DNA of 64,000 bases from Ferrovibrio sp. MS7 (GTDB lineage: Bacteria > Pseudomonadota > Alphaproteobacteria > Ferrovibrionales > Ferrovibrionaceae). Below, piece by piece: positions 1 to 64,000 of this stretch. Numbering within the stretch: the first letter of the stretch is position 1; every line of letters starts with the position of its first letter. The stretch lies in the NCBI RefSeq assembly GCF_038404985.1, contig NZ_JBBKBA010000001.1:462001-526000 (forward strand), in the 5' to 3' direction. The translations under genes and the position numbers were made by a program. The notes beneath the pieces were generated by a model, which was not told the DNA's origin, searched no databases, and saw only the letters and a list, made by a program, of their open reading frames with translations.

Positions 1-176
1 AATCGCGGCTTGAGGAACTGGAGCGCCTGGCGCGCGGCACCGGTGTTGCCGTCGGCTTCGCGCAGCCCTATCCGGTCACGCTCGACCGCCTGCTGGCCTG
101 GAGCAAGACCCTGGCCGGCAAGAGCTATGCCCTGGCGCCGGTTTCTGCCGTGGTGAATCGTCAAACCCCTGAATAA
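1..176 (+). CDS. Divergent polysaccharide deacetylase family protein, C-terminal end (partial)
   Basis: An open frame enters from the left edge (codons in phase with base 3) and ends at TAA 174-176, giving the last 57 residues. They contain a VGFAQPYPVTLDRLL stretch followed by a final YALAPVSAVV strand. This is the typical C-terminus of the divergent polysaccharide deacetylase (YibQ/DUF610) family, whose members are exported proteins of the cell envelope. The gene lies 20 bases upstream of rppH on the same strand, an order I know from other alphaproteobacteria. The family call rests only on this short tail. Confidence 0.7.
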   Translation, partial: SRLEELERLARGTGVAVGFAQPYPVTLDRLLAWSKTLAGKSYALAPVSAVVNRQTPE

Positions 177-196
177 TAGCGCTGGAGTTCGCAGCC

Positions 197-676
197 ATGT
201 CCGATGAAGCCCGCCCCTACCGTCTTGGCGTCGGTGTCGCGTTGCTGAACGAGGCCGACATGGTGTTCGTCGGCCGCCGCATCGACCAGACCGCCGAAGC
301 CTGGCAGATGCCGCAGGGCGGCATTGATCCTGGCGAGGATCCGCGCCAGACCGCCCTGCGCGAACTGGAGGAAGAGATCGGCGTGCCGCCGGCGCGCACC
401 GCCATCATCGCCGAAAGCCGCGACTGGCTGAGTTATGACCTGCCGCCCGACATCGCCGATAAGGTTTGGAAGGGAAAATATCGCGGCCAGAAACAGAAAT
501 GGTATCTCTGCCGCCTGATCGGCGAGGAGGACGTGATCAACATCGCCACCGCGCATCCTGAATTCGATGCCTGGAAATGGGCCCGCTTCTCCGATTTGCC
601 GGACCTGATCGTGCCGTTCAAGCGGCCGATCTACGAAACCATCGTGGCCGAATTCCGCGGCTACGTGAAAACCTGA
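197..676 (+). CDS. rppH: RNA pyrophosphohydrolase (Nudix)
   Basis: A 159-residue Nudix hydrolase that removes pyrophosphate from 5'-triphosphorylated mRNA and so opens it to RNase E decay. The Nudix box is complete at residues 40-62: it begins GGIDPGED and ends RELEEEIG, with the metal-binding REXXEE core. The N-terminal YRLGVGVALLN and the WQMPQGG motif are diagnostic of RppH rather than of a generic Nudix protein. The ATG at 197 has a GGAG about nine bases upstream. The next gene begins one base after the stop, so the two are probably cotranscribed. Confidence 0.93.
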   Translation: MSDEARPYRLGVGVALLNEADMVFVGRRIDQTAEAWQMPQGGIDPGEDPRQTALRELEEEIGVPPARTAIIAESRDWLSYDLPPDIADKVWKGKYRGQKQKWYLCRLIGEEDVINIATAHPEFDAWKWARFSDLPDLIVPFKRPIYETIVAEFRGYVKT

Positions 677-677
677 C

Positions 678-1466
678 ATGGCGCATCGCGGCGAAATCCT
701 GCTGCTGCACGGCGCCTTTGTCGGCGGCTGGGTGTTCGAGCGTTTCCGCAGTTTCCTCAGCCATCGCGGCTGGCGCACCCATGCGCCGGACCTGCCGCTG
801 CATGGCCCGGAACAGGCCGGCCAGCGGCCCGATAGCGACCTGGCGCGGCTTGGCCTGGCCGATTACCGCGCCGCCATGGAAGCGGAAATCGCCCGCCTGC
901 CGTCCAAGCCGGTGCTGATCGGCCATTCGCTCGGCGGCCTGCTGGCGCAGCAATTGGCAGCCCGCGATCTCTGCCGCGGTGCCATCCTGCTGGCGCCGGT
1001 GGCACCCTGGGGCATCATGCCGCGCAGTCTGGAGGAAGTCGGCGGCGCGCTGCATCTGCTGTGGCAGGGCGGTTCGATCTGGCAGAAGCCGCTGCCGCCG
1101 GATCCGGCCATGGCGGAGCAGTTCTCGCTCGACAAGCTGCCGCCCGCGCTGCAACGCGACACGCTGGCGCGCCTGGTGCCGGAATCCGGTCGCGCGATCT
1201 TTGAATCATTGCTGTGGTGGCTGGACTGGCATGCCGCCAGCCGCGTCAGCTTCCACCGCGTGCGCTGCCCGCTGCTGGTGCTGGCTGGCAGCGACGACAA
1301 GGTGACGCCGGCGGCTTCCTGCCGCGCCGTGGCCTCGCATTATCCCGGCCGCGCGGTGTTCCGCGAGATGCCGGAGATGAGCCACTTTCTGTTCGGCGAG
1401 CCGCGGGAGGAGGAGTTGTTCCAGCTTTGCGCCGACTGGCTGGCCGACTTACCGCCGGAGCATTAG
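678..1466 (+). CDS. Alpha/beta hydrolase
   Basis: A 262-residue alpha/beta-hydrolase-fold protein. It has an N-terminal LLLHGAFVGGWVF oxyanion segment, the nucleophile elbow GHSLGG with Ser at about residue 83, an Asp-containing strand (LAGSDDKVTP, near 203) and a C-terminal His in EMSHFLFGE (near 236), so the catalytic triad looks complete. There is no signal peptide, which suggests a cytoplasmic esterase or lipase-like enzyme. It starts one base after rppH and is likely translated from the same message. The substrate cannot be deduced. Confidence 0.85.
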   Translation: MAHRGEILLLHGAFVGGWVFERFRSFLSHRGWRTHAPDLPLHGPEQAGQRPDSDLARLGLADYRAAMEAEIARLPSKPVLIGHSLGGLLAQQLAARDLCRGAILLAPVAPWGIMPRSLEEVGGALHLLWQGGSIWQKPLPPDPAMAEQFSLDKLPPALQRDTLARLVPESGRAIFESLLWWLDWHAASRVSFHRVRCPLLVLAGSDDKVTPAASCRAVASHYPGRAVFREMPEMSHFLFGEPREEELFQLCADWLADLPPEH

Positions 1467-1472
1467 CGCCAA

Positions 1473-2294
1473 TCAGGCCGTTGCCTGGGTCGCCAGTTGC
1501 CGGCGGCGCCATTGCAGCAGGCGCCAGCCGACTTGCGCGAAAAGCCGGCTGAACCAGCCTTGAGGCTGGAAATCGCAGGCCTTCAGCGCCATGCCGAGGC
1601 CGCGCTGGACATGGCCGAAACGATAGAGGCCGGTGGCGCGCAGGGCATAGGCAGCGCTTTCGCGGCCACGGTCATAGACCGTCTGGCGTCCATTGCCGCA
1701 CCAATAGGCCATGGCGAGTTCATCATCCGAGGTTTCGTTGATGCGGCCGAGCGCAATGCGCAGCCGCGCCAGCCGGCTCATCGGTGCGCTGGCCTGGTAG
1801 CGTTGCAGGTGATCGAGGAACAGCTTGTAATGGCGGAACTCGTCGCCGGCGATCTTGGCCGCCACCATCTTCAACACCGGCTCGTCGGTGGCATCGCGGA
1901 TGGCGCTGTAGAAACTCGATGTGCCGCATTCCACCACGCAGCGTGCCACCAGCTCGCCATTGCGGCTGCCGCGCACCGAATCTGTCGCGTCCAGCGGCAG
2001 GCGGTAATGCGCCTGGAAGTCGGCCATGGCTTGGGCCGGATCGAAGCTGGGATCGGCAAGCTGGCACCAGCGCGCGAGCGCGCGGCCATGCTGTTCCTCC
2101 TCCACACCCCATTGCCGCGCCGCCGCCTGGAAGGCCGGGTCATCGGCAAAGACGTTGCAGAGATAGGTGACATAATCCTCGGCATTATGTTCCACCAGCG
2201 TCGCGGCCTTCACCGCGCGCAGCAGATCGGCATCGACCTTGCTGGGGTCGAAGCTGTGCCAGGGTATGTCATCAAGCGTCCAATGGCGCGTCAT
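1473..2294 (-). CDS. Ferritin-like diiron domain protein
   Basis: A 273-residue soluble protein of the ferritin-like superfamily. Paired iron-ligand motifs are visible: EEEQHGRALARW near residue 66, a Glu in the CVVECGTSSFY helix near 122, and GDEFRHYKLFLDHL near 151. This is the E...EXXH...E...EXXH pattern of a four-helix diiron bundle. Several acyl-ACP desaturase-like and rubrerythrin-like proteins share this architecture. The C-terminal 100 residues are basic and Trp/Arg-rich. It is transcribed divergently from the ArsC-like gene and converges on the alpha/beta hydrolase with only six bases between stops. The exact reaction is unknown. Confidence 0.75.
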   Translation of the reverse strand: MTRHWTLDDIPWHSFDPSKVDADLLRAVKAATLVEHNAEDYVTYLCNVFADDPAFQAAARQWGVEEEQHGRALARWCQLADPSFDPAQAMADFQAHYRLPLDATDSVRGSRNGELVARCVVECGTSSFYSAIRDATDEPVLKMVAAKIAGDEFRHYKLFLDHLQRYQASAPMSRLARLRIALGRINETSDDELAMAYWCGNGRQTVYDRGRESAAYALRATGLYRFGHVQRGLGMALKACDFQPQGWFSRLFAQVGWRLLQWRRRQLATQATA

Positions 2295-2366
2295 GGCTTG
2301 CTATTTAAACCGAGGTCATGAAAATGCAATCTTTCTGATCCGGCGATTTTTCGGGGGCAGGCAGCC

Positions 2367-2708
2367 ATGCCGTCGCAATTCTACCATAATCCGCGTTGTT
2401 CCAAGTCACGCCAGGCCCTGGCGCTCTTGCACGGCCAGGGTGTAAAGCCCCAGGTAATCGAGTATCTCAAGACCCCGCCCTCGGCCAGCGAACTGGCGGG
2501 CATCGTGAAGAAACTGGGCCGCCCGGCACGCAGCATCCTGCGCACCAAGGAAGCCAGGGAAGCCGGCATCGACCCCGAGGCGTTGAGCGATGCCGCGCTG
2601 CTGAATGCGTTGGCCAAGCATCCGGAAGCGATCGAGCGGCCGCTTTTCGTGCATGGCGCCAAGGCAGCTTTGGGCCGCCCGCCCGAGGCGGTACTCGCCA
2701 TCCTGTGA
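2367..2708 (+). CDS. ArsC/Spx-family (glutaredoxin-dependent arsenate-reductase-like) protein
   Basis: A 113-residue thioredoxin-fold protein. The N-terminus YHNPRCSKSRQAL matches the ArsC active site, with Cys at residue 10 after NPR. It is followed by the family's IEYLKTPPS turn and a C-terminal ERPLFVHGAKAALGRPPE segment that corresponds to the usual RP(I/L)...R.LGRPPE motif. True arsenate reductases of this family use glutaredoxin and one catalytic Cys. No arsB, arsR or acr3 gene is near, so an arsenic role is not supported by context and a general redox role is equally possible. Confidence 0.85.
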   Translation: MPSQFYHNPRCSKSRQALALLHGQGVKPQVIEYLKTPPSASELAGIVKKLGRPARSILRTKEAREAGIDPEALSDAALLNALAKHPEAIERPLFVHGAKAALGRPPEAVLAIL

Positions 2709-2773
2709 GTTTGGGATTAGGCTGGCGGCCAACTAGAAAAGACGAAACGCCGCTCGCCAGGATTTTTTTCAGA

Positions 2774-3676
2774 ATGACCGATACTGCCGCCGCGCCGTTG
2801 CGGCCGACCCTGTCTGCTTTTTCGCTGCTGCTGCTGGCCCTGCTCACCCTGTTCTGGGGCGTGAACTGGCCGATCATGAAGCTGGCGCTGCTGGAAATGC
2901 CGGTTTTCACCTTCCGCGCCTTCTGCCTTGGCGGGGGCGCGCTGGGGCTGTTCGCGATTGCTGCCGCCTGGCGTATGCCGCTCGGTATTCCGCCCGGCTA
3001 CCTGATCAAGCTGACCCTGATCTCGCTGTTCAACATCACCTTCTGGAACCTTCTGGTGCTGTATGGCCTGTCCATGCTGCCGGCCGGGCGCACCACCATC
3101 CTGGCTTTCACCATGCCGCTATGGCTAGTGATGATGTCGGCCCTGATGCTGCAGGAGCGCCTGACCGGCTGGAAACTGGCCGGCCTCGGCCTCGGGCTCA
3201 GCGGCCTGGCGGTGCTGGTTGGTGGCGAATGGCAGGCCATGGCAGCCTCGCCACTCGGCGTCCTGCTGGTGCTGGCCGCTGCGATGAGCTGGGCCTTTGG
3301 CACGGTACTGATCAAGCGTTACGCCGTGCCAATGCCCAGCGTCCCCTTCGTCGGCTGGCAGATGATCCTCGGTGGCCTGCCCATCGTGGTGATGGCGCCG
3401 CTGCTGGAAATGGATCGCTGGCACAGCTACAGCGCCGTGGCCTGGGGTGCCGCGCTCTACAACGCGGTGATCTGCTTCGTGTTCTGCTACTGGGCCTGGA
3501 ACCGTCTGGTGCAGGTGCTGCCGGCGCAGGTGAGCGGGCTCTCCACCCTGATGATTCCGGTGGTCGGCGTGTTTTCCAGCATGGCGATGCTGGGCGAGCA
3601 GCCGGGCTGGCCGGAATTCGCGGCCCTCGGCCTGATCAGCGCCGCACTGGCGGCGGTGCTGAAACCTTCTCGCTGA
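2774..3676 (+). CDS. EamA/DMT-family transporter
   Basis: A 300-residue integral membrane protein with about ten hydrophobic helices in two EamA repeats. The first repeat contains LTLFWGVNWPIMKLAL and the second contains AAAMSWAFGTVLIKRY; both are typical drug/metabolite-transporter signatures. I start it at the ATG at 2774 (MTDTAAAPLRP) because the longer in-frame upstream extension has no membrane-protein character and overlaps the ArsC-like gene. Members export amino acids or metabolites, but the substrate is unknown. It converges with chpT; the stops are one base apart. Confidence 0.88.
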   Translation: MTDTAAAPLRPTLSAFSLLLLALLTLFWGVNWPIMKLALLEMPVFTFRAFCLGGGALGLFAIAAAWRMPLGIPPGYLIKLTLISLFNITFWNLLVLYGLSMLPAGRTTILAFTMPLWLVMMSALMLQERLTGWKLAGLGLGLSGLAVLVGGEWQAMAASPLGVLLVLAAAMSWAFGTVLIKRYAVPMPSVPFVGWQMILGGLPIVVMAPLLEMDRWHSYSAVAWGAALYNAVICFVFCYWAWNRLVQVLPAQVSGLSTLMIPVVGVFSSMAMLGEQPGWPEFAALGLISAALAAVLKPSR

Positions 3677-3677
3677 T

Positions 3678-4304
3678 TCAGGCTTTCGCGAAGAAACGCA
3701 GCGCCGCGCCCTCGGCGCCGGCTTCAAGGCCGAGCGCATAGCCGGCGGTGGCGGCGAGATCGGCGGCATGGCGGGCCAGCGCGCCGGCCGGTTCCTCCAC
3801 CGCGCCATCGCCAAGCAGGCTCATCGCCACATCGTCGGGCAGCTTGCTCGGGCTGCCTTCGGCCTGCACCCGCCATTCGCCGTTCTGCATTTCCAGCCGC
3901 AGCGCACCGCCGCGCGGCAATGCCATCGCCATCACCGCCAAGCCCAGCATCAGCGCCTTGGCCAGCGGCTTGGGCAGGCTGTTGGGCAGCCCGACCAGTG
4001 GCAGCAGCCGCACCCGGCCGCCATTGAAATACTCCGCCGTGACGCGGCTGACATCGGCCATCGCCATCGGCTCTGACATGCCGCCGGAGGCACCCAGCGC
4101 CAGACGGAAAAAAGCCAGCCGCTTGGCGGCATCGCCGGCACTCTGGGCGATCAGGCGGATCGCCTCCTCGCGCATCGCCGCATCGGTTTCCTCGGCAAGC
4201 AATTCCGCGCCATTGCTCACCGCGCCGATACTGCCGGCAAGGTCGTGGCAGAGCTTGGAACAGATCAGGGCGACAAGGTCGATATCGCTGCGGGCGGCGG
4301 CCAT
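3678..4304 (-). CDS. chpT: Histidine phosphotransferase ChpT
   Basis: A 208-residue protein with the ChpT signature near its N-terminus: LVALICSKLCHDLAGSIGAV, where the His of CHDL (about residue 18) is the phosphorylated residue. A degenerate ATPase-like C-terminal domain follows. In alphaproteobacteria ChpT passes phosphate from the hybrid kinase CckA to CtrA and CpdR, controlling the cell cycle, motility and envelope genes. I use the ATG at 4304 (MAAARSDIDL), which has GGAGA just upstream, rather than the in-frame ATG seven codons earlier. It is divergent from the DUF3553 gene across 76 bases. It is a strong lineage marker. Confidence 0.88.
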   Translation of the reverse strand: MAAARSDIDLVALICSKLCHDLAGSIGAVSNGAELLAEETDAAMREEAIRLIAQSAGDAAKRLAFFRLALGASGGMSEPMAMADVSRVTAEYFNGGRVRLLPLVGLPNSLPKPLAKALMLGLAVMAMALPRGGALRLEMQNGEWRVQAEGSPSKLPDDVAMSLLGDGAVEEPAGALARHAADLAATAGYALGLEAGAEGAALRFFAKA

Positions 4305-4380
4305 GGCGTCTCCGGATCGTGGCATTGCGGCTGGAATCTCTTTAGAATGATTGCCGGTTCTGATCAATCGGGAGCGCCCG

Positions 4381-4608
4381 ATGCCCGCCCCCTTCTCCCA
4401 CAATCCGTCACATGCTTCCGGCAGCGTTGCGCCTTCGCCCTTCGCGCCGGGTGACTGGGTGGAGAATCCGGCGGCTCCGGATTGGGGCCCGGGCCAGGTG
4501 CAGTCGGCGGTGGGCCCGCGCGTGACGGTGAATTTCGAGCATGCCGGCAAGCAGATGGTGAATATCAACGAAGTGGCGCTGTCGCTGCTGCGCCAGCCGA
4601 AGGACTAG
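4381..4608 (+). CDS. DUF3553 domain-containing protein
   Basis: A 75-residue protein almost entirely made of a DUF3553 domain: FAPGDWVENPAAPDWGPGQV, then a central VTVNFEHAGK and a final NEVALSLL. The fold resembles a small beta-barrel like those of nucleic-acid-associated proteins, but the function is not established. I start it at the ATG at 4381 because GGGAG lies about seven bases upstream; a longer frame from 4351 would add ten unlikely residues. It ends three bases before the cysQ-type gene, so the two probably form an operon divergent from chpT. Confidence 0.85.
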   Translation: MPAPFSHNPSHASGSVAPSPFAPGDWVENPAAPDWGPGQVQSAVGPRVTVNFEHAGKQMVNINEVALSLLRQPKD

Positions 4609-4611
4609 GCA

Positions 4612-5400
4612 ATGGCCCCGAGTATGGTGCTGGGCGGTGATGCGGCACTGGCGCTGGGATTGCGCCGGCTGGCGGAGGATGCAGCGCGCGCCATCATGGC
4701 GGTCTATGCCACCCCGTTTGAGGCCCGCGCCAAGGATGATGCCAGCCCGGTAACCGATGCCGACGAGGCCGCCGAGGCGGTGATCCTGAAAGGTCTGGCC
4801 CACCTCACCCCCGGCCTGCCGGTGGTGGCCGAGGAATGTGCGGCGCGCGGCGAGATTCCGGCGGTGGGCGATGACCCTTTCTGGCTGGTCGATCCGCTGG
4901 ACGGCACCCGCGAATTCATCAAGCGCAACGGCGAATTCACCGTCAACATCGCGCTGATCGAACACCGCCTGCCGACGCTTGGCATTGTGCTGACGCCGGT
5001 GGATGGCATCGCCTATCTCGGTACGCCGCAAGGCGCGCTGCGTTTCCACGGCCCAGCCGACATGACGGGCAGCGCAATCCGCGCCCGCAAGCAGCCGGCC
5101 GATGGCGCCGATGTGATGCTGAGCCGCAGCCATCCCGATCCGGAGATGGAGGATTGGCTCAGCCGTCAGCCGATCCGCGCCCGGCTGGAAGCCGGATCGT
5201 CGCTGAAATTCTGCCGCATCGCTGAAGGTGTGGCCGATCTCTATCCGCGTTTCGCCCGCATCAGCGAATGGGATACGGCGGCGGGCCAGGCGGTGCTGGC
5301 GGCGGCCGGCGGCAGCGTGCGCGACTGGCAGGGCCGCACACTCACCTATGGCAAGCCGGATTTCCGCAATCCCGGCTATCTGGCGCGCGGGCTCGATTGA
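4612..5400 (+). CDS. cysQ: 3'(2'),5'-bisphosphate nucleotidase (CysQ/inositol monophosphatase family)
   Basis: A 262-residue lithium-sensitive phosphatase of the inositol monophosphatase superfamily. Metal ligands are visible in VVAEECAARGE (near residue 70) and in WLVDPLDGTREFIKRNGEF (near 95), and the late motif EWDTAAGQAVLAAAGG is present near 222. The GTREFIKRNGEFTVNIALI run is characteristic of CysQ, which recycles 3'-phosphoadenosine 5'-phosphate from sulfate assimilation. It follows the DUF3553 gene by three bases and precedes DedA by two, so it sits in the middle of a small operon. Confidence 0.87.
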   Translation: MAPSMVLGGDAALALGLRRLAEDAARAIMAVYATPFEARAKDDASPVTDADEAAEAVILKGLAHLTPGLPVVAEECAARGEIPAVGDDPFWLVDPLDGTREFIKRNGEFTVNIALIEHRLPTLGIVLTPVDGIAYLGTPQGALRFHGPADMTGSAIRARKQPADGADVMLSRSHPDPEMEDWLSRQPIRARLEAGSSLKFCRIAEGVADLYPRFARISEWDTAAGQAVLAAAGGSVRDWQGRTLTYGKPDFRNPGYLARGLD

Positions 5401-5402
5401 GC

Positions 5403-5957
5403 ATGGATGCGGCCACGCTGATCCATGATTTCGGCTATGCCGCGATTCTGCTTGGCACCTTCATCGAAGGCGAGACGATCCTGATCCTGGCCGGCTTCGC
5501 CGCGCATCAGGGCCTGCTGCGTCTCGATCTGGCGATCCTCGCCGCCTTCCTCGGCTCCGCGGCCGGCGACCAGGTATGGTTCGCGCTGGCGCGCTGGCGC
5601 GGCCGGCCCTATGTCGAGGCCCGGCCCAAGCTGGCTGAGAAGCTGGCGCCGGCGACGCGCTGGCTGGAACGCTATCCGACGCTGTTCATCCTCGGCTTCC
5701 GCTTCGTCTACGGCATCCGCAACGTGGCACCCGTCGCCATCGGCCTGAGCGCGATTCCGGCACGGAAATTCGTGCTGCTGAACCTGCTGGCGGCGGCGAT
5801 CTGGGCCACCAGCTTCGGCCTTGCCGGCTACAGCTTCGGCCAGGCTGTCGAGCATTTCCTGGGTGATCTGCAGGATATGCAGCTCAAGATCCTCGGCGGC
5901 CTCGTCGCTTTGCTGCTTGCCTGGTTCCTGTTCCGCACATTTACCAAGCGCAATTAG
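5403..5957 (+). CDS. DedA family membrane protein
   Basis: A 184-residue polytopic inner-membrane protein of the DedA (SNARE-associated/VTT) family. It shows the family's FIEGETILILAGF re-entrant segment (acidic EGE), the central FRFVYGIRNVAPVAIGLS arginine-containing motif and a final hydrophobic helix before FRTFTKRN. DedA proteins act as lipid scramblases or in envelope homeostasis and depend on the proton motive force. I take the ATG at 5403 (MDAATLIHDFGYAA), two bases after the cysQ stop. Confidence 0.88.
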   Translation: MDAATLIHDFGYAAILLGTFIEGETILILAGFAAHQGLLRLDLAILAAFLGSAAGDQVWFALARWRGRPYVEARPKLAEKLAPATRWLERYPTLFILGFRFVYGIRNVAPVAIGLSAIPARKFVLLNLLAAAIWATSFGLAGYSFGQAVEHFLGDLQDMQLKILGGLVALLLAWFLFRTFTKRN

Positions 5958-5980
5958 GCAGCAAGCGTGGCTCGATTTTC

Positions 5981-6511
5981 TTAACGCTCGTCAAACAGCG
6001 GATCGGCCTCAAGCATCGAAGCCTGCGGCATGTCGCCGTCGTTGCGGTGCAGGCTGCCGAGCTGGGCAAGCTGTTCGGGCAGCAACAGCGCACGGGTATC
6101 CAGCCGCGCCATCAACCGCGTGGCCCGCAGCCGGCCCTCAAGCTGGCCAATACGGGTGGTGAGACCATCAATACGCACCGGGTCGATATGGTTCTCGGTG
6201 AAGCCGCGCTCCAGCCGCGCTTCCAGATTGGCAATCTCCTGCCGCAAAGCCTGCGCTTCCGCCTGCACGCGAGCGGACAGCGCACGCAATTGCTGGCGCT
6301 GGAAATCGCTCAAATGCAGGTCGTCGGCGCGGTCCAGCACCTTGGTGATGCTGGGATGCGGCGGCTCCGGCGCTATCCTGGGCGCATGGGCTGTGGCGGT
6401 TTCTGTCGCGACAATTGTGGCCGGCGGCTTCGGCTGAATGATGGTGGCGATGGCGGCACCGGCGGCGAATACCGCGCCCGCGGCCAGCAGGGCCAGGGTT
6501 TTGCGCATCAT
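5981..6511 (-). CDS. Periplasmic Spy/CpxP-like heavy-metal-sensor family protein
   Basis: A 176-residue protein with an N-terminal hydrophobic segment (MMRKTLALLAAGAVFAAGAA), which is a signal peptide or single anchor. A Pro/Ala-rich spacer follows, then a long amphipathic helical region with the degenerate LTxxQ motif LHLSDFQRQQLRAL near residue 75 and a second repeat-like helix (IGQLEGRLRATRL). This is the arrangement of Spy/CpxP/CnrX-type periplasmic proteins that bind metals or act as chaperones. No metal-efflux or two-component genes lie next to it, so the role is open. Confidence 0.65.
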   Translation of the reverse strand: MMRKTLALLAAGAVFAAGAAIATIIQPKPPATIVATETATAHAPRIAPEPPHPSITKVLDRADDLHLSDFQRQQLRALSARVQAEAQALRQEIANLEARLERGFTENHIDPVRIDGLTTRIGQLEGRLRATRLMARLDTRALLLPEQLAQLGSLHRNDGDMPQASMLEADPLFDER

Positions 6512-6683
6512 CTTGAGGTCTCCCTACTCGGTATCGGCGGGCCAGCAACGAATCGTTGCGGCCACGCACGCGAATCACGTGCCGGAGGAATGTCCGGGGT
6601 CGGGCGTTATACGCCCCACGCTGGGCAGGGAAACATCTTGCGCCGCCAATTAAGGCGTCACGGTGACGACCGTCACGCTTCCG

Positions 6684-8483
6684 TCATTCGACGGCGATCA
6701 CATCGGCGTGCTGCGGTTCCGCGTAGAGCCGTTCCACCAGGGCATGGCGGCGTTCGAGAACCGCGCGCTGGTTGATATAGCCCTTGTCGGTAATCTCGTT
6801 GGCATCGATGGAGGCGGGATCATCCAGCAGCAACACACGGCGGATGCGCATGGACGAACCCGCGCCGTTATGAGCCGCGAGCTTGGCGGCAATCGCCTGG
6901 CGCAACTCAGCCAACGGCATCGCCTTGGCGGCGGGCGTAGGCCAGGCCAACAGGCCGACAAAGCCACGGTCATGGCCGGTGACCACCGCATCCTGCAGCA
7001 GCGGCGAGCAGGCCGCGAGCGCACCGACGCGCAGGCCGCCGACATGTACCCAGGTGCCGGTCATCAGCTTGAAATCCTCCGCCGTGCGGCCATCGAACAC
7101 GATGCCGCCATTGGGATCATCGTCATCAGCCAGCCGGCCGGCATCGCCAATGCGGTAATAGCCTTCCGTATCGAAGGCCGCCGCCTGCTGCGCCACATCG
7201 CCAAGATAGCCCGGCGTCACGTTGGGTCCGGCGACACGCATCTCATGCTTAGCCCCCGACGGCACGAATTTGATCCGCGTGCCCGGAATCGGCACACCGA
7301 TGACACCGGCGCGCTCGATCAGGAAATGTGCGGCGGTGGCCAGCGGCGCGGTTTCGGTCGAGCCCCAGCTCGACGTCATCACCACACGCTGGCCCAATGT
7401 GCGCACACTCAATGCTTCGAGCCTGGCCCAGAGATCGGGCGGCAGCGCGGCGCCGGCATAGAAAATCAGTTTCAGGTTGGCGAAAAAGCGGCGGCACAAT
7501 GCCTCATCCTGTTCCAGAAAGGGAATCAGCATGGCGTAGCCGGCCGGCACGTTGAAATATATCGTTGGCGAGACGTCGCCGAGATTCGTTACCGTTTTGT
7601 CGATCAGGCCCGGCGCCGGCTTGCCGTCGTCGATATGCAGGCTGCCGCCCTGGCGCAGCACCAGATTGAAATTGTGGTTGCCGCCGAAGGTGTGGTTCCA
7701 CGGCAGCCAATCCAGCAGATGCGGCGGTGTGTCATGCAGGAACGGCCAGATCTGCGCGATGGATTGCTGGTTCGACGACAGCATGCGATGCGTGTTGATG
7801 ACGCCCTTGGGCAAGCCGGTGGAACCAGACGTGAAAAGATACTTCGCCACCCAGTCGGGCCGGATCGCCTTGAAGCGCGCTTCGGCGGCTGCATCGGGCT
7901 CAGCCTGCAACAAGGCCGAGAACGGCGTGGCGGCAATGCCTTCCGGCGGCGCCGCGCTGCACACCACTTCCACGCCCTGCAGGCCCAAGCCCTTCAGCAC
8001 GGCGGCGAACATCGCGCCCTTCTCGGCGAAAACCAGTTTCGGCTTCACCAGGCCGAAGATGTGATGCACCTTGGCGTGATCCTGGCTCATCAGCGAATAG
8101 GCAACGCTGACCGGCGCCACCGGCGCACCTGCCAGCCAAGCGCCCAGCATCATCTGCGCATGGTCGATGCTGTTGCCGGAGAGAATCAGCACCGGTGTAT
8201 CCTGGCCAAAGCCGCGCTGGAGCAGACTGGCGGCAATGCGCCGCGCATTGTTCCAGGCTTCCGCGTAGCTCAGCCGCCGCCAGCCGCCTTGCGGATTGCG
8301 CTCGGCGAGAAAGGTCGCATCAGGCTGCTGCCTGGCCTGGCGTTCGAGATCGAGGCCGAGATGATCGGGATAGGCCGCCAGCGGCTCGGCGCTTTCCAGC
8401 ACAAAGCCGCCATCCGGATGCGCGATGCGGCGGATGCGTGGCTCAGCCAGTGCAAGCGGCAAGAAGGGCGGTTTGCTGCCCAT
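6684..8483 (-). CDS. Feruloyl-CoA synthetase-like acyl-CoA ligase (AMP-forming)
   Basis: A 599-residue member of the ANL adenylating family. The phosphate-binding motif FTSGSTGLPKG lies near residues 212-222, the A5-type motif TSSWGSTETAP near 365, and the hinge region GYYRIGDAG near 438. The N-terminus, with PYP-like spacing (LAAYPDHLGLDLERQARQQPDATFLAER), is typical of feruloyl-CoA synthetases, which activate ferulate, p-coumarate or caffeate with ATP and CoA. The usual partner enoyl-CoA hydratase/lyase is not in the window. GGGAGG precedes the ATG at 8483. The specific substrate is inferred from resemblance only. Confidence 0.8.
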   Translation of the reverse strand: MGSKPPFLPLALAEPRIRRIAHPDGGFVLESAEPLAAYPDHLGLDLERQARQQPDATFLAERNPQGGWRRLSYAEAWNNARRIAASLLQRGFGQDTPVLILSGNSIDHAQMMLGAWLAGAPVAPVSVAYSLMSQDHAKVHHIFGLVKPKLVFAEKGAMFAAVLKGLGLQGVEVVCSAAPPEGIAATPFSALLQAEPDAAAEARFKAIRPDWVAKYLFTSGSTGLPKGVINTHRMLSSNQQSIAQIWPFLHDTPPHLLDWLPWNHTFGGNHNFNLVLRQGGSLHIDDGKPAPGLIDKTVTNLGDVSPTIYFNVPAGYAMLIPFLEQDEALCRRFFANLKLIFYAGAALPPDLWARLEALSVRTLGQRVVMTSSWGSTETAPLATAAHFLIERAGVIGVPIPGTRIKFVPSGAKHEMRVAGPNVTPGYLGDVAQQAAAFDTEGYYRIGDAGRLADDDDPNGGIVFDGRTAEDFKLMTGTWVHVGGLRVGALAACSPLLQDAVVTGHDRGFVGLLAWPTPAAKAMPLAELRQAIAAKLAAHNGAGSSMRIRRVLLLDDPASIDANEITDKGYINQRAVLERRHALVERLYAEPQHADVIAVE

Positions 8484-8510
8484 CGTGGTTCCCTCCCGGT
8501 ATTTTTATGA

Positions 8511-8531
8511 ATTGTAGTATAGCATTACAAT
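8511..8531. promoter_or_regulatory. Inverted repeat overlapping a likely -10 upstream of the ligase gene
   Basis: ATTGTA (8511-8516) and TACAAT (8526-8531) form a perfect 6-bp inverted repeat with a 9-base spacer, 28 bases upstream of the ligase start. On the minus strand the spacer contains TATACT (8521 to 8516), a good -10 element for the ligase gene. An operator lying over a -10 box is a common repressor layout. I see no convincing -35. Confidence 0.45.
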
Positions 8532-8559
8532 ATTGGTAAAGGGAAAAGCGGCGTCTGCT

Positions 8560-8645
8560 GTCATGGCCCGCTTCAGGCGGGCCATCCACGAGTGGATATT
8601 TGCTGAAAACAAACGCGTGGATGCCCTGCCTACGCAGGGCATGAC
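8560..8645. repeat. Palindromic intergenic repeat (GTCATG...CATGAC type)
   Basis: The element opens with GTCATG and closes with CATGAC. It holds two hairpins (ATGGCCCG/CGGGCCAT and ATGCCCTGC/GCAGGGCAT) and an outer pairing of ATCCACG with CGTGGAT. The whole thing can therefore fold as one branched palindrome. A diverged copy is at 45458-45528. It lies between the ligase promoter and the end of the upstream oxidoreductase gene. Confidence 0.75.
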
Positions 8646-8658
8646 GGTTTTTAAGGGG

Positions 8659-9660
8659 TCAGGCGTTGACGTCGATAACCGTGCGGCCGCGGATCTTGCC
8701 GGCGAGAATCTGCGGCGCCAGCTCGAAAATGCTGGATAGCGGCCTGATCTCGGTCATGGCATCCAGCTTGTCCAGCGGCAGGCCCTTGGCGAGCTGCCAC
8801 CAGGCGCGGCGGCGGCGATGGGCCGGCGCCATCACGCTGTCGATGCCGAGCAGGCTGACATTGCGCAGGATGAACGGAAAGACGCTGGACGGCACATCGT
8901 TGCCGCCGGCCATGCCGCAAGCGGCGACCCAGCCGCCATACTGAGTCTGGCTGATGGCGGTGGCGAGCGTCTGGCCGCCGACGCTGTCGATCACGGCGGC
9001 CCAGCGTTCCTTGGCCATCGGCGGGCCCTTGGCGGCGAGTTCGGCGCGGTCGATGAAATCGCTGGCACCGAGCGAGCGCAGATAATCATGGGTATCCGGC
9101 CGGCCGGTGGCGGCCACCACCTTGAAGCCGCGCGAAGCCAGCAGCGCGATGGCCACCGAACCGACGCCGCCGGCCGCGCCCGTCACCAGCACCGGCAAAG
9201 CCTCGGGCCGCGTATCCTTCACCAAGCCAGCATCTTCCAGCGCCATGACGCAGAGCATCGCGGTATAGCCCGCCGTGCCCACCGCCATAGCTTGCGACAG
9301 CGAGAAATTGTCCGGCACCTGCACCAGCCACTCGGATTTCAGCCGCTGGAAACGCGTATAGCCGCCAGACTGGGTTTCCGAGAGGCCATAGCCGTTGACC
9401 AGCACGCGGTCGCCCGGCTTCCAGTCCGGGCTTTGCGATTCCACCACCGTGCCGGCGAGATCGATGCCGGCCACCAGCGGCAGCTTGCGCGCGATGCGGC
9501 CACCGGTCAGCGCCAGGCCATCCTTGTAGTTCACCGTCGAATAGGCCACCTCCACCAGCACGTCATGCTGGGGCAGATCGGCGAGCGTCAATTGCTTGAA
9601 GCCCGCCTTCGGCTTGCCATCGACTTCCTCTATCAGGACGGCACGGAAGCTTTCCGGCAT
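8659..9660 (-). CDS. MDR-family quinone oxidoreductase, acryloyl-CoA reductase (AcuI/YhdH)-like
   Basis: A 333-residue medium-chain dehydrogenase/reductase of the YhdH/AcuI type. The N-terminal NYKDGLALTG motif, PLVAGIDLAGTV, and the nucleotide-binding loop TGAAGGVGSVA (near residue 155) followed by ATGRPD are all diagnostic. Family members reduce acryloyl-CoA or related enoyl-CoA with NADPH and lack the catalytic zinc. The ATG at 9660 (MPESFRAVLIEE) is preferred over a 29-residue upstream extension that would run into the thiolase. It follows the thiolase by seven bases, so the two form an operon that may process CoA esters. Confidence 0.85.
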   Translation of the reverse strand: MPESFRAVLIEEVDGKPKAGFKQLTLADLPQHDVLVEVAYSTVNYKDGLALTGGRIARKLPLVAGIDLAGTVVESQSPDWKPGDRVLVNGYGLSETQSGGYTRFQRLKSEWLVQVPDNFSLSQAMAVGTAGYTAMLCVMALEDAGLVKDTRPEALPVLVTGAAGGVGSVAIALLASRGFKVVAATGRPDTHDYLRSLGASDFIDRAELAAKGPPMAKERWAAVIDSVGGQTLATAISQTQYGGWVAACGMAGGNDVPSSVFPFILRNVSLLGIDSVMAPAHRRRRAWWQLAKGLPLDKLDAMTEIRPLSSIFELAPQILAGKIRGRTVIDVNA

Positions 9661-9667
9661 GGGTACC

Positions 9668-10834
9668 TCAGCGGATCGGTTCGAGGATCGAGACGTAATT
9701 GGCGACGGCGACGCCGCCCATGTTGAATACGCCGCCGATCTTGGCATCCTTTACCTGCAGCGCGCCAGCGGTACCGGAAAGCTGCATCGCCGCCATCACA
9801 TGCATCGACACGCCGGTGGCGCCGATCGGATGGCCCTTGGCCTTGAGGCCGCCCGAAGGGTTGATCGGCAGCTTGCCGTCCTTCTGGGTCCAGCCTTCCA
9901 TGATCGCCTTGGCGCCCTGGCCCGGGGCGGTGAGGCCCATGGCTTCGTATTCGATCAGCTCGGCGATGGTGAAGCAGTCATGGCTCTCGGCGAAGGAAAG
10001 ATCCCACACATTGAGGCCGGCTTCGGCCAGCGCATCGGCCCAGGCCTTGGCCGGACCCTCGAAGGCGATCACGTCGCGCTTCGACATGGGCAGGAAATCC
10101 TGCACATGCTTGGCGGCGCGGAAGGCAATGGCCTTCTGCATGCCCAGCGCGGTCTGCACATCGGTGAGTATCAGGGCGGCGGCACCATCGGACACCATCG
10201 AGCAGTCGGTGCGCTTCAGGCCGCCGACGACATAGGGGTTCTTGTCGGAAACATTGCGGCAGAAGTCATAGCCGAAATCGCGCTGCATATGCGCCAGCGG
10301 ATTGACCGAGCCGTTCTTGTGGTTTTTCGCCGCGATCATCGCGGTGGCATCCGACTGGTCGCCGTATTTCTGGAAATACTTGCTCTGGATGCTGTCGAAC
10401 ACAGCAGCGAAACCGCCCTGGCCGAAGCTCTCTTCCTTGCGGTAGCTGGCCTTGAGCAGGATGTTGCCGACGACATCATTCGGCGCCGAGGTCATCTTCT
10501 CCACGCCGACGCAGAGCACGAAGCGCGCCTTGCGCGCGGCAATCGCCTGCAGGCCCTGGAACACCGCGGCGGTGCCGGTGGCGCAGGCATTCTCAAGCCT
10601 TGTGGCCGGCTTGAAGCGCAGGCCGGGATCGGCCTGCAGCACCAGGGAGGCCGGGAAATCCTGGTCCACCAGGCCGCCGTTGAAGGTACCGAGATAGATC
10701 GCATCGACATCCTTCGGCTCGATGCCGGCATCCTTGATCGCCTGGGTCGCGACCTCGACGATGAGGTCTTCCTGGGTCTTGTCATCCAGCTTGCCGAACT
10801 TGGTATGGCTCCAGCCGACGATGCAGGCGGTCAT
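9668..10834 (-). CDS. Thiolase family protein (acetyl-CoA acetyltransferase, SCP-x type)
   Basis: A 388-residue thiolase. The nucleophilic Cys sits in ENACATGTAAV (near residue 88), the first catalytic His-containing region is SHDCFTIAELIEYEAMG (near 292), and the C-terminal loop is GGLKAKGHPIGATG (near 340). The layout is that of SCP-x/lipid-transfer-type thiolases used in side-chain beta-oxidation or retro-Claisen cleavage. GGAG lies nine bases before the ATG at 10834. Such thiolases often have a DUF35 (Zn-ribbon/OB) partner gene next door; none is present here. It is the first gene of an operon with the AcuI-like gene. Confidence 0.87.
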   Translation of the reverse strand: MTACIVGWSHTKFGKLDDKTQEDLIVEVATQAIKDAGIEPKDVDAIYLGTFNGGLVDQDFPASLVLQADPGLRFKPATRLENACATGTAAVFQGLQAIAARKARFVLCVGVEKMTSAPNDVVGNILLKASYRKEESFGQGGFAAVFDSIQSKYFQKYGDQSDATAMIAAKNHKNGSVNPLAHMQRDFGYDFCRNVSDKNPYVVGGLKRTDCSMVSDGAAALILTDVQTALGMQKAIAFRAAKHVQDFLPMSKRDVIAFEGPAKAWADALAEAGLNVWDLSFAESHDCFTIAELIEYEAMGLTAPGQGAKAIMEGWTQKDGKLPINPSGGLKAKGHPIGATGVSMHVMAAMQLSGTAGALQVKDAKIGGVFNMGGVAVANYVSILEPIR

Positions 10835-10951
10835 GGCGAACTCCTCTCCGTAGATTTTTCCGATAACGCTGTCTGGTTGAGGCAAAAAGTGAGCGCCCGG
10901 AGAGGGGAAGTCAACAGACCCTGAGTGGAAATTCAAACGATTGTTAGGAAA

Positions 10952-11839
10952 TTACTCGTCGTCGCTTTCCGATGCCCCGCCGACCGGCCCTAGCTGGGCC
11001 AGGCGCTGTTCCAGCCGCTTGGTCAGGGCAAACAGGCTGGCCGGGCTGCGGGCGGCGGAAACCGGCCCCAGCAGGGCCACCGGCACCTGGCCCTGGGCAT
11101 AGGGGATTTCCGCCCGTGCCAGGTCGAGCGCGCGCTTGAGCGCCGCCGCTTCCGCCGGCTTGTCGTCGAGGCCCCGGGCGGCCAGGCCGATATCCTCGGC
11201 CAGATCCAGGTTGCTCGCCTTCCAGGCCGGTAGCCGCATGGCGGCGCGCAGGCGGGCCAGCGCGGTGCGGCCATCCTTCTGCTGCGCCAGGCGGAAGGCC
11301 TCGGCGCGCAAGGCCCATTGCGGCCACAGCACATTGGCCTGGGCCGGCGGCACCGGCTGCACCGTCACGCCTTGCGGCAGCAGCCGGGCGACCCAGGGGC
11401 GCGGATCGACCCGCCGGCCATCGAGATAGACTTCCAGGGTGATGTGGTTGGCGACGCCGGGCCAGAGCTGTGCGCCGTCCGCCACCAGGCCGATGGCCTG
11501 GTTGGCCGCCACGGTATCGCCGGGCCGCGCCTTGGCAGCCACGCCGACGAGACGAATGGTCAGCGGTTTTCCGCTATTTTCTACCGTCGCCACCAGGCTC
11601 GGCCAGCCCATCAGGCGCTGCGCCGGCAGGTCGGCGCGCTGGATCGTGGCTGGCCGGGTCAGCGCCAGCGGCAGGCCGGCGACGAAGCCCAGGTCCACCC
11701 CGGTGGGATAGGGAAGCGGGTCTGGCTTGGCCATGCGGGTATCAAAAGCCGGCCAGGAGCCGCGCAGTTCGGCGGCAGACTGGGCATGCAGCGGCGCGGC
11801 TAAAAGCAGCAAAAACAGGGCAAGGACGATTCGGCGCAT
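10952..11839 (-). CDS. Secreted protein with a degenerate M23-peptidase-like region
   Basis: A 295-residue exported protein with signal peptide MRRIVLALFLLLLAAPLHAQ. The middle contains PGDTVAANQAIGLVAD followed by NHITLEVYLDGRRVDPRPWV. This mirrors the end of LytM/M23 domains (GD.V..GQ.IG ... HxHFEV..dG..VDP), but the HxH zinc motif reads HIT, so it is probably not a functional metallopeptidase. The C-terminal third is helical and Ala/Leu/Arg-rich. I chose the ATG at 11839, the start of the signal peptide, over one ten codons earlier. Degenerate LytM proteins often activate amidases, but this is only a suggestion. Confidence 0.55.
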   Translation of the reverse strand: MRRIVLALFLLLLAAPLHAQSAAELRGSWPAFDTRMAKPDPLPYPTGVDLGFVAGLPLALTRPATIQRADLPAQRLMGWPSLVATVENSGKPLTIRLVGVAAKARPGDTVAANQAIGLVADGAQLWPGVANHITLEVYLDGRRVDPRPWVARLLPQGVTVQPVPPAQANVLWPQWALRAEAFRLAQQKDGRTALARLRAAMRLPAWKASNLDLAEDIGLAARGLDDKPAEAAALKRALDLARAEIPYAQGQVPVALLGPVSAARSPASLFALTKRLEQRLAQLGPVGGASESDDE

Positions 11840-11899
11840 GGCGCCAGACTCGCCCAAGCCGCCCATCACGGCAAGCTGGAACCCCGCTGGGTCCTGGCT

Positions 11900-12520
11900 T
11901 TAAGGCGTGCGCGAGGCCGCCGTGACCACGCCGGCCCCGACCAGCAGGGCGCCGCCGGTGCGGTTGACGGCGCGGATCACGCGCGGATTGCCCACCGCCT
12001 GGCGGGCCTTGCCCGCCACCAGGGCATAGCCGGCGGCATTGGCGGTGGCCAGCACCAGGAAGGTGGCCTCGAAAACCAGCATCTGCAGCCAGAAATCCGC
12101 CGCCGGATCGAGGAATTGCGGCAGGAAGGCAACGAAGAAGGTGATGCTCTTGGGGTTCAGCGCCGTCACCAGCCAGGCATGGCCCAGCATCTTCACCGCC
12201 GAGGCGGCATCGCGGCGCGGCTCTGCCTGCAGGGCATCGCCGGCCCGCCACAGCTTGATACCGAGATAGATCAGGTAGGCGGCACCGACCCATTTCAGGA
12301 TGGTGAACACCGTCGCCGAGGCCGCCAGCAGGGCGCCAAGGCCGAGCATCGAAAGCGTCATCGCTGTGAAATCGCCGAGCGCCACGCCGGCCGCCATCGG
12401 CAAAGCCGCACGCCAGCCCTGGCCCAGGGCGTAAGAGACCACCAGCAGCACGGTTGGGCCTGGAATCAGCAGCATCACGGTGGAGGCGGCGGCAAAGGCC
12501 AGCCAAAGTTCAAAGCTCAT
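11900..12520 (-). CDS. LysE/RhtB family translocator
   Basis: A 206-residue inner-membrane exporter of the LysE superfamily. It has six hydrophobic segments, the N-terminal MLLIPGPTVLLVVSYALGQG loop with the conserved PGP, then ALGDFTAM and WVGAAYLIYLGIKLWRAG. These proteins export amino acids such as homoserine, threonine or leucine. AAGGA precedes the ATG at 12520. The gene stands alone between a secreted-protein gene and a repeat-filled spacer, so no substrate is suggested. Confidence 0.88.
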   Translation of the reverse strand: MSFELWLAFAAASTVMLLIPGPTVLLVVSYALGQGWRAALPMAAGVALGDFTAMTLSMLGLGALLAASATVFTILKWVGAAYLIYLGIKLWRAGDALQAEPRRDAASAVKMLGHAWLVTALNPKSITFFVAFLPQFLDPAADFWLQMLVFEATFLVLATANAAGYALVAGKARQAVGNPRVIRAVNRTGGALLVGAGVVTAASRTP

Positions 12521-12610
12521 CGCGGCAATCCTTCAGAATCGATTCGCCTCGTATTAAAGCGACGACCTCGGCAGGAAAACAAGCCGTTTCCCGGCCACGT
12601 AACCATCGGC

Positions 12611-12725
12611 GTCACCCTCGCGAAAGCCCTTCGGGCCCGTGCGCCCACAAACGCCTTCAGCGTTTGCGCGCTTACAGAGGGTCCCATTCAGTTGAAAATG
12701 GGATACCGGCTTTCGCCGGTATGAC
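12611..12725. repeat. Mosaic palindromic intergenic repeat, copy A
   Basis: About 115 bases from GTCACCCTCGCG to CCGGTATGAC, made of several hairpins: a GCCCTTCGGGC module, an AACGCCTTCAGCGTT module, a CCCATTC...GAAAATGGG pairing and an ACCGGCTTTCGCCGGT module. The reverse complement matches copy B (21309-21425) over nearly its full length. It fills most of the 234-base gap between the araC-type gene and the lysE-type gene; nothing else recognisable lies there. Confidence 0.8.
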
Positions 12726-12754
12726 AAGGATAGCTGTTAGCAGCCGCACACCGC

Positions 12755-13717
12755 CTAAAGCCGGCCGCCTTCATGGGCGAGGGCGCGGAATTTGCGCGGT
12801 GACAGACCGAACCGCTGGTGAAACAGCCGGCTGAAATGCGACGAGCTGTTGAAGCCCCAGTCGAAGGCGATATCGGTGATGGTGCGGTGGCGCAGGCCGG
12901 CATCGCCCAGCGCACCGCGCACATGCTCCAGCCGGCGCTGCCAGATCAGTTCGCTGAGCGTGGTCGGCTCATTCTCGAACAGCTTGTGCAGATAGCGTTT
13001 GGAATAGCCGAAATCCGCCGCGATGGCCTCGATGGACAAACCGGGATCGCGCAGGTTTTCCGCCACGAATTGCAGCACCCGCTGCTTCAGCCGGCTGCCC
13101 TCCTCGGCATCCCCCTCCAGCACATGCGCCATGCGGGCGACGCCATCGGCCAGCCGCTCGCCGTAATCCGCGCCCGGCGCCTTCGTCCCCTGGCGCAGGC
13201 CGGCATAGGCTTGCACCAGCAGGTCATAGACCATGCGACCGGCTGGGCTGGAACGATCGAAACGACGCACCGCGACACGCTCGACCTCGAGGCCGAGCCG
13301 GGTAAGTTCATCGCGCGGCAGCAGGATCGCCGCCTGCAGGATGCGGTCTGAATTCGATACCACATAGGTCTGCGTGGTGTCGTAGATGCCCCATTCGCCG
13401 GGCGTGATCACCACCTGGCGGCCGCCCTGCTCGAACCGCGCCGCGCCCTCGATCTGCGCCACGATCTTGACGTAGCCGCGATCATCGCGACGGATCAGGC
13501 GCGGTGTGCGCACCACGCGGTGACGGCTGGCGGCGATACCGCAAATCTTGAGATTGCGGTGCTCGCCGAGATCAAGCCGACCATCGAATTGCGGATCGCC
13601 GAACGTATCCGCCTCCAGCCAGCCGATATGCTCGCGCACGAAGCCGCCCCATAGCTCCAGGCGGTCGGCAATGCCGGTGCCGGCTTCGAAGGCGATGCTA
13701 TGGGCGCGCAGGGCCAT
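12755..13717 (-). CDS. AraC family transcriptional regulator
   Basis: A 320-residue regulator. The N-terminal ~190 residues form an AraC-binding-like (cupin-type) sensor domain (CGIAASRHRVVRT... GEWGIYDTTQTY), as in FeaR-type activators of aromatic amine or acid catabolism. The C-terminal ~110 residues carry two helix-turn-helices: LSIEAIAADFGYSKRYLHKLF and ITDIAFDWGFNSSSHFSRLF, then FGLSPRKFR. It is transcribed divergently from the Liv-type ABC operon across 267 bases containing two inverted repeats. It is thus a likely local activator of that operon. Confidence 0.88.
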   Translation of the reverse strand: MALRAHSIAFEAGTGIADRLELWGGFVREHIGWLEADTFGDPQFDGRLDLGEHRNLKICGIAASRHRVVRTPRLIRRDDRGYVKIVAQIEGAARFEQGGRQVVITPGEWGIYDTTQTYVVSNSDRILQAAILLPRDELTRLGLEVERVAVRRFDRSSPAGRMVYDLLVQAYAGLRQGTKAPGADYGERLADGVARMAHVLEGDAEEGSRLKQRVLQFVAENLRDPGLSIEAIAADFGYSKRYLHKLFENEPTTLSELIWQRRLEHVRGALGDAGLRHRTITDIAFDWGFNSSSHFSRLFHQRFGLSPRKFRALAHEGGRL

Positions 13718-13784
13718 GGCGGCTGGCGGCTCCTCCCGAGGTTCTTTTCTGTGTCGATCCTACCAGGGCAGGCTCTCGAATAAT

Positions 13785-13800
13785 AGTTGGAGATCAAACT
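13785..13800. promoter_or_regulatory. Inverted repeat operator, copy 1 (MarR-type candidate)
   Basis: AGTTGGAGATCAAACT is a 7-2-7 inverted repeat with one mismatch. It matches the reverse complement of the perfect repeat at 25565-25580 (AGTTTGAGATCAAACT) at 15 of 16 positions, and the CTCGA, TAATAG and trailing G flanks also match. It lies 68 bases upstream of the araC-type start and 185 bases before the ABC binding-protein gene. A dimeric regulator, possibly the MarR protein at 28581, may bind both copies. Confidence 0.55.
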
Positions 13801-13865
13801 GAAGCAGCGGATTTTGCGCCGCAGCATGTATCGTCCGCGCCCGATTAGTTCGCCTACACACGAAT

Positions 13866-13888
13866 TGAACAAGCGTAACGCTTGTTCA
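13866..13888. promoter_or_regulatory. Perfect 10-bp inverted repeat upstream of the ABC operon
   Basis: TGAACAAGCG (13866-13875) and CGCTTGTTCA (13879-13888) form a perfect inverted repeat around TAA. It lies 96 bases upstream of the ABC binding-protein ATG in the araC/ABC divergent region. It is not followed by a T-run, so it is more likely an operator than a terminator. It differs in sequence from the repeat at 13785-13800, suggesting a second regulator. Confidence 0.5.
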
Positions 13889-13984
13889 CTCTCGGGCAAG
13901 AACGCGGGCTTGGCGATCTCTAACATCACCCGCGGCAGAACCGTTGGCACGCAACCGACCGACGGGCTTCAAGGAGGAAACATC

Positions 13985-15190
13985 ATGCGATCCATGTTGA
14001 GGGGTGTGGCCGCGCTGGCATTGAGCGTGGCCCTGGGCCTCGCCGCACAGGCGGCTTTGGCACAGGACAAGATCAAGGTCGGCTGGGCGATTTCCAAAAC
14101 CGGCCCCAATGCCGGCGGCGCCAACATCACCCAGATTCCGAATTACCTGCTCTGGGTGAAGGAAGTGAACGACAAGGGCGGCCTGCTGGTAGGCGGCAAG
14201 CGCATTCCGCTGGAGGTCATCGAATACGACGACCGCTCGAATTCGGAAGAAGCGGTGCGCGCGGTCGAGCGCCTGATCACCCAGGACAAGGTCGACCTGC
14301 TGTTCCCGCCCTGGGGCACCGGCCTGAACCTGGCGGTCGGCCCGGTCTTCAACAAATACGGCTATCCGCAGCTTGCCTTCTCCGCCGTGACCGACCGCGC
14401 GCCGGAACTGGTGAAGCGTTGGCCAAACAGCTTCTGGCTGCTCGGCACCAGCAAGCAGTATGTCGATGCCCTGGTCGAGTTGCTGACCAAGATGCGCGGC
14501 GAAGGCAAGATCAACGCCAACGTGGCGATGCTCTCGATTGCCGATGGTTTCGGCATCGACCTGTCGAAGGCGGCGCGCGAGGGCTTCGAGAAGGCCGGCT
14601 TCAAGCTGATCTACGACAAGAGCTATCCCATCGGCACCCAGGACATGGCGCCGCTGGTCGGCGAGGCGCAGCGTTCCGGCGCCGATACCTTCGTCGCCTT
14701 CTCCTATCCGCCGGATACCGTGGCGCTGAGCGACCAGTCGAAGATCGCCAATTACGCGCCCAAGGTGATGTTCCTCGGCGTCGGTGTCGGCTTCCCGCTC
14801 TATCCGCAGAAATACGGCACCAATACCGAAGGCATCCTGTCGCTCGGTGGCTGGTCGGCGGACAATGCCGCCACGGCGGAATACCGCAAGAAGCATGTGG
14901 CGATGCATGGCCGCGACCCGGATTACTGGGGCAGCCAGGTCGGCTATTCCTCGCTACAGATGCTGGAACAGTCTATCGAGCGCGTTGGCAAGATCGACCG
15001 CGCCGCGATCATCAAGGAACTGCAGACCGGCACGTTCGATACCGTGCTGGGCAAGATGAAGCTGGTGGATAACATGCCGAAGGATGCCTACTGGTTCATC
15101 GGCCAGTGGCAGAACGGCTTCTTCACTGGCGTCGCGCCGCAGCGGCCGGGCGTTGCTGCCGTGAAGCTGCCGAAGGCGCCCTGGCAGTAA
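13985..15190 (+). CDS. Branched-chain-amino-acid-type ABC transporter, periplasmic substrate-binding protein
   Basis: A 401-residue periplasmic binding protein of the LivK/Peripla_BP_6 family. It has a signal peptide MRSMLRGVAALALSVALGLA ending at AQAALAQ. The mature start KIKVGWAISKTGPNAGG, the EVIEYDDRSNSEEAVRAVERL segment and the LLFPPWGTG loop are standard. GGAGG lies eight bases before the ATG at 13985. Relatives of this subgroup are often linked to aromatic-acid uptake as well as amino acids. The downstream ALDH, SDR and cupin genes make an aromatic ligand plausible, but the sequence does not prove it. Confidence 0.88.
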   Translation: MRSMLRGVAALALSVALGLAAQAALAQDKIKVGWAISKTGPNAGGANITQIPNYLLWVKEVNDKGGLLVGGKRIPLEVIEYDDRSNSEEAVRAVERLITQDKVDLLFPPWGTGLNLAVGPVFNKYGYPQLAFSAVTDRAPELVKRWPNSFWLLGTSKQYVDALVELLTKMRGEGKINANVAMLSIADGFGIDLSKAAREGFEKAGFKLIYDKSYPIGTQDMAPLVGEAQRSGADTFVAFSYPPDTVALSDQSKIANYAPKVMFLGVGVGFPLYPQKYGTNTEGILSLGGWSADNAATAEYRKKHVAMHGRDPDYWGSQVGYSSLQMLEQSIERVGKIDRAAIIKELQTGTFDTVLGKMKLVDNMPKDAYWFIGQWQNGFFTGVAPQRPGVAAVKLPKAPWQ

Positions 15191-15195
15191 CCCCC

Positions 15196-15240
15196 AATCC
15201 CCGGGGCGGCGCCATGGCGTGGCCCCGGGGATTTTCTTTC
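15196..15240 (+). terminator. Intra-operon hairpin after the binding-protein gene
   Basis: AATCCCCGGGGC (15196-15207) pairs perfectly with GCCCCGGGGATT (15222-15233) over a 14-base loop, followed by TTCTTTC. It starts five bases after the binding-protein stop. It probably acts as a partial terminator or 3' stabiliser that keeps binding-protein mRNA in excess over the permease mRNA. Confidence 0.65.
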
Positions 15241-15257
15241 AGTAGGTAGCCTTATCC

Positions 15258-16130
15258 ATGCTTTTCGATGCGCTGATCACCGGCGTGACGCTGGGCGGCA
15301 TGTATGCGCTGGTCGCACTCGGGCTGACGCTGCAATACGGCGTCGCGCGCATCATGAATCTTTCCTACGGCGAAACCCTGGTGGCGGCTTCCTTCGCCGC
15401 CATGGCGCTCTATACCGGCGCCGCCGTCAATCCACTGCTCGGCTTGGCTGTCGTTGTACCCGCCGCCGCCGGGATAAGCTGGCTGATCTATCGCTTCCTG
15501 CTCACCCCGCTGGTGCGGCGCGCCAAGAGCCGCGACGCGCTGGAAGTGGATAGCATCCTAGCCACCTTCGGCCTGCTATTCGTGATCCAGGGCGTGATGC
15601 TGGCGATCTTCGGCGGCGCCTATTTCTCCTATGCCTTCCTCGCCGTGCCGGTGCAGGTCTTCGGCACCGTAATCGCCGCCAACCGCCTGCTGGCACTCGG
15701 CTTCGCCCTGGTGATCGGCCTCGGCCTGTGGCTTGGCCTCACCCGCACCCGCACCGGCACCGCCTTGCGCGCCGTCGCCGTCGATCCCAACGCGGCACAG
15801 CTTGTCGCCATCGACGTGCGCGCCATGGCGGCGGCGGCCTTCGCACTCGGCGGCGGCCTGGTGGCGTCCGGCGGCGTGCTGACCTCGATGTTCCTCACCT
15901 TCAACGCCAATATCGGCGTGGTCTTCACCATGAAGGCGCTGATCGTGGTGATCATGGGCGGGGTAGGCAACCTGCTTGGCTGCCTGGTCGCCGGCCTGAT
16001 CCTCGGCCTCACCGAAACCCTGGTCGCCACCCTGATCGATCCCGGCCTGACGCTGGCCGCCACCTACACGCTGTTCCTCGCCATCCTGCTGCTCAGGCCG
16101 CAGGGGCTGTTCGGCGGAGCGCGGCGATGA
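15258..16130 (+). CDS. LivH-type ABC transporter permease
   Basis: A 290-residue inner-membrane permease of the LivH family. The N-terminus LFDALITGVTLGGMYALVALGLTLQYGVARIMNLSYGE is split by helices but carries the characteristic NLSYGE cytoplasmic turn. The C-terminal region has FTMKALIVVIMGGVGNLLG, the EAA-like contact with the ATPase. About eight hydrophobic segments are visible. It overlaps the next permease gene by four bases (ATGA), indicating translational coupling within the operon. Confidence 0.9.
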   Translation: MLFDALITGVTLGGMYALVALGLTLQYGVARIMNLSYGETLVAASFAAMALYTGAAVNPLLGLAVVVPAAAGISWLIYRFLLTPLVRRAKSRDALEVDSILATFGLLFVIQGVMLAIFGGAYFSYAFLAVPVQVFGTVIAANRLLALGFALVIGLGLWLGLTRTRTGTALRAVAVDPNAAQLVAIDVRAMAAAAFALGGGLVASGGVLTSMFLTFNANIGVVFTMKALIVVIMGGVGNLLGCLVAGLILGLTETLVATLIDPGLTLAATYTLFLAILLLRPQGLFGGARR

Positions 16131-17053
16131 CCATGCGTCTCGCGCTTGGCGGCCTCGCCGCGCTCATTGCCATCGCCGGCCTCGCCCTGCTGCCGCAATA
16201 TTTGAGCGGCTACGGCCTGTCACTCGCCATCGGCATCTTGAACTACACCGTGCTGGCCACCGCCTGGGCGCTGTTCTCCGGCCCGACGCGCTATGTCTCG
16301 CTCGCCACTGTCGCCTTCTTCGGCATCGGCGCCTATACCGTGGCAGTGCTGGGCGAGGTGCTGGCCTGGCCGCTGGTGCTGCTGATCGCGCTTGGCATCG
16401 GTGTGGCCGTGGCCCTGCTGGTCGGGCTTTCGACCTTGCGGCTTTCCGGCGTCTATTTCGTCATCTTCACCTTCGGCCTCGCCGAACTTATCCGCCAGCT
16501 CGTCACCTGGTTCGAGGTCAACAAGACGCGCACGCTTGGCCGCTATGTCTTTGTCGATATCAGCCAGACCCAGATCTACTGGCAGCTCTTGGTACTTGCA
16601 GTGCTGGTCTTCCTCGCCGGCTTCCTGATCCAGCGCTCGCGCCTCGGCCTCGCCCTGCGGGTGATCGGCGACGACGAGATGGTGGCGCGCCATGTCGGCA
16701 TCGACACCACGCGCGCCAAGGTGCTGCTGTTCGCCTTCTCCGCCAGTTTCATGACGCTGGCCGGCGCGGTGATGGCGCCGCGCTGGACCTATATCGACCC
16801 GGCCATCGCCTTCAATCCCGTGCTGTCCTTCCAGGTGCTGATCATGGCCCTGCTTGGCGGCGTGCACCGGCTCTATGGTCCGCTGCTTGGCGTGGTGCCG
16901 CTCACGCTGCTGTTCGAATACCTGCTGGCGCGGTTCCCGAACCATTTCTCCATCCTGATCGGGCTGGCCTTCATGGTCATCGTCTATGCCATCCCGCAGG
17001 GCGTGGTCGGGCTGATCGAAAAGCTGCGGGTGAAGCGGGAGGCGAAACAATGA
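16127..17053 (+). CDS. LivM-type ABC transporter permease
   Basis: A 308-residue second permease of the same transporter. It has N-terminal hydrophobic helices (LGGLAALIAIAGLALLPQYL), the LivM-type SLATVAFFGIGAYTVAVL segment, the LRLSGVYFVIFTFGLAELIRQL run and a FQVLIMALLGGVHRLYGPLLG coupling region. I start it at the ATG at 16127, which overlaps the stop of the LivH gene; the longer open frame upstream is an out-of-frame shadow of that gene. It overlaps the LivG gene by four bases. Confidence 0.9.
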   Translation: MTMRLALGGLAALIAIAGLALLPQYLSGYGLSLAIGILNYTVLATAWALFSGPTRYVSLATVAFFGIGAYTVAVLGEVLAWPLVLLIALGIGVAVALLVGLSTLRLSGVYFVIFTFGLAELIRQLVTWFEVNKTRTLGRYVFVDISQTQIYWQLLVLAVLVFLAGFLIQRSRLGLALRVIGDDEMVARHVGIDTTRAKVLLFAFSASFMTLAGAVMAPRWTYIDPAIAFNPVLSFQVLIMALLGGVHRLYGPLLGVVPLTLLFEYLLARFPNHFSILIGLAFMVIVYAIPQGVVGLIEKLRVKREAKQ

Positions 17054-17775
17054 GCCTGCTGCAAGTCTCCGGCCTGACGCGGCGCTTCGGCGGCCTGGTG
17101 GCTGTCGATGGCGTCGAGTTCAACGTCGCTGAAGGCGAGATCGTCGGCCTGCTGGGGCCGAACGGTTCGGGCAAGACCACGGTGCTGAATCTGCTCTCCG
17201 GAGCGCTCAGCCCCGATGGCGGCTCGATCCGCTTCGGCGCGCACGCCATCCACGGCCTGCCGGCGCATCGCATCGCCCGGCTTGGGCTGGCCCGTACCTT
17301 CCAGCTTGTGCGTCCGCTCGGCTCGATGGATTGCCGCGACAATGTGATTGCCGGCCTGGCCTTCGGCGCCGAGCGCCGCTGGGGCCGTGCGGCCAGCCGC
17401 GAAGCCGATGACCTACTGGCCCGTGTCGGCCTGGATGGGCGCGGCGGCGCGCTGCCCGGCGAACTCACCTATATCGACCAGAAGCGGCTGGAACTGGCCC
17501 GCGCCCTGGCGCTGCGGCCGCGCCTGCTGCTGCTGGATGAATGGCTGGCCGGCCTCAATCCCACCGAATTGCTCGAAGGCATCAAACTGGTACAGAGCCT
17601 GCGCCAGCAAGGCATCGCCATCCTGCTGGTGGAGCATGTGATGGATGCGATCCGCTCGCTCTGCGACCGCTGCCTGGTGATGAGCGCCGGCAAGCGCATT
17701 GCCATCGGCCTGCCCGGCGAGGTGCTGAGCGACCCCGAGGTCGTGCGTGCCTATCTCGGTGACGACCATGCTTGA
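17050..17775 (+). CDS. LivG-type ABC transporter ATP-binding protein
   Basis: A 241-residue ATPase with Walker A GPNGSGKTTV near residue 36, a Q-loop in ARTFQLVRPLG, a LivG-type signature (LPGELTYIDQKRLELARAL, in place of classic LSGGQ) and Walker B LLLLDEWLAGLNP near 160. The residue after the catalytic Glu is Trp instead of the usual Pro, an oddity that may be a subgroup trait. The switch His is in LLVEHVMD. It begins inside the end of the LivM gene (ATGA overlap). Confidence 0.9.
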   Translation: MSLLQVSGLTRRFGGLVAVDGVEFNVAEGEIVGLLGPNGSGKTTVLNLLSGALSPDGGSIRFGAHAIHGLPAHRIARLGLARTFQLVRPLGSMDCRDNVIAGLAFGAERRWGRAASREADDLLARVGLDGRGGALPGELTYIDQKRLELARALALRPRLLLLDEWLAGLNPTELLEGIKLVQSLRQQGIAILLVEHVMDAIRSLCDRCLVMSAGKRIAIGLPGEVLSDPEVVRAYLGDDHA

Positions 17776-17783
17776 GGCCAATC

Positions 17784-18494
17784 ATGCTTGAAGTGAGCGG
17801 CCTGTCCATTGCCTATGGCCGCCACCAGGCGGTGCGCGACGTGGCACTCTCGGTGGCCCGCGCCGAGATCGTGGTGATCCTGGGCGCCAATGGCGGCGGC
17901 AAGACCTCTTTGCTGAAAGCCATTGCCGGGCTTTTGCCTGCCTCGGAGGGCGCCAAGCTGACGCTCGACGGCACTGACCTGACCAAACTGCCGGCACATA
18001 GAATAGTCGAAGCCGGCCTGGCGCTGGTGCCGGAGGGGCGCGGCATCTTCGGCGACCTGAGCGTGCGCGAGAACCTGCTGCTCGGCGCCTATCCGCGCCG
18101 CGCCCGGGGCAGCGAGACCGCCAATCTCGACCGCATCCTGAGCCTGTTCCCACGCTTGGCCGAACGCATGAGCCAAGCCGCCCGCACCATGAGCGGCGGC
18201 GAACAGCAGATGGTCGCCATCGGCCGCGCGCTGATGTCGGCGCCCGATATCCTGCTGCTGGACGAGCCCTCGCTCGGCCTCTCGCCGCTGATCTGTGGTG
18301 AATTGTTCAGTGCCTTGCAGCACATCCGCGCAACCGGCATCGGCGTGCTGCTGGTGGAGCAGAATGCGCGCCGCAGCCTGGCCATCGCCGACCGCGGCTA
18401 CCTGATCGAGCAGGGCCGCATCGTCGGCAGCGGTAGTGCCGCTGCTTTGCGCGACGATCCCGCCGTGCAGCGCGCCTATCTTGGCAAGCAATAG
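17784..18494 (+). CDS. LivF-type ABC transporter ATP-binding protein
   Basis: A 236-residue ATPase, the second of the pair. It shows Walker A GANGGGKTSLL, the LivF-type LVPEGRGIFGDLSVRENLLLGA segment, signature MSGGEQQMVAIGRALM and Walker B ILLLDEPSLGLSP, with the switch His position replaced in LLVEQNARRSLAIADR as usual for LivF. I use the ATG at 17784, with GAGG about six bases upstream. A TTG at 17772 in the same frame overlaps the LivG stop and is less likely. Confidence 0.9.
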   Translation: MLEVSGLSIAYGRHQAVRDVALSVARAEIVVILGANGGGKTSLLKAIAGLLPASEGAKLTLDGTDLTKLPAHRIVEAGLALVPEGRGIFGDLSVRENLLLGAYPRRARGSETANLDRILSLFPRLAERMSQAARTMSGGEQQMVAIGRALMSAPDILLLDEPSLGLSPLICGELFSALQHIRATGIGVLLVEQNARRSLAIADRGYLIEQGRIVGSGSAAALRDDPAVQRAYLGKQ

Positions 18495-18518
18495 ATTTTC
18501 GTGGAAGGAGACAGAGAG

Positions 18519-19970
18519 ATGTTCGAGACCCAGTTGCTGATCGGCGGCAAGGATGTGGCGGCCAGTGGCAGCAAGACTTTCGAGCGCCGCAATCCGTTGA
18601 GCGGCGACGTGGCAAGCCGCGCCGCCGCCGCTTCGGTGGCCGATGCCAATGCCGCCGCCGATGCCGCCGCTGCCGCCTATCCGGCCTGGTCCGCGCTCGG
18701 CCCCAATGCCCGCCGGGCCCTGCTGCTGAAAGCCGCCGACAACCTGGCCGCCCACGCACCGGATTTCATCGCCCGCATGCAGGCCGAAATCGGCGCCACC
18801 GCTGCCTGGGCCGGCTTCAATGTGCATCTGGCATCCGGCATGCTGCGCGAGGCGGCAGCGATGACGACGCAGATCGGCGGCGAGGTGATCCCGTCCGACA
18901 AGCCGGGCTGCCTCGCCATGGCGACACGTGAATCGGTTGGCGCGGTGCTCGGCATCGCGCCGTGGAATGCGCCGGTGATCCTCGGCACCCGCGCCGTGGC
19001 GATGCCGCTGGCCTGCGGCAATACCGTGGTGCTGAAGGCGTCCGAGACCTGTCCGGCGACCCATCGCCTGATCGCCGAGGCGATCCAGCAGGCCGGGTTG
19101 CCGGACGGCGTGATCAACGTGGTGAGCAATGCGCCGGCCGATGCCGCCGAAGTGGTGGCGGCGCTGATCGCGCATAAGGCGGTGCGGCGGATCAATTTCA
19201 CCGGCTCGACCAAGATCGGCCGCGTAGTGGCGGAACTGGCCGCACGGCAATTGAAGCCGGTGCTGCTGGAACTCGGCGGCAAGGCGCCTTTGGTGGTGCT
19301 GGACGATGCCGACCTGGATGAAGCGGTGAAGGCCGCCGCCTTCGGCGCCTTCATGAACCAGGGCCAGATCTGCATGTCGACCGAGCGGATCGTGGTCGAT
19401 AACGCGGTGGGCGACGCCTTCGTGGCGAAATTCGCCGCCAAGGCCAAGTCGCTGACCAGCGGCGATCCACGCCAGGGCAATGTGGCGCTGGGTGCACTGG
19501 TGAATGTGGAAGCCGTCGATCGCGTGCTGGCGCTGGTGGACGAGGCCGTGAGCCAAGGCGCCAAATTGGTGGCCGGCGGCAGCCGCGACGGCGCGGTGAT
19601 GAGCGCCACGGTGCTGGACCATGTGACGCCGGACATGCGCATCTATCACGAGGAAAGCTTCGGACCTGTAGCCTGCGTGGTGCGGGCGGATGGCGAGGCG
19701 GCGGCGGTGCATGCCGCCAACGACACCGAATACGGCCTCTCGGCCGCCGTTTTCAGCCGCAACATTCCGCGTGCGCTGACTGTGGCCAAGCGTATCGACA
19801 GCGGCATCTGCCATATCAATGGCCCGACCGTGCATGACGAAGCACAGATGCCGTTTGGCGGCGTGAAGGCATCCGGCTATGGCCGCTTCGGCGGCAAGGC
19901 CGGCGTCGAGCAATTCACCGAGCTGCGCTGGATCACGTTGGAAACCCAGCCCGGCCATTTCCCAATCTGA
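18519..19970 (+). CDS. Aldehyde dehydrogenase, vanillin/salicylaldehyde dehydrogenase-like
   Basis: A 483-residue NAD(P)-dependent aldehyde dehydrogenase. The general base Glu is in LLELGGKAPLVVLDDADLDE (near residue 252), the nucleophile Cys in FMNQGQICMSTERIVVD (near 285), and the cofactor-binding segment INFTGSTKIGRVV is near 228. The N-terminal LLIGGKDVAASGSKTFERRN and the C-terminal INGPTVHDEAQMPFGGVKASGYGRFG match aromatic-aldehyde dehydrogenases (Vdh, DoxF), so an aromatic aldehyde is the likely substrate. AAGGAG lies upstream of the ATG at 18519. It follows the ABC genes by 24 bases and is part of that operon. Confidence 0.87.
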   Translation: MFETQLLIGGKDVAASGSKTFERRNPLSGDVASRAAAASVADANAAADAAAAAYPAWSALGPNARRALLLKAADNLAAHAPDFIARMQAEIGATAAWAGFNVHLASGMLREAAAMTTQIGGEVIPSDKPGCLAMATRESVGAVLGIAPWNAPVILGTRAVAMPLACGNTVVLKASETCPATHRLIAEAIQQAGLPDGVINVVSNAPADAAEVVAALIAHKAVRRINFTGSTKIGRVVAELAARQLKPVLLELGGKAPLVVLDDADLDEAVKAAAFGAFMNQGQICMSTERIVVDNAVGDAFVAKFAAKAKSLTSGDPRQGNVALGALVNVEAVDRVLALVDEAVSQGAKLVAGGSRDGAVMSATVLDHVTPDMRIYHEESFGPVACVVRADGEAAAVHAANDTEYGLSAAVFSRNIPRALTVAKRIDSGICHINGPTVHDEAQMPFGGVKASGYGRFGGKAGVEQFTELRWITLETQPGHFPI

Positions 19971-20737
19971 TGGCCATGCTGCTGGAAGGCAAAGTCTGCG
20001 TCATCACTGGCGCCGCCGGCAGCATCGGGCTGGCGGCGGCAAGACGCCTGCTGCGGGAAGGCGCCCGCGTGCTGCTGGTCGACCGAGAAGAGGCTGCCTT
20101 GATGGCGGCGGAAGCACAACTCGGCGCAACCTCGAGCCATGCCGTGTCGGTGGCCGCCGATGTCGCCACCGCGGAGGACACGCGGCGCTATCTCGAAGCG
20201 GCGCAGCGCCTCTGGGGCGGCATCGACGTATTGTTCCTCAACGCCGGGATCAGCGGCGCCATCAGCCCGGTGACGGAATACCCTGAGGAAACCTGGGACC
20301 GCGTCATCGCCGTGAACCTGCGCGCACCCTTCCTCGCCTGCAAATACGGCCTGCCGCTGCTGCGCGATGGCGGCAGCATCGTGATGACCGGCAGCGTCGT
20401 CGGCGTCACCAGCGATCCCGGCATTGCCGCCTATGCCGCCTCGAAACACGGCCTGATCGGCCTGATGCGCACGGTGGCGAAGGAAGCGGCGCGGCGCGAC
20501 ATCCGCGTCAATGTGCTGGCGCCGGGTCCGATCGACAACGGCTTCCAACGCCAGATCGAAGGCCATCTAAGCAATGTCATCGGCACCGAGGCCGGCGCCT
20601 TCCTGGATGGCCTAATCCCGCTCGGCCGCCACGGCCTAGCCGATGAAATCGCCGAAGCGGTGCTGTTCCTCGCCTCATCCGCCAGCAGCTTCACCACCGG
20701 CAGCGTGCTGATGGCCGATGGCGGCATGCATATCTGA
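19970..20737 (+). CDS. Short-chain dehydrogenase/reductase
   Basis: A 255-residue classical SDR. It shows the cofactor loop TGAAGSIGLAAA (residues 13-24), the NAGISG motif near 88, Ser in TGSVVG near 141 and the catalytic YAASK near 154, then the PG motif in LAPGPID. The final ADGGMHI is typical. The ATG overlaps the last base of the ALDH stop (TGATG), so translation is coupled. It probably oxidises an alcohol to a ketone or aldehyde in the pathway served by its neighbours; the substrate is not deducible. Confidence 0.9.
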   Translation: MAMLLEGKVCVITGAAGSIGLAAARRLLREGARVLLVDREEAALMAAEAQLGATSSHAVSVAADVATAEDTRRYLEAAQRLWGGIDVLFLNAGISGAISPVTEYPEETWDRVIAVNLRAPFLACKYGLPLLRDGGSIVMTGSVVGVTSDPGIAAYAASKHGLIGLMRTVAKEAARRDIRVNVLAPGPIDNGFQRQIEGHLSNVIGTEAGAFLDGLIPLGRHGLADEIAEAVLFLASSASSFTTGSVLMADGGMHI

Positions 20738-20763
20738 CCCGCAACCCATAGACGGAGCGCCCC

Positions 20764-21297
20764 ATGCCCGAAGCCGCCACCACCGAATTCTGGCGTCACC
20801 TCACGCCGATCAACCCGGTGTTCAAGCCCGACGCGCTGCCCGAAGCCTATGTGCAGAACGCGCCGACCGACGACGAGAAACTCTATGTGCCGTTCACCGA
20901 CACGGTGTCGTCGCGGCCGCTGTGGATCTCGCCAGCGCAGAACAAGTGGTGCGACATCCTGATGGCCAAGGCCGCCGGGCTGGTGAACCGGCATTACCAT
21001 CCACATGAAGTCTTCGCCTACACGATCTCGGGCAAATGGGGCTATCTCGAACATGACTGGACCGCTACGGCCGGCGATTTCGTCTACGAGACGCCGGGCG
21101 AGGGCCACACGCTGGTCGCCTATGAGCATGAACAGCCGATGAAGGTGTTCTTCATCGTGACGGGGCCGCTGATCTGGCTCGACGAGCAGGGCAATTCCGC
21201 CGGCCATTTCGACGTGCATGACTATATCGCCATGTGCCGCGAGCATTACGACAAGATCGGCCTCGGCGCCGACTACATCACGAAGCTGTTTAGGTAA
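20764..21297 (+). CDS. 2,4'-dihydroxyacetophenone dioxygenase-like cupin
   Basis: A 177-residue single-domain cupin. The first cupin motif holds HYHPHEVF with His77 and His79, and the second holds GEGHTLVAYE with His115. This gives the three-His iron site known from 2,4'-dihydroxyacetophenone dioxygenase (DAD), which splits the side chain of an aromatic alpha-hydroxyketone to give a benzoate and formate. The WGYLEHDW and TGPLIWLDEQGN segments also fit that family. It is the last gene of the ABC-ALDH-SDR operon, 26 bases after the SDR. The substrate is an inference; other ChrR-type cupins share the fold. Confidence 0.78.
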   Translation: MPEAATTEFWRHLTPINPVFKPDALPEAYVQNAPTDDEKLYVPFTDTVSSRPLWISPAQNKWCDILMAKAAGLVNRHYHPHEVFAYTISGKWGYLEHDWTATAGDFVYETPGEGHTLVAYEHEQPMKVFFIVTGPLIWLDEQGNSAGHFDVHDYIAMCREHYDKIGLGADYITKLFR

Positions 21298-21308
21298 TGG
21301 CATAGGCC

Positions 21309-21425
21309 GTCATGCCGGCGAAAGCCGGCATCCCATTTCCTGCCAAATGGGACCCTCTGTAAGCGCCCGAACGCCTTACGGCGTTCGTGGGCGCACAGGC
21401 CCGAAGGGCGCGGCGCGAGGGTGAC
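21309..21425. repeat. Mosaic palindromic intergenic repeat, copy B
   Basis: About 117 bases from GTCATGCCGGCG to GAGGGTGAC. The modules, in order, are a GCCGGCGAAAGCCGGC hairpin, a CCCATTT...AAATGGG pairing, an ACGCCTTACGGCGT hairpin and a GCCCGAAGGGC hairpin. It is the same element as copy A in the opposite orientation. It lies between the convergent cupin and thioesterase genes and may also help end both transcripts. Confidence 0.8.
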
Positions 21426-21439
21426 ACGTGATTTGGATA

Positions 21440-21892
21440 CTACCCCGCACAGCCCAGGCGGCGGATCATTTCCGGCGGAATAGCCATGCCCTTGATCTTG
21501 CCCGGCTGCGCCGGATCGGGCTGTGCCAGCACGCGCTTCTCGCGGCCTTCCACCAGCAAAGTACCATCGGCGCGCTGGATACGATGGCCGACCTGGAAAG
21601 ACGAGCGGCCCCATTCGATGATACGGCTATGCACCACGATATGGTCCTGCACCGCCGCCGGCGCAAAGAACTTGGCATCCACCGAGACGATGGGAAAACC
21701 AATCGAGCCGATGCGGCGCAGCTCTTTCAGCGTGAAGCCGGCTTCCGCCAGCAGCCGCCAGGTACCGGCATCGAACCAGGCAAAGTAATTCGGATAGAAC
21801 ACGATATCCGCCGGATCGCAATCGCCCCATTGCACCTGCAACGGATGCACCGAGACCAAGGCCTCAGCAGCAACAACATCACTCGGCGGCAT
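21440..21892 (-). CDS. 4-hydroxybenzoyl-CoA-type thioesterase
   Basis: A 150-residue hot-dog-fold thioesterase. The segment VQWGDCDPADIVFYPNYFAW closely follows the 4-hydroxybenzoyl-CoA thioesterase motif, and Asp26 corresponds to the catalytic Asp of that enzyme. It should release a free aromatic acid from its CoA ester in the cytoplasm. The ATG at 21892 has GGAGG eight bases upstream inside the preceding oxidoreductase gene and overlaps it by 14 bases, so both are in one operon. A longer frame upstream is a shadow of that gene. Confidence 0.85.
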   Translation of the reverse strand: MPPSDVVAAEALVSVHPLQVQWGDCDPADIVFYPNYFAWFDAGTWRLLAEAGFTLKELRRIGSIGFPIVSVDAKFFAPAAVQDHIVVHSRIIEWGRSSFQVGHRIQRADGTLLVEGREKRVLAQPDPAQPGKIKGMAIPPEMIRRLGCAG

Positions 21893-23381
21893 GGCGCGCC
21901 TCCTGGGCCGCAGCGAAAGCGGCAAGCGTGCGGCTGAGCGCCTCGCCTTCCGGATCGCGCAAGGCGGCGACGCGCGTCTGCAGCACAGCGTCTGCGGCCT
22001 GGGCAACAGGCAGCTTGCCGTCCAGCGCAGGCAATATCAGATGCGCACGGATGCGCTGATAATTTTCCTCGCCACGCTTGTAGGTATCGCCATAGCCCTT
22101 GATCAGCCGCGCGCATTCGGCGATCTCGATGGCCAGCGCCAGGTCGAGCGAAGCCGCGCGCCGGATCAGGCCGAGCCAATCCTCGATCTGCGCCTGCTCC
22201 TGGGCATAGCGGTGGCTACGGCGGCGCCAGGGCTTCAAGGCCGCCAGCAGGCGGAAACGCAGATAGCCGCCGAGCCGGTTGCTCGGCAGGGTCATCGCCC
22301 AATGCCAGCGCCAGCCGCGCGCCTTGGCCAAGCGCAGCACCGGCTGCGCCAGGGAGGACGGCAGCAGGCCGGCCAGTTCCTCGATGCCGGGCTTGAGAAA
22401 ATCCGCCACTTCATAAGGCTGCCCGGCCTGGATACGGGTTTCGCGCTCAATCGCCTGGAACCGCTCCGGCTTCAACTTCAACTGCGCGACACGGATCACA
22501 TCCTCGACGCTCATGCGCAGGGCCAGATGCCGCGCCACCTCCGCCGCCAGCTTGCCTTCGGCATCAAGGCGAGCAACCGCCTCCAGGCGATCCAGGTACA
22601 AGCTGGCATAGGCGGCATCCTGGTAATCCAGCAGCCGCTTCACACCCGATGCGGCATGGGTATGTGCTGCCATGGGCAAAGCATCGACGCGCTGCGCCAG
22701 ATCGAGCAACGGGATCGGCGATGGTGCGATTTCGGCACGCGCCGCCGCCGCCGCGATTTCGCCGCGCGCATGAGCGAGGCCAAAGCGGAAACCGGAAAGG
22801 TTGCTTTCCACGGCTTTACCTTCGGCGCGGATGCCGGCCTCGAACAGATCGGCGGCCAACGGCAGCGCCTCGCTGCCAGCCAGTGCGCCGAGCAGCACGG
22901 CATTGAGGATCGAGCCGGATTCTTTCGCCGCCGCATCCATATCGAACAGCACGGCACGGCGGGCGCATTCCTTGGCGGCGCGGAACAGCCGGCCGCTGTC
23001 GAAACGGCCATCGCCCATGCCGCTTTTCTCCGCCACGGCGAAGATGCGGTGCGTGGAAGCGATCAGCAGGGTGCGGTCGGGCGTGACATAGCCGTTCTGC
23101 ATGGCGCGGCCGGCCTCGACGAATTCGGACGCGATCATCACATCGACCTGGCCCAAACCCGGATTGAGACACATCACCGGGCGCTGCTCTGTCACCGCCG
23201 GCCAGATCTCGATGTAATAGGTGGTGGCGCCGGTGCGCTGCGCCACGCCGGGAATCGAGGTCGCTTGCACCGGGAAGCCGGCGCGGCGCGCGGCCCCGGT
23301 GATCCAGTCGGTGAGTACGCCGCCGCCTTCACCGCCAAGCGCTGCAACAAGGAGCGTGATCGGGCGCTTGACGCTGCTCAT
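21879..23381 (-). CDS. Indolepyruvate:ferredoxin oxidoreductase beta-subunit-type protein with C-terminal extension
   Basis: A 500-residue protein. The N-terminal ~190 residues are the gamma-type pyruvate:ferredoxin oxidoreductase domain (LVAALGGEGGGVLTDWITGAAR, then QATSIPGVAQRTGATTYYIE). The remaining ~300 residues are a helical extension (seen for example in LALAIEIAECARLIKGYGDTY) found in the long IorB-like form of these enzymes. It joins with the alpha-subunit to convert aryl-pyruvates to aryl-acyl-CoA using ferredoxin. I start it at the ATG at 23381, which overlaps the alpha-subunit stop by four bases. Confidence 0.85.
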   Translation of the reverse strand: MSSVKRPITLLVAALGGEGGGVLTDWITGAARRAGFPVQATSIPGVAQRTGATTYYIEIWPAVTEQRPVMCLNPGLGQVDVMIASEFVEAGRAMQNGYVTPDRTLLIASTHRIFAVAEKSGMGDGRFDSGRLFRAAKECARRAVLFDMDAAAKESGSILNAVLLGALAGSEALPLAADLFEAGIRAEGKAVESNLSGFRFGLAHARGEIAAAAARAEIAPSPIPLLDLAQRVDALPMAAHTHAASGVKRLLDYQDAAYASLYLDRLEAVARLDAEGKLAAEVARHLALRMSVEDVIRVAQLKLKPERFQAIERETRIQAGQPYEVADFLKPGIEELAGLLPSSLAQPVLRLAKARGWRWHWAMTLPSNRLGGYLRFRLLAALKPWRRRSHRYAQEQAQIEDWLGLIRRAASLDLALAIEIAECARLIKGYGDTYKRGEENYQRIRAHLILPALDGKLPVAQAADAVLQTRVAALRDPEGEALSRTLAAFAAAQEARHAAE

Positions 23382-25507
23382 GCCCCCACGCTCCTGAGCC
23401 AGCCGATCATGGCTTGATGCAGGCGGTGATTGAGGCGGTCCCACAGCGAGGGGTTATGCACGATCTCGGTCTTGTAGAAGGACGGGCAGAGCACGGCGGC
23501 ATGGGCCACCTCGCCGCAATGGCCGCAGCCGACGCAGCCCTGGTTGACATGCGCCACCGGATCGCTGCGCAGCGGATCCGGATTGGGCTTGATGGTGAGC
23601 GACGGGCAGCCCGAGAGCCGGATGCAGGAATGGTCGCCGGTGCAGACCGCGTCATCGATTCCGAAACGGGTGCGCAGCACGCGCTCCCCCGCCGCCAGCG
23701 CCTTGGCCTCTTCGCCACGCAGGCGCCGCTGCCGGGCCAACTGGCATTCGCCATCGGCGATGATCACCTTGAGGCCCTTTTGCGCCGTGGAGAGTGCTTC
23801 CTTCAGGGCCGAAGTCATGCCGCCCAGGCCATAGGAGCGCAGCCGCTTCACCCATTGCACGCCCAGCGCCTTCAGGGTGGTTTCGATATCGGCACCGTTG
23901 ATGCCATCCTCATGGCGGTTCTGCTTCGAGGACGGCAGATATTGCACGCCGGTCGCCGAGGTATAGCCGTTCTGCAACACCACCAGTACGCCGTCGCCGC
24001 GATTGAACAGGGCCGAGGACACGCCGGTTATCAAGCCATTATGCCAGAAGCCGCCATCGCCCATGATGGCGATGGGCCGACGCTGCGACAGCGGCCCGAC
24101 GCCTGCCGCCGAGGCCAGGCTCATGCCATAGCCGAGGATCGAATGCCCCACCGAGAACGGCGCGAAAGTGGCGAGCGCATGGCAGCCGATATCGGCGGCC
24201 ACATGCACCGGGCCGGTCTCGCGCTCCACCAGCTTGATCGCGGTGAAGACCGGACGCTCCGGGCAGCCGGTACAGAAGGTCGGCGGCCGCAGCGGCAGAT
24301 CCGGGCCGATCAGCCCTTGCGCCTTGGCGCGCTGCGCCTGCGCTGCATCGAAGGCGGCGGCAGGTGCTGCAAGATCGAGATCGGGCCGCGCCTTGGGCAG
24401 CCAGGCGAGCAGGCCGCGCGTGAGGACTTCAATCGTGTATTCGCCGGCCATCGGCAGCATATCCTTGCCGGCCAGGCGGAGATTGCGGTCGGCACGGCGG
24501 AGGATCGTGCCGATAGCCTGTTCGAGATATTCCGGGCCGCCCTCCTCCACCACCAGCAGATGGTTCTTGCCGGCACAGAAATCGAGAATCTGCTGCGGCG
24601 CCAGCGGATGCGTCACGTTCAGCACCAGCATCGGCACGCGGCATTGCTCGAAAGCATCGGCAAGGCCCAGTGTCTGCAGCGAGCGGCTCAGTGCATTATA
24701 GATGCCGCCCTGCACAATGATGCCGATGTCATTGAGATCTCCGGGCATCACTTCGTTGAGGCCGTGTTCCAGGATGAAACGCTGCGCGGCGGGCAGCCGC
24801 TGCTCGAATTTCAGCTTTTCCTGCTTGAAGGTGGCGGGCGGATGCGCCAAGTGATCGTAGTTGAAGGCTGCCGGCCCCACCTTGGCGCGGCGCGATACGG
24901 TGGCGGCGCGGTTCTGCTTGGCTGCGAAACTTCCGGTGACATGGCAGGCGCGGATGCGCAATTCCAGCATCACCGGCGTGTTCGAGGCTTCCGACAGCTC
25001 GAAGCCTTTCTCGACACAGCGCACGATGGTTGACAACTCCGGGCGCGGATCAAGCAGCCACATCGAGGATTTCAGCGCGAAGGCATGGCTGCGCTCCTGG
25101 ATCACGCTGGCGCCTTCGCCGTAATCCTCGCCGATCACGATCATGGCGCCGCCGATCACGCCGGGCGAGGCCAGGTTGCTCAGGGCATCGGAGGCGACAT
25201 TGGTGCCGACGATGGATTTCCAGGTGACGGCGCCACGCGCCGGGTAGTTGATCGAGGCCCCGAGCAAGGCCGCCGCCGAGGCCTCATTGGTGCAGGTTTC
25301 GAGATGGATGCCGAGGTCGTCGAGGATATCCTGCGCCTGCACCAGCACGTCGATCAGATGCGACACCGGCGCGCCCTGGTAGCCGCCGACATAGGCGACG
25401 CCGGATTGCAGCAGCGCCTTGGTGACGGCAAGGATGCCCTCACCCTCGAACAGTTCTCCCTGCCCCAACCGTAAAGCCTGAATTTCCTTGCTGAAGGACC
25501 GTTCCAT
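23378..25507 (-). CDS. Indolepyruvate:ferredoxin oxidoreductase alpha-subunit-type protein (TPP, Fe-S)
   Basis: A 709-residue subunit. The N-terminal pyrimidine-binding region has GEGILAVTKALLQSGVAYVGGYQG, and the thiamine-diphosphate region has GDGGFWHNGLITGVSSALFNRGD near residue 490. The C-terminus carries a ferredoxin-like cluster motif, CVGCGHCGEVAHAAVLCP, with a second set of more widely spaced Cys just before it (CTGDHSCIRLSGCP). The enzyme oxidatively decarboxylates aryl-pyruvates such as indole- or phenylpyruvate to their acyl-CoA. GGAG precedes the ATG at 25507. It is divergent from the TRAP operon, with a perfect operator-like repeat between them. Confidence 0.88.
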   Translation of the reverse strand: MERSFSKEIQALRLGQGELFEGEGILAVTKALLQSGVAYVGGYQGAPVSHLIDVLVQAQDILDDLGIHLETCTNEASAAALLGASINYPARGAVTWKSIVGTNVASDALSNLASPGVIGGAMIVIGEDYGEGASVIQERSHAFALKSSMWLLDPRPELSTIVRCVEKGFELSEASNTPVMLELRIRACHVTGSFAAKQNRAATVSRRAKVGPAAFNYDHLAHPPATFKQEKLKFEQRLPAAQRFILEHGLNEVMPGDLNDIGIIVQGGIYNALSRSLQTLGLADAFEQCRVPMLVLNVTHPLAPQQILDFCAGKNHLLVVEEGGPEYLEQAIGTILRRADRNLRLAGKDMLPMAGEYTIEVLTRGLLAWLPKARPDLDLAAPAAAFDAAQAQRAKAQGLIGPDLPLRPPTFCTGCPERPVFTAIKLVERETGPVHVAADIGCHALATFAPFSVGHSILGYGMSLASAAGVGPLSQRRPIAIMGDGGFWHNGLITGVSSALFNRGDGVLVVLQNGYTSATGVQYLPSSKQNRHEDGINGADIETTLKALGVQWVKRLRSYGLGGMTSALKEALSTAQKGLKVIIADGECQLARQRRLRGEEAKALAAGERVLRTRFGIDDAVCTGDHSCIRLSGCPSLTIKPNPDPLRSDPVAHVNQGCVGCGHCGEVAHAAVLCPSFYKTEIVHNPSLWDRLNHRLHQAMIGWLRSVGA

Positions 25508-25564
25508 CGGCGCTTTTCTCCCTAGGCGGAAAAGTCGCATGGCGCGGCGTGCCGGTCAAGAAAC

Positions 25565-25580
25565 AGTTTGATCTCAAACT
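25565..25580. promoter_or_regulatory. Perfect inverted repeat operator, copy 2 (MarR-type candidate)
   Basis: AGTTTGATCTCAAACT is a perfect 7-2-7 inverted repeat in the 153-base divergent region between the oxidoreductase operon and the TRAP operon, 58 bases from the former start and 81 bases from the latter. The same motif, with one mismatch and matching flanks, is at 13785-13800. Size and symmetry fit MarR-family binding sites; a MarR gene ends the TRAP operon. Confidence 0.6.
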
Positions 25581-25660
25581 ATTATCGAGGCTAAGCTTGC
25601 CGCCATCACAACGACGGCGATGCCACCGCGCTTCGCCGCATAGCGGAGGAAACCAGCATC

Positions 25661-26692
25661 ATGCTCACCAAGGGTATTACCTTATCTGCCGCCCTGCTCA
25701 CCCTGGCCCTAGCGGCCCCCGGGGATGCCTTGGCGCAGGACAAGCCGGTCACGCTCCGGCTCGGCCATTGGCTGCCGGCGGCGCATAACCTGCATGGCGG
25801 CTTCACCGCCTGGGGCGCTGCGGTGGAAAAGGCGTCTGGCGGCACGATCAAAACGCAGATTTTCCCGGCGCAGCAGCTTGGCGCCGCCAAGGACCATTAC
25901 GACATGGCGCGCGATGGCGTCGCCGACCTCACCTATGTCAATCCCGGCTACCAGCCTGGCCGCTTTCCGGTGATCGCCGGCAGCGAACTGCCCTTCCTGC
26001 TCGCCAATGCCAAGCAGGGCTCGGCGGCGCTGGATGCCTGGTACCGCAAATACGCGGCCAAGGAGATGGCCGATACCAAGGTCTGCCTGACCTGGGCACA
26101 TGATGCCGCGACTTTCCACGGCAAGGTGCGCATTTCCAAGCCGGACGACCTCAAGGGCAAGAAGATCCGCCCGGGCAATGCCACCATGGCCCGCCTGGTG
26201 AGCATGGCTGGCGGCGTCAATGTGCAGGTGGCGGCGCCGGAAGCCCGCGAATCGCTGGAGCGCGGCACGGCGGATGCCATCACCTTCCCGTGGGACAGCC
26301 TGTTCGTGTTCGGCATCGACAAGGTGGCCAAGCTGCATATGGATGCGCCGCTCTATGTCAGCAATTTCGTGCTGGTGATGAACAAGGGCACCTACGACAA
26401 GATGTCGGCCAACCAGAAGAAAGCCATCGACGCCAATTGCAACACCGACGCGGCACTGGCACTGGCCGGCCCCTGGGCTGACCAGGAAGCGGCAGGCCGC
26501 GAAAAGCTGCGCGCCATGTCGGACCATGAATTCGTCAAGCCGAGCGAGGCCGACATGGTGGCCTGGCGCAAGATCGGCGACGAGTTGACCAAGGTCTGGT
26601 ACGAGGATGTGAAGAAAGTCGGCGTCAATGGCGAGGAAGCCCTGGCCGAACTCAAGGCCGAACTGAAGAAGCGCAACGCCGCTGCTTTCTGA
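25661..26692 (+). CDS. TRAP transporter solute-binding protein (DctP family)
   Basis: A 343-residue periplasmic binding protein. It has signal peptide MLTKGITLSAALLTLALAAP ending at DALAQ, the DctP-type VTLRLGHWLPAAHNLHGGF start, the FPAQQLGAAKDHYDMARDGVAD segment and a LKGKKIRPGNATMARLV stretch with the conserved ligand-binding Arg. GGAGG precedes the ATG at 25661. TRAP systems import organic acids using a sodium gradient. In this context an aryl or keto acid is a reasonable guess, but it is not shown by the sequence. Confidence 0.9.
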   Translation: MLTKGITLSAALLTLALAAPGDALAQDKPVTLRLGHWLPAAHNLHGGFTAWGAAVEKASGGTIKTQIFPAQQLGAAKDHYDMARDGVADLTYVNPGYQPGRFPVIAGSELPFLLANAKQGSAALDAWYRKYAAKEMADTKVCLTWAHDAATFHGKVRISKPDDLKGKKIRPGNATMARLVSMAGGVNVQVAAPEARESLERGTADAITFPWDSLFVFGIDKVAKLHMDAPLYVSNFVLVMNKGTYDKMSANQKKAIDANCNTDAALALAGPWADQEAAGREKLRAMSDHEFVKPSEADMVAWRKIGDELTKVWYEDVKKVGVNGEEALAELKAELKKRNAAAF

Positions 26693-26718
26693 TCGCTGTT
26701 TCTGACTGTAGCTTAAAC

Positions 26719-26751
26719 CCGCCGGCCATGATGGCATATCGTGGCCGGCGG
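26719..26751 (+). other. Intra-operon hairpin after the TRAP binding-protein gene
   Basis: CCGCCGGCCA (26719-26728) pairs perfectly with TGGCCGGCGG (26742-26751) over 13 bases, between dctP and dctQ. There is no T-run. Like the hairpin at 15196, it probably stabilises the 3' end of the binding-protein message or lowers read-through into the membrane subunits. Confidence 0.55.
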
Positions 26752-26771
26752 TATCGTTCCAGCGGGGGCTC

Positions 26772-27272
26772 ATGAACCGTTTTGTCGACCGGGTGGAGCT
26801 GGTGGCCGGGCTGCTGCTGCTGGCGGTGGCCCTGCTCACCTTCGTCACCGTGATGCTGCGCTGGCTGTTCAGCTACGGCCTGCCGGATTCCTTCGATGCC
26901 TCGCGCCTGCTGCTCGGCACCGCGATGTTCTGGGGCATCGCGCTCGCCGGCTTCCACAACCGCCATATCCAGGTGGATGGCCTGTGGGAAATGGCGCCGA
27001 ACTGGGGCAAACGCGCCATCGACATCTTCGCCACCGCCATCACGCTCGGCTTCATGCTGCTGTTTGCCTGGATGCTGAAAGACAAGGTGATCAGCGTCTA
27101 TGCCAGCCACGAGCAGACCTTCGACCTGCGTCTGCCGGTCTGGCCGCTCTATGCCATCGCCGCGCTCGGTGTGGTGCTGGCGGCATTACTGCTGGCCCTG
27201 CGGCTTAGCCGGCTGATCCTCGGCCGGCGGGTGGATACCCGCAGCGAGACTCCGCTGGAGGAGGCCTCCTGA
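26772..27272 (+). CDS. TRAP transporter small permease (DctQ family)
   Basis: A 166-residue membrane protein with four hydrophobic helices, typical of DctQ. It contains ALLTFVTVMLRWLFSYGLPDSFDASRLLLG and the conserved MFWGIALAGFHNRHIQVD turn after the second helix. It forms the membrane complex with the large DctM subunit. The stop overlaps the dctM-type ATG by one base (TGATG). Confidence 0.9.
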   Translation: MNRFVDRVELVAGLLLLAVALLTFVTVMLRWLFSYGLPDSFDASRLLLGTAMFWGIALAGFHNRHIQVDGLWEMAPNWGKRAIDIFATAITLGFMLLFAWMLKDKVISVYASHEQTFDLRLPVWPLYAIAALGVVLAALLLALRLSRLILGRRVDTRSETPLEEAS

Positions 27273-28576
27273 TGCTTGAACAGGACGTGATCGCCATCGG
27301 CGGCTTCGTGCTGCTGTTCGTGCTGATGGTGCTGCGCGTGCCGGTCGGCATCGCCATGGGCATAGTCGGCGTTGCCGGTTTCGGTATTCTTGCGGCGCTG
27401 AAGCCGGCACTAAATCTGCTGGCGCAATCGCCGATTCGGGTCGCCACCGACTACGACCTGGCGGTGATTCCGATGTTCATTCTGATGGGCTGTTTCGCCT
27501 CCCATGCCGGCATGAGCCGCGAATTGTTCCGCGCCGGCGAAGCCTGGCTCGGCCATCGCCGCGGCGGCCTGGCCATGGCCACCGTCACCGCCTGCGCCGG
27601 CTTCGCCGCAATCAACGGCTCATCCGTCGCCACGGCAGCCACCATGACCAATGTGGCGTTGCCGGAAATGCGCCGCGCCGGCTACGATCCCGGTTTCTCC
27701 ACCGGCGTCATCGCGGCGGGCGGCACACTCGGCATCATGATTCCGCCCTCGGTGATCTTCGCGCTCTATGGCCTGCTCACCGAGCAGGATATCGGCAAGC
27801 TGTTCATTTCCGGCATCCTGCCCGGCATCCTCGGCGTGCTGTGCTACATGGCAACGATCCAGCTTGTCGGCCTGTGGCGGCCCGCTTGGCTGCCGCGCGG
27901 CAGAAAGGCCGACTGGCGCGAGCGGTTCGACAGCTTGCGCGATATCTGGGCTACGGCCCTGCTGTTCATCGGCATCGTCGGCGGCATGTATGGCGGCATC
28001 TTCACCGCCACCGAGGCGGCGGGCTGCGGCGCCTGCGGCGCACTGATCATCGGCATGCTGCGCGGTCGGCTGCGCTGGCCGGAAATCAAGGCCAGCCTGA
28101 TCGAGGCGGTGCGCACCGGCGGTTCGATCTTCACCATCGTGGTCGGCGCCTTCCTGTTCGGCTATTTCCTGGTCATCACCCAGACGCCGCAGAAGGTTTC
28201 CGGCTTCCTCACCGATCTGCCCATCGGCCCCTATGGCGTACTGACCCTGATCCTGGTGATGTATCTGGTGCTTGGCGCGCTGATGGATGAACTGGCGATC
28301 ATCCTGGTGACGGTGCCGATCGTCTATCCGGTGATGATGCAGCTTGGCTTCGATCCGATCTGGTTCGGCGTCATCATCGTCATGGTCACCACGCTGGGCA
28401 TGGTGCTGCCGCCGGTCGGCATCAATGTATTCGTGATCAACTCCATCGCCCGCGACGTCAGCCTCGGCACCATCTATAAAGGCGTCATGCCCTTCATCCT
28501 CATCGATCTGGTGCGGCTGGCGCTGATCGTGATCTTCCCGGCCATCGCGCTGTATCTGCCAAGCCACATGAATTGA
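27272..28576 (+). CDS. TRAP transporter large permease (DctM family)
   Basis: A 434-residue membrane protein with about twelve hydrophobic segments. Family motifs include VIPMFILMGCFASHAGMSRELF, INGSSVATAATMTNVALPEMRRAGYDP and the late GMVLPPVGINVFVINSI loop. It is the translocation subunit of the TRAP system. The MarR-family gene follows four bases after the stop and is probably on the same transcript. Confidence 0.92.
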   Translation: MLEQDVIAIGGFVLLFVLMVLRVPVGIAMGIVGVAGFGILAALKPALNLLAQSPIRVATDYDLAVIPMFILMGCFASHAGMSRELFRAGEAWLGHRRGGLAMATVTACAGFAAINGSSVATAATMTNVALPEMRRAGYDPGFSTGVIAAGGTLGIMIPPSVIFALYGLLTEQDIGKLFISGILPGILGVLCYMATIQLVGLWRPAWLPRGRKADWRERFDSLRDIWATALLFIGIVGGMYGGIFTATEAAGCGACGALIIGMLRGRLRWPEIKASLIEAVRTGGSIFTIVVGAFLFGYFLVITQTPQKVSGFLTDLPIGPYGVLTLILVMYLVLGALMDELAIILVTVPIVYPVMMQLGFDPIWFGVIIVMVTTLGMVLPPVGINVFVINSIARDVSLGTIYKGVMPFILIDLVRLALIVIFPAIALYLPSHMN

Positions 28577-28580
28577 CCTC

Positions 28581-29078
28581 ATGGCTCGACGTCCGCACAA
28601 CAAGCCAGCCAACCCCACGCCCGTTGCCGCACCCGCCCTCGATTTCGGGCCGCTGCCGGGCTATTTCGGCTATCACCTGCGCATGGCGCAGTTGGCTGAT
28701 TATGCCGATTTCGCCCGCGAAGTGGCGCCAGACGGCGTCTCGCCCGGTCGTTTCAGCCTGCTCACCCTGCTGGCGCATAATCCCGGCATCACGCAAAGCG
28801 CGCTGAGCCAGGCAGTGGGGCTGGACAAATCCACCCTCACCCCGGCGCTGGAGCAACTGGTGCGCAAGGGCGTGGTGCTGCGGCGCAAGGCGGCGAGCGA
28901 CCGCCGTTCCTATGCCCTGTCGCTGAGCCCCAAGGGCCATGCCCTGCTGAAACGGCTCACCGCCGGCGTCGAGCGCCACGAGGCCAACATCATCGCGCTG
29001 CTGTCGCCGAAGGAACAGAAGCTCTTCCTCGCGCTGCTGAAACGCCTGACGCAAGGCATGAAGGCCCGGGCGGTATGA
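28581..29078 (+). CDS. MarR family transcriptional regulator
   Basis: A 165-residue winged-helix regulator. The DNA-binding region runs from FSLLTLLAHNPGITQSALSQAVG through DKSTLTPALEQLVRKGVVLRRK to the wing ASDRRSYALSLSPKGH, near residues 50-115. MarR proteins of catabolic operons usually repress until a phenolic ligand or aryl-CoA thioester binds. It is the last gene of the TRAP operon, four bases after dctM, and is the best candidate for the protein that binds the paired repeats at 13785 and 25565. Confidence 0.9.
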   Translation: MARRPHNKPANPTPVAAPALDFGPLPGYFGYHLRMAQLADYADFAREVAPDGVSPGRFSLLTLLAHNPGITQSALSQAVGLDKSTLTPALEQLVRKGVVLRRKAASDRRSYALSLSPKGHALLKRLTAGVERHEANIIALLSPKEQKLFLALLKRLTQGMKARAV

Positions 29079-29085
29079 GGGGCCT

Positions 29086-29649
29086 CTAGTCGCTTTCCAG
29101 CCTGCCCTTGAGCCGAGCCAGCGCCAGCCGGATGCGCGACTTCACCGTGCCGAGCGGCAGATTCTCCGCCACCGCGATGTCGCGATGCGAAATATCCTGA
29201 AAGAAGGCCAGTTCCAGCAGCCGCTTCTGCTCGATGGGCAGATCGGCCAGGGCGGCGCGCAGCCGGTCCTCCTCCTGCTGGCGGTCCAGCGCGGCATCGG
29301 GCGGCGGCTCGGGGTCCGGCTGCAGGGCCGGATCATCGGGATCAAGTTCCGGCCGTTTCTCGCGGCGGATGCGGTCGATGCGCTTGTTGCGCGCGATGGT
29401 GAAAATCCAGGTGGCGACGGAAGCCTGTGCCGGATCAAAAGTGACGGCGCGATGCCACAGCGTGATCAGGCTTTCCTGCGCCAATTCGTCGGCGACATCC
29501 TCGGGCACGCCCTGGCGCAGCATGAAACCCTTCACGCGCGGCGCGAAGTGGCGGAACAATTCAGCGAAAGCGGCACGATCCTGCTTTTCCGCCACGCGGC
29601 GCAGCAAATCGGCCTGGCGCTGCCGGTCCATGCCCGCGCTCTCCGTCAC
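29086..29649 (-). CDS. ECF-type RNA polymerase sigma factor
   Basis: A 187-residue sigma factor. Region 2 includes FAELFRHFAPRVKGFMLRQG and ESLITLWHRAVTFDPAQASVATWIFTIARNKRIDRIRR; region 4 includes the helix-turn-helix DISHRDIAVAENLPLGTVKSRIRLALARLK. It resembles the RpoE/ECF11 group whose partner is the cupin anti-sigma ChrR, but no anti-sigma gene lies next to it: the gene before its start is on the other strand and the MarR gene converges on its end. The GTG at 29649 has GAGGGG upstream; an ATG six codons later is also possible. Confidence 0.9.
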   Translation of the reverse strand: MTESAGMDRQRQADLLRRVAEKQDRAAFAELFRHFAPRVKGFMLRQGVPEDVADELAQESLITLWHRAVTFDPAQASVATWIFTIARNKRIDRIRREKRPELDPDDPALQPDPEPPPDAALDRQQEEDRLRAALADLPIEQKRLLELAFFQDISHRDIAVAENLPLGTVKSRIRLALARLKGRLESD

Positions 29650-29788
29650 GCCAGCCCCTCGTTCAACGCTCCTCGCATTGGCATATGGTGCTTCAGTGTT
29701 GCAGACTATGCAAGGCGGGCCAAAGGTTTAGCAGAGTTCCCTGGCCGCTGCGGCGAAAAGGGGGTGGAAAAGCCGCCCCCGCGCCGCT

Positions 29789-30400
29789 ATGTTCCCCCCC
29801 GCTATGATCTCTCCCATCGCCCCCCTCTTCGCGACGCTGCTGCTGCTGGCGCCGGCTGCCGGCTTTTCCCAGGCCCAAGCCCAGACTCAGGCCCAGAAAA
29901 CCGCGCCCAAGCCAGAGGCCGCCAAGCCGGAAGCGAAAAAGCCCGAGACCAAGCGGATCGGCAGCTTCCAAGGCTGGCAGGCCTATCAGCTTGACGGCAA
30001 GGATGGCCGTACCTGCTACCTGCATGGCCTGCCGGAGAAGAAAGAGCCGGCAAGCGTCAAGCGCGGCGAAATCTACCTGCTGGTGACACACAAGACCGCC
30101 ACCAAGGTGCGCAACGAAGTCAGCATCGTGTTCGGCTATGGCCTGAAACCGCAGAGTCCGGCGCAAGCCAGCATCGGCAAGGACAGCTTCGAGATGTTCA
30201 CCCATGGCGAGGCCGCCTGGGCCGCCGATGCCGCCACCGATGCCAAGCTGGTGGATGCCCTGAAGAAGGGCAAGCAGCTCACCGTGAAGGGCACTTCGGC
30301 GCGTGGCACTGCCACCACCGACACCTACAGCCTGGCCGGCTTCGGCGAGGCACTTAAGGCCATCGACAAGGCCTGTGGCCTGCCCGGAGCGACCTCATGA
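29789..30400 (+). CDS. Invasion-associated locus B (IalB)-family secreted protein
   Basis: A protein of about 200 residues with a signal peptide ([19 protein letters not shown]), a low-complexity Gln/Ala then Pro/Lys/Glu spacer (residues 31-55), and an IalB-type beta domain: [22 protein letters not shown], later [28 protein letters not shown] and a closing [19 protein letters not shown]. Despite the name, the family is widespread in non-pathogenic alphaproteobacteria and its role is unknown. The start is uncertain: ATG at 29789 or 29804, neither with a clear ribosome site. It overlaps rlmN by four bases. Confidence 0.75.
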
Positions 30401-31590
30401 GCGCCGCCCTGGTTCCCGATATCGCAGCAAAGCCGGAACAGCCTGCTGCCGCCAATGCCGGCGCCATCGAACTGCTTGGGCTGACCCGGGCAGAGATCGC
30501 CGCCAGGCTGATCGAGGCCGGCGAGGCCGAGAAGGCCGCCAAGATGCGCGCCAACCAGCTCTGGCACTGGATCTATTATCGCGGCGCGCGCGACTTCAGC
30601 GTCATGACCACGCTGGCCAAGGATCTGCGCGAACGCCTGAGCCAGCATTTCCAGGTCGGCCGCCCCGGCGCCAGCAAGGACCTGAAAAGCACCGACGGCA
30701 CCCGCAAATGGCTGCTGAAATTCGCCGATGGCGAGGAAGCCGAAGCCGTCCATATCCCGGAAGAGGATCGCGGCGCGCTCTGCGTTTCCTCCCAGGTCGG
30801 CTGCACGCTCACCTGCCGCTTCTGCCATACCGGCACCATGAAGCTGGTGCGCAACCTGAGCCCGGCGGAAATCGTCGGCCAGGTGATGCTGGCGCGCGAC
30901 TGCCTGGAGGAATGGCCCTCGCCGAAGGATGGCCGCATGCTGTCCAACATCGTGATGATGGGCATGGGCGAGCCGCTGTACAATTTCGACAATGTGTCGA
31001 AGGCGCTGAAGATCGTGATGGACAACGAGGGCATCTCGATTTCCAAGCGCCGCATCACGCTCTCCACCGCCGGCGTGGTGCCGATGATCGAGCGCTGCGG
31101 CGCTGAGCTGGATGTCAATCTCGCCATCTCGCTGCATGCCGTGCGCGACGATATCCGCGATGTGCTGGTGCCACTGAACAAGAAATACCCGATTGCCGAA
31201 CTGCTCGCTGCTTGCGCCAAATATCCCGGCCTGAGCAATGCCCGCCGCATCACCTTTGAATATGTGATGCTGAAGGGGATCAACGACACCCCGGCGGATG
31301 CGCGCGAACTGGTGCGCCTGCTGCAGGGTATCCCGGCCAAGGTGAACCTGATCCCGTTCAACCCCTGGCCCGGCGCGCCCTATGAATGCTCCAGCAACAA
31401 CACGATCAATCAGTTCAGCGAGATCGTGTTCAATGCCGGCTATTCCTCGCCGGTGCGCACGCCGCGCGGCCGCGACATCATGGCGGCCTGCGGCCAGCTC
31501 AAATCCGCCAGCGTGAAGCGCTCCAAGGCCGATATCCTGCGCGAGCAGGCGGCCAAGCAGGCGGCCCTCAAAGCAGAGGTGCAAGCGTGA
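30397..31590 (+). CDS. rlmN: 23S rRNA (adenine-C2) / tRNA methyltransferase RlmN
   Basis: A 397-residue radical-SAM enzyme that methylates C2 of A2503 in 23S rRNA and A37 in some tRNAs. The cluster motif is CTLTCRFC (CX3CX2C) in [20 protein letters not shown] near residue 136, and the second catalytic Cys is in [14 protein letters not shown] near residue 367. [22 protein letters not shown] and [17 protein letters not shown] are family hallmarks. It begins within the IalB gene's stop (ATGA) and its own stop overlaps the next ATG. Confidence 0.95.
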
Positions 31591-32036
31591 TGCCCAGCAC
31601 ACTCGCCAATGCCCGCGCCGCCCTATTCCTGTTGCTGCTCGTTGCCATGCCGGCAGCGGCAAAAGAAAAAGCGACATCCGACCATATCGGCACCGGGCCC
31701 GCTGCCTATGATCCCAACCCGCTGGCGGTGACCGGCTTCGCCGGGCCCGACCAGTGGATCATCCCGCGCTATTTCGAACGCCTGCGCGAAGACCAGATCC
31801 GCGCCAAGGCCAGCCGCAAGAACATGGCGCGCGAATTGCCGCCCGGCCTTTCCAAGTTGCCCGCGAAGGGCGATGTACTGCCGCTGAATTTCGAGCGCCG
31901 GCCGCTGCCGAGCGCGCTGCGGCGCGACCTGCCGAAGCTGCCGGCCGGCCTTGAGCGCGTGGTGATCGCCCAGGACGTGGCGCTGGTGCGCAGCGACGGC
32001 CTGGTGCTCGACATCATTTCCGGCGTGGTACGTTAA
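31590..32036 (+). CDS. Small secreted protein, RcnB-like C-terminus
   Basis: A 148-residue protein with a signal peptide (ARAALFLLLLVAMPAAAKEK). The mature part ends in a pattern of LPPGLSKLPAKGDVLP, LPKLPAGLERVVIAQDVALV and DGLVLDIISGVVR, which resembles the C-terminal module of RcnB-like periplasmic proteins. No metal ligands stand out and the function is unknown. The ATG overlaps the rlmN stop (TGATG), so it is cotranscribed with rlmN. It converges with the HD-GYP gene, three bases apart. Confidence 0.6.
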   Translation: MPSTLANARAALFLLLLVAMPAAAKEKATSDHIGTGPAAYDPNPLAVTGFAGPDQWIIPRYFERLREDQIRAKASRKNMARELPPGLSKLPAKGDVLPLNFERRPLPSALRRDLPKLPAGLERVVIAQDVALVRSDGLVLDIISGVVR

Positions 32037-32039
32037 GCC

Positions 32040-33149
32040 TTAATCGGCGAATTGCTGCGCGATGGCGCGGAAATCATGCTCGATGGACATGAACACCGCT
32101 ACGATGCGCGGATCGAAATGGCTGCCGCTGCCTTCGCTGATCAGCCGCACCGCTTCCTCGTGGCTGAAAGCTGGCTTGTAAATGCGCTTGCTGATCAGCG
32201 CGTCATAGACATCGGCTAGCGCCATCAGCCGGCCCGATAGCGGAATCGCCTCGCCGGCCAAGCCGCGCGGATAGCCCTTGCCATTCCATTTCTCATGATG
32301 CGTCGCCGCGATATCGCAGGCATGCTGCAGGAAGGCGCGGTCGCCCTCCTCTAGATCCTGCAACGCCGTCTCGATGGCATCGCAGCCAAGCTGCGCATGG
32401 CGCTTCATGACCTCGAATTCATCCGCCGTCAGCCTGTCCGGCTTGAGCAGGATGGCATCGGGAATGCCGACCTTGCCGATATCGTGCAACGGTGCCGATT
32501 TGTAGAGCAGGCGGATGGTTTCATCATCGAGCTGGGCGGCGAAATCCGGATGCCGCTTCAATTCCTCGGCCAGGCGGCGGACATAATTCTGCGTGCGGCG
32601 GATATGGTTGCCGGTCTCGTTGTCGCGGGTTTCGGCCAGCGAAGCCAGCGCCATGATCACCGCATCCTGTATGGCCCGCAGACTGCGGGTGCGGCGCCCC
32701 ACCTCGGCTTCCAGGTAGACGGTCTTGTCTTTCAGGAAATCCGCCGCATCCTTGAGCCGCAGATGATTGCGTACGCGCGACAGTACGATCGGCGGGCTGA
32801 TCGGCTTGGTGATGTAATCGACAGCGCCGAGATCGAGGCCATAGCGCTCGTCCTCCACATCCGACTTTGCGGTGAGGAACACCACCGGGATGTCGCGCGT
32901 CGCCGGATCGGATTTAAGCCGGCGACAGACTTCGTAGCCATCCATCTCCGGCATCATCACATCGAGCAGGATCAGGTCCGGCGCCGGCTGCGCGGTGGCG
33001 ATGCGCAAGGCCGCACTGCCGCCATTCGCCACCTTGACGCGGTAGCGGTCCTTCAGCAGGCCATGCAGCAGGGTAAGGTTGTCCGGCGTATCGTCCACCG
33101 CCAGGATTGTCGGGCGGGTGGCGCCGTCATGTTCGAACGGCAAGGTCAT
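32040..33149 (-). CDS. Two-component response regulator with HD-GYP phosphodiesterase domain
   Basis: A 369-residue RpfG-type protein. The receiver domain (residues 12-130) has TILAVDDTPDNLTLL, the phospho-accepting Asp in DLILLDVMMPEMDGYEV and Lys in VFLTAKSD. The HD-GYP domain follows, with HDIGKVGIPDAIL near 218 and HHEKWNGKGYPRGLAGEAIP near 282, where the GYP triad is intact. It should degrade cyclic di-GMP when phosphorylated. Its start overlaps the stop of the hybrid kinase gene by four bases, so the kinase is the likely partner. Confidence 0.93.
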   Translation of the reverse strand: MTLPFEHDGATRPTILAVDDTPDNLTLLHGLLKDRYRVKVANGGSAALRIATAQPAPDLILLDVMMPEMDGYEVCRRLKSDPATRDIPVVFLTAKSDVEDERYGLDLGAVDYITKPISPPIVLSRVRNHLRLKDAADFLKDKTVYLEAEVGRRTRSLRAIQDAVIMALASLAETRDNETGNHIRRTQNYVRRLAEELKRHPDFAAQLDDETIRLLYKSAPLHDIGKVGIPDAILLKPDRLTADEFEVMKRHAQLGCDAIETALQDLEEGDRAFLQHACDIAATHHEKWNGKGYPRGLAGEAIPLSGRLMALADVYDALISKRIYKPAFSHEEAVRLISEGSGSHFDPRIVAVFMSIEHDFRAIAQQFAD

Positions 33150-36100
33150 GACGGCTTATGCTCCGCCTGCATCGCTTCCTGCAGGACCTGCCGCGCCGCC
33201 GGCAGGTCATAGGCGCCAAGCGCGGCACCGATGGCAGTGCCGGCGGTCTGGCCGAAGCGGACCGCGAGGCCAGCGCTGATCTCGTCGTAATAATCGCGCG
33301 CCGCCGGATCATCCTCGGCCAGCAGGGCTTCCAGATGCTGCACGGCGGCATCATCGGCCGCACTGGTTGCAGCCGTGGCTTCGGGCTGCGGCACCAGTTG
33401 CGCCAGCAGCGCGCCGATGCCATCCAGCACATGACCGAGCGCGGCATCCAGATCGTCGAGTTCATCGCGCAGCACCGCGCCGGGGCAACCCTGCTTGATC
33501 GCCTGCTCCAGCCGCGCCGCCGCCGCCGCCACCGCCTCAGCACCGATATTGCCGGCCAGGCCGCGCGCGGTATGGGCCTCACGTTCCGCCGTTTCGCAAT
33601 CCTCCGCCGCCAGCGCCGCCTGCAGACGCTGCATCAGTTGCGCCTGGCTGCTGGCATATTTGCCGAGCATGGCAAGATAGCGTTCGGGCTGGTTGAGCAC
33701 CCGGCGCAAGCCGGCCGGCACATCCAGCAACGTCGCCACGCCGGCGAAGGCCGGCGGCACCACGATGGTCGTGGTGGTGACGGCTGGCGGCGGCGGCGCA
33801 CCCAACCAGCGCGCCAGCATGTCGTAGAGCAGATCCGGATTGATCGGCTTGGCAAGATGGTCGTTCATGCCGGCGGCGAGGCAGATGGCGCGATCCTGCG
33901 CCATGGCATTGGCGGTCATGGCGATTACCGGCAGCCCGGCCAGTTCCGGCTGCGCGCGGATGGCGCGGGTGGCGGCGATGCCATCCATCACCGGCATCTG
34001 CATGTCCATCAGCACCAGTTCAAAACGCTCATGCTCCAGCATGTCCAGCGCCTGGCGGCCATCATGGGCAATCGCCACCACGACGCCGGCGGCATGCAAC
34101 AGGTCGCGCGCCACATCGCGGTTGAGTTCATTATCTTCCACCAGCAGCACGCGGCGACCGCGCAGCACGGCCCATTGCTCGTTGCTGCCTTCGATGTCGC
34201 TGGCGAACAACTGCGGCCCGGCGCCGGAGATCAGCCGCACGGCGCAATCGAACAGCATCGAGCCATTCACCGGCTTGACCAGGATGTCGTCCAGCCCCGC
34301 CGCTTCGGCCTGGCGCAGCACATCCTCGCGGCCATAGGCCGTCACCAGCACATGGGCCGCGCCGGGCCGCGCCTTCTGGCGCAGCAGCGCCACGGTCTGC
34401 AGGCCATCAAGATCGGGCATGCGCCAATCGACGAAGGCGATGTCGTAGGTTTCGTTGGCGACAAGCTGCAAGGCTTCACTGCCGCTGGTGGCCTGGATCA
34501 CGCGAAAGCGCATCGCTTCCAGCATGTCGGCGATGGTGGCGCGCGCGCTGGCATTGTCGTCCACCAGCAGGGCGGTGCGGCCGGCCAGAGCCGGCTCCAT
34601 GGCGCGGCGGCTCGGCGCGGTATGGCCCTTGCCAAACCGGGCGGTGAACCAGAAATCGCTGCCCTTGCCGAGCACGCTGCTGACCCCGGCTTCGCCGCCC
34701 ATCATTTCGGCCAGGCGGCGCGAAATCGCCAGGCCAAGCCCGGTGCCGCCGAAGCGCCGCGTGGTCGAGGTGTCGGCCTGCTGGAAGGACTGGAACAGGC
34801 GCGACACTTCTGCCGGCGCGATACCGATGCCGGTATCACGCACGGTGAAGCGCAGCCGCAGGCCATCGGCGGTTTCTTCTTCCTGGCGTACCTGCACCAC
34901 CACTTCGCCGCTCTCGGTGAACTTCACGGCATTGTTGGTGTAGTTGATCAGCACCTGGCCAAGCCGCAGCGGATCACCGATCAGGTTGGTGCGTAAATCC
35001 GGCGGCAGATCGAAGATCAGTTCCAGGCCCTTGGCATTGGCGCGCTCGGCGACTACATCGGACACCCCGACCAGCACGCTTTCGAGATCGAATTCGACCC
35101 GCTCGAGGCTCAACTGGTCGGCCTCGATCTTGGAGAAATCCAGCACATCGTTGACGACGCCGAGCAGGTGGCGGCCGGATTGCTGAATCTTGCGCACGTA
35201 ATCCCGCTGGCGCGCGCTGAGGTCGGTCTTGAGCATCAGATGCGCCATGCCGATCACCGCATTCAGCGGCGTGCGGATTTCATGGCTCATATTGGCCAGG
35301 AACATGGTCTTGGCCTGGTTGGCGGCCTCGGCGCCCTCGCGCGCCTTTTCCAGTTCCTGCTGTGTGCGGCGCCGCTCGGTGATATCGCGCACGATGCCGG
35401 TGAGCAGCATGTTGCCGTCGATATTGGCCTCGCTCACCGAAAGCTCCACCGGCACCAGGCTGCCATCCTTGCGCTTGGCCAGCAGCTCCTGCTGCCAGAT
35501 GCCGAGTTGCTCGATCTCGCCACGGCGGCGGCGCCCCAGGTCGCGCCCGATATCACTGCTGCGCAAGCCAGGCACCAGGTCTTCCACATCCAGCGGCATG
35601 GCTTCGGCGGCGCTGTAGCCAAAAATACGTTCGGCGCCACGGCTCCAATGCTGCAGTTGCCCCTGGGCATTGGCGGTGATGATGCCGTCATTGGCGCTGT
35701 CGAAAATCGCCTGCAGGCGGGCACGGTCGGCGCGCAGTTCACGCTCCAAGCCGCCGCGCAGCTCCATTTCCGCCGCCAGCCGCGTCGCGGTCTCGAACTG
35801 GCGGCCGGCGAAACCGGCGGCCAGCGCCAGGGCGGCAATGCCCAGAGTGAAAATCGCGATCAGCACCGCCACCATGGTCGGGTCCATCGCTGCCACCACC
35901 TGCGACGGCGTGGCAATCGGATAGAAGCGCGCCGCCGCCATCGCGGTGTAATGCATGCCTGGCACGGCGCAGCCCATGATTACGGCGGCCAGCGGCATCG
36001 AGTAATCCGCCAGCCGGACATTGAGCTGCAGCAGGAAACGGATGCCGAGCGCGACGAAAGCGAGCAACACCGCCACGCCGACCGAGACCAGCACCATGAT

Positions 36101-36580
36101 GATGTCGTAGCGAAGCAGCGCATCCATGCGCATCGCCGCCATGCCGGCGTAATGCATGGCGCCGATGCCAGCCCCCATCAGCACCGAGCCGAGCAGCAGC
36201 CGGGCCCAACTGAAGCCGCGCGGATCGGCAATCACCACCAGCGCCACGCTGCTGGCCAGCACGCCGGGGATCATCGACAGAATGGTGATCGTGGTGTCGT
36301 AGGTGACGGCGCAGGGTATGTCGAAGGCGAGCATGCCGATGAAATGCATCGCCCAGATACCGCCACCCATGCTGACGCCGCCGCCGGCAATCCAGGCCAG
36401 GCGCGCGCCGGCATTGCGCGCCGCCGCGACGCGGCTGGACAGAGACAGCGCAACGAAAGCGGCGAGCACGGCAATGAAGACGGAAAGCGCGACAAGGCCG
36501 GGCTCGTAGGAGCCTGAGAAGGGCACCGACTCGGCGCCGATATCGCGCGTCAGGCGGAAGTAACCATCTAGTTGCAGCAT
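33146..36580 (-). CDS. MHYT-PAS hybrid sensor histidine kinase with two receivers and HPt
   Basis: A 1144-residue membrane kinase. The N-terminal seven-helix MHYT domain (about 1-270) has its three signature repeats (MHFIGMLAF, MHYAGMAAM, MHYTAMAAARF), proposed to bind copper and sense O2, CO or NO. A PAS domain (295-410), HisKA with MSHEIRTPLNAVIGMAHL (near 437), an ATPase domain ending GGTGLGLAISRRLAEMMGG, two receivers (LLVDDNASARATI near 685 and LLVEDNELNRDVARDLL near 825) and an HPt domain with HTARGLAGNIGA follow. This is a full internal phosphorelay, probably feeding the overlapping HD-GYP regulator. Confidence 0.93.
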   Translation of the reverse strand: MLQLDGYFRLTRDIGAESVPFSGSYEPGLVALSVFIAVLAAFVALSLSSRVAAARNAGARLAWIAGGGVSMGGGIWAMHFIGMLAFDIPCAVTYDTTITILSMIPGVLASSVALVVIADPRGFSWARLLLGSVLMGAGIGAMHYAGMAAMRMDALLRYDIIMVLVSVGVAVLLAFVALGIRFLLQLNVRLADYSMPLAAVIMGCAVPGMHYTAMAAARFYPIATPSQVVAAMDPTMVAVLIAIFTLGIAALALAAGFAGRQFETATRLAAEMELRGGLERELRADRARLQAIFDSANDGIITANAQGQLQHWSRGAERIFGYSAAEAMPLDVEDLVPGLRSSDIGRDLGRRRRGEIEQLGIWQQELLAKRKDGSLVPVELSVSEANIDGNMLLTGIVRDITERRRTQQELEKAREGAEAANQAKTMFLANMSHEIRTPLNAVIGMAHLMLKTDLSARQRDYVRKIQQSGRHLLGVVNDVLDFSKIEADQLSLERVEFDLESVLVGVSDVVAERANAKGLELIFDLPPDLRTNLIGDPLRLGQVLINYTNNAVKFTESGEVVVQVRQEEETADGLRLRFTVRDTGIGIAPAEVSRLFQSFQQADTSTTRRFGGTGLGLAISRRLAEMMGGEAGVSSVLGKGSDFWFTARFGKGHTAPSRRAMEPALAGRTALLVDDNASARATIADMLEAMRFRVIQATSGSEALQLVANETYDIAFVDWRMPDLDGLQTVALLRQKARPGAAHVLVTAYGREDVLRQAEAAGLDDILVKPVNGSMLFDCAVRLISGAGPQLFASDIEGSNEQWAVLRGRRVLLVEDNELNRDVARDLLHAAGVVVAIAHDGRQALDMLEHERFELVLMDMQMPVMDGIAATRAIRAQPELAGLPVIAMTANAMAQDRAICLAAGMNDHLAKPINPDLLYDMLARWLGAPPPPAVTTTTIVVPPAFAGVATLLDVPAGLRRVLNQPERYLAMLGKYASSQAQLMQRLQAALAAEDCETAEREAHTARGLAGNIGAEAVAAAAARLEQAIKQGCPGAVLRDELDDLDAALGHVLDGIGALLAQLVPQPEATAATSAADDAAVQHLEALLAEDDPAARDYYDEISAGLAVRFGQTAGTAIGAALGAYDLPAARQVLQEAMQAEHKPS

Positions 36581-36735
36581 GATTGAGGGAAAGTTTTAGC
36601 GTCAGCTTCCGGCGCTATCAACGAGTTAATAGCGACTCGCAATAAAGGGAGTTTTGCTACAGAATACATCCTCCGCGTGCAGCCGCATCATGCGGAGGGA
36701 TTGGCCCGAAGCTACTGATCGGGGAAGGCTTATTG

Positions 36736-37356
36736 TCAGCCCTGGCGCAGCTTTTTCACTTCCGCTTCGAGTTCCTCGATCCGCGCTTCATAGCGTGCCA
36801 GCACCGGAGCGATCTCATCCGCTGTTACACGCTGCCGGATATGCTGCGGGCAATTGATGGCCCACAAATCGAGGTGGAATAGAATGGCGCGCTCAGGCCG
36901 CGCCTGATAGCCCGGCGGCATCAGCTTCTGCAGCAGCACGGCATCACCTTCCACCACCTCGGCACGGCCCCACAGCTTGATCCGGCGCTGCAGCGCATAG
37001 TCGATCACAAACAGGAAAGCGCGAGGATTCTCACTTAAATTCCCGACGCTTATATACTGCTTGTTGCCGCTGAAATCGGCGAAGCCAAGAGTTTTGGCAT
37101 CCAGCACTTTCAAAAACCCCGGCGGGCCGCCGCGATGCTGGATATAGGGCTGGCCATCGGCGCTGGCGGTACCGAGGAAGAAATGGTCGCGCTCGGCCAG
37201 GAAACGGGCCAGATCGTCATTCGCGGTATCGAACCAGCTTGTGCCAAGCCGGCCGCGCGCCATGGCATTGCGGCTGCCGCGTTCAAGCTGCGCCTGCTTC
37301 ACGGCGTCGCTGTAGGCAAGGTCAAGCGGATCAGGTGTTGCGTTATCGGCTGTCAT
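36736..37356 (-). CDS. Pyridoxamine 5'-phosphate oxidase family protein
   Basis: A 206-residue FMN-binding split-barrel protein. The HFFLGTASADGQPYIQHRGGPPGFLKVLD strand-turn region and the ISVGNLSENPRAFLFVIDY segment are typical of PPOX-family proteins. The C-terminal third ends in a charged coiled-coil (RIEELEAEVKKLRQG). Family members bind FMN, F420 or heme and have various redox roles. True vitamin B6 synthesis is not indicated, since the PdxH C-terminal motif is absent. It stands alone between the MHYT kinase and the chemoreceptor gene. Confidence 0.83.
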   Translation of the reverse strand: MTADNATPDPLDLAYSDAVKQAQLERGSRNAMARGRLGTSWFDTANDDLARFLAERDHFFLGTASADGQPYIQHRGGPPGFLKVLDAKTLGFADFSGNKQYISVGNLSENPRAFLFVIDYALQRRIKLWGRAEVVEGDAVLLQKLMPPGYQARPERAILFHLDLWAINCPQHIRQRVTADEIAPVLARYEARIEELEAEVKKLRQG

Positions 37357-37557
37357 GCCAGCGATGGTAGGGTGTATCGCGACGAAAGAAAGAGCGGGCA
37401 GCAGTATCCGGGGGGGGTGAAATGGGCACTGCCGCCCGCTGGTCCCGGTTTTCCTTCCGGAAACGGGACATTAGCTAACTGCGTTGAGGGGGAGAGGACG
37501 CAGTAGTGCAATAGATACGCTGCCGCCGGGCGCCTGGATCACAGGCCACCAATCGGC

Positions 37558-39681
37558 TCAAATCTTGAAGAAGCGCACCAGGGCGGAAAGATCGCCGGCC
37601 TGCTGCGCCAGGGCCTGGGCAGCAGCGTTGGTTTCCTCCACCAGGGCAGCATTGCGCTGGGTGGTGGCATCCATGTCGGCGGTGGCCTTGCTCACCTGCT
37701 CCAGGCCGACTGCCTGCTCGCGACTGGCGGCGGCGATTTCCGCCACCAGGCTGCTCAAGCCCTGGATCGCGCTGCCGACATCGGTGAGCGCCTGGCCGGC
37801 GCGCTGCGCCATGCCGGCGCCTTCGCGCACCTGCTGGCCCGAGGTTTCGATCAAGCCGCGGATCTGCTTCGAGGCATTGGCCGAACGCTGCGCCAGGGCG
37901 CGGACTTCCTGCGCGACAACAGCGAAACCCTTGCCCGCCTCGCCGGCCCGCGCTGCTTCCACGGCGGCGTTGAGCGCCAGCAGGTTGGTCTGGAAGGCGA
38001 TCTCGTTCATCAGCCCGACAATCTCGCCGATCTGCCCGGCGGAATCCTCCACCTTGCGCATGGCCTGAATCAGCGCCGCAGCCAGTTCACCGCCAGCCTG
38101 CGCCTGGGCGCGGGCATTGGCAGCCAGCCTATCGGCCTGTTCGGCATTGGCGGCATTCTGCTTCACCGTGGATGCCATCTGCTGCATGGTCGCAGCCGTC
38201 TCTTCCAGCGTCGCCGCCTGGGTTTCGCTGCGCGAGGCAAGATCGAGGCTGCCGCTGGAGATTTCCTCAGACGCACGCTGCACCTGCTCTGCGCTGTCGC
38301 CAAGCCGTTGCGAGAAATCACGCAGCAGGCCGGCCATGCGGTTGGTACCCAGCTTCAGCTCGGCGAAGATGCCACCATACTCGCCCTGCATGCTCTGGGT
38401 CAGGTCGCCCTGGCCCAACGCCTCGGTGACGCGCGCCAATTCTTCGGCCATGCCCTGCAGCATGGCGGTGAGGCGGTTCAGTTCCTCGCTCAAATGCAGG
38501 AAGAAGCCTTCCTTGCCATCGGGCGCGACGCGGCTGGAGAGATCGCCGGTGACGACGCGATGGACAAAATCCGCCACCTCGCCCGCCGCCACCTTCTCGC
38601 TGGCCTGGGCTTCGGCGCGGGCCTGGGCGGCTTGATCGGCCTTGGCCTGGGCCTCGCGTGCCTGGCGCAGCCGCGCGGCGGCACCTGCCCGCCAAGTCTC
38701 GTAACGACCACGCAAATCAGCCAACGCGCCGCCGCCGCCGGCCAGGGCCAGACCGATACGCATGGCGCGCGCAAACAGTGGCACCAAGCGCTTTTCATCC
38801 GGCGCAAGCACAACCTGTGCCTCAGCCTGCAAATCCGCCGCGACGCGGTCGCGCACCCGGTTGATCACGGCAATACGCCGGGTCGCCTGTTCGAACCAAT
38901 GCGGCGCCGCCACGCCGCCGACATGGCCAAGCGCAAAGCCTTCATAGACCTTGGCGCGCAAATCCAACAGATCGGTCCAGGCCGCATCGCGGCGCGCTTC
39001 TTCCAGCAGCGCCGCCTGTTCTGGCGTGGCGCGCTCGGCGAACAGCGCGAAATCGGTTTCCTGCATATAGGCCAGCGCCATGAAGCGCTGATACACCGGC
39101 AAGGCAAAACGGCCGGCGGCGATAGCAGCAGAGCCGGTGGCGCGCTCCTGCGCCGATTTCTCCAGGCCTTCCAGCAGCGCAGTATAGGCATCCAGCATGC
39201 GGATCAGCTCTGGATGATCCAGCGCCAGGCCGATCTGCTGCAATGTGGCGAATTCGATCCGTACCGCCTGGGTCCAATTCTGGAAGGATTGCGGCGGGGT
39301 GAATTCCAGCCGGTCGATGGCCGCACGCGCGGCCCGCGCCTGGTCCAGGCTTTTCAACGCCGCATCCGCCGCCGCGACAAGATCGTGCAGCAGGGTGAAA
39401 CCGCGACAACCATCCAGTGCCTGGCGCTTGGCTTCGATACGCTGATCCAGCGCTGCCCGCGCGGCGCCAAGCTCGGTGCGGAATTGCAGTCCCTTGCTGC
39501 CGATGAACACCGCGCTGGAGCCACGCTCGCCTTGCAGGCAATGCAGCACATTGCCCACCGCTATCGCATAGGCGATGGCGGCCGCCGCTTCCGGTGCTTC
39601 CGCCGCCAGGCGCTGGCGCAGGGCCAGGCGCTTGGCGGCATAGGCTATGTAATCCAATACGTCTACAGAACCCGGCAACAA
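37558..39681 (-). CDS. Methyl-accepting chemotaxis protein with N-terminal NIT (nitrate/nitrite-sensing) domain
   Basis: A 707-residue chemoreceptor. The N-terminal ~300 residues fit a NIT domain ([23 protein letters not shown]), known from nitrate/nitrite sensors. A HAMP-like segment (about 385-440) and an MCP signalling domain follow, whose tip reads [43 protein letters not shown] in part. No transmembrane helix is obvious, so it may be a soluble receptor. The TTG at 39681 has ACGGAG six bases upstream. It begins 26 bases after cynS, making it the last gene of the cyanate/nitrate operon. Confidence 0.85.
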
Positions 39682-39707
39682 TCACTCCGTCTGGGGACGC
39701 CGATTTT

Positions 39708-40157
39708 TTAGTACCGCTTGTAATCGAGGAACTTGCCGGTCATGACGATCTTCACGCGGTCACCCTTTGGATCGGGCAGGCGTTCCATCGTCATGTTGAA
39801 ATCGATGGCCGACATGATGCCATCGCCGAATTCTTCATGGATCAGTTCCTTCCAGGTGGTGCCATAGACCTGCACCAGCTCATAGAAGCGATAGATCGTC
39901 GGATCGGTCGGCGGGCCCGGCGGCAGCGAGCCGCGATAGGGAATCTCCACCAGCAAGGCCTCTTCCAGCTTGCTGAGACCGAACATCTTGGCGGCCTTCT
40001 TGGCCTGCTCCGGCTTCAGCTTCATCTGGCCGAGCAGGCCGCAGGTCAGGTAGATGGTCGATTCCTTGGGATCGATCTTCTTGGTGATGTCCTTCCAGGT
40101 CCAACCCTTCAGGCGCTTGGTATCCAGGATCTTCTCGGTAACGTCGCTGCGCTGCAC
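39708..40157 (-). CDS. cynS: Cyanate hydratase (cyanase)
   Basis: A 149-residue cyanase, which converts cyanate and bicarbonate to ammonia and CO2. The catalytic residues are visible: Arg and Glu in DPTIYRFYELVQVYG and Ser in GDGIMSAIDFNM, with the C-terminal DRVKIVMTGKFLDYKRY. I choose the GTG at 40157 (VQRSDVTEK) because AAGGAG lies seven bases upstream and the length then matches the family. The in-frame ATG at 40214 would add 19 residues and overlap the ATPase gene. It is the fourth gene of the operon. Confidence 0.92.
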   Translation of the reverse strand: MQRSDVTEKILDTKRLKGWTWKDITKKIDPKESTIYLTCGLLGQMKLKPEQAKKAAKMFGLSKLEEALLVEIPYRGSLPPGPPTDPTIYRFYELVQVYGTTWKELIHEEFGDGIMSAIDFNMTMERLPDPKGDRVKIVMTGKFLDYKRY

Positions 40158-40182
40158 TTTTTTTCTCCTTGGTCTTACTGAA

Positions 40183-41070
40183 TCAATCGGCGGCATCGGT
40201 GAGGGTGTCGCCACCCCCGATAGGAAGCTTGGCAGAGGCGCGCACCTGCGGCGGCTTGCGCGGATCGTAATCGGCCGGCGGCACGAAGTTCTTCGAGCGA
40301 CGCACCAGGAAATCCAGCAGGTGATTGCGGATCGGATAATATTCCGGCTGCTGGTGCAGCGTTTCGCGCTGGCGGTCCTTGGGCAGCGTGTTGATCAGGA
40401 TCTCGGCAATGCGTGCATTCGGCCCGTTGGTCATCAGCACGATGCGGTCGGCGAGCAGGATGGCTTCGTCCACGTCATGGGTGATCATGAACACGGTAAG
40501 CCCGGTCGCGGCGCGGATGCGCAGCACTTCGTCCTGCAAGGTTCCGCGGGTCAATGCATCCAAAGCCGAGAACGGCTCATCCATCAGCAGCATCTTCGGC
40601 TCGATGGAGAGCGCCCGGGCGATGCCGACGCGCTGCTTCATGCCACCGGAAAGCTGCGATGGCTTTTTCGCTTCCGCGCCGGCCAGGCCAACCATGGCAA
40701 TGAACTTGCGCGCCTGTTCGCGGACTTTTTCCTTGTCCCATTTCGGCCAGCGCGAGGCGACGGCGAAGGCAACATTCTGCTCCACCGTCATCCACGGCAT
40801 CAGCGCATGGCTCTGGAACACCACGGCGCGGTCGAGGCTCGGGCCATCCACTTCCTTGTCTTCCAGCAGGATGGCGCCAGCGGATGGCTTGTCCAGCCCG
40901 GCCAGGATATTCAGCACCGTGGTCTTGCCGCAGCCGGAATGGCCGATGATGCAGACGAATTCGCCCTGGTCGATATTGAACCAGGCATTTTCGAAAACGG
41001 TAGTGGTGCCGCCATCGGGCGCGGCGAAGCGGCGCGCGAGTTCCTGCACCTGGATGAAAGGCTGGGTCAT
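40183..41070 (-). CDS. Nitrate/cyanate-type ABC transporter ATP-binding protein
   Basis: A 295-residue ATPase of the NrtD/SsuB/TauB family. Walker A is GHSGCGKTTVLNILAG (near residue 39), signature QLSGGMKQRVGIARAL, Walker B KMLLMDEPFSALDALTRG, and the switch His is in FMITHDVDEAILLADRIVLM. The C-terminal 40 residues, after HQQPEYYPIRNHLLDFLVRR, are typical of the nitrate/cyanate branch. It lies six bases after the permease gene and 25 bases before the cynS GTG. Linkage to cynS favours cyanate as a substrate, though nitrate cannot be excluded. Confidence 0.88.
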   Translation of the reverse strand: MTQPFIQVQELARRFAAPDGGTTTVFENAWFNIDQGEFVCIIGHSGCGKTTVLNILAGLDKPSAGAILLEDKEVDGPSLDRAVVFQSHALMPWMTVEQNVAFAVASRWPKWDKEKVREQARKFIAMVGLAGAEAKKPSQLSGGMKQRVGIARALSIEPKMLLMDEPFSALDALTRGTLQDEVLRIRAATGLTVFMITHDVDEAILLADRIVLMTNGPNARIAEILINTLPKDRQRETLHQQPEYYPIRNHLLDFLVRRSKNFVPPADYDPRKPPQVRASAKLPIGGGDTLTDAAD

Positions 41071-41076
41071 GGTACT

Positions 41077-41916
41077 TTACTCAGGATAGGTCGCGGCGCG
41101 CACGGCGAGGCCGAGCAACTGGTCAAGCAGCATGCCGACCACGCCGATGAACAGGATGGCGTTGATGACGTTGGCGATCGATAGGTTGTTCCACTCGTTC
41201 CAGACGAAGTAGCCGATGCCGGTGCCGCCCACGAGCATTTCGGCGGCGACGATCACCAGCCAGGCAATCGAGATCGAGATGCGCATGCCGGTGAGGATGG
41301 TGGGGGCGGCTGCCGGCAGGATGACGCGGAAAATGCGGCGGAAGGTGCCGACTTCGAGCGTCAGCGCTACGTTCAGCCATTCCTTGCGCACATTCGCCAC
41401 GGCGAAGGCGGTATTGGTCAGCATCGGCCAGACCGAGCAGATGAAGATGACGAAGATCGAGGAAATGCCGCTATCCTTGATGGTGTAGAGCGCCAGCGGC
41501 ATCCACGCCAACGGAGACACCGGCCGCATCACCTGAATGAACGGATCGAGCGCCTGGCGGAACAGCGGCGACAGGCCGATCAGGAAACCCAGTGGCACCG
41601 CGACGATCACCGCCAGGCCGAAGCCGAGCGCGACGCGGCCGATGGAGTAGATGAGCTGAATGCCGATGCCCTGATCGTTCGGGCCTTTGACGTAGAACGG
41701 ATCGGCGAGATGCTTGCCGAGGATTTTCGCCACATCCCAGGGCCCCGGCATCGCCGACTTGCCCTGGGTGGCGGTGAGGCCCATCAGCTTGGCGTATTCC
41801 GGGTCCATCGCCTGCGTGGTGCCGGTGCCCATGGTGCCGATCTGCCAGGCGGCGAGCAGCGCAATGAGCAAGGCAAGCGATACAGCGGCAGCACGCAGGC
41901 GAAAGGACAGTTTCAT
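41077..41916 (-). CDS. Nitrate/cyanate-type ABC transporter permease
   Basis: A 279-residue inner-membrane permease of the NrtB/CynB/SsuC family. It has an N-terminal hydrophobic helix (VSLALLIALLAAWQIG), a periplasmic segment, then about five more helices and the EAA-loop region around AAAPTILTGMRISISIAWLVIVAAEMLVGG. I start it at the ATG at 41916 (MKLSFRLRAAA), five bases after the binding-protein stop; the 83-residue upstream extension is a shadow of that gene. Confidence 0.9.
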   Translation of the reverse strand: MKLSFRLRAAAVSLALLIALLAAWQIGTMGTGTTQAMDPEYAKLMGLTATQGKSAMPGPWDVAKILGKHLADPFYVKGPNDQGIGIQLIYSIGRVALGFGLAVIVAVPLGFLIGLSPLFRQALDPFIQVMRPVSPLAWMPLALYTIKDSGISSIFVIFICSVWPMLTNTAFAVANVRKEWLNVALTLEVGTFRRIFRVILPAAAPTILTGMRISISIAWLVIVAAEMLVGGTGIGYFVWNEWNNLSIANVINAILFIGVVGMLLDQLLGLAVRAATYPE

Positions 41917-41921
41917 CGCAA

Positions 41922-43319
41922 TCAGACCCGCTTGATCTTGAACGAGTTGATGTATTCGGTCGGCTTGCTCGGATCGAACGGCTTGCCCATCACCGAGAAA
42001 GTCTTGTACGGGCTGGACGGCGGCGTGAGGCCGACATCCTGCATCAGCTTCTGGGTGTCGGTGGCGAGGAACACCTGCTCGGCCACCTTCTGATAATCGA
42101 CATCGCCCTTGAGCTGGCCCCAGCGCTTCATCTGGGTGAGAATCCAGATGCCGAAGCTCTGCCACGGGAAGGGTGCGAAATCGATGCGGTCGGGCACGCG
42201 CTTCACATTGCCGAGGCCATCGGCGAAGGTGCCGGTCAACACCTGCTCCACCACCGTCACCGGCTGGTTGAGATAGGCCGCCGGCGCGATGGCTTCGGCG
42301 ATCTGCTTGCGGTTCTCAGCCTTGGTTGCATAAGCCGTGGCTTCGATGATGGCACGCAGCAGGGCGCGGTAGGTATTCGGCGCCGTGGTGACGAATTCCT
42401 GGCTGGCGGCGAAGGCGCAGCAGGGATGGCCGTCCCAGATTTCCTTGGTCAGCAGATGGATGAAGCCGACGCCGTCATAGACCGCGCGCTGATTCACCGG
42501 ATCCGGCGCCAGGAAGCCGTCGATATTGTCGGCACGCAGGTTGGCGACCATTTCCGGCGGCGGCACGGCGCGGATCTGCACATCGGTATCCGGGTCGATG
42601 CCATGTTCGGCTAGATAGTAGCGCAGCAGGTAATTGTGCATCGAATAGTCGAACGGCACGGCGAACTTCATGCCCTTCCACTGCTTCGGATCGCGCTTGT
42701 CCTTGTGCTTCATCGCCAGCGTGATGGCCTGGCCGTTGATATTCTCCACCGCCGGCATGGTGTAGGGGATCGGCGCAGAGCCGGTGCCGGTGGTGATCGC
42801 CAGCGGCATCGGCGACAGCATATGCGCGGCGTCGTATTCCTTGTTGATGGTCTTGTCGCGGATCACCGCCCAGCCGGCGGTCTTCACCACTTCCACATTC
42901 AGGCCATGCTTGGAATAGAAGCCCATCGGATGCGCCATGATGATCGGCGTGGCGCAGGTGATGGCGATGAAGCCGACCTTGAGGTCCTTCTTTTCCAGCG
43001 GCGCCTTGTCCTGGGCGAAAACTTCGCGCGCGGTGGCAAGCGGGAAGAACTGCTCGACCGCCGAGAGCAGCGTGCCGGCGCCGACCGCATGCAGCACGCG
43101 GCGGCGGGTAACATCGTTCGGAATCAGGGCGCGGATCACCGCCTGATCGACGGCGCTGGTCAGGCGCTTTTCCTCATCGGCGGCGGTGGCGAGGCGAAGC
43201 TGGGTCTGGCGCTGCCATTCCGCCACATCGGCGTTATGCGCCGCCAGGGTGTTATGCTTGCCACAGGGGCAGGCATCGAGGCGGGTATTGGCGTCGAAGG
43301 GATCCTGGAACAGCGACAT
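41922..43319 (-). CDS. CmpA/NrtA-family ABC transporter substrate-binding protein
   Basis: A 465-residue nitrate/bicarbonate/cyanate-type binding protein. It has an unusually long N-terminal region with a Cys-Pro-Cys-Gly...His cluster (residues 17-22). A twin-arginine-like RRR at 72-74 is followed by a hydrophobic stretch that ends at about FPLATAREVFAQ, consistent with export. The mature part has LKVGFIAITCATPIIMAHPMGFYSKHGLNVEV and FAVPFDYSMHNYLLRYYLAEHGIDP, both standard for NrtA/CmpA. It is the first gene of the operon, 75 bases downstream of the predicted sigma-54 start site. Ligand: cyanate is likely from linkage to cynS. Confidence 0.87.
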   Translation of the reverse strand: MSLFQDPFDANTRLDACPCGKHNTLAAHNADVAEWQRQTQLRLATAADEEKRLTSAVDQAVIRALIPNDVTRRRVLHAVGAGTLLSAVEQFFPLATAREVFAQDKAPLEKKDLKVGFIAITCATPIIMAHPMGFYSKHGLNVEVVKTAGWAVIRDKTINKEYDAAHMLSPMPLAITTGTGSAPIPYTMPAVENINGQAITLAMKHKDKRDPKQWKGMKFAVPFDYSMHNYLLRYYLAEHGIDPDTDVQIRAVPPPEMVANLRADNIDGFLAPDPVNQRAVYDGVGFIHLLTKEIWDGHPCCAFAASQEFVTTAPNTYRALLRAIIEATAYATKAENRKQIAEAIAPAAYLNQPVTVVEQVLTGTFADGLGNVKRVPDRIDFAPFPWQSFGIWILTQMKRWGQLKGDVDYQKVAEQVFLATDTQKLMQDVGLTPPSSPYKTFSVMGKPFDPSKPTEYINSFKIKRV

Positions 43320-43404
43320 GCGGCGGTCTCCGTCTCTGATGGTGCCTATTTTTCGAGCAGAAAATCCCCCGCCCGAAACAAATGCATTCTTTCCACCAGA
43401 GAGG

Positions 43405-43420
43405 AGCAAGCATCGTGCCA
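43405..43420 (-). promoter_or_regulatory. Sigma-54 (RpoN) promoter of the cyanate/nitrate operon
   Basis: On the minus strand, 43420 down to 43405 reads TGGCACGATGCTTGCT. This is a perfect fit to the RpoN consensus TGGCACG-N4-TTGC(A/T), with GG at -24 and GC at -12. Transcription should begin near 43394, leaving a ~75-base leader before the binding-protein ATG at 43319. The divergent neighbour encodes a sigma-54 activator, which strengthens the call. Confidence 0.88.
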
Positions 43421-43442
43421 CGTTTATGCCGTGGCTATGGAT

Positions 43443-43458
43443 TCCCGGTAATCCGGGA
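43443..43458. promoter_or_regulatory. Inverted repeat between the sigma-54 promoter and the upstream array
   Basis: TCCCGG and CCGGGA flank TAAT, a perfect 6-4-6 inverted repeat about 55 bases upstream of the predicted start site. It differs in sequence from the AT-rich repeats further upstream, and could be an accessory regulator site. No role is established. Confidence 0.35.
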
Positions 43459-43490
43459 TTCGGATAACCGCCGATTTCTCTCGCCTGCGC

Positions 43491-43533
43491 TACGAAAATT
43501 CGTATAATACGAAAATACGTAATCCTAATTACG
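43491..43533. promoter_or_regulatory. Array of inverted and direct repeats, candidate upstream activating sequence
   Basis: Three inverted repeats are packed in 43 bases: TACGAA-AA-TTCGTA (43491-43504), TTCGTAT-A-ATACGAA (43499-43513) and CGTAAT-CCTA-ATTACG (43518-43533). TACGAAAAT occurs twice at a 17-base offset. The array is 97-140 bases upstream of the predicted sigma-54 start, the usual distance for enhancer sites. It also contains TATAAT on the plus strand (43503-43508), a perfect -10 for the divergent activator gene, though without a clear -35. Binding here could both activate the operon and repress the activator's own gene. Confidence 0.65.
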
Positions 43534-43564
43534 GAATATCGTTGTATATGAGAGGGTGTAGCCC

Positions 43565-45442
43565 GTGCTGAGCGAAACAGCGGAAGCGTTAGGCCCGGTT
43601 TTCGAGTGCAGCCCGGACGCCATGCTGGTAGTGGACCCCTATGCCGACCGGGTACTGGATGCCAATGCCGCAGCCTGCCGCCTGCTTGGCTATGACCGTG
43701 CCGCTTTGCGCGGCAGCGCCATGAGCGCCCTGCACCCGGACCAGGTCCCGGCCCTGGTGGTGTTCAGCGAGGCCGTGCTGAGCCAGGGCCAGTATTGGAG
43801 CGCCGAACTGCAGCCACGCCATGCCACCGGCGCGGCGCTGAAAGTGGAATATGCCGGCGCCGCCATTCCTGGCGAGAGGCCTCGGCTGCTGATCACCGTC
43901 AGCGACCTGGAAGCACGTCGCCGCCGCCAGGTGGATGAAGCCGCTGAAGGCTATGTGCGCGGCGGCCTCGCCGAATGGCAGCGGGTGGAGCGTTTCTTCC
44001 GCGATGTCGAACGCGAGAACCAGTTGATCCTGCGCGCCGCCGGCGAAGGCATCTACGGCGTGAACGCCGAAGGCAAGACCACCTTCGTCAATCCGGCCGC
44101 CGAACGCATGCTGGGCTGGGCCGCCGAGGAACTGGTGGGCAAGGACATGCACACCATCGTGCATCACACCCGCCATGACGGCAGCCATTACCCGCACCAG
44201 GATTGCCCGATCTATGCCGCCTTCCGCGATGGCGCGGTGCATCAGGTGGATAACGAAGTGTTCTGGCACCGCTCCGGTCAGCCGGTCTGGGTGGAGTATA
44301 CCTCCACGCCGATCCGCGACCGTGGCGTGGTGGTGGGCGCGGTGATCGTGTTCCGCGATATCAGCCATCGCCGCGAGGCGGAAGAGAAGCTGCGCGCCGC
44401 CCTCGAGGAAGTGGACAGCCTGCGCCGCAAGCTGGAACTGGAAAACGCCTATCTGCAGGAGGAAATCCGCCTCGAGGGCAATCATCGCGGCATCATCGGG
44501 CAATCGGCGGCGGTGCAGAACCTGCTGCGCCAGATCGACCTGGTGGCGCCGACCGATGCCACCGTGCTGGTGACCGGCGAGAGCGGCACCGGCAAGGAAC
44601 TGATTGCGCGCGCCATCCATGAGGTGAGCAAACGCTCCGACCGGCCGCTGATCCGCGTCAATTGCGCGGCGATTCCGCGCGAGCTGTTCGAAAGCGAATT
44701 CTTCGGCCATGTGAAGGGCGCCTTCACCGGCGCGCTGCGCGATCGCGTCGGGCGGTTTGAGCTCGCCGATGGCGGCACGCTGTTCCTCGATGAAGTGGGC
44801 GAGATTCCGCTGGAGTTGCAAGGCAAGCTGCTGCGCGTGCTGCAGGAAGGCCAGTTCGAGCGCGTGGGTGAGGAACGCACCCGGGCGGTGGATGTGCGCG
44901 TGATCGCCGCCACCAACCGCGACCTGCGCCAGGAAGTGCGCCAGGGCCGCTTCCGCGAGGATCTGTATTTCCGCTTGAATGTCGTGCCGATTGAATCCGT
45001 GCCCTTGCGCGAGCGACGCGAGGATATCGCGCTGCTGGCCTCGCATTTCCTGCGCGGCAATGCACGCAAGCTCAAGACCAGCGACCTGCGTTTGACCGAA
45101 GGCGATATCCGCCGCTTGGAACGCTATGGCTGGCCGGGCAATGTGCGCGAGCTGGAAAACGTGATCGAGCGCGCCGCGATTCTCGCCCGCCAGGGCCGCC
45201 TGCGGCTGGACCTGCCCGATACCGCCGCGCCAGCAATGCCAGCAGCCGCACCGCAGAAAAGCAACGCATTGCTCACCGAAGCCGACCGCCGCGAGCGCGA
45301 CCGGCAGAATATCCTGGCCGCACTCGAGGCTTGCAATGGCCGCATTTTCGGCCCCGATGGCGCAGCGGTGCGGCTGGATGTGAAGCCGACCACGCTGGCC
45401 TCGCGCATCAAGGCGCTGGGGATTCGGTATCAGAGGGGCTAA
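43565..45442 (+). CDS. Sigma-54-dependent transcriptional activator with two PAS domains
   Basis: A 625-residue enhancer-binding protein. Two PAS domains (about 8-115 and 145-270; the second carries a His-rich [15 protein letters not shown] segment) are followed by a coiled-coil linker. The AAA+ domain has Walker A GESGTGKE, the sigma-54 contact loop GAFTGA and Walker [14 protein letters not shown] Fis-type helix-turn-helix ends the protein ([16 protein letters not shown]). It has no receiver domain, so it probably senses a small ligand or redox state by itself. The GTG at 43565 has AGAGGG eight bases upstream. It is divergent from the cyanate/nitrate operon, whose promoter is RpoN-type. Confidence 0.92.
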
Positions 45443-45457
45443 GACAAAATAAACAGC

Positions 45458-45528
45458 GTCATGCCCTGCGGAGGCAGGGTATCTCAGACCAATTGGAGAA
45501 AGATGCGCGGATCAGGTCCGCGCATGAC
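45458..45528. repeat. Palindromic intergenic repeat (GTCATG...CATGAC type), second copy
   Basis: Bounded by GTCATG and CATGAC as at 8560-8645, with a CCCTGC/GCAGGG hairpin at one end and a GCGCGGATCAGGTCCGCGC hairpin at the other. It lies between the convergent activator and M20 amidohydrolase genes. Confidence 0.7.
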
Positions 45529-45546
45529 GAAGCAAAAAGAATTGCC

Positions 45547-46743
45547 TCAGCGCGTGCCCAGCTCTTCCGCCACCAGGTTGACCCAGTAGGCGACGCCGGT
45601 GACCAGTGCCTGGTCGTTGAAGTCGTAATGCGGCGTATGCACGTAATGGCAGGAGCCATCCTCCACGCTGCCGCCATTGCCCAAGAGAATATAGGCGCCG
45701 GGCTTCTTCTCCAGCATGAAGGCGAAGTCTTCAGCACCGGTCAGGCGCTCGACATCGCCATCCACCTTGTCAGCGCCCACGGTGGCCGCCGCCGCGCGCA
45801 GCGCGATCTCGGTCTGCGCCGAGGCATTCACCAGCGGCGGATAGCGCCGCAGATAATGATATTCCACCGTGCAGCCATGGGCGGCAGCGATACCCCGGGC
45901 TGCTTCGCCCAGGCGGCGTTCCAGCAGGTCGCGGTCGGCAGGCGTGTAGCTGCGCGCGGTGCCGCGCACGGTCACCTCCGCCGGGATCACATTCGGCGAA
46001 CCATAGGAACCGGCAGCAATATGGCCGACGCTGAGCACGGCGGCATGCTGCGGCGACACATTGCGGCCGATGATATTCTGCGTCGCGGTGACGAAAGCCG
46101 CCGTCGGCTGGGTCGGATCGGTGCCCATATGCGGCATGGCGCCATGGCCGCCGGTGCCACGGAACACGACAGTCCATGTATCGGATGCCGCCATCATGGA
46201 ACCGGGCCGGATGGCGAACTGACCCAGCGGCAGGCCCGGCATGTTGTGCATGCCATAGACCGCATCGCAGGGGAACTGATCGAACAGGCCTTCCTCGATC
46301 ATGACGCGGGCGCCGCCCTCGCCTTCTTCCGCCGGCTGGAAGATGAAATGCAGCGTGCCGCTGAAATTGCGGTGTTCGGAGAGATAGCGCGCGGCGCCGA
46401 GCAGCATGGCGGTGTGGCCATCATGGCCGCAGGCATGCATCTTGCCCTTGTGCACCGAGGCATAATCGAAGGTGTTGCGCTCGAGCAGGTTCAGCGCATC
46501 CATGTCGGCGCGGAGCCCGATGCTGCGACCGCCTTCATTGCCGCTGCCATGCAGCGTGCCGACCACGCCTGTCTTGGCCAGGCCGCGATGCACCGGAATA
46601 CCCCATTCGGTCAGCTTGGCGGCGACCAGGTCGGCGGTGCGCACTTCCTCGAAAGCGGTTTCGGGATGCTTGTGGATGTCGCGGCGGATGCGGATCAATT
46701 CCGCTTCGATACCCTTGAGGCTGTTCAGAATATCCTGGGTCAT
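45547..46743 (-). CDS. M20 family amidohydrolase (hippurate hydrolase-like)
   Basis: A 398-residue metallopeptidase-fold amidohydrolase. Metal-binding motifs are visible in order: GLRADMDALNL (near 77), HACGHDGHTAMLLGAARYL (near 107), FQPAEEGEGGARVMIEEG (near 137) and a late His in HTPHYDFND (near 368). Family members remove an acyl or aryl group from N-acyl amino acids, such as hippurate or IAA conjugates. It is divergent from an MFS transporter, which may import the substrate. No signal peptide is seen. Confidence 0.9.
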   Translation of the reverse strand: MTQDILNSLKGIEAELIRIRRDIHKHPETAFEEVRTADLVAAKLTEWGIPVHRGLAKTGVVGTLHGSGNEGGRSIGLRADMDALNLLERNTFDYASVHKGKMHACGHDGHTAMLLGAARYLSEHRNFSGTLHFIFQPAEEGEGGARVMIEEGLFDQFPCDAVYGMHNMPGLPLGQFAIRPGSMMAASDTWTVVFRGTGGHGAMPHMGTDPTQPTAAFVTATQNIIGRNVSPQHAAVLSVGHIAAGSYGSPNVIPAEVTVRGTARSYTPADRDLLERRLGEAARGIAAAHGCTVEYHYLRRYPPLVNASAQTEIALRAAAATVGADKVDGDVERLTGAEDFAFMLEKKPGAYILLGNGGSVEDGSCHYVHTPHYDFNDQALVTGVAYWVNLVAEELGTR

Positions 46744-46834
46744 ATGGGTCGTCCTGGGCGGGAAGGATTTTCCTTACCTCACCACCACCGGCGCGGCTTG
46801 GCAAGGGTGGTGGCCCCAGCCTCCTGGGCACAGA

Positions 46835-46850
46835 ATTGTCAGAGTACAAT
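46835..46850. promoter_or_regulatory. Inverted repeat in the M20/MFS divergent region
   Basis: ATTGT and ACAAT flank six bases (CAGAGT), a 5-6-5 inverted repeat about midway in the 210-base divergent spacer. GntR-family sites often have a TTGT...ACAA shape. No adjacent regulator gene is present, so this is tentative. Confidence 0.3.
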
Positions 46851-46953
46851 CGACCACTGGACTTTCGTCCGGGTCAGTACCATCCTCCCGCCTGCCGGAG
46901 GAAATCGACAATCCGCCCCTAACCAGACCCCATCACCAGACAAAGAGCCGATA

Positions 46954-48246
46954 ATGAGCCAGTCTGCCGCCCAGCCACCCCAGTCTGCCCTAAAGACAGC
47001 GTCGGGCCTGCCGTTCCATCACCCGAGTCTCACCCGCGCCCAGAGCATCTGGATCCTGGCCGGCGCCGCCGTGATGCTGTCGCTGGCCATGGGCATGCGC
47101 CAGAGCCAGGGCCTGTTCATGCGCCCGATCGGCCAGGACCTTGGCGTCTCGGCCAGCGACTATGCCTTCGCACTCGCGTTGCAGAATATCGTCTGGGGTG
47201 TGACGCAGCCTTTCGCCGGTGCCCTGGTCGATCGCTACGGCACGCGCTGGACCGCCATCATCGGCGTGCTGATTTATGCCGCAGGCTTCCTGCTCACCGC
47301 CTTTGCCACCGGACCACTGCAGATCATGCTCGGCGCCGGCGTGATGATCGGCCTGGCGCTGTCCTGCACCAGTTCGGGCATCGCTGCCAAGGTCGCCGCC
47401 CGCGTGGTGCGGCCCGAGCGCCGCAGCCTGGCTTTCGGCCTGGTTTCCGCCGCCGGCTCGATCGGCACCTTCTTCTGCGCCCCGCTGGCGCAGAATGTGA
47501 TCGTCGACCATGGCTGGCAGATCGCCACCTTCGTCTTCGTCGGCCTCGCCGCCGTGATGCTGCCCGCCGCCTTCATCGGCAGCCGCGCCGATGCCGTGCC
47601 GCTGGCGGCAAGCACCGGCCCCAGCGAAACCCTGAGCCAGACCCTCGGCGAGGCCAGCCGCCATGGCGGCTATATCGTGATGGCCGCCGCCTTCTTCGTC
47701 TGCGGCCTGCAATTGGTGTTCATCACCACGCATCTGCCCACCTATCTCGCGGATTGCGGTGTCGATCCGATGGTGAGCGGCCAGGCACTGGCGGTGATCG
47801 GCGCCTTCAACGTGTTCGGCTCCTGGCTGTTCGGCTGGCTTGGCGACCGCTACCCGAAGCGCACCCTGCTCGGCCTGATCTATCTGCTGCGCTCCTTCGC
47901 GCTGGCGGCCTATTTCATCATCCCGGCGAGCCAGGCAACCACCTTGCTGTTCGCCGCCGTGATGGGCACGCTGTGGCTCGGCGTCATCCCGCTGGTCAAC
48001 GGCCTGGTAGCGCAGATTTTCGGCATCCGCTTCCTCGCCACGCTGACCGGCATCGCTTTCTTCAGCCACCAGGTCGGCAGCTTCCTCGGCGCCTGGGGCG
48101 GCGGCGTGATCTACGACATGCTCGGCTCCTACCAGCTTGCCTGGCAGCTTGCCGCCGGCATCGGCGCCGGCGCCGGCCTGATGCAGTTGTTCATGAACGA
48201 CCGCCCGACGCCGCGCATGCTGGCGGCAGCCCAAGCTGCGGAGTAA
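46954..48246 (+). CDS. MFS transporter
   Basis: A 430-residue major facilitator with about twelve hydrophobic helices. It has the loop 2-3 motif GALVDRYGTRW and the equivalent second-half motif GWLGDRYPKRTLLG. The N-terminal MRQSQGLFMRPIGQDLGVSASDYAFALALQN is typical of oxalate/formate-antiporter-like and monocarboxylate-type MFS members. I start it at the ATG at 46954; the very long open frame running in from 45331 is a shadow of the M20 gene. The substrate is unknown. Confidence 0.88.
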   Translation: MSQSAAQPPQSALKTASGLPFHHPSLTRAQSIWILAGAAVMLSLAMGMRQSQGLFMRPIGQDLGVSASDYAFALALQNIVWGVTQPFAGALVDRYGTRWTAIIGVLIYAAGFLLTAFATGPLQIMLGAGVMIGLALSCTSSGIAAKVAARVVRPERRSLAFGLVSAAGSIGTFFCAPLAQNVIVDHGWQIATFVFVGLAAVMLPAAFIGSRADAVPLAASTGPSETLSQTLGEASRHGGYIVMAAAFFVCGLQLVFITTHLPTYLADCGVDPMVSGQALAVIGAFNVFGSWLFGWLGDRYPKRTLLGLIYLLRSFALAAYFIIPASQATTLLFAAVMGTLWLGVIPLVNGLVAQIFGIRFLATLTGIAFFSHQVGSFLGAWGGGVIYDMLGSYQLAWQLAAGIGAGAGLMQLFMNDRPTPRMLAAAQAAE

Positions 48247-48282
48247 ACTGGCGCCTCAGATTCGTTGCGGGGGAGAAACGCC

Positions 48283-49305
48283 ATGCTGTTCCAGACCACC
48301 ATCGCCGGCAGCCTGCCGAAGCCCGGCTGGCTTTCGGAAACGCATAAGCTGTGGCCGCAATGGCGGGCCGAGGGTGCGGATCTCGAAACCGCCAAGCGCG
48401 ACGCCACGCTGATGTGGCTGAAGGAACAGGAAGACGCCGGCCTCGACATTGTTGGCGACGGCGAAATGAGCCGGCAGCATTTCGTGCATGGCTTTGTTGA
48501 GAACGTCGATGGCATCGACCGCCAGCACAAGGTGGAAATCGGCATCCGCGACAACCGCTACAAGGCGATGGTGCCGCGCGTTGTCGGCAAGCTGCAGATG
48601 AAGGGCCGCGCCCACCCGTGGGAAGCCAAGTTCCTGCGCCAGCACACCACGCGCAAGGTCAAGTTCACCCTGCCCGGCCCGATGACCATCATGGACACGG
48701 TGAAGGACGAGTTCTACGGCGACCGCGTGAAAACCGCGATGGCCTTCGCCGACCTGCTCAATGCCGAGGCCAAGGCGTTGCAGGCCGAGGGTGTGGATAT
48801 CATCCAGTTCGATGAACCGGCCTTCAATGCCTATACCCGCCAGGCCGCCGAGTGGGGCATCGACGCGCTGCACCGCGCCATGGATGGCCTCACCTGCACC
48901 ACGGCGGTGCATATCTGCTATGGCTATGGCATCCAGGCCAATATCGAATGGAAGCGCATGCTGGGCAGCGAATGGCGCCAGTATGAGGATTTCTTCCCGG
49001 CACTCGCCAAGAGCAAGCTCGACCAGGTGTCGCTGGAATGCGCCAACTCGAAGGTGCCGCCGGATTTGATGGCCCTGCTCGATGGCAAGCAGGTGATGGT
49101 TGGCGTCATTGATGTCGCTACCGACACGGTGGAGACGCCTGAGCAGATCCTCGCCACCATCGAGACGGCGCTGAAATTCGTGCCCAAGGACAAACTGCTG
49201 CCGGCAACCAATTGCGGCCTAGCCCCGCTCGACCGCAACGTCGCCGCCGCGAAGCTGAAAGCGCTCGGCGAAGGCGCCAAGCTGGCACGCGCCAAGTTCG
49301 GGTAA
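48283..49305 (+). CDS. Cobalamin-independent methionine synthase-like protein, catalytic half only (core MetE)
   Basis: A 340-residue protein corresponding to the C-terminal, zinc-binding half of MetE. Zinc ligands are in TAVHICYGYG (His and Cys, near 208), SLECANSK (Glu, near 250) and ATNCGLAPL (Cys, near 310). The start TTIAGSLPKPGWL and the QFDEPAFNAY motif are also present. MetE proper is about 750 residues, so the N-terminal half is missing by nature, not by truncation. Core MetE enzymes use methyl donors other than the usual polyglutamyl folate. GGGAGA precedes the ATG at 48283. Confidence 0.83.
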   Translation: MLFQTTIAGSLPKPGWLSETHKLWPQWRAEGADLETAKRDATLMWLKEQEDAGLDIVGDGEMSRQHFVHGFVENVDGIDRQHKVEIGIRDNRYKAMVPRVVGKLQMKGRAHPWEAKFLRQHTTRKVKFTLPGPMTIMDTVKDEFYGDRVKTAMAFADLLNAEAKALQAEGVDIIQFDEPAFNAYTRQAAEWGIDALHRAMDGLTCTTAVHICYGYGIQANIEWKRMLGSEWRQYEDFFPALAKSKLDQVSLECANSKVPPDLMALLDGKQVMVGVIDVATDTVETPEQILATIETALKFVPKDKLLPATNCGLAPLDRNVAAAKLKALGEGAKLARAKFG

Positions 49306-49319
49306 ACACCCGATCCATC

Positions 49320-49497
49320 GTCACCCCCGGGCCAGCCCTTCGGGCCTCTGCGCCCACGCCGCCTTCAGCGGCGCGCGCTTAGAGCCCGGGGGTCTCATGC
49401 AGAGAGACGATGATGAGATACGCGGGTCACTGTAAGCGCGCGAACGCCATACGGCGTTCGTGGGCGCACAGGCCCGAAGGGCTTCGGCGCGTATGAC
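49320..49497. repeat. Mosaic palindromic intergenic repeat, copy C (two back-to-back halves)
   Basis: The left half (49320-49395) contains GCCCTTCGGGC, GCCGCCTTCAGCGGC and a pairing of CCCCCGGG with CCCGGGGG. The right half (49426-49497) contains CGAACGCCATACGGCGTTCG and GCCCGAAGGGC and ends GTATGAC. Each half matches part of copies A and B in opposite orientation. The pair fills the convergent spacer between the MetE-like and UPF0324 genes. Confidence 0.7.
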
Positions 49498-49511
49498 AAG
49501 CCAGTAGGTGG

Positions 49512-50522
49512 TTACCTGTATTCCACCCAGATCAGCGCCAGCACCAGCAGCAGCAGGAACACGGTTTCGCCAACCAGCAGCGCGATGGCGCGCGGGCCGA
49601 CGGAAGCCACCGATTTCAGCGTCGTCTTCATGCCGAGTGCTGCAATGGCGATAACCAGGCACCAGCGCGAGGTATGCTTCGCCGCTTCAATCACCGGCGC
49701 CGGGACGATGCCGGTGGAAGTAATCAGCACCAGCAATGCGAAGGCGATCAGGAACCAGGGCAAAGGCGGCTGGGCGCCGGCCTGTTTGCTGCCATCGCTG
49801 TTGCGGAAGATCAGCGTGAAGGCGAACACCACCGGCAGCAACAGCGCGACGCGCAGCAGCTTGGTGAAAGTGGCAATCGTGCCGGTTTCCTCCGAGATCG
49901 AGAAGCCGGCGCCAACCACCTGCGCGACATCGTGGATCGTTGCACCGATGAACACGCCGGCAGCAGCGTGATCGAGACCGATGAGTTGCACGATCATCGG
50001 ATAGAGCACCATGGCGAAGGTGGACAGCGTGGTAACGCCGATGACGGTGAAGGCGGTGTCGCGTTCGGCATTCGCGCCGCGCGGCAGCACGGCGGAAATC
50101 GCCAGCGCCGCCGATGCACCACAGATCGCGGTGGCGCCGCCGGTGAGCAGGCCGATGCGCTTGTCCAGCCCCAACATGCGCGCCATCGCCCAGCCACAGA
50201 GAATCGTGGCGCCGACGCCGATCAGCACCGTGATGATCGGGCGCGGGCCTAAGCTGATGATTTCGCCAAAAGTGATCTGGGTGCCGAGCAGGGCGATGGC
50301 GAAGCGCAGCAGGCCGCGCGCGGCGAAGTCGATGCCGGGGCCACAGCGACCTTCCTGGCTGAGGAAATACAGCGCCATGCCGAGCAGCAGCGCGAACAGC
50401 ATCACCGGGCCGCCGTAATGCTGGCTGAGGAAAGTGGCGGCGATGGCGACGACGCCCGCCGCCATCACGCCAGGAAACAGTAGCTGCAGCCGTTGCCGCC
50501 ACGCGGCGATGTCGGCGCCCAT
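49512..50522 (-). CDS. UPF0324 / YeiH family putative sulfate exporter
   Basis: A 336-residue membrane protein with about ten hydrophobic helices. Characteristic motifs are LLRFAIALLGTQITFGEI, LTGGATAICGASAALAISAVL and FIGATIHDVAQVVGAGFSIS. The family (Cons_hypoth698) is annotated as a putative sulfate exporter on limited evidence. I use the ATG at 50522 (MGADIAAWRQRL), which has a GAGGGG upstream. It is divergent from a LysR regulator across 99 bases, the same arrangement as E. coli yeiH/yeiE. Confidence 0.88.
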   Translation of the reverse strand: MGADIAAWRQRLQLLFPGVMAAGVVAIAATFLSQHYGGPVMLFALLLGMALYFLSQEGRCGPGIDFAARGLLRFAIALLGTQITFGEIISLGPRPIITVLIGVGATILCGWAMARMLGLDKRIGLLTGGATAICGASAALAISAVLPRGANAERDTAFTVIGVTTLSTFAMVLYPMIVQLIGLDHAAAGVFIGATIHDVAQVVGAGFSISEETGTIATFTKLLRVALLLPVVFAFTLIFRNSDGSKQAGAQPPLPWFLIAFALLVLITSTGIVPAPVIEAAKHTSRWCLVIAIAALGMKTTLKSVASVGPRAIALLVGETVFLLLLVLALIWVEYR

Positions 50523-50621
50523 GGGAAAACCCCTCGCACGAATCGGTCCTGGCCTTGTTGTAGCCAAGCAGCAGCGGCGACGCTATCGTCGGCGCCCTGG
50601 GCAAAGGCCCCGGGAGTACCG

Positions 50622-51527
50622 ATGACGCGCACCGAATTCGACTGGGACAATCTGCGCTATTTCCTCGCCGTCGCCCGCAGCGGCCGGCTGACGGCGGCGG
50701 CGCGCAGCTTAGGCCAGGACCATACCACCGTGAGCCGCCGCATTGCCGCGCTGGAAACGGCTTTCGGCTCGCCGCTGTTCGAACGCCAGCCGCAGGGCTA
50801 CCGGCTGACCAAGGCCGGCCAGCAATTGATGGCTTTCGCCGAGAGCATCGAACGCACCACGATCCGCGCCGCCAAGGAGCTTTCCGGCGCCGCCGCCACC
50901 ATCGCCGGCTCGGTGCGGGTGGGGGCGCCGGATGGCTTCGGCGGCAGTTTCCTGGGGCCGCGTCTGGGCCGCATCGTCGAGCGGCACCCGGATCTGCAGG
51001 TCGAATTGATCGCCATGCCGCGCATCTTCAGCCTGTCGAAACGCGAAGCCGATATTGCCATCGGCCTGGCTTGTCCGAAGGAAGGCCGGCTCTATGCGCG
51101 CAAGCTGACCGATTACCGCCTGGAGCTTTTCGCCGCCCCCAGCTATCTCGCTGCCCATGGCACACCAGCCAGCGCCAACGATCTGCACCAGCATCGCCTG
51201 ATCGGCTATGCCGATGAATACATCTTCAGCCCGGAACTGGATTATCTGCCGCTGATCTCCGCCGGCCTCAAGGCGCGTATCCGGTCATCGAACCTGATCG
51301 CGCAGTTGAATGCCACGGCAGCGGGCGCCGGCATCTGCGTGCTGCCCTGCTTCATGGCGGCGGGGAATCCGGAACTGGTGCGCGTGCTGCCCGAGCAGGT
51401 GTCGCTGACGCGGACCTTCTGGCTGATCACCCATGCCGACCTGCATGACGTGGCCTGGGTGAAAGCAGCCGGCGACATCATCGCCGAGATGGTGCAGGCC
51501 GAGCGCGGCCTGTTCATGCCGGGTTGA
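50622..51527 (+). CDS. LysR family transcriptional regulator
   Basis: A 301-residue regulator. The N-terminal winged helix-turn-helix is clear: FDWDNLRYFLAVARSGRLTAAARSLGQDHTTVSRRI, and a LysR substrate-binding domain follows (VRVGAPDGFGGSFLGPRL, then FSLSKREADIAIGL). It probably controls the divergent UPF0324 exporter. The ATG at 50622 has CGGGAG upstream. The effector is unknown. Confidence 0.9.
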   Translation: MTRTEFDWDNLRYFLAVARSGRLTAAARSLGQDHTTVSRRIAALETAFGSPLFERQPQGYRLTKAGQQLMAFAESIERTTIRAAKELSGAAATIAGSVRVGAPDGFGGSFLGPRLGRIVERHPDLQVELIAMPRIFSLSKREADIAIGLACPKEGRLYARKLTDYRLELFAAPSYLAAHGTPASANDLHQHRLIGYADEYIFSPELDYLPLISAGLKARIRSSNLIAQLNATAAGAGICVLPCFMAAGNPELVRVLPEQVSLTRTFWLITHADLHDVAWVKAAGDIIAEMVQAERGLFMPG

Positions 51528-51570
51528 CCTTGGCCGGGCTGATCCAAACCAACTAATAATCACTAGATAA

Positions 51571-51843
51571 CTAGAGCAGCCCACCAGCCTTGGCGACGGA
51601 GAGGGCTTCGGCGCGGTTGGCAACGTTCAGCTTCTGGAACAGCGATTTGTTGTACCACTTCACGGTCTGCACCGAGAGCGCCAGACGTTCGGCGATCTCG
51701 CGGTTGCCTAGGCCATGGCCGATCAGGCGCACGATCTGGATTTCCCGGATATGCAGCCGCGCCGCGAGCGGATTGATGTTGGGCCGGGCCTGAACCGCAT
51801 CCATCATCGTCGCGGTCGCCGCGAGTGTTGCCGCTGCCTGCAC
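51571..51843 (-). CDS. Solo LuxR-type helix-turn-helix protein
   Basis: A 90-residue protein whose C-terminal 65 residues are a LuxR/GerE DNA-binding domain: LHIREIQIVRLIGHGLGNREIAERLALSVQTVKWYNKSLFQKLNVANRAEAL. The N-terminal 25 residues are too short for a receiver or ligand domain. The GTG at 51843 has GGAGGG four bases upstream, which supports this short start. It may be an orphan DNA-binding protein, like GerE. It converges with the LysR gene. Confidence 0.8.
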   Translation of the reverse strand: MQAAATLAATATMMDAVQARPNINPLAARLHIREIQIVRLIGHGLGNREIAERLALSVQTVKWYNKSLFQKLNVANRAEALSVAKAGGLL

Positions 51844-51986
51844 CCTGCCCTCCCTGATTTCATTTTCCCTGGGATTGTGCCTGCGGTTTAGCCCCGGGTA
51901 TATGGGATTTTTCGCACAGTCACGGTGAGGAAACCCGCAGAGGCATACGGATAAAGCTCTGGAAAACCAACCGGTTACTTATATGT

Positions 51987-52601
51987 TCAGGGCAGATTTC
52001 CGCCTTTACGGGCCAAGGCGCGGTCGAGGAAATCCAACCGGTCCTGACCCCAGAAGATTTCGCCATCGAAGACATAGGAGGGGGCGCCGAAAACCTGGGC
52101 GGCAATCGCCTGCTCGGTGCCGGCCGTCAGCGCCGCTTTCGCCGCCGGCTGGTCCGCCAGCGCCAGTAGCGCGGCGCCATCCAGGCCGACCCCATCGGCG
52201 ATCTGCTTCAGGGTCTCGGCATCGGCGATGTTGCGTTCCTCGGCCCAGGCGCCGCGCATGATGGCATGAGCCAGCTTGATGGCATCCTGGCCGCCATCGC
52301 GGGCCGCGATCACCAGCCGCGCCGCCAGTCCATCGGGGGTGGGGAAATGCTTCGGCTGGAAATGCATCGGGATGCCGAGATAGTCGCTCCAGCGCGCCAG
52401 TTCCACCAGGCGATAGGCCTGGCGCTGCTTGGCGCGTTGCGCCAGCGGCAGGCCGCCGCTGACCGGGAACACGCCGGCGGCTTCCATCGGGATGATGCGC
52501 AGTTCCGCCTTGTGCTTCGCGGCGATGGCCTCGAGCCGCGCCGAGCCGAGATAGGCCCAGGGCGAGATCATGAAGGTGTAGTAGTCGATGCGGGCGGTCA
52601 T
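51987..52601 (-). CDS. 2-hydroxychromene-2-carboxylate isomerase (DsbA-like)
   Basis: A 204-residue thioredoxin-fold protein of the HCCA isomerase/kappa-GST family. The N-terminal IDYYTFMISPWAYLGSARLEAI carries the Ser that contacts glutathione, and the C-terminal FGAPSYVFDGEIFWGQDRLDFLDRAL is the family's ending. The model enzyme isomerises 2-hydroxychromene-2-carboxylate in naphthalene breakdown, but many relatives have other GSH-dependent roles. It lies 29 bases after dgt on the same strand. Confidence 0.88.
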   Translation of the reverse strand: MTARIDYYTFMISPWAYLGSARLEAIAAKHKAELRIIPMEAAGVFPVSGGLPLAQRAKQRQAYRLVELARWSDYLGIPMHFQPKHFPTPDGLAARLVIAARDGGQDAIKLAHAIMRGAWAEERNIADAETLKQIADGVGLDGAALLALADQPAAKAALTAGTEQAIAAQVFGAPSYVFDGEIFWGQDRLDFLDRALARKGGNLP

Positions 52602-52630
52602 CGGGTGTCTCTCCTCATTATCGTTATCGG

Positions 52631-53956
52631 TTATTGCAGGCCGCGCAGGCGCTGGAATTGCTTCAGGGCATAAGAGTCCGTCATGCCGCTGACAAAGTCG
52701 GTGACGCTGAGCAGCCAGTGATAGCGCGGCGCAGCGGCATCGGGGCGCAGCGGCATCAGGCGCAGCAGGGCACGGTGGCGCGGCGCCAGGCCGGCCTCGC
52801 TGCCCTGCTGTTCCAGCGCGAAATGCGCGGCAGCAAAGGCGGAAAGCAGCGTGATCAGGATTTCGCCGCCCATCACCTCGGTCTGGAACCGCTCGCGCGT
52901 CTCGAAGATGCGGGTGCGGCTGAAGGCGGCGATCTCGGCGAGATGCGGCGCGGCAGCGGTATGCTGCAACAGATCGCCACGGAAACGGCCGGCGAGGATA
53001 TCCTGCTCGCGCTCCAGGAAAACCATCACCGCCTGGTCGATCAGCGCGCCAATCGCCTTGGCGCGCAAATAGGCGATGCGCCAGGGCTGGTCGGCGATTT
53101 CGCTGTAACGTGGCGGCAGCATGGGCAGCAAAGCCTTCAGCCGCGCTTCCGCTTCCTCGAAGGTGATGCGGCCAAGCTTGTAGCCATCCTCGATATCCAC
53201 CACCGAATAGCAGATGTCGTCGGCGGCCTCGACCAGATGGGTCAGCGGATGGCGGGCATAGACGCCAGGGCGCAATTCGGCCAGGCCAACCGCACCGACG
53301 ATCTCGCGGAATTGCTCGGCCTCGGCCTGGAAGTAGCCGAATTTGCGCCGCGCCGGATCGGCAGCGCTGGAGCCGAAGGGATATTTCATGAAGGTGGCGA
53401 GCGTGGCGCAGGTCAGCCGCAGGCCGCCGGCATCGCGCCAGTTCTGCAACCTTGTGAGCACGCGGAAACCCTGCGCATTGCCCTCGAAATTGCAGAGGTC
53501 GTCGGCCTCCGCCGCGCCTAAGCCCTCAAGATAGCGTGCGCCCTCGCCATCGCGGAACCAGTGCTGCACCGTGGCTTCGCCGAAATGGCCAAAGGGCGGA
53601 TTGCCAATATCATGGCCAAGACAGGCAGCAGCGACGATATGGCCGAACTCTGCCGCCGAGATACCACTCCAGGCTTCGCCCAGCGCCGCACCCTCGCGCG
53701 CCACCACCACCTCGCCCACCTGCGCGCCCAGCGAGCGGCCAACCGACGATACCTCCAGAGAGTGTGTCAGGCGGTTACGCACATAATCGCTCTCGGGCAG
53801 CGAATGTACCTGGGTTTTGTCCTGCAGCCGGCGGAAGGCAGAGCAGAACACCACCCGGTCCCAGTCTTTCTGGAATGGATTCCGCGCCGGCGTCACCGGC
53901 TCCGCGCCACGATGGCCAAGCCGCTGCGCCGAGAGCAAATTGCGCCACTGCATCAT
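52631..53956 (-). CDS. dgt: Deoxyguanosinetriphosphate triphosphohydrolase-like protein
   Basis: A 441-residue HD-domain enzyme. RNPFQKDWDRVVFCSAFRRLQDKTQVH near the N-terminus and AAACLGHDIGNPPFGHFGE (HD pair, near 114) mark the dGTPase family, followed by YSVVDIEDGYKLG with the late metal Asp. It hydrolyses dNTPs to deoxynucleoside and triphosphate. I use the ATG at 53956 (MMQWRNLLS); a TTG seven codons upstream is possible. It is divergent from the histidine kinase gene. Confidence 0.88.
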   Translation of the reverse strand: MMQWRNLLSAQRLGHRGAEPVTPARNPFQKDWDRVVFCSAFRRLQDKTQVHSLPESDYVRNRLTHSLEVSSVGRSLGAQVGEVVVAREGAALGEAWSGISAAEFGHIVAAACLGHDIGNPPFGHFGEATVQHWFRDGEGARYLEGLGAAEADDLCNFEGNAQGFRVLTRLQNWRDAGGLRLTCATLATFMKYPFGSSAADPARRKFGYFQAEAEQFREIVGAVGLAELRPGVYARHPLTHLVEAADDICYSVVDIEDGYKLGRITFEEAEARLKALLPMLPPRYSEIADQPWRIAYLRAKAIGALIDQAVMVFLEREQDILAGRFRGDLLQHTAAAPHLAEIAAFSRTRIFETRERFQTEVMGGEILITLLSAFAAAHFALEQQGSEAGLAPRHRALLRLMPLRPDAAAPRYHWLLSVTDFVSGMTDSYALKQFQRLRGLQ

Positions 53957-54103
53957 GGCGTTACTCTGCCCTCGCAACCTTTGAGAGGCAAGGCCTGCCG
54001 GGCCCGCTCGCGCTCCGATGCACCGGTGTGGGCAAATGCTTGCTTGTCGCCGTCCGGAGGCGAAGCCATAATCAAACCATAAAGCTGCGGGGGAAAGAAA
54101 TTC

Positions 54104-55870
54104 ATGGGCCAGTATGGCGCATTGGCCGCCGCGTTAGTGACATTGCTGATCGCGGCTTTGTGCCTTCTGGTGCAGCTGCGGTTGCGAGAGAAACGGCCGC
54201 ATCTTGCCTATTGGGCAGCGGCCCATGTCGCTTTGTCGATCAACTTCCTGCTATTCGGTTATGCCGACTGGCGCGGCAATCTGCTCTACGCCTTCCTGGT
54301 GGTGCTGATGCAGCAGGGCTTCGGCGTGCTGCTGGCTTTCGGCATCCGCCACCATCTCAACCTGCCCTCCAATCTCACCGCCGCCCTGGCGCTCACCGGC
54401 GCCATCACCTTGGCGGTGATTGGGCTCATGACGATCTATCCCGCCGCCTATTTTGCCGCGCCAGGCATCGCCCTGCTGCTGGTGCAGCTCTATGGCGGCG
54501 CGCTGCTGCTGACCCATCGCCGCAGCGTGCTCTATATCGGCCTTGGCCTGCTGCTGATCCTGCGCTCGCTGAATACGCTGATCTATGTGGCGGTGGCGCA
54601 ACAGCAGGGCGGTCCGCCCACGGCGGAATGGCCGTTCATCATCTCGCTGCTGGTCAACCTGGCCACCGGCATCGGCCTGGTGCTGCTGGAATTCGACGAT
54701 GCCCACCGCGCCATGACCCAGAGCGCGCGGGCCAAGGATGATGCGCTGGCACTGGTGCAGGCGGTGATCGACACGGTGCAGGCAGTGGTGCATTACAAGG
54801 ACCGCGATCTGCAGTACCAGCTCATCAATCGCCGCAGCCGTCAGGTACTGGGCTATGGCGATGCGCCGATCATCGGCAAGAAGCTTTCGGAAATCGCGCC
54901 GCCCGACCTGGCGCTGCCGATCGAGCGCGGCGACCGCGCCGTGCTGTTCAACAAGGATGTGGTGATCGACCAGGAATGGCACTGGCGCGATGCCGATAGC
55001 GGCAAGCAGAAAATCTACTGGCTGAGCAAATCGGTGGTGCGCGATTCCGCTGGCGAGCCGATGGGCGTGGTGACGGCAGCCATCGACATCACGGCGCTGA
55101 AGGAGACCGAGCGCCGCCTGATCCAGGAGCGCGAAGCGGCTGAGCGCGCCAACAAGGCCAAAAGCCAGTTCCTGGCTAATATGAGCCACGAATTGCGTAC
55201 GCCGCTGAACGCCATCCTGGGCTTTTCCGAAATGCTGGAAGCCGGCTATCTCGGGCCGATGACGCCGCGCCAGCAGGAATACATCACCAATATCCACCGC
55301 TCCGGCCAGCATCTGCTCAAACTGGTGAACGACATTCTCGATCTCTCCAAGATCGATGCCGGCAAGATGATCTTCGCCCCGGAACGGCTGGAGATCGACG
55401 CGCTGATGACGGAAGCGGTGGCGATGGTAGCACCGACGGCGCAGAGCGAAGGCGTGACCCTTACCTTGCTGCCCGGCAAGCATTTGGTCTATGCCGACCG
55501 CCGCGCGCTGACCCAGGTATTGCTGAACCTCTTGAGCAATGCTGTGAAGTTCAATCGCCCCGGCGGCAATGTCACGCTGCGCTGCGACCTGCAGGACGGA
55601 CAAGTGACGGTGACGGTGGCCGATACCGGCTTCGGCATGAGTGAACAGGAAATCGCCCATGCCTTCGAGCCCTTCCAGCGTGGCGATGCGCACAAGGCGC
55701 GCTTCAAGGGCGGCACCGGCCTTGGCTTGGCGATCAGCCGCAATCTGGTCGAACTGCAAGGTGGCCGCTTCGCTCTCGAAAGCCGTCAGGGCAGTGGTAC
55801 CACGGTGCGCTTCAGCTTTCCGGCATTGGAAACCAGCGCCTCGCTTGCATCCGGCCTGGGCGCGGATTAG
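54104..55870 (+). CDS. Membrane PAS sensor histidine kinase
   Basis: A 588-residue kinase. About six or seven hydrophobic helices fill residues 1-205, with no large periplasmic loop. A PAS domain (about 215-345, starting VIDTVQAVVHYKDRDLQYQLIN) and HisKA follow, with FLANMSHELRTPLNAILGFSEML near residue 363. An ATPase domain has NAVKFNRPGG and the G-boxes ADTGFGM and GGTGLGLAISRNLVELQGG. GGGGGAAAG precedes the ATG at 54104. There is no response regulator next to it. It precedes the TTT transporter on the same strand by 68 bases. Confidence 0.9.
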   Translation: MGQYGALAAALVTLLIAALCLLVQLRLREKRPHLAYWAAAHVALSINFLLFGYADWRGNLLYAFLVVLMQQGFGVLLAFGIRHHLNLPSNLTAALALTGAITLAVIGLMTIYPAAYFAAPGIALLLVQLYGGALLLTHRRSVLYIGLGLLLILRSLNTLIYVAVAQQQGGPPTAEWPFIISLLVNLATGIGLVLLEFDDAHRAMTQSARAKDDALALVQAVIDTVQAVVHYKDRDLQYQLINRRSRQVLGYGDAPIIGKKLSEIAPPDLALPIERGDRAVLFNKDVVIDQEWHWRDADSGKQKIYWLSKSVVRDSAGEPMGVVTAAIDITALKETERRLIQEREAAERANKAKSQFLANMSHELRTPLNAILGFSEMLEAGYLGPMTPRQQEYITNIHRSGQHLLKLVNDILDLSKIDAGKMIFAPERLEIDALMTEAVAMVAPTAQSEGVTLTLLPGKHLVYADRRALTQVLLNLLSNAVKFNRPGGNVTLRCDLQDGQVTVTVADTGFGMSEQEIAHAFEPFQRGDAHKARFKGGTGLGLAISRNLVELQGGRFALESRQGSGTTVRFSFPALETSASLASGLGAD

Positions 55871-55938
55871 GCTCCGCTCATCAGCGCCAAAAGCCCATAA
55901 ATATTGGATAAACGGGCGCTTCAGGGAGAAACAGAATC

Positions 55939-56928
55939 ATGCCGCTCGCCATTTCGCGCCGTCAGTTCGTCACCACCTCGATGGCGCTCGGCGCCGGTTC
56001 CGCGCTCGGCACGCTGCCTGCCCTGCCCGCCCGCGCCCAGGCGATCGATAACCTCAAGCTGTTCGTGCCGGCCAATCCTGGCGGCGGCTGGGACCAGACC
56101 GCGCGCAGCATCGAGCAGGCGCTGAAGACCGGCGGCCTGATCAAGGGCGCGCAGGTGACCAATGTCGGCGGCGCCGGCGGCGCGGTCGGCCTGCCGCAAT
56201 TCGTCAATCAGTGGAAAGGCCAGAGCAACGCGCTGATGGTTGCCGGCATGGTGATGGTCGGTGCACTGATCACCAACAAGTCTCCGGTGAGCATGACGCA
56301 GACCGTGCCGGTGGCCCGCCTTACTGGCGAATTCGAAGTGGTGGTGGTGCCGGCGACCTCGCCGCTCAAGTCGATGGCCGACCTGGCCGCCGCCTTCAAG
56401 GCCGATCCGGCCAAGGTTTCCTGGGCCGGCGGCTCGGCCGGCGGCACCGACCATATCCTCGCCGGCATGATCGCCAAGGCGGTCGGCGGCGATCCGAAAA
56501 AGGTGGCTTATGTCGCCTATGCTGGCGGCGGCCCGGCCCAGGCGGCTTTGCTCGGCGCGCAGGTCACCTGCGGCATTTCCGGCTATGGCGAATTCGCCGA
56601 GCAGATCAAGGCCGGCAAGCTGCGCGCGCTCGGCATCTCGGCCGACAAGCGCCAGGCCGGCATCGATATCCCGACCATCAAGGAACAGGGCATCGATGTG
56701 GAACTGTTCAACTGGCGCGGCGTGTTCGCCCCGCCGGGCGTGAAGGATGCCGACCGCGCGGCAATGATCGACCTGATGCGCAAGATGAACCAGTCGGCGG
56801 CCTGGAAGGAACAGCTTACCGCGCGCGACTGGACCGACATCTTCCTCGCCGGTGACGATTACGCCAAGTACATCACCAGCGAGATCGCCCGCATCGGCGA
56901 TATCCTGAAGGAACTGGGCCTCGGCTAA
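55939..56928 (+). CDS. Tripartite tricarboxylate transporter substrate-binding protein (TctC family)
   Basis: A 329-residue periplasmic binding protein of the Bug/TctC family. The signal region MPLAISRRQFVTTSMALGAG has a Tat-like SRRQFV motif, and processing is likely after ALPARAQA. The mature part shows LKLFVPANPGGGWDQTARSIEQAL and ATSPLKSMADLAAAFKADPAKVSWAGGSAGGTDHILAGM, both typical. GGAG precedes the ATG at 55939. The ligand is likely a carboxylic acid. Confidence 0.9.
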   Translation: MPLAISRRQFVTTSMALGAGSALGTLPALPARAQAIDNLKLFVPANPGGGWDQTARSIEQALKTGGLIKGAQVTNVGGAGGAVGLPQFVNQWKGQSNALMVAGMVMVGALITNKSPVSMTQTVPVARLTGEFEVVVVPATSPLKSMADLAAAFKADPAKVSWAGGSAGGTDHILAGMIAKAVGGDPKKVAYVAYAGGGPAQAALLGAQVTCGISGYGEFAEQIKAGKLRALGISADKRQAGIDIPTIKEQGIDVELFNWRGVFAPPGVKDADRAAMIDLMRKMNQSAAWKEQLTARDWTDIFLAGDDYAKYITSEIARIGDILKELGLG

Positions 56929-56938
56929 GCGGCCCGGC

Positions 56939-57424
56939 ATGTCGAGTACCATGCAGCGGTTGCTGAGAGCGGAAAGCCTGGTCGCCATCGGCGTCCTGGT
57001 TTTGAGTGCCGTGTCCTTTGATCAGACGCGGCGCATCCCGGTATCTCCGGCCTATGCCCAGGTCGGCCCCACCGTGATGGCCTTTGCCGCCAGCACCATG
57101 CTGCTGCTGTTGGGGCTGGCGCTGCTGGTGGAAGCCTGGCGCGGCAACTGGGTAACGCCGGAAGAAGAGAATGTGCCGCTGCAATGGCGCGCCGTGCTCT
57201 GGCTCGGGCTCGGCCTGGTGGCGAATGCGGCGCTGATCGACTGGCTCGGCTTCATCGTCGCCTCCACCCTGCTGTTTTTCTGCACCGCGCGCGCTTTCGG
57301 CAGCCGCCGCCCGCTGATGGATTGCGCCATCGGCGCGGCTTTCGCGGCGATTGCCTATTTCGGTTTCGCCCGCGCCCTCGGCATCAATATCGGCATCGGC
57401 AGTCTTTGGGAGAATTTCCTCTGA
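56939..57424 (+). CDS. Tripartite tricarboxylate transporter small subunit (TctB family)
   Basis: A 161-residue membrane protein with four hydrophobic helices: near residues 11-30, 40-65, 85-115 and 125-150. The [23 protein letters not shown] segment and the final two helices fit TctB. It lies ten bases after the tctC-type gene and its stop overlaps the tctA-type ATG by one base. Confidence 0.88.
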
Positions 57425-58905
57425 TGGATACGCTCCAGCTACTGATGCATGGCTTCGGCGTTGCCTTACAGCCGATGAACCTGCTCTGGGCGCTGGTTGG
57501 CGTCACGCTCGGCACTGCCGTCGGCGTGCTACCGGGCTTAGGTCCGGCGCTGACCATCGCACTGTTGCTGCCGATCACGTTTCACGTGCCGGCCACTGCC
57601 GCGTTCATACTCTTTGCCGGCATCTATTATGGCGCCATGTATGGCGGCTCGACCACCTCGATCCTGCTCAACACGCCGGGCGAAAGCGCCACCATCATCA
57701 CGGCATTGGAAGGCCACAAGATGGCCAAGCGCGGCCGCGCGGCGGCAGCCCTGGCAACGGCCGCCATCGGCAGCTTCGTCGCCGGCACCATCGGCACATT
57801 GGGCCTGACATTTCTTGCCCCGCCGCTGGTGGAATTCGCACTGAAATTTGGACCGGCGGATTATTTCTCGCTGATGATCGTGGCCTTCATCGCGGTCTCG
57901 GCGGTGCTGGGTGCTTCGGTGCTGCGCGGCCTCACGTCTTTGGCGCTTGGCATTCTGCTTGGCCTGATCGGCATCGACCTGCAGACCGGCCAGGCGCGTT
58001 TCACCTTCGGCATCCTCGAGCTGCTCGATGGCATCAATGTCATCGTCGTCGCGGTCGGCCTGTTCGCGGTCGGCGAGACGCTGTATCTCGCGGCGCGGCC
58101 ATTGCAGAAAGACGAAGAGGCGCTGCAGCTTAAAGGTCGCGCCTGGATGACCAAGGAAGACTGGAAGCGGTCGTGGAAACCGTGGCTGCGCGGTTCCTTC
58201 ATTGGCTTTCCGTTTGGCGCCTTGCCGGCCGGTGGCGCCGAGGTGCCGACCTTCCTGAGCTATTACACTGAGAAGAAACTCTCCAAGCATCCGGAGGAAT
58301 TCGGCCAGGGCGCCATCGAGGGCGTGGCCGGGCCGGAAGCGGCGAACAACGCCTCGGCCGCCGGCGTGCTGGTGCCGATGCTGGCGCTTGGTTTGCCGAC
58401 TTCGGCCACCGCCGCGATCATGCTTTCCGCCTTCACCAGCTACGGCATCAATCCAGGGCCGCTGCTGCTGCAAAGCCAGCCCGAACTGGTATGGGGCCTG
58501 ATCGCCTCGCTCTATGTCGGCAATGTCATCCTGCTGGTGCTGAACCTGCCGCTGGTCGGGCTGTGGGCCAAGATCCTCACCATCCCGACGCCGTGGCTCT
58601 ATGGCGGCATCCTGGTCTTCGCCACCATCGGCACCTATGGCATCAGCCAGTCGGCGGTGGACCTGATCCTGCTCTATATCATTGGCTTCATCGGCTACTT
58701 GATGCGGCGCTTCGACTTCCCCGCCGCGCCGACCATCATTGGCATGATCCTCGGCCCCTTCGCCGAGCAGGAATTCCGCCGCGCCATGACCATTTCCGGC
58801 GGCGACATGAGCGTTTTTCTGACCCGACCGCTCTCGGCCAGCCTGCTCTGCATCGCCGCCGCCCTGCTGCTGCTGCCCCCGCTGCTGCGCCTGTTCCGGA
58901 AATAA
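57424..58905 (+). CDS. Tripartite tricarboxylate transporter large permease (TctA family)
   Basis: A 493-residue membrane protein with about twelve hydrophobic segments. Signature motifs are [45 protein letters not shown] and, in the second half, [35 protein letters not shown]. It forms the translocation path of the TTT system. I use the ATG at 57424; the longer open frame from 57184 is a shadow of tctB. Confidence 0.93.
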
Positions 58906-58980
58906 ACGTTAGATTTCCGGCGTTTCAGACTCTGTTTCCGGGCGCACAGAGCGCGAATACAGCCGCCGCTTCGCCCAGAC

Positions 58981-59027
58981 CCTGTCTTGTTACGATTCGT
59001 GATCACCATCACGGCGCCAGAGACAGG
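58981..59027. other. Nested hairpin in the tctA-thioesterase gap
   Basis: CCTGTCT (58981-58987) pairs with AGACAGG (59021-59027), and inside it CGTGAT (58998-59003) pairs with ATCACG (59008-59013) over CACC. It could end the TTT transcript or serve as a protein-binding site for the promoter that follows. There is no T-run. Confidence 0.35.
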
Positions 59028-59046
59028 CAGCCCCTATATTCACATC

Positions 59047-59197
59047 ATCAAGCGATTGGCGGGTGCGCAGCGTTCCCCCCCACTTCAGCCCCGTCCCCCC
59101 CGGTCCGCTGAAGCCAGCGCCCCGCCAATCGTCTTGATCGAGTTTATTCCTCCCCCACTTGAAAGGGCGGCGCATTGCAGAGGCGCCGCCCTTTTTC
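59047..59197 (+). ncRNA. Candidate small RNA with C-rich loops
   Basis: The 345-base gap 58906-59250 holds no gene. Within it, a TATATT box (59035-59040, no clear -35) is followed by an 11-bp stem (59053-59063 with 59121-59131), a 4-bp inner stem (59065-59068 with 59117-59120), a 7-bp stem (59083-59089 with 59107-59113) and a terminator ending in a T-run. Seven-C runs lie in the internal loop (59075-59081) and terminal loop (59095-59101), and CCTCCCCC lies in the unpaired 3' part (59149-59156). These match anti-Shine-Dalgarno loops of many alphaproteobacterial regulatory RNAs. A 5'-leader element of the downstream thioesterase gene is the alternative. Confidence 0.5.
59165..59197 (+). terminator. 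Rho-independent terminator
   Basis: GGGCGGCGC (59165-59173) pairs perfectly with GCGCCGCCC (59183-59191) over nine bases, with flanking AAA/TTT pairs and a run of five T. It is a strong intrinsic terminator on the plus strand, 54 bases before the thioesterase ATG, and ends whatever RNA starts in the gap upstream. Confidence 0.85.
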
Positions 59198-59250
59198 TTT
59201 TGCCGCCGCCCGATGCTTTACAAGCGCGGTTCCGGAGGCAAAAAAAGCAT

Positions 59251-59685
59251 ATGCCTCGCCACCACCCGCTGCCCGATCCGATTCCGCCCGGCTTCAAACG
59301 CGCCATGCCGGTTTCGGAATTCTTCGCCCGCCTCGGCAAATTCTATATCCGCGAGGAAGCCGGCAAGCCGCCGGTCTGGGGCATCCATCTGCGCCACAAG
59401 CATGGCAACCGCCACGGCACCGGCCATGGCGGCTTCCTGGCGACTCTGGCCGACACGCATATGGCCGGCTTCATCCATCATGCCTTCCCCGGCATGCGGG
59501 TGATCACCACCGACCTGAAGCTGAAATACCTGCGGCCTGCCGTGATGGGCGCCTGGATCGAGGGCCACCAGATCGAGGTAACGCGGGACGGCGATTACGG
59601 CACCGTGGTCAGCGACCTGGTGGCGCGCGGCCAGACGCTCGCGCGCTGCACCGCCAGCTTCAAGCTGCTCCCGCCTAAAGTGTGA
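59251..59685 (+). CDS. PaaI-type hot-dog thioesterase
   Basis: A 144-residue acyl-CoA thioesterase-like protein. The segment HKHGNRHGTGHGGFLATLADTHMAGFI carries the HGG motif of the PaaI/YbgC-like family's active-site loop with a downstream Asp, and the rest is a standard hot-dog sheet (TTDLKLKYLRPAVMGAWIEG). GGAGG lies 13 bases before the ATG at 59251. The 3' end overlaps the convergent PhoD-type gene by 11 bases. The substrate is unknown. Confidence 0.85.
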   Translation: MPRHHPLPDPIPPGFKRAMPVSEFFARLGKFYIREEAGKPPVWGIHLRHKHGNRHGTGHGGFLATLADTHMAGFIHHAFPGMRVITTDLKLKYLRPAVMGAWIEGHQIEVTRDGDYGTVVSDLVARGQTLARCTASFKLLPPKV

Positions 59686-61360
59686 CGCCACGCGCCTCGG
59701 CGCGGGCGGTGAGGCTGCTTTCAGTAGAGGCCTTGGCTTCGCGGTGGCGGATGCTGTCGAACAGATGCCAGGTGGCGCGTGCGGTTTCACGGGAAACCGT
59801 GAGGCTCATATAGCCGCGATGCGCGGTATCGCACCACACCATATCCGGATTGGCGCCGCGCATAGCAGCAGCGACAGTGGCCGGTGCGATGGGAATGCTG
59901 GTTTCCAGCCCCGGTGAGCAGACCCCGGGTGTGCCGAATTCCGCCACATGGCGGCCCTGTATTTTGTGATCATAGGCCCAGGCATTATGGGTGTCGCCGG
60001 CGAGCAACACGGCATGCTGGCCGGGCCGCGCCAGGCTTGCGAGAAAACGCGTGCGCGCCGCCATGTAGCCGGGCCAGGAATCGGGCTGCGTGGTGAGGCC
60101 CTGGGCAGCGATCAACGGCCGGCGCTCAAGACCCAGGCGCAAGGCAGCGGAAGCCTCACTGGGAAGCATGCCGGCGAGCTGCGGCGGCGTCGGGCGGTCG
60201 CCCACCAGCACCTGCTGCGCCACGATCTGCCAGCGCGCGCCACGTTGCGCTGATTGCGCCAAGGCCTGATCGAGCCAGGCTTCCTGCGCCGCCCCCAGCA
60301 TCTGACGCGAGGGATCGTGCAATTGCTGGCGATAGCGCGCCATGGCGCGGGCATATTCGGCCGAGTCCGGGGCGGCAGTGAACAATTCGCGCGGCACTGA
60401 CGCCTGGCGGTCGCGGCCAATCAGCCTGGTATCGAGCAGAATCAGATCAGCCAGCGCCCCGAGCTTGACCTGGCGATAAAGCACATCCGCATCGCGGATC
60501 GGCAGCCATTCATAATAAGCCTGGCACGCGGCATCGCGGCGTGCTTCCCATGGCCCTTCATTGGCCTGGTGATTCTGCGCGCCCTGCCGCCAGGTATCGT
60601 TGGCAAATTCATGATCATCCCAGATCGCCATCATGCTGTGGCGCGCATGCAGCGCCTGCAGATCGGCATCGGCGCGATAGAAGGCATAGCGGCGGCGGTA
60701 ATCCCCAAGCGCAATGATTTCATGCGGCGGATCGAGCGTGTCGCGTCCCGGTGCGCGCTGCGCAGCATTGGGATAGGCGCCGAATTGCAGTTCGTAGATA
60801 TAGTCGCCGAGATGCAGCAGCAGGTCGATGTCGTCGCGCGCCGCCGCATGGGCATAGGCACTGAAATAGCCGAAGCCGATATTGGCGCAGGCGAATACTG
60901 CAAGCGTCATGGCGCGTTCACCGCTGGCCGGCAGCGTGCGGCCACGGCCCGTTGCCGAGATTTGGCCGTCAGGTGCGCGAAAGCGGTAATGCACGATGCT
61001 GTCGGATGGCAGGCTGCTGGCAATCGCCTTGGCGCAATGATCGCGCGTCGGCGATGCTTCCACCTTGCCGCTGGCGAGCAGTTGCGTGAAACCGGCATCG
61101 CGCGCCACCTGCCACTCCAGCACGACGCTGCCGCCATCATCGGGCAGATAGCGCGTCCACAGCAGCAGGCTTTCCGCATCAGGATCGCCGCTGGCAACAC
61201 CATGACTGAAACGGCCGCGCGCATTGGACGTGGCGGCACAGGCCGTCGCCAATGGCGCGAGCAATGCCGTGCGGAAGAATTGCCGCCGAGTTGCCTGTAT
61301 TGGGGTCGCCTGTATGGGGGGCGCCTGTATGTGTGGTGTCTGTTTAGGCGTCACTTGCAT
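59675..61360 (-). CDS. PhoD-type alkaline phosphatase (Tat-exported)
   Basis: A 561-residue metallophosphatase. The N-terminus has a repeat-rich n-region, then TRRQFFRTALLAPLATACAA, a twin-arginine signal. The mature part starts FSHGVASGDPDAESLLLWTRY, as in PhoD, and has metal-binding motifs LLLHLGDYIYELQFG, AIWDDHEFANDTW and a late LLAGDTHNAW. PhoD hydrolyses phosphate mono- and diesters outside the cytoplasm with Fe and Ca. I choose the ATG at 61360 (MQVTPKQT), 12 codons after the first possible start. No pho-regulon genes are near. Confidence 0.9.
   Translation of the reverse strand: MQVTPKQTPHIQAPPIQATPIQATRRQFFRTALLAPLATACAATSNARGRFSHGVASGDPDAESLLLWTRYLPDDGGSVVLEWQVARDAGFTQLLASGKVEASPTRDHCAKAIASSLPSDSIVHYRFRAPDGQISATGRGRTLPASGERAMTLAVFACANIGFGYFSAYAHAAARDDIDLLLHLGDYIYELQFGAYPNAAQRAPGRDTLDPPHEIIALGDYRRRYAFYRADADLQALHARHSMMAIWDDHEFANDTWRQGAQNHQANEGPWEARRDAACQAYYEWLPIRDADVLYRQVKLGALADLILLDTRLIGRDRQASVPRELFTAAPDSAEYARAMARYRQQLHDPSRQMLGAAQEAWLDQALAQSAQRGARWQIVAQQVLVGDRPTPPQLAGMLPSEASAALRLGLERRPLIAAQGLTTQPDSWPGYMAARTRFLASLARPGQHAVLLAGDTHNAWAYDHKIQGRHVAEFGTPGVCSPGLETSIPIAPATVAAAMRGANPDMVWCDTAHRGYMSLTVSRETARATWHLFDSIRHREAKASTESSLTARAEARGVTL
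61291..61350. repeat. 15-bp tandem repeat within the PhoD-type signal region
   Basis: Three clear and one decayed copy of a 15-base unit (type TCGCCTGTATGGGGG on the plus strand) lie in tandem. In the protein they give five-residue repeats of the PIQAT type just before the twin-arginine motif. As the unit is a multiple of three, slippage would change the n-region length but keep the frame. Confidence 0.75.
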
Positions 61361-61462
61361 GGCGCGATGATGCGCCACGCGCGCCGTAACGCGCAACGGG
61401 GTTTACCGCGCGGTTATATACGCGCTAGCGGCACGGGCCGGGGATGCTGCCACCGCGTCGCA

Positions 61463-62536
61463 TCAGCGACGCGGGCCGGGGATGCTGATCGTCGGCAGCG
61501 GCATGTCGCTGTTGGTATTGGTCGGTGCCAGCGACGTGGCCGCGCCGTTGCTGCGGCTGCGCAGGATATCCCTGTCGTTGCCCGGGCGGTCATTGCTCGA
61601 GCGCAGATCGGAAGCCGGGGCGCTGGGATTGCCCACCGGCACATCGGAAGCCGGCGGCACTGCTATCACGACATGGCAGGTCCAGGCCTGGCCACCAGCG
61701 CTTTCAAGCTGGATGGTGTCGCCGAAGCGCGTTGCTGCCCAGCCACGGCCAAGGAATTCATAGCGGCCATCGGGCGGCTGGCGCAGCAGCGGCGCCGGCG
61801 GGCGGCCTTCCTGTTCCACGACAAGGCTATCGGCCTGGCGGTTACCAACCAGGGTCGGTGCGCCGAGCACGACGCGCAGGCCCTCGGCACAGCGGAAAGC
61901 GACTTCGCCTGGCCGCGTGCGCTCCTGCGGCGGCGCGGGCGGCGGCGGCACTGTCGGGCGCGTTGCCTGGCGGCTGAAGCTGGTCATGCTGCCGCGCTCG
62001 GACCAGCCGCTCTTGGTAGCGGCAAGGCGCTCCAGCGCGGCGCGGGCCTGCGCCATGGCAGCCTGGATCTCCGGCTCGTCCGGCTCGGTGTCGATGCCAT
62101 CGACCTGCTTGCGGCCACCGACATAGCGGCCTTCGGAATTGAATTTCAGATTCAGCGTGATCTTGCGATAGCCATCGGCGACACCGGCCTGGCCGGCAAC
62201 GCGGCGGCTCTGTTCGCCGTAATGCATCAGATTGCCACGATGAAAATCGAACACCACATTGGCATCGCCATGCTGGCCATAATGGCGCCACTCGACGATG
62301 CGTGCCGGACGGCCATCTTCCACCATGGCTTCCCACTCGGCGTTGAGTTCACCAGCTGCGTATTTGCCGCGCACGGTCAGCGGCGCATTGTCGCCCGCCT
62401 CGGCCTCGTCCTGGCTGTCACCGCTCAGCAGCTGCGCGCGCGCCGGGGCAGCCCCCGCCAGCAGGCCAGCCAGCAGCGCTGGCGCCAGCAGGGTCGCCAA
62501 CGCGCCATGGGTAAAATGGGTCCGCTCGATCCGCAT
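61463..62536 (-). CDS. Secreted protein with C-terminal MliC-like domain
   Basis: A 357-residue exported protein. The signal peptide runs to about residue 35 (ATLLAPALLAGLLAGAAPARAQ). Residues 50-150 form a domain I do not recognise (ADGYRKITLNLKFNSEGRYVGG), then comes a Pro-rich linker. At about 230-300, AFRCAEGLRVVLG, then SLVVEQEGRPPAPLLRQPPDGRYEF and GDTIQLESAGGQAWTCHV follow the MliC (C-type lysozyme inhibitor) pattern with its Cys pair. The C-terminal tail is Ser/Asn/Asp-rich and disordered. A lysozyme-inhibiting role is possible but not demonstrated. Confidence 0.55.
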   Translation of the reverse strand: MRIERTHFTHGALATLLAPALLAGLLAGAAPARAQLLSGDSQDEAEAGDNAPLTVRGKYAAGELNAEWEAMVEDGRPARIVEWRHYGQHGDANVVFDFHRGNLMHYGEQSRRVAGQAGVADGYRKITLNLKFNSEGRYVGGRKQVDGIDTEPDEPEIQAAMAQARAALERLAATKSGWSERGSMTSFSRQATRPTVPPPPAPPQERTRPGEVAFRCAEGLRVVLGAPTLVGNRQADSLVVEQEGRPPAPLLRQPPDGRYEFLGRGWAATRFGDTIQLESAGGQAWTCHVVIAVPPASDVPVGNPSAPASDLRSSNDRPGNDRDILRSRSNGAATSLAPTNTNSDMPLPTISIPGPRR

Positions 62537-62752
62537 GTACGGCCTCCTTGGTCCGCTGCGTCCTGGCCCTTAATAAAGGGCACGATCTGGGCAGGAATAG
62601 GGCAATCGGACTTTCGCCGGATATATCAAGCAGACCAGCGGTTTATTCATGGTTAACAAAAGCCTTTCCATGGGTTCCGGGGCCTTGGCCGGCCACGCGC
62701 ACCACGCTTAAAGTAGATAACCCCGTTCCATCAATCCGTCCAAGGGTCACCC

Positions 62753-63346
62753 ATGACACAAGCCAACAGCCGCACGGCCGATCACCCGATCGACCCGATC
62801 TTCCTCAAGCGCTTCTCGCCCCGCGCCTTCACCGGCGAGGCGATCCCGGTGCCGGAGCTGATGACCCTGTTCGAGGCGGCGCGCTGGGCACCCTCGGCCT
62901 ATAATTCCCAGCCCTGGCGCCTGTTCTATGCCCGCCGCGACACCGCGCCGTGGCCGCTTTTCCTCAGCCTGCTCAACGAGCATAACCAGACCTGGGCGAA
63001 GAACGCCGCCGCCATCGTGGTGGTGGCTTCCAAGCCGACCTTCACGCCGCCGGGCGGCCAGGAGATGACCTCCAAGACCCAGAGCTACGACAGCGGCGCC
63101 GCCTGGGCCAACCTGGCCCTGCAGGCGACGATGCTGAACTGGATCGCGCATGGCATCGTCGGCTTCGACCTCGCCCGCGCCGCCAAGGAATTGAAACTGC
63201 CCGAGGATTGGCGCGTGGAAGCCGGCATCGTGATCGGCCGCCTCGGCGACAAGTCGATCCTGCCGGAAGCGCTGGCCGCCCGCGAAGGGCCGAACGGCCG
63301 CCGCCCGCTGAACGAGACCGCCTTCGAGGGTGGCTGGCCGGGGTGA
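62753..63346 (+). CDS. Nitroreductase family protein
   Basis: A 197-residue FMN-dependent oxidoreductase of the nitroreductase fold. The N-terminal FLKRFSPRAFTGEAIPVPELMTLFEAARWAPSAYNSQPWRLFYARR contains the FMN-binding Arg-Ser-Arg-like segment and the conserved APSAYNSQPWR. The GAAWANLALQATMLNWIAHGIVGFD helix and the final VIGRLGD are also family-typical. Such enzymes reduce nitro, quinone or flavin substrates with NAD(P)H. It stands alone, followed by a repeat. Confidence 0.88.
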   Translation: MTQANSRTADHPIDPIFLKRFSPRAFTGEAIPVPELMTLFEAARWAPSAYNSQPWRLFYARRDTAPWPLFLSLLNEHNQTWAKNAAAIVVVASKPTFTPPGGQEMTSKTQSYDSGAAWANLALQATMLNWIAHGIVGFDLARAAKELKLPEDWRVEAGIVIGRLGDKSILPEALAAREGPNGRRPLNETAFEGGWPG

Positions 63347-63357
63347 ATACCTAAAAA

Positions 63358-63427
63358 ATGGGGTACCGGCTTTCGCCGGTATGACTCCAGACTTTTGTCA
63401 CCCTCGCGGAAGCGAGGGTCCCATTTC
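63358..63427. repeat. Palindromic intergenic repeat, copy D (short)
   Basis: Two hairpins, TACCGGCTTTCGCCGGTA and ACCCTCGCGGAAGCGAGGGT, are bounded by AAATGGGG and CCCATTT. The modules are shared with copies A and B, but the middle part is missing. It fills the gap between the nitroreductase gene and the pnp terminator. Confidence 0.65.
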
Positions 63428-63447
63428 GTCTTTCATCGCAGCCAAAC

Positions 63448-63478
63448 AAAAAAAGGGCCGGGATTGCTCCCGGCCCTT
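63448..63478 (-). terminator. Rho-independent terminator of pnp
   Basis: GGGCCGGGA (63455-63463) pairs perfectly with TCCCGGCCC (63468-63476) over TTGC. On the minus strand the stem is followed by a run of seven T, 24 bases after the pnp stop codon. Confidence 0.9.
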
Positions 63479-63501
63479 CGTCATTCCACAGAGGTGGAAA
63501 C

Positions 63502-64000
63502 TTACTCGCCGTCGGCGGCGTCGCCTTCAGCGCGCGGCTTGTTGGTGAGGTCTTCGCCAGTGGCCTGATCGACCACCTTCATCGACAGGCGGACCTTGCC
63601 GCGCTCGTCGATGCCGAGCACCTTGACGCGCACTTCCTGGCCTTCCTGGACCACATCGCTCGGCTTGTTGACGCGGCGCGGCGCCATTTCCGACACATGC
63701 ACCAGGCCATCGCGGGCGCCGAAGAAGTTCACGAAGGCGCCGAAATCGACGATCTTCACGACCTTGCCCTTGTAGATCACGCCGACTTCCGGCTCGGAGG
63801 CAATCGACTTGATCCAGTTGATCGCGGCTTCCGACGCGGTCTCGTCGGTGGACGCGACCTTGATCGTGCCATCATCCTCGATGTCGATCTTGCAGCCGGT
63901 CTTCTCCACGATCTCGCGGATCACCTTGCCGCCGGAACCGATCACTTCGCGGATCTTGTCCTTCGGGATGGTGAAGGTGGTGATGCGCGGCGCGGTGGCC
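63502..64000 (-). CDS. pnp: Polyribonucleotide nucleotidyltransferase, C-terminal end (partial)
   Basis: The last ~165 residues of PNPase; the gene continues beyond the right edge. The KH domain ([31 protein letters not shown] in part) is followed by the S1 domain ([35 protein letters not shown] and [19 protein letters not shown]). PNPase degrades RNA 3' to 5' using phosphate and is part of the RNA degradosome. A strong terminator follows the stop. The acidic tail ([10 protein letters not shown]) is short. Confidence 0.96.

Follow-up and report, generated by a model that had tools for sequence, protein, structure and literature searches.

Eight genes on the plus strand of a 64,000-nucleotide stretch of Ferrovibrio sp. 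MS7 DNA (hereafter, the window), at positions 13985-21297, form an operon that, judging from sequence, probably encodes the uptake and side-chain cleavage of small C6-C2 compounds with a para-hydroxyphenyl ring. Its ABC importer would take up an aryl glycol (for example 1-(4-hydroxyphenyl)ethane-1,2-diol) or else the hydroxyketone directly; an NAD-type short-chain dehydrogenase/reductase (SDR) would convert the benzylic alcohol to the aryl alpha-hydroxyketone, 2,4'-dihydroxyacetophenone; and the cupin, a 2,4'-dihydroxyacetophenone dioxygenase (DAD), would use O2 to split this ketone into 4-hydroxybenzoate and formate. Breakdown of the ring would then be completed by PobA and Pca enzymes whose genes lie at other places in the genome, and the aldehyde dehydrogenase (ALDH) of the operon may take an aromatic aldehyde from the same source.

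The features of the locus are listed in Table 1. The intergenic gaps, in gene order, are 67, -7 (-4 from the LivM ATG at 16127), -4, 8, 24, -1 and 26 bases, and the Pfam domains of the eight genes are Peripla_BP_6, BPD_transp_2 (twice), ABC_tran (twice), Aldedh, adh_short and Cupin_7/Cupin_2. The genes lie as stated in the preliminary description of this DNA, which had placed importer, SDR, ALDH and cupin in one operon.

Table 1. Features of the DAD operon and its upstream region (window coordinates).
Feature	Position	Strand	Evidence
AraC-family regulator, divergent	12755..13717	-	AraC_binding_2 + HTH_18
Perfect inverted repeat between the AraC and SBP genes, candidate operator	13866..13888		
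Periplasmic substrate-binding protein (SBP), LIV/HAAT-type ABC importer	13985..15190	+	Peripla_BP_6, E 4.3e-51
LivH-type ABC permease	15258..16130	+	BPD_transp_2
LivM-type ABC permease	16127..17053	+	BPD_transp_2
LivG-type ABC ATPase	17050..17775	+	ABC_tran + BCA_ABC_TP_C
LivF-type ABC ATPase	17784..18494	+	ABC_tran
ALDH, salicylaldehyde/vanillin dehydrogenase-like	18519..19970	+	67% to PDB 6qhn, motifs
Classical SDR, probable side-chain alcohol dehydrogenase	19970..20737	+	adh_short_C2, E 5.3e-60
Cupin, DAD ortholog	20764..21297	+	phmmer E 5.2e-103 to 4p9g

Few dioxygenases attack a side chain instead of a ring, and DAD is among them; its reaction, the cleavage of 2,4'-dihydroxyacetophenone to 4-hydroxybenzoate and formate, depends on Fe(II). 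Over 173 residues the window cupin shares 80.3% identity with the DAD of known structure from Alcaligenes sp. 4HAP (EC 1.13.11.41; PDB 4p9g, 5bpx; 177 aa). With the other cupin of its own genome it shares 40%, and this gap favors its membership in the DAD group. His77, His79 and His115 align with His76, His78 and His114 of DAD (numbering of PMC4219425), and the three-His iron site is kept in the window and in all of the 80 related loci that we compared, which were chosen from 277 stretches as the 80 most similar to the window cupin and are hence a biased sample. All 23 iron-ligand, pocket and conserved-Glu residues named in PMC4219425 are identical in the window cupin, the matching pocket and mechanism residues including Phe43, Trp61, Asp63, Val82, Tyr93, Glu108 and Phe129; 19 of the 23 are invariant across 81 rows (the 80 loci, best of 277, plus the window copy). 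Trp61 and Asp63, modeled as the holders of the substrate para-OH according to the available text of PMC4219425, are among the residues invariant in every row, and the own-genome cupin paralogue (L082) is without Phe43 and Asp63. In the cupin tree the characterized DAD falls among the 80 loci, with the window copy as its nearest row by path, and pairs with Herbaspirillum L057 (fork support 84), in a topology that leaves 40 of 77 inner branches open, has no starred set with the characterized DAD and places the sole outgroup row on a saturated branch, so that the tree by itself is too weak to decide; identical cupins occur among the loci (L001/L002, L050/L052, L066/L071). The identity gap and the complete set of kept residues rule out a cupin of another kind. 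By sequence the window cupin is a DAD, and the DAD-like three-His site reported in the preliminary description is borne out.

The LIV/HAAT importer is complete, with the SBP, two BPD_transp_2 permeases and two ATPases in that order. The N-terminus of the SBP is hydrophobic and, by eye, signal-peptide-like, and the predicted structure (mean pLDDT 84.3) matches the LIV-type fold. Leucine-binding proteins rank first in the sequence profile of the SBP. In the fold search, a few Z units at most separate binders of amino acids, urea and 4-hydroxybenzoate. The aromatic-binding LIV-type SBPs of Rhodopseudomonas, such as 4evq and 4f06, share the fold (Z 32.3 and 30.5) but are just 18 and 20% identical to the window protein, and amino-acid and urea binders score equally. 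The SBP is thus not near any solved aromatic-binding protein, which we count against the proposed pathway.

Of the two dehydrogenases, the ALDH is 67% identical over 464 residues to the chain 6qhn, annotated as salicylaldehyde dehydrogenase, and its second-best solved relative is 9ihb, a vanillin dehydrogenase. It resembles these enzymes and NahF (4jz6) in the catalytic Cys and Glu motifs (GQICM at 283, LELGGK at 251), so that it belongs by sequence to the salicylaldehyde/vanillin dehydrogenase subgroup and is predicted to act on aromatic aldehydes; unlike these comparators, it is encoded in an operon with DAD. The SDR has the motifs of a classical SDR (TGAAGSIG at 13, NAG at 91, YAASK at 155). 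An Asp after the second strand suggests NAD as the cofactor.

The divergently transcribed AraC-family gene lies outside the region, 13985-21297, that the preliminary description covered. The best NCBIfam match of its product is FeaR, at 167.6 bits and below the cut-off of 199, and an AraC-type gene of one of three lineages is present in 51 of the 80 loci (best 80 of 277). The palindrome at 13866-13888, a candidate operator, has no second copy in the 4.58 Mb genome even when up to 3 mismatches are allowed, and occurs 0 times in shuffles of the window; the corresponding intergenic regions of L001, L002, L004, L007, L029 and L035 do not contain it. Scans for promoter-like sites (2, vs 1.2 in shuffles) and terminator-like sites (4, vs 4.8) gave no excess.

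The association of these genes recurs well beyond the window. Genes were scored as present at, for example, 45% (SBP, SDR) or 55% (LivH, ALDH) identity over half the query; the DADs of L033, L061, L075, L077 and L078, where the gene caller gave none, were covered by tblastn, and L102 and L104, for which it gave no genes, by open reading frame listing or tblastn. Within the best 80 of 277 loci, window-type ABC genes lie within 10 kb of DAD in 48, in four arrangements; at other thresholds the counts are 47 for the SBP, 47 for the SDR, 32 for the ALDH and 44 for at least three ABC genes. A transporter and an alcohol dehydrogenase accompany DAD in 59 of the 80, 44 of them with the types found in the window and 15 with at least one part replaced, for instance by an MFS transporter with a Zn-dependent alcohol dehydrogenase or another SDR in Pseudomonas and Marinobacterium. 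An SBP ortholog within 10 kb is seen in 47 of 80 loci vs about 0.4 expected by chance, an estimate that assumes a 4.5 Mb genome, counts 1.1 SBP copies in each and ignores relatedness; this recurrence rules out a chance neighborhood. On the cupin tree as drawn, the presence of ABC genes beside DAD requires 10 changes vs 27 in shuffles, the well supported branches alone forcing just 1. The four arrangements and six gene orders in which the set is seen are a better sign of repeated association than this count. Among the gene clusters of the 80 loci, the 13 largest (c0-c12) consist of DAD itself together with transporters, dehydrogenases, AraC-type regulators and a ThDP enzyme. The ThDP enzyme, PRK08327, adjoins DAD in 18 of the 80 (best 80 of 277); in the genome of the window no protein exceeds its cut-off (best 202 bits, cut-off 456).

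Against the proposed pathway, 14 of the 80 loci (best of 277) lack both the transporter and the dehydrogenase types sought; of these 14, L025, L064, L067 and L074 have less than 2 kb on one side and the other ten do not. In a draw of 289 genomes from the class of the host, DAD was detected at E<=1e-70 in 4 and the SBP at E<=1e-90 in 14, and 8 of 18 genomes of the host's own family contain DAD at E<=1e-40. Also against the pathway, three genomes have SBP relatives at 53-56% and no DAD match, and in one (G222) a DAD at 62% occurs with no such SBP relative. Eleven genomes encode a related SBP and no DAD at E<=1e-70, and neighbor genes were examined in eight of them. In L102, L104, L111 and L114, related ABC genes occur together with an AraC7-type gene (32-35%) and an ALDH relative (57-63% identical); in L103 the gene following the ABC run encodes an amine-oxidase-like flavoprotein; and no clear substrate hint came from L113 or from the short stretches L112 and L115. 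The ALDH is probably accessory: the case for it as a fixed step is weakened by its presence in just 32 of the 80 loci and by the related ABC/ALDH pairs in genomes without a close DAD.

Genes for the aromatic ring bear on the identity of the substrate. The window's genome encodes PobA (656.8 bits) and PcaH (350.3 bits), both over cut-off, and this genome, 99.9% complete, has no match to VanA_C, the one demethylase type searched for. Among relatives, pcaC-H-G-B stand in line with DAD on the same strand in four Shinella loci, the pca genes being over NCBIfam cut-offs in L015 and tblastn matches in L019, L023 and L024; pobA lies 4-5 kb from DAD in the closely related L007 and L106, the L106 copy being over cut-off. 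Because of the pca and pobA genes near DAD in relatives, and of PobA and PcaH without VanA_C in the genome itself, a para-hydroxyphenyl C6-C2 substrate, either aryl glycol or hydroxyketone, is favored. In Herbaspirillum L057 the DAD gene is followed, at a distance of 16 bases and on the same strand, by a VanA_C Rieske oxygenase, and four Pseudomonas loci have an HpaB/flavin reductase pair upstream of DAD. The proposed pathway does not need these oxygenases, and they make it somewhat weaker and two of its rivals slightly stronger.

One of these rivals is a lignin-derived C6-C3 or guaiacyl route, in which arylglycerols or hydroxypropiophenones, guaiacyl units among them, would be oxidized by the SDR to an alpha-ketone and cleaved by the cupin to vanillate or 4-hydroxybenzoate, with the ALDH clearing vanillin-type aldehydes. 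The vanillin dehydrogenase among the closest ALDH relatives and the VanA-type gene that follows DAD in L057 speak for it. So does a DAD-like cluster in Novosphingobium sp. MBES04, whose top inducer is GHP, a guaiacyl phenylpropanone, according to the available text of PMC10866074; this also counts against the proposed pathway. The route nevertheless appears unlikely in an organism with PobA and PcaH in place of VanA_C; the modeled para-OH holders Trp61 and Asp63 are invariant, and GHP itself is not an alpha-hydroxyketone. The lignin-type substrate of the preliminary description, taken as guaiacyl, is accordingly a weaker part of that reading, and a C6-C3 unit is a possible substrate; better supported are the identity of the cupin as a DAD by sequence and the recurrence of transporter, alcohol dehydrogenase and DAD in 59 of 80 loci (best of 277). 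The other rival is the 4-ethylphenol/4-hydroxyacetophenone branch of Hopper's strains, the pathway to which the available part of the DAD structure paper (PMC4219425) assigns the enzyme. On this reading the SDR would act on 1-(4-hydroxyphenyl)ethanol and the resulting 4-hydroxyacetophenone would pass through an unlinked hydroxylase to 2,4'-dihydroxyacetophenone and DAD. The characterized DAD pairs with L057 (fork support 84), a locus with a Rieske oxygenase directly after DAD, which is in keeping with such a branch. It nevertheless seems quite improbable for this operon: Pfam finds no hydroxylase among the eight genes, and hydroxylases are missing from the 13 largest clusters, oxygenases near DAD being those of L057 and the four Pseudomonas loci.

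LIV-type importers often carry branched-chain amino acids, and the best match of the regulator, below cut-off, is FeaR; the cupin might thus belong to a common kind of uptake operon for amino acids or amines and have drifted to another substrate. This we regard as very improbable, since drift would show in the active-site residues, which are kept, and since pca and pob genes lie near DAD in relatives and the ALDH is of aromatic type. In addition, the SBP has a Val aligned with the Glu of the E. coli leucine-binding protein that we take to hold the ammonium group of the ligand.

The DAD enzyme is already known, and the operon is apparently undescribed: a literature search on DAD and ABC transporter terms, in which few subscription papers were covered, found no description of it. 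The available text of PMC4219425 assigns the Alcaligenes sp. 4HAP enzyme to 4-hydroxyacetophenone degradation and describes no linked ABC importer, SDR or ALDH, whereas the window cupin has all three; it also cites Enya et al. as leaving the role of DAD in nature open. The cluster G-II of MBES04 consists, in the available text of PMC10866074, of four co-transcribed genes of which the first is DAD-like, and its promoter responds to a phenylpropanone and also to 2,4'-dihydroxyacetophenone, the latter response being in favor of the proposed pathway. The cluster resembles the window in having a DAD-like gene in a cluster, with a promoter responsive to aryl ketones, and differs in that the other three genes are termed hypothetical and that neither "ABC transporter" nor "cupin" occurs in the main text. 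For dihydroxyphenylglycol, a 2018 paper on a Comamonas that degrades lignin states, in its available text, that information on a bacterial pathway was nonexistent (PMC6307125).

We tentatively suggest, with rather less confidence than for the pathway in the window, that the main role of DAD in nature could be the last step of a widespread, reshuffled aryl glycol/hydroxyketone pathway and not 4-hydroxyacetophenone degradation, the ThDP enzyme next to DAD and the ALDH of many Hyphomicrobiales perhaps forming a second branch for the same substrate. Such a pathway would be a bacterial route for hydroxyphenylglycols. The recurring transporter and alcohol dehydrogenase, joined by pca genes in some genera, lend themselves to a direct test of whether an aryl glycol or hydroxyketone is consumed. 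If the reading of the operon holds, importer, dehydrogenase and cleaving enzyme for such aryl units would come in one package.

The eight plus-strand genes form one operon, so that importer, SDR, ALDH and cupin indeed stand together as the preliminary description proposed: adjacent genes overlap or are spaced by 8 to 67 bases, the first starts at an ATG (13985) preceded by an AAGGAGG site, and an AraC-family gene lies divergently upstream. Minus-strand genes for a thioesterase and a two-gene oxidoreductase converge on the operon from downstream (see table); the latter pair resembles indolepyruvate oxidoreductase. Both POR genes accompany the operon in only two (L001 and L002) of the 80 loci compared here.

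The cupin is most closely related to 2,4'-dihydroxyacetophenone dioxygenase (DAD). In a phmmer search of solved structures, DAD of Alcaligenes sp. 4HAP was its top match (E 5.2e-103), the first differently named cupin following at 1.8e-17, and the two proteins align with 80.3% identity over 173 residues. The structure paper on DAD (PMC4219425) gives His76, His78 and His114 as the iron ligands; in its model the phenol OH is next to Trp61 and Asp63, the ring is flanked by Phe43 and Phe129, Tyr93 faces the hydroxyketone and Glu108 lies on the O2 side. The window's cupin matches all 23 residues checked among those named there, including the three-histidine site that had been proposed for it. Nineteen do not vary in any of the 81 rows (the window's cupin and those of the 80 loci), Val41, Leu135 and Phe148 have one deviating row each, and position 156 is Met in 36 rows, Leu in 44 and Gln in one. 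A cupin outside the DAD group, which would have spoken against the proposal, was not what we found. In the cupin tree the characterised DAD sits among the 80 loci, but the tree is built on a short protein, leaves 40 of its 77 inner branches open and has its outgroup on a saturated branch. A paralogue in the same genome (L082) is 40% identical and lacks Phe43 and Asp63, and therefore probably acts on another substrate. This diverged second cupin has an adjoining SDR and a xanthine/uracil-type permease nearby. In another locus, L105, an MFS gene precedes three tandem cupins followed by SDR and Zn-ADH genes, an arrangement reminiscent of the four-gene DAD-like cluster in Novosphingobium MBES04.

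Coordinates of features in the window and in related loci (L numbers, loci around cupin relatives)
Feature	Location	Strand	Remark
4HBT thioesterase and two-gene POR/TPP oxidoreductase with DUF6537	window 21440-25507	minus	
TRAP transporter DctP-DctQ-DctM	window 25661-28576	plus	beside POR genes
pcaC-pcaH-pcaG-pcaB and further LIV-type ABC set	L015 190-6645		in line with ThDP enzyme and DAD
ThDP-dependent enzyme PRK08327	L024 8255-9976		659.6 bits, cut-off 456
Related ALDH, LIV-type ABC, AraC7-type gene	L102 5099-12093		ALDH 63%
Related ALDH, LIV-type ABC, AraC7-type gene	L104		ALDH 60%
HpaB-type monooxygenase and flavin reductase	L044 6128-8235		
VanA-type Rieske oxygenase (Herbaspirillum)	L057 10551-11627		directly after DAD
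Diverged second cupin of the window's genome	L108 9445-12190		G000:C1 ~1,497,000
Three tandem DAD-like cupins	L105 5114-11249		64%, 36%, 34% to window's
Formamidase-like gene	L059 10586-13615		beside DAD, flanked by importer gene and SDR

A pattern scan of 84,980 species genomes yielded 277 stretches encoding cupin relatives, and the 80 most similar were retained, each with up to 10 kb per side. Transporters occur in 65 loci (48 with an SBP or LivH like the window's, four with another LIV-type SBP, 13 with MFS only) and an alcohol dehydrogenase in 60 (46 of the window's SDR type, 14 with a Zn-ADH or a different SDR only). Both parts are present in 59 loci and neither in 14; the ALDH is present in 32. 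Of the 59, 44 combine ABC and SDR genes of the types seen in the window; in the other 15 at least one part is replaced, by MFS with Zn-ADH or a different SDR in loci of Pseudomonas, Marinobacterium and Comamonas, or by another LIV set (L018, L062, L063, L080). Where more than 6 kb is available on both sides, 48 of 60 loci have transporter and dehydrogenase; the rough chance expectation for the SBP is 0.4 of 80. Relative to DAD, the ABC genes are upstream in the same orientation (27 loci) or the opposite one (one locus), or downstream in the opposite (15 loci) or the same orientation (five loci). The 48 ABC loci span Rhodospirillales, Hyphomicrobiales (31), Rhodobacterales, Acetobacterales, Sneathiellales and Burkholderiales, five having no order name; on the tree as drawn, the ABC-beside-DAD label requires 10 changes versus 27 in shuffles, but the well supported branches force only one. 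On the negative side, ten loci with at least 5 kb per side (six of Chromohalobacter, L039, L040, L057 and L075) have neither transporter nor dehydrogenase of the types sought. Within a class draw of 289 genomes, one (G222) has no SBP match despite a 62% DAD, and three with a 53-56% SBP have no DAD match. A formamidase-like gene (FmdA-related, scoring 72.9 bits in L059, where the cut-off is 500) separates importer gene and SDR beside DAD in L053, L054, L058 and L059. L013, on a contig that bears the name Streptomyces sp. AcH 505, has the gene order of Bradyrhizobium locus L018; the contig is probably assembly contamination.

Some partners also occur apart from DAD. In L102, L104, L111 and L114, relatives of the ABC genes accompany a related ALDH and a gene of AraC7 type, and the genomes concerned gave no DAD match at E<=1e-70. 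L102 and L104 suggest that importer and ALDH are an older module. A ThDP-dependent enzyme (PRK08327), distantly related to benzoylformate decarboxylase and benzaldehyde lyase, directly precedes DAD in 18 of 80 loci, mostly of Hyphomicrobiales; ALDH is found in all 18, versus 14 of the other 62 (kinship ignored). From these two associations we infer that the operon unites a module for aldehydes (importer and ALDH) with one for hydroxyketones (SDR and DAD). The nearest solved structures to the ALDH are salicylaldehyde dehydrogenase (67% over 464 residues) and then vanillin dehydrogenase. The SDR carries the expected motifs, together with an Asp at the position that this residue occupies in NAD enzymes. 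The importer is of LIV type, and sequence and fold comparisons single out no ligand.

As to the product, four Shinella loci (L015, L019, L023, L024) have same-strand pcaC, pcaH, pcaG and pcaB leading into an ABC set, a ThDP enzyme and DAD; all four genes exceed NCBIfam cut-offs in L015, those of the other loci being tblastn matches only. In L007 and L106, whose cupins are 99% identical, pobA and DAD are 4 to 5 kb apart, and the L106 copy of pobA exceeds its cut-off. The window's genome encodes PobA (656.8 bits, cut-off 538.7) and PcaH (350.3, cut-off 296.4), and a demethylase search with VanA_C gave no match in it. By these sequence comparisons, 4-hydroxybenzoate would therefore fit as the product, and vanillate less well. 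Against the favoured reading, a para-hydroxyphenyl C6-C2 substrate, we count the oxygenases that adjoin or neighbour DAD in a few loci. L057, whose DAD forms a pair in the tree with the characterised enzyme of Alcaligenes (fork support 84), has a Rieske protein that is a candidate 4-hydroxyacetophenone hydroxylase or vanillate demethylase. In Pseudomonas loci L044, L065, L072 and L073, a flavin reductase and a monooxygenase of HpaB type are encoded some 2 to 9 kb upstream of DAD (profile-scanned in L044 alone).

Since Pfam revealed no hydroxylase among the operon's genes, we infer that the imported compound's side chain already bears oxygen; the genes present would suit either an aryl glycol, to be oxidised by the SDR, or the hydroxyketone as such. 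PMC6307125 discusses dihydroxyphenylglycol in connection with a strain that degrades lignin, and names no bacterial pathway for it. According to PMC10866074, the DAD-like cluster of MBES04 has its strongest response to a phenylpropanone, responds to 2,4'-dihydroxyacetophenone as well, and does not respond to vanillin. A C6-C3 substrate is a less probable alternative. A literature search found no published description of this operon, which combines a known enzyme with partners of ordinary types, recurs across genomes and has a testable substrate class.
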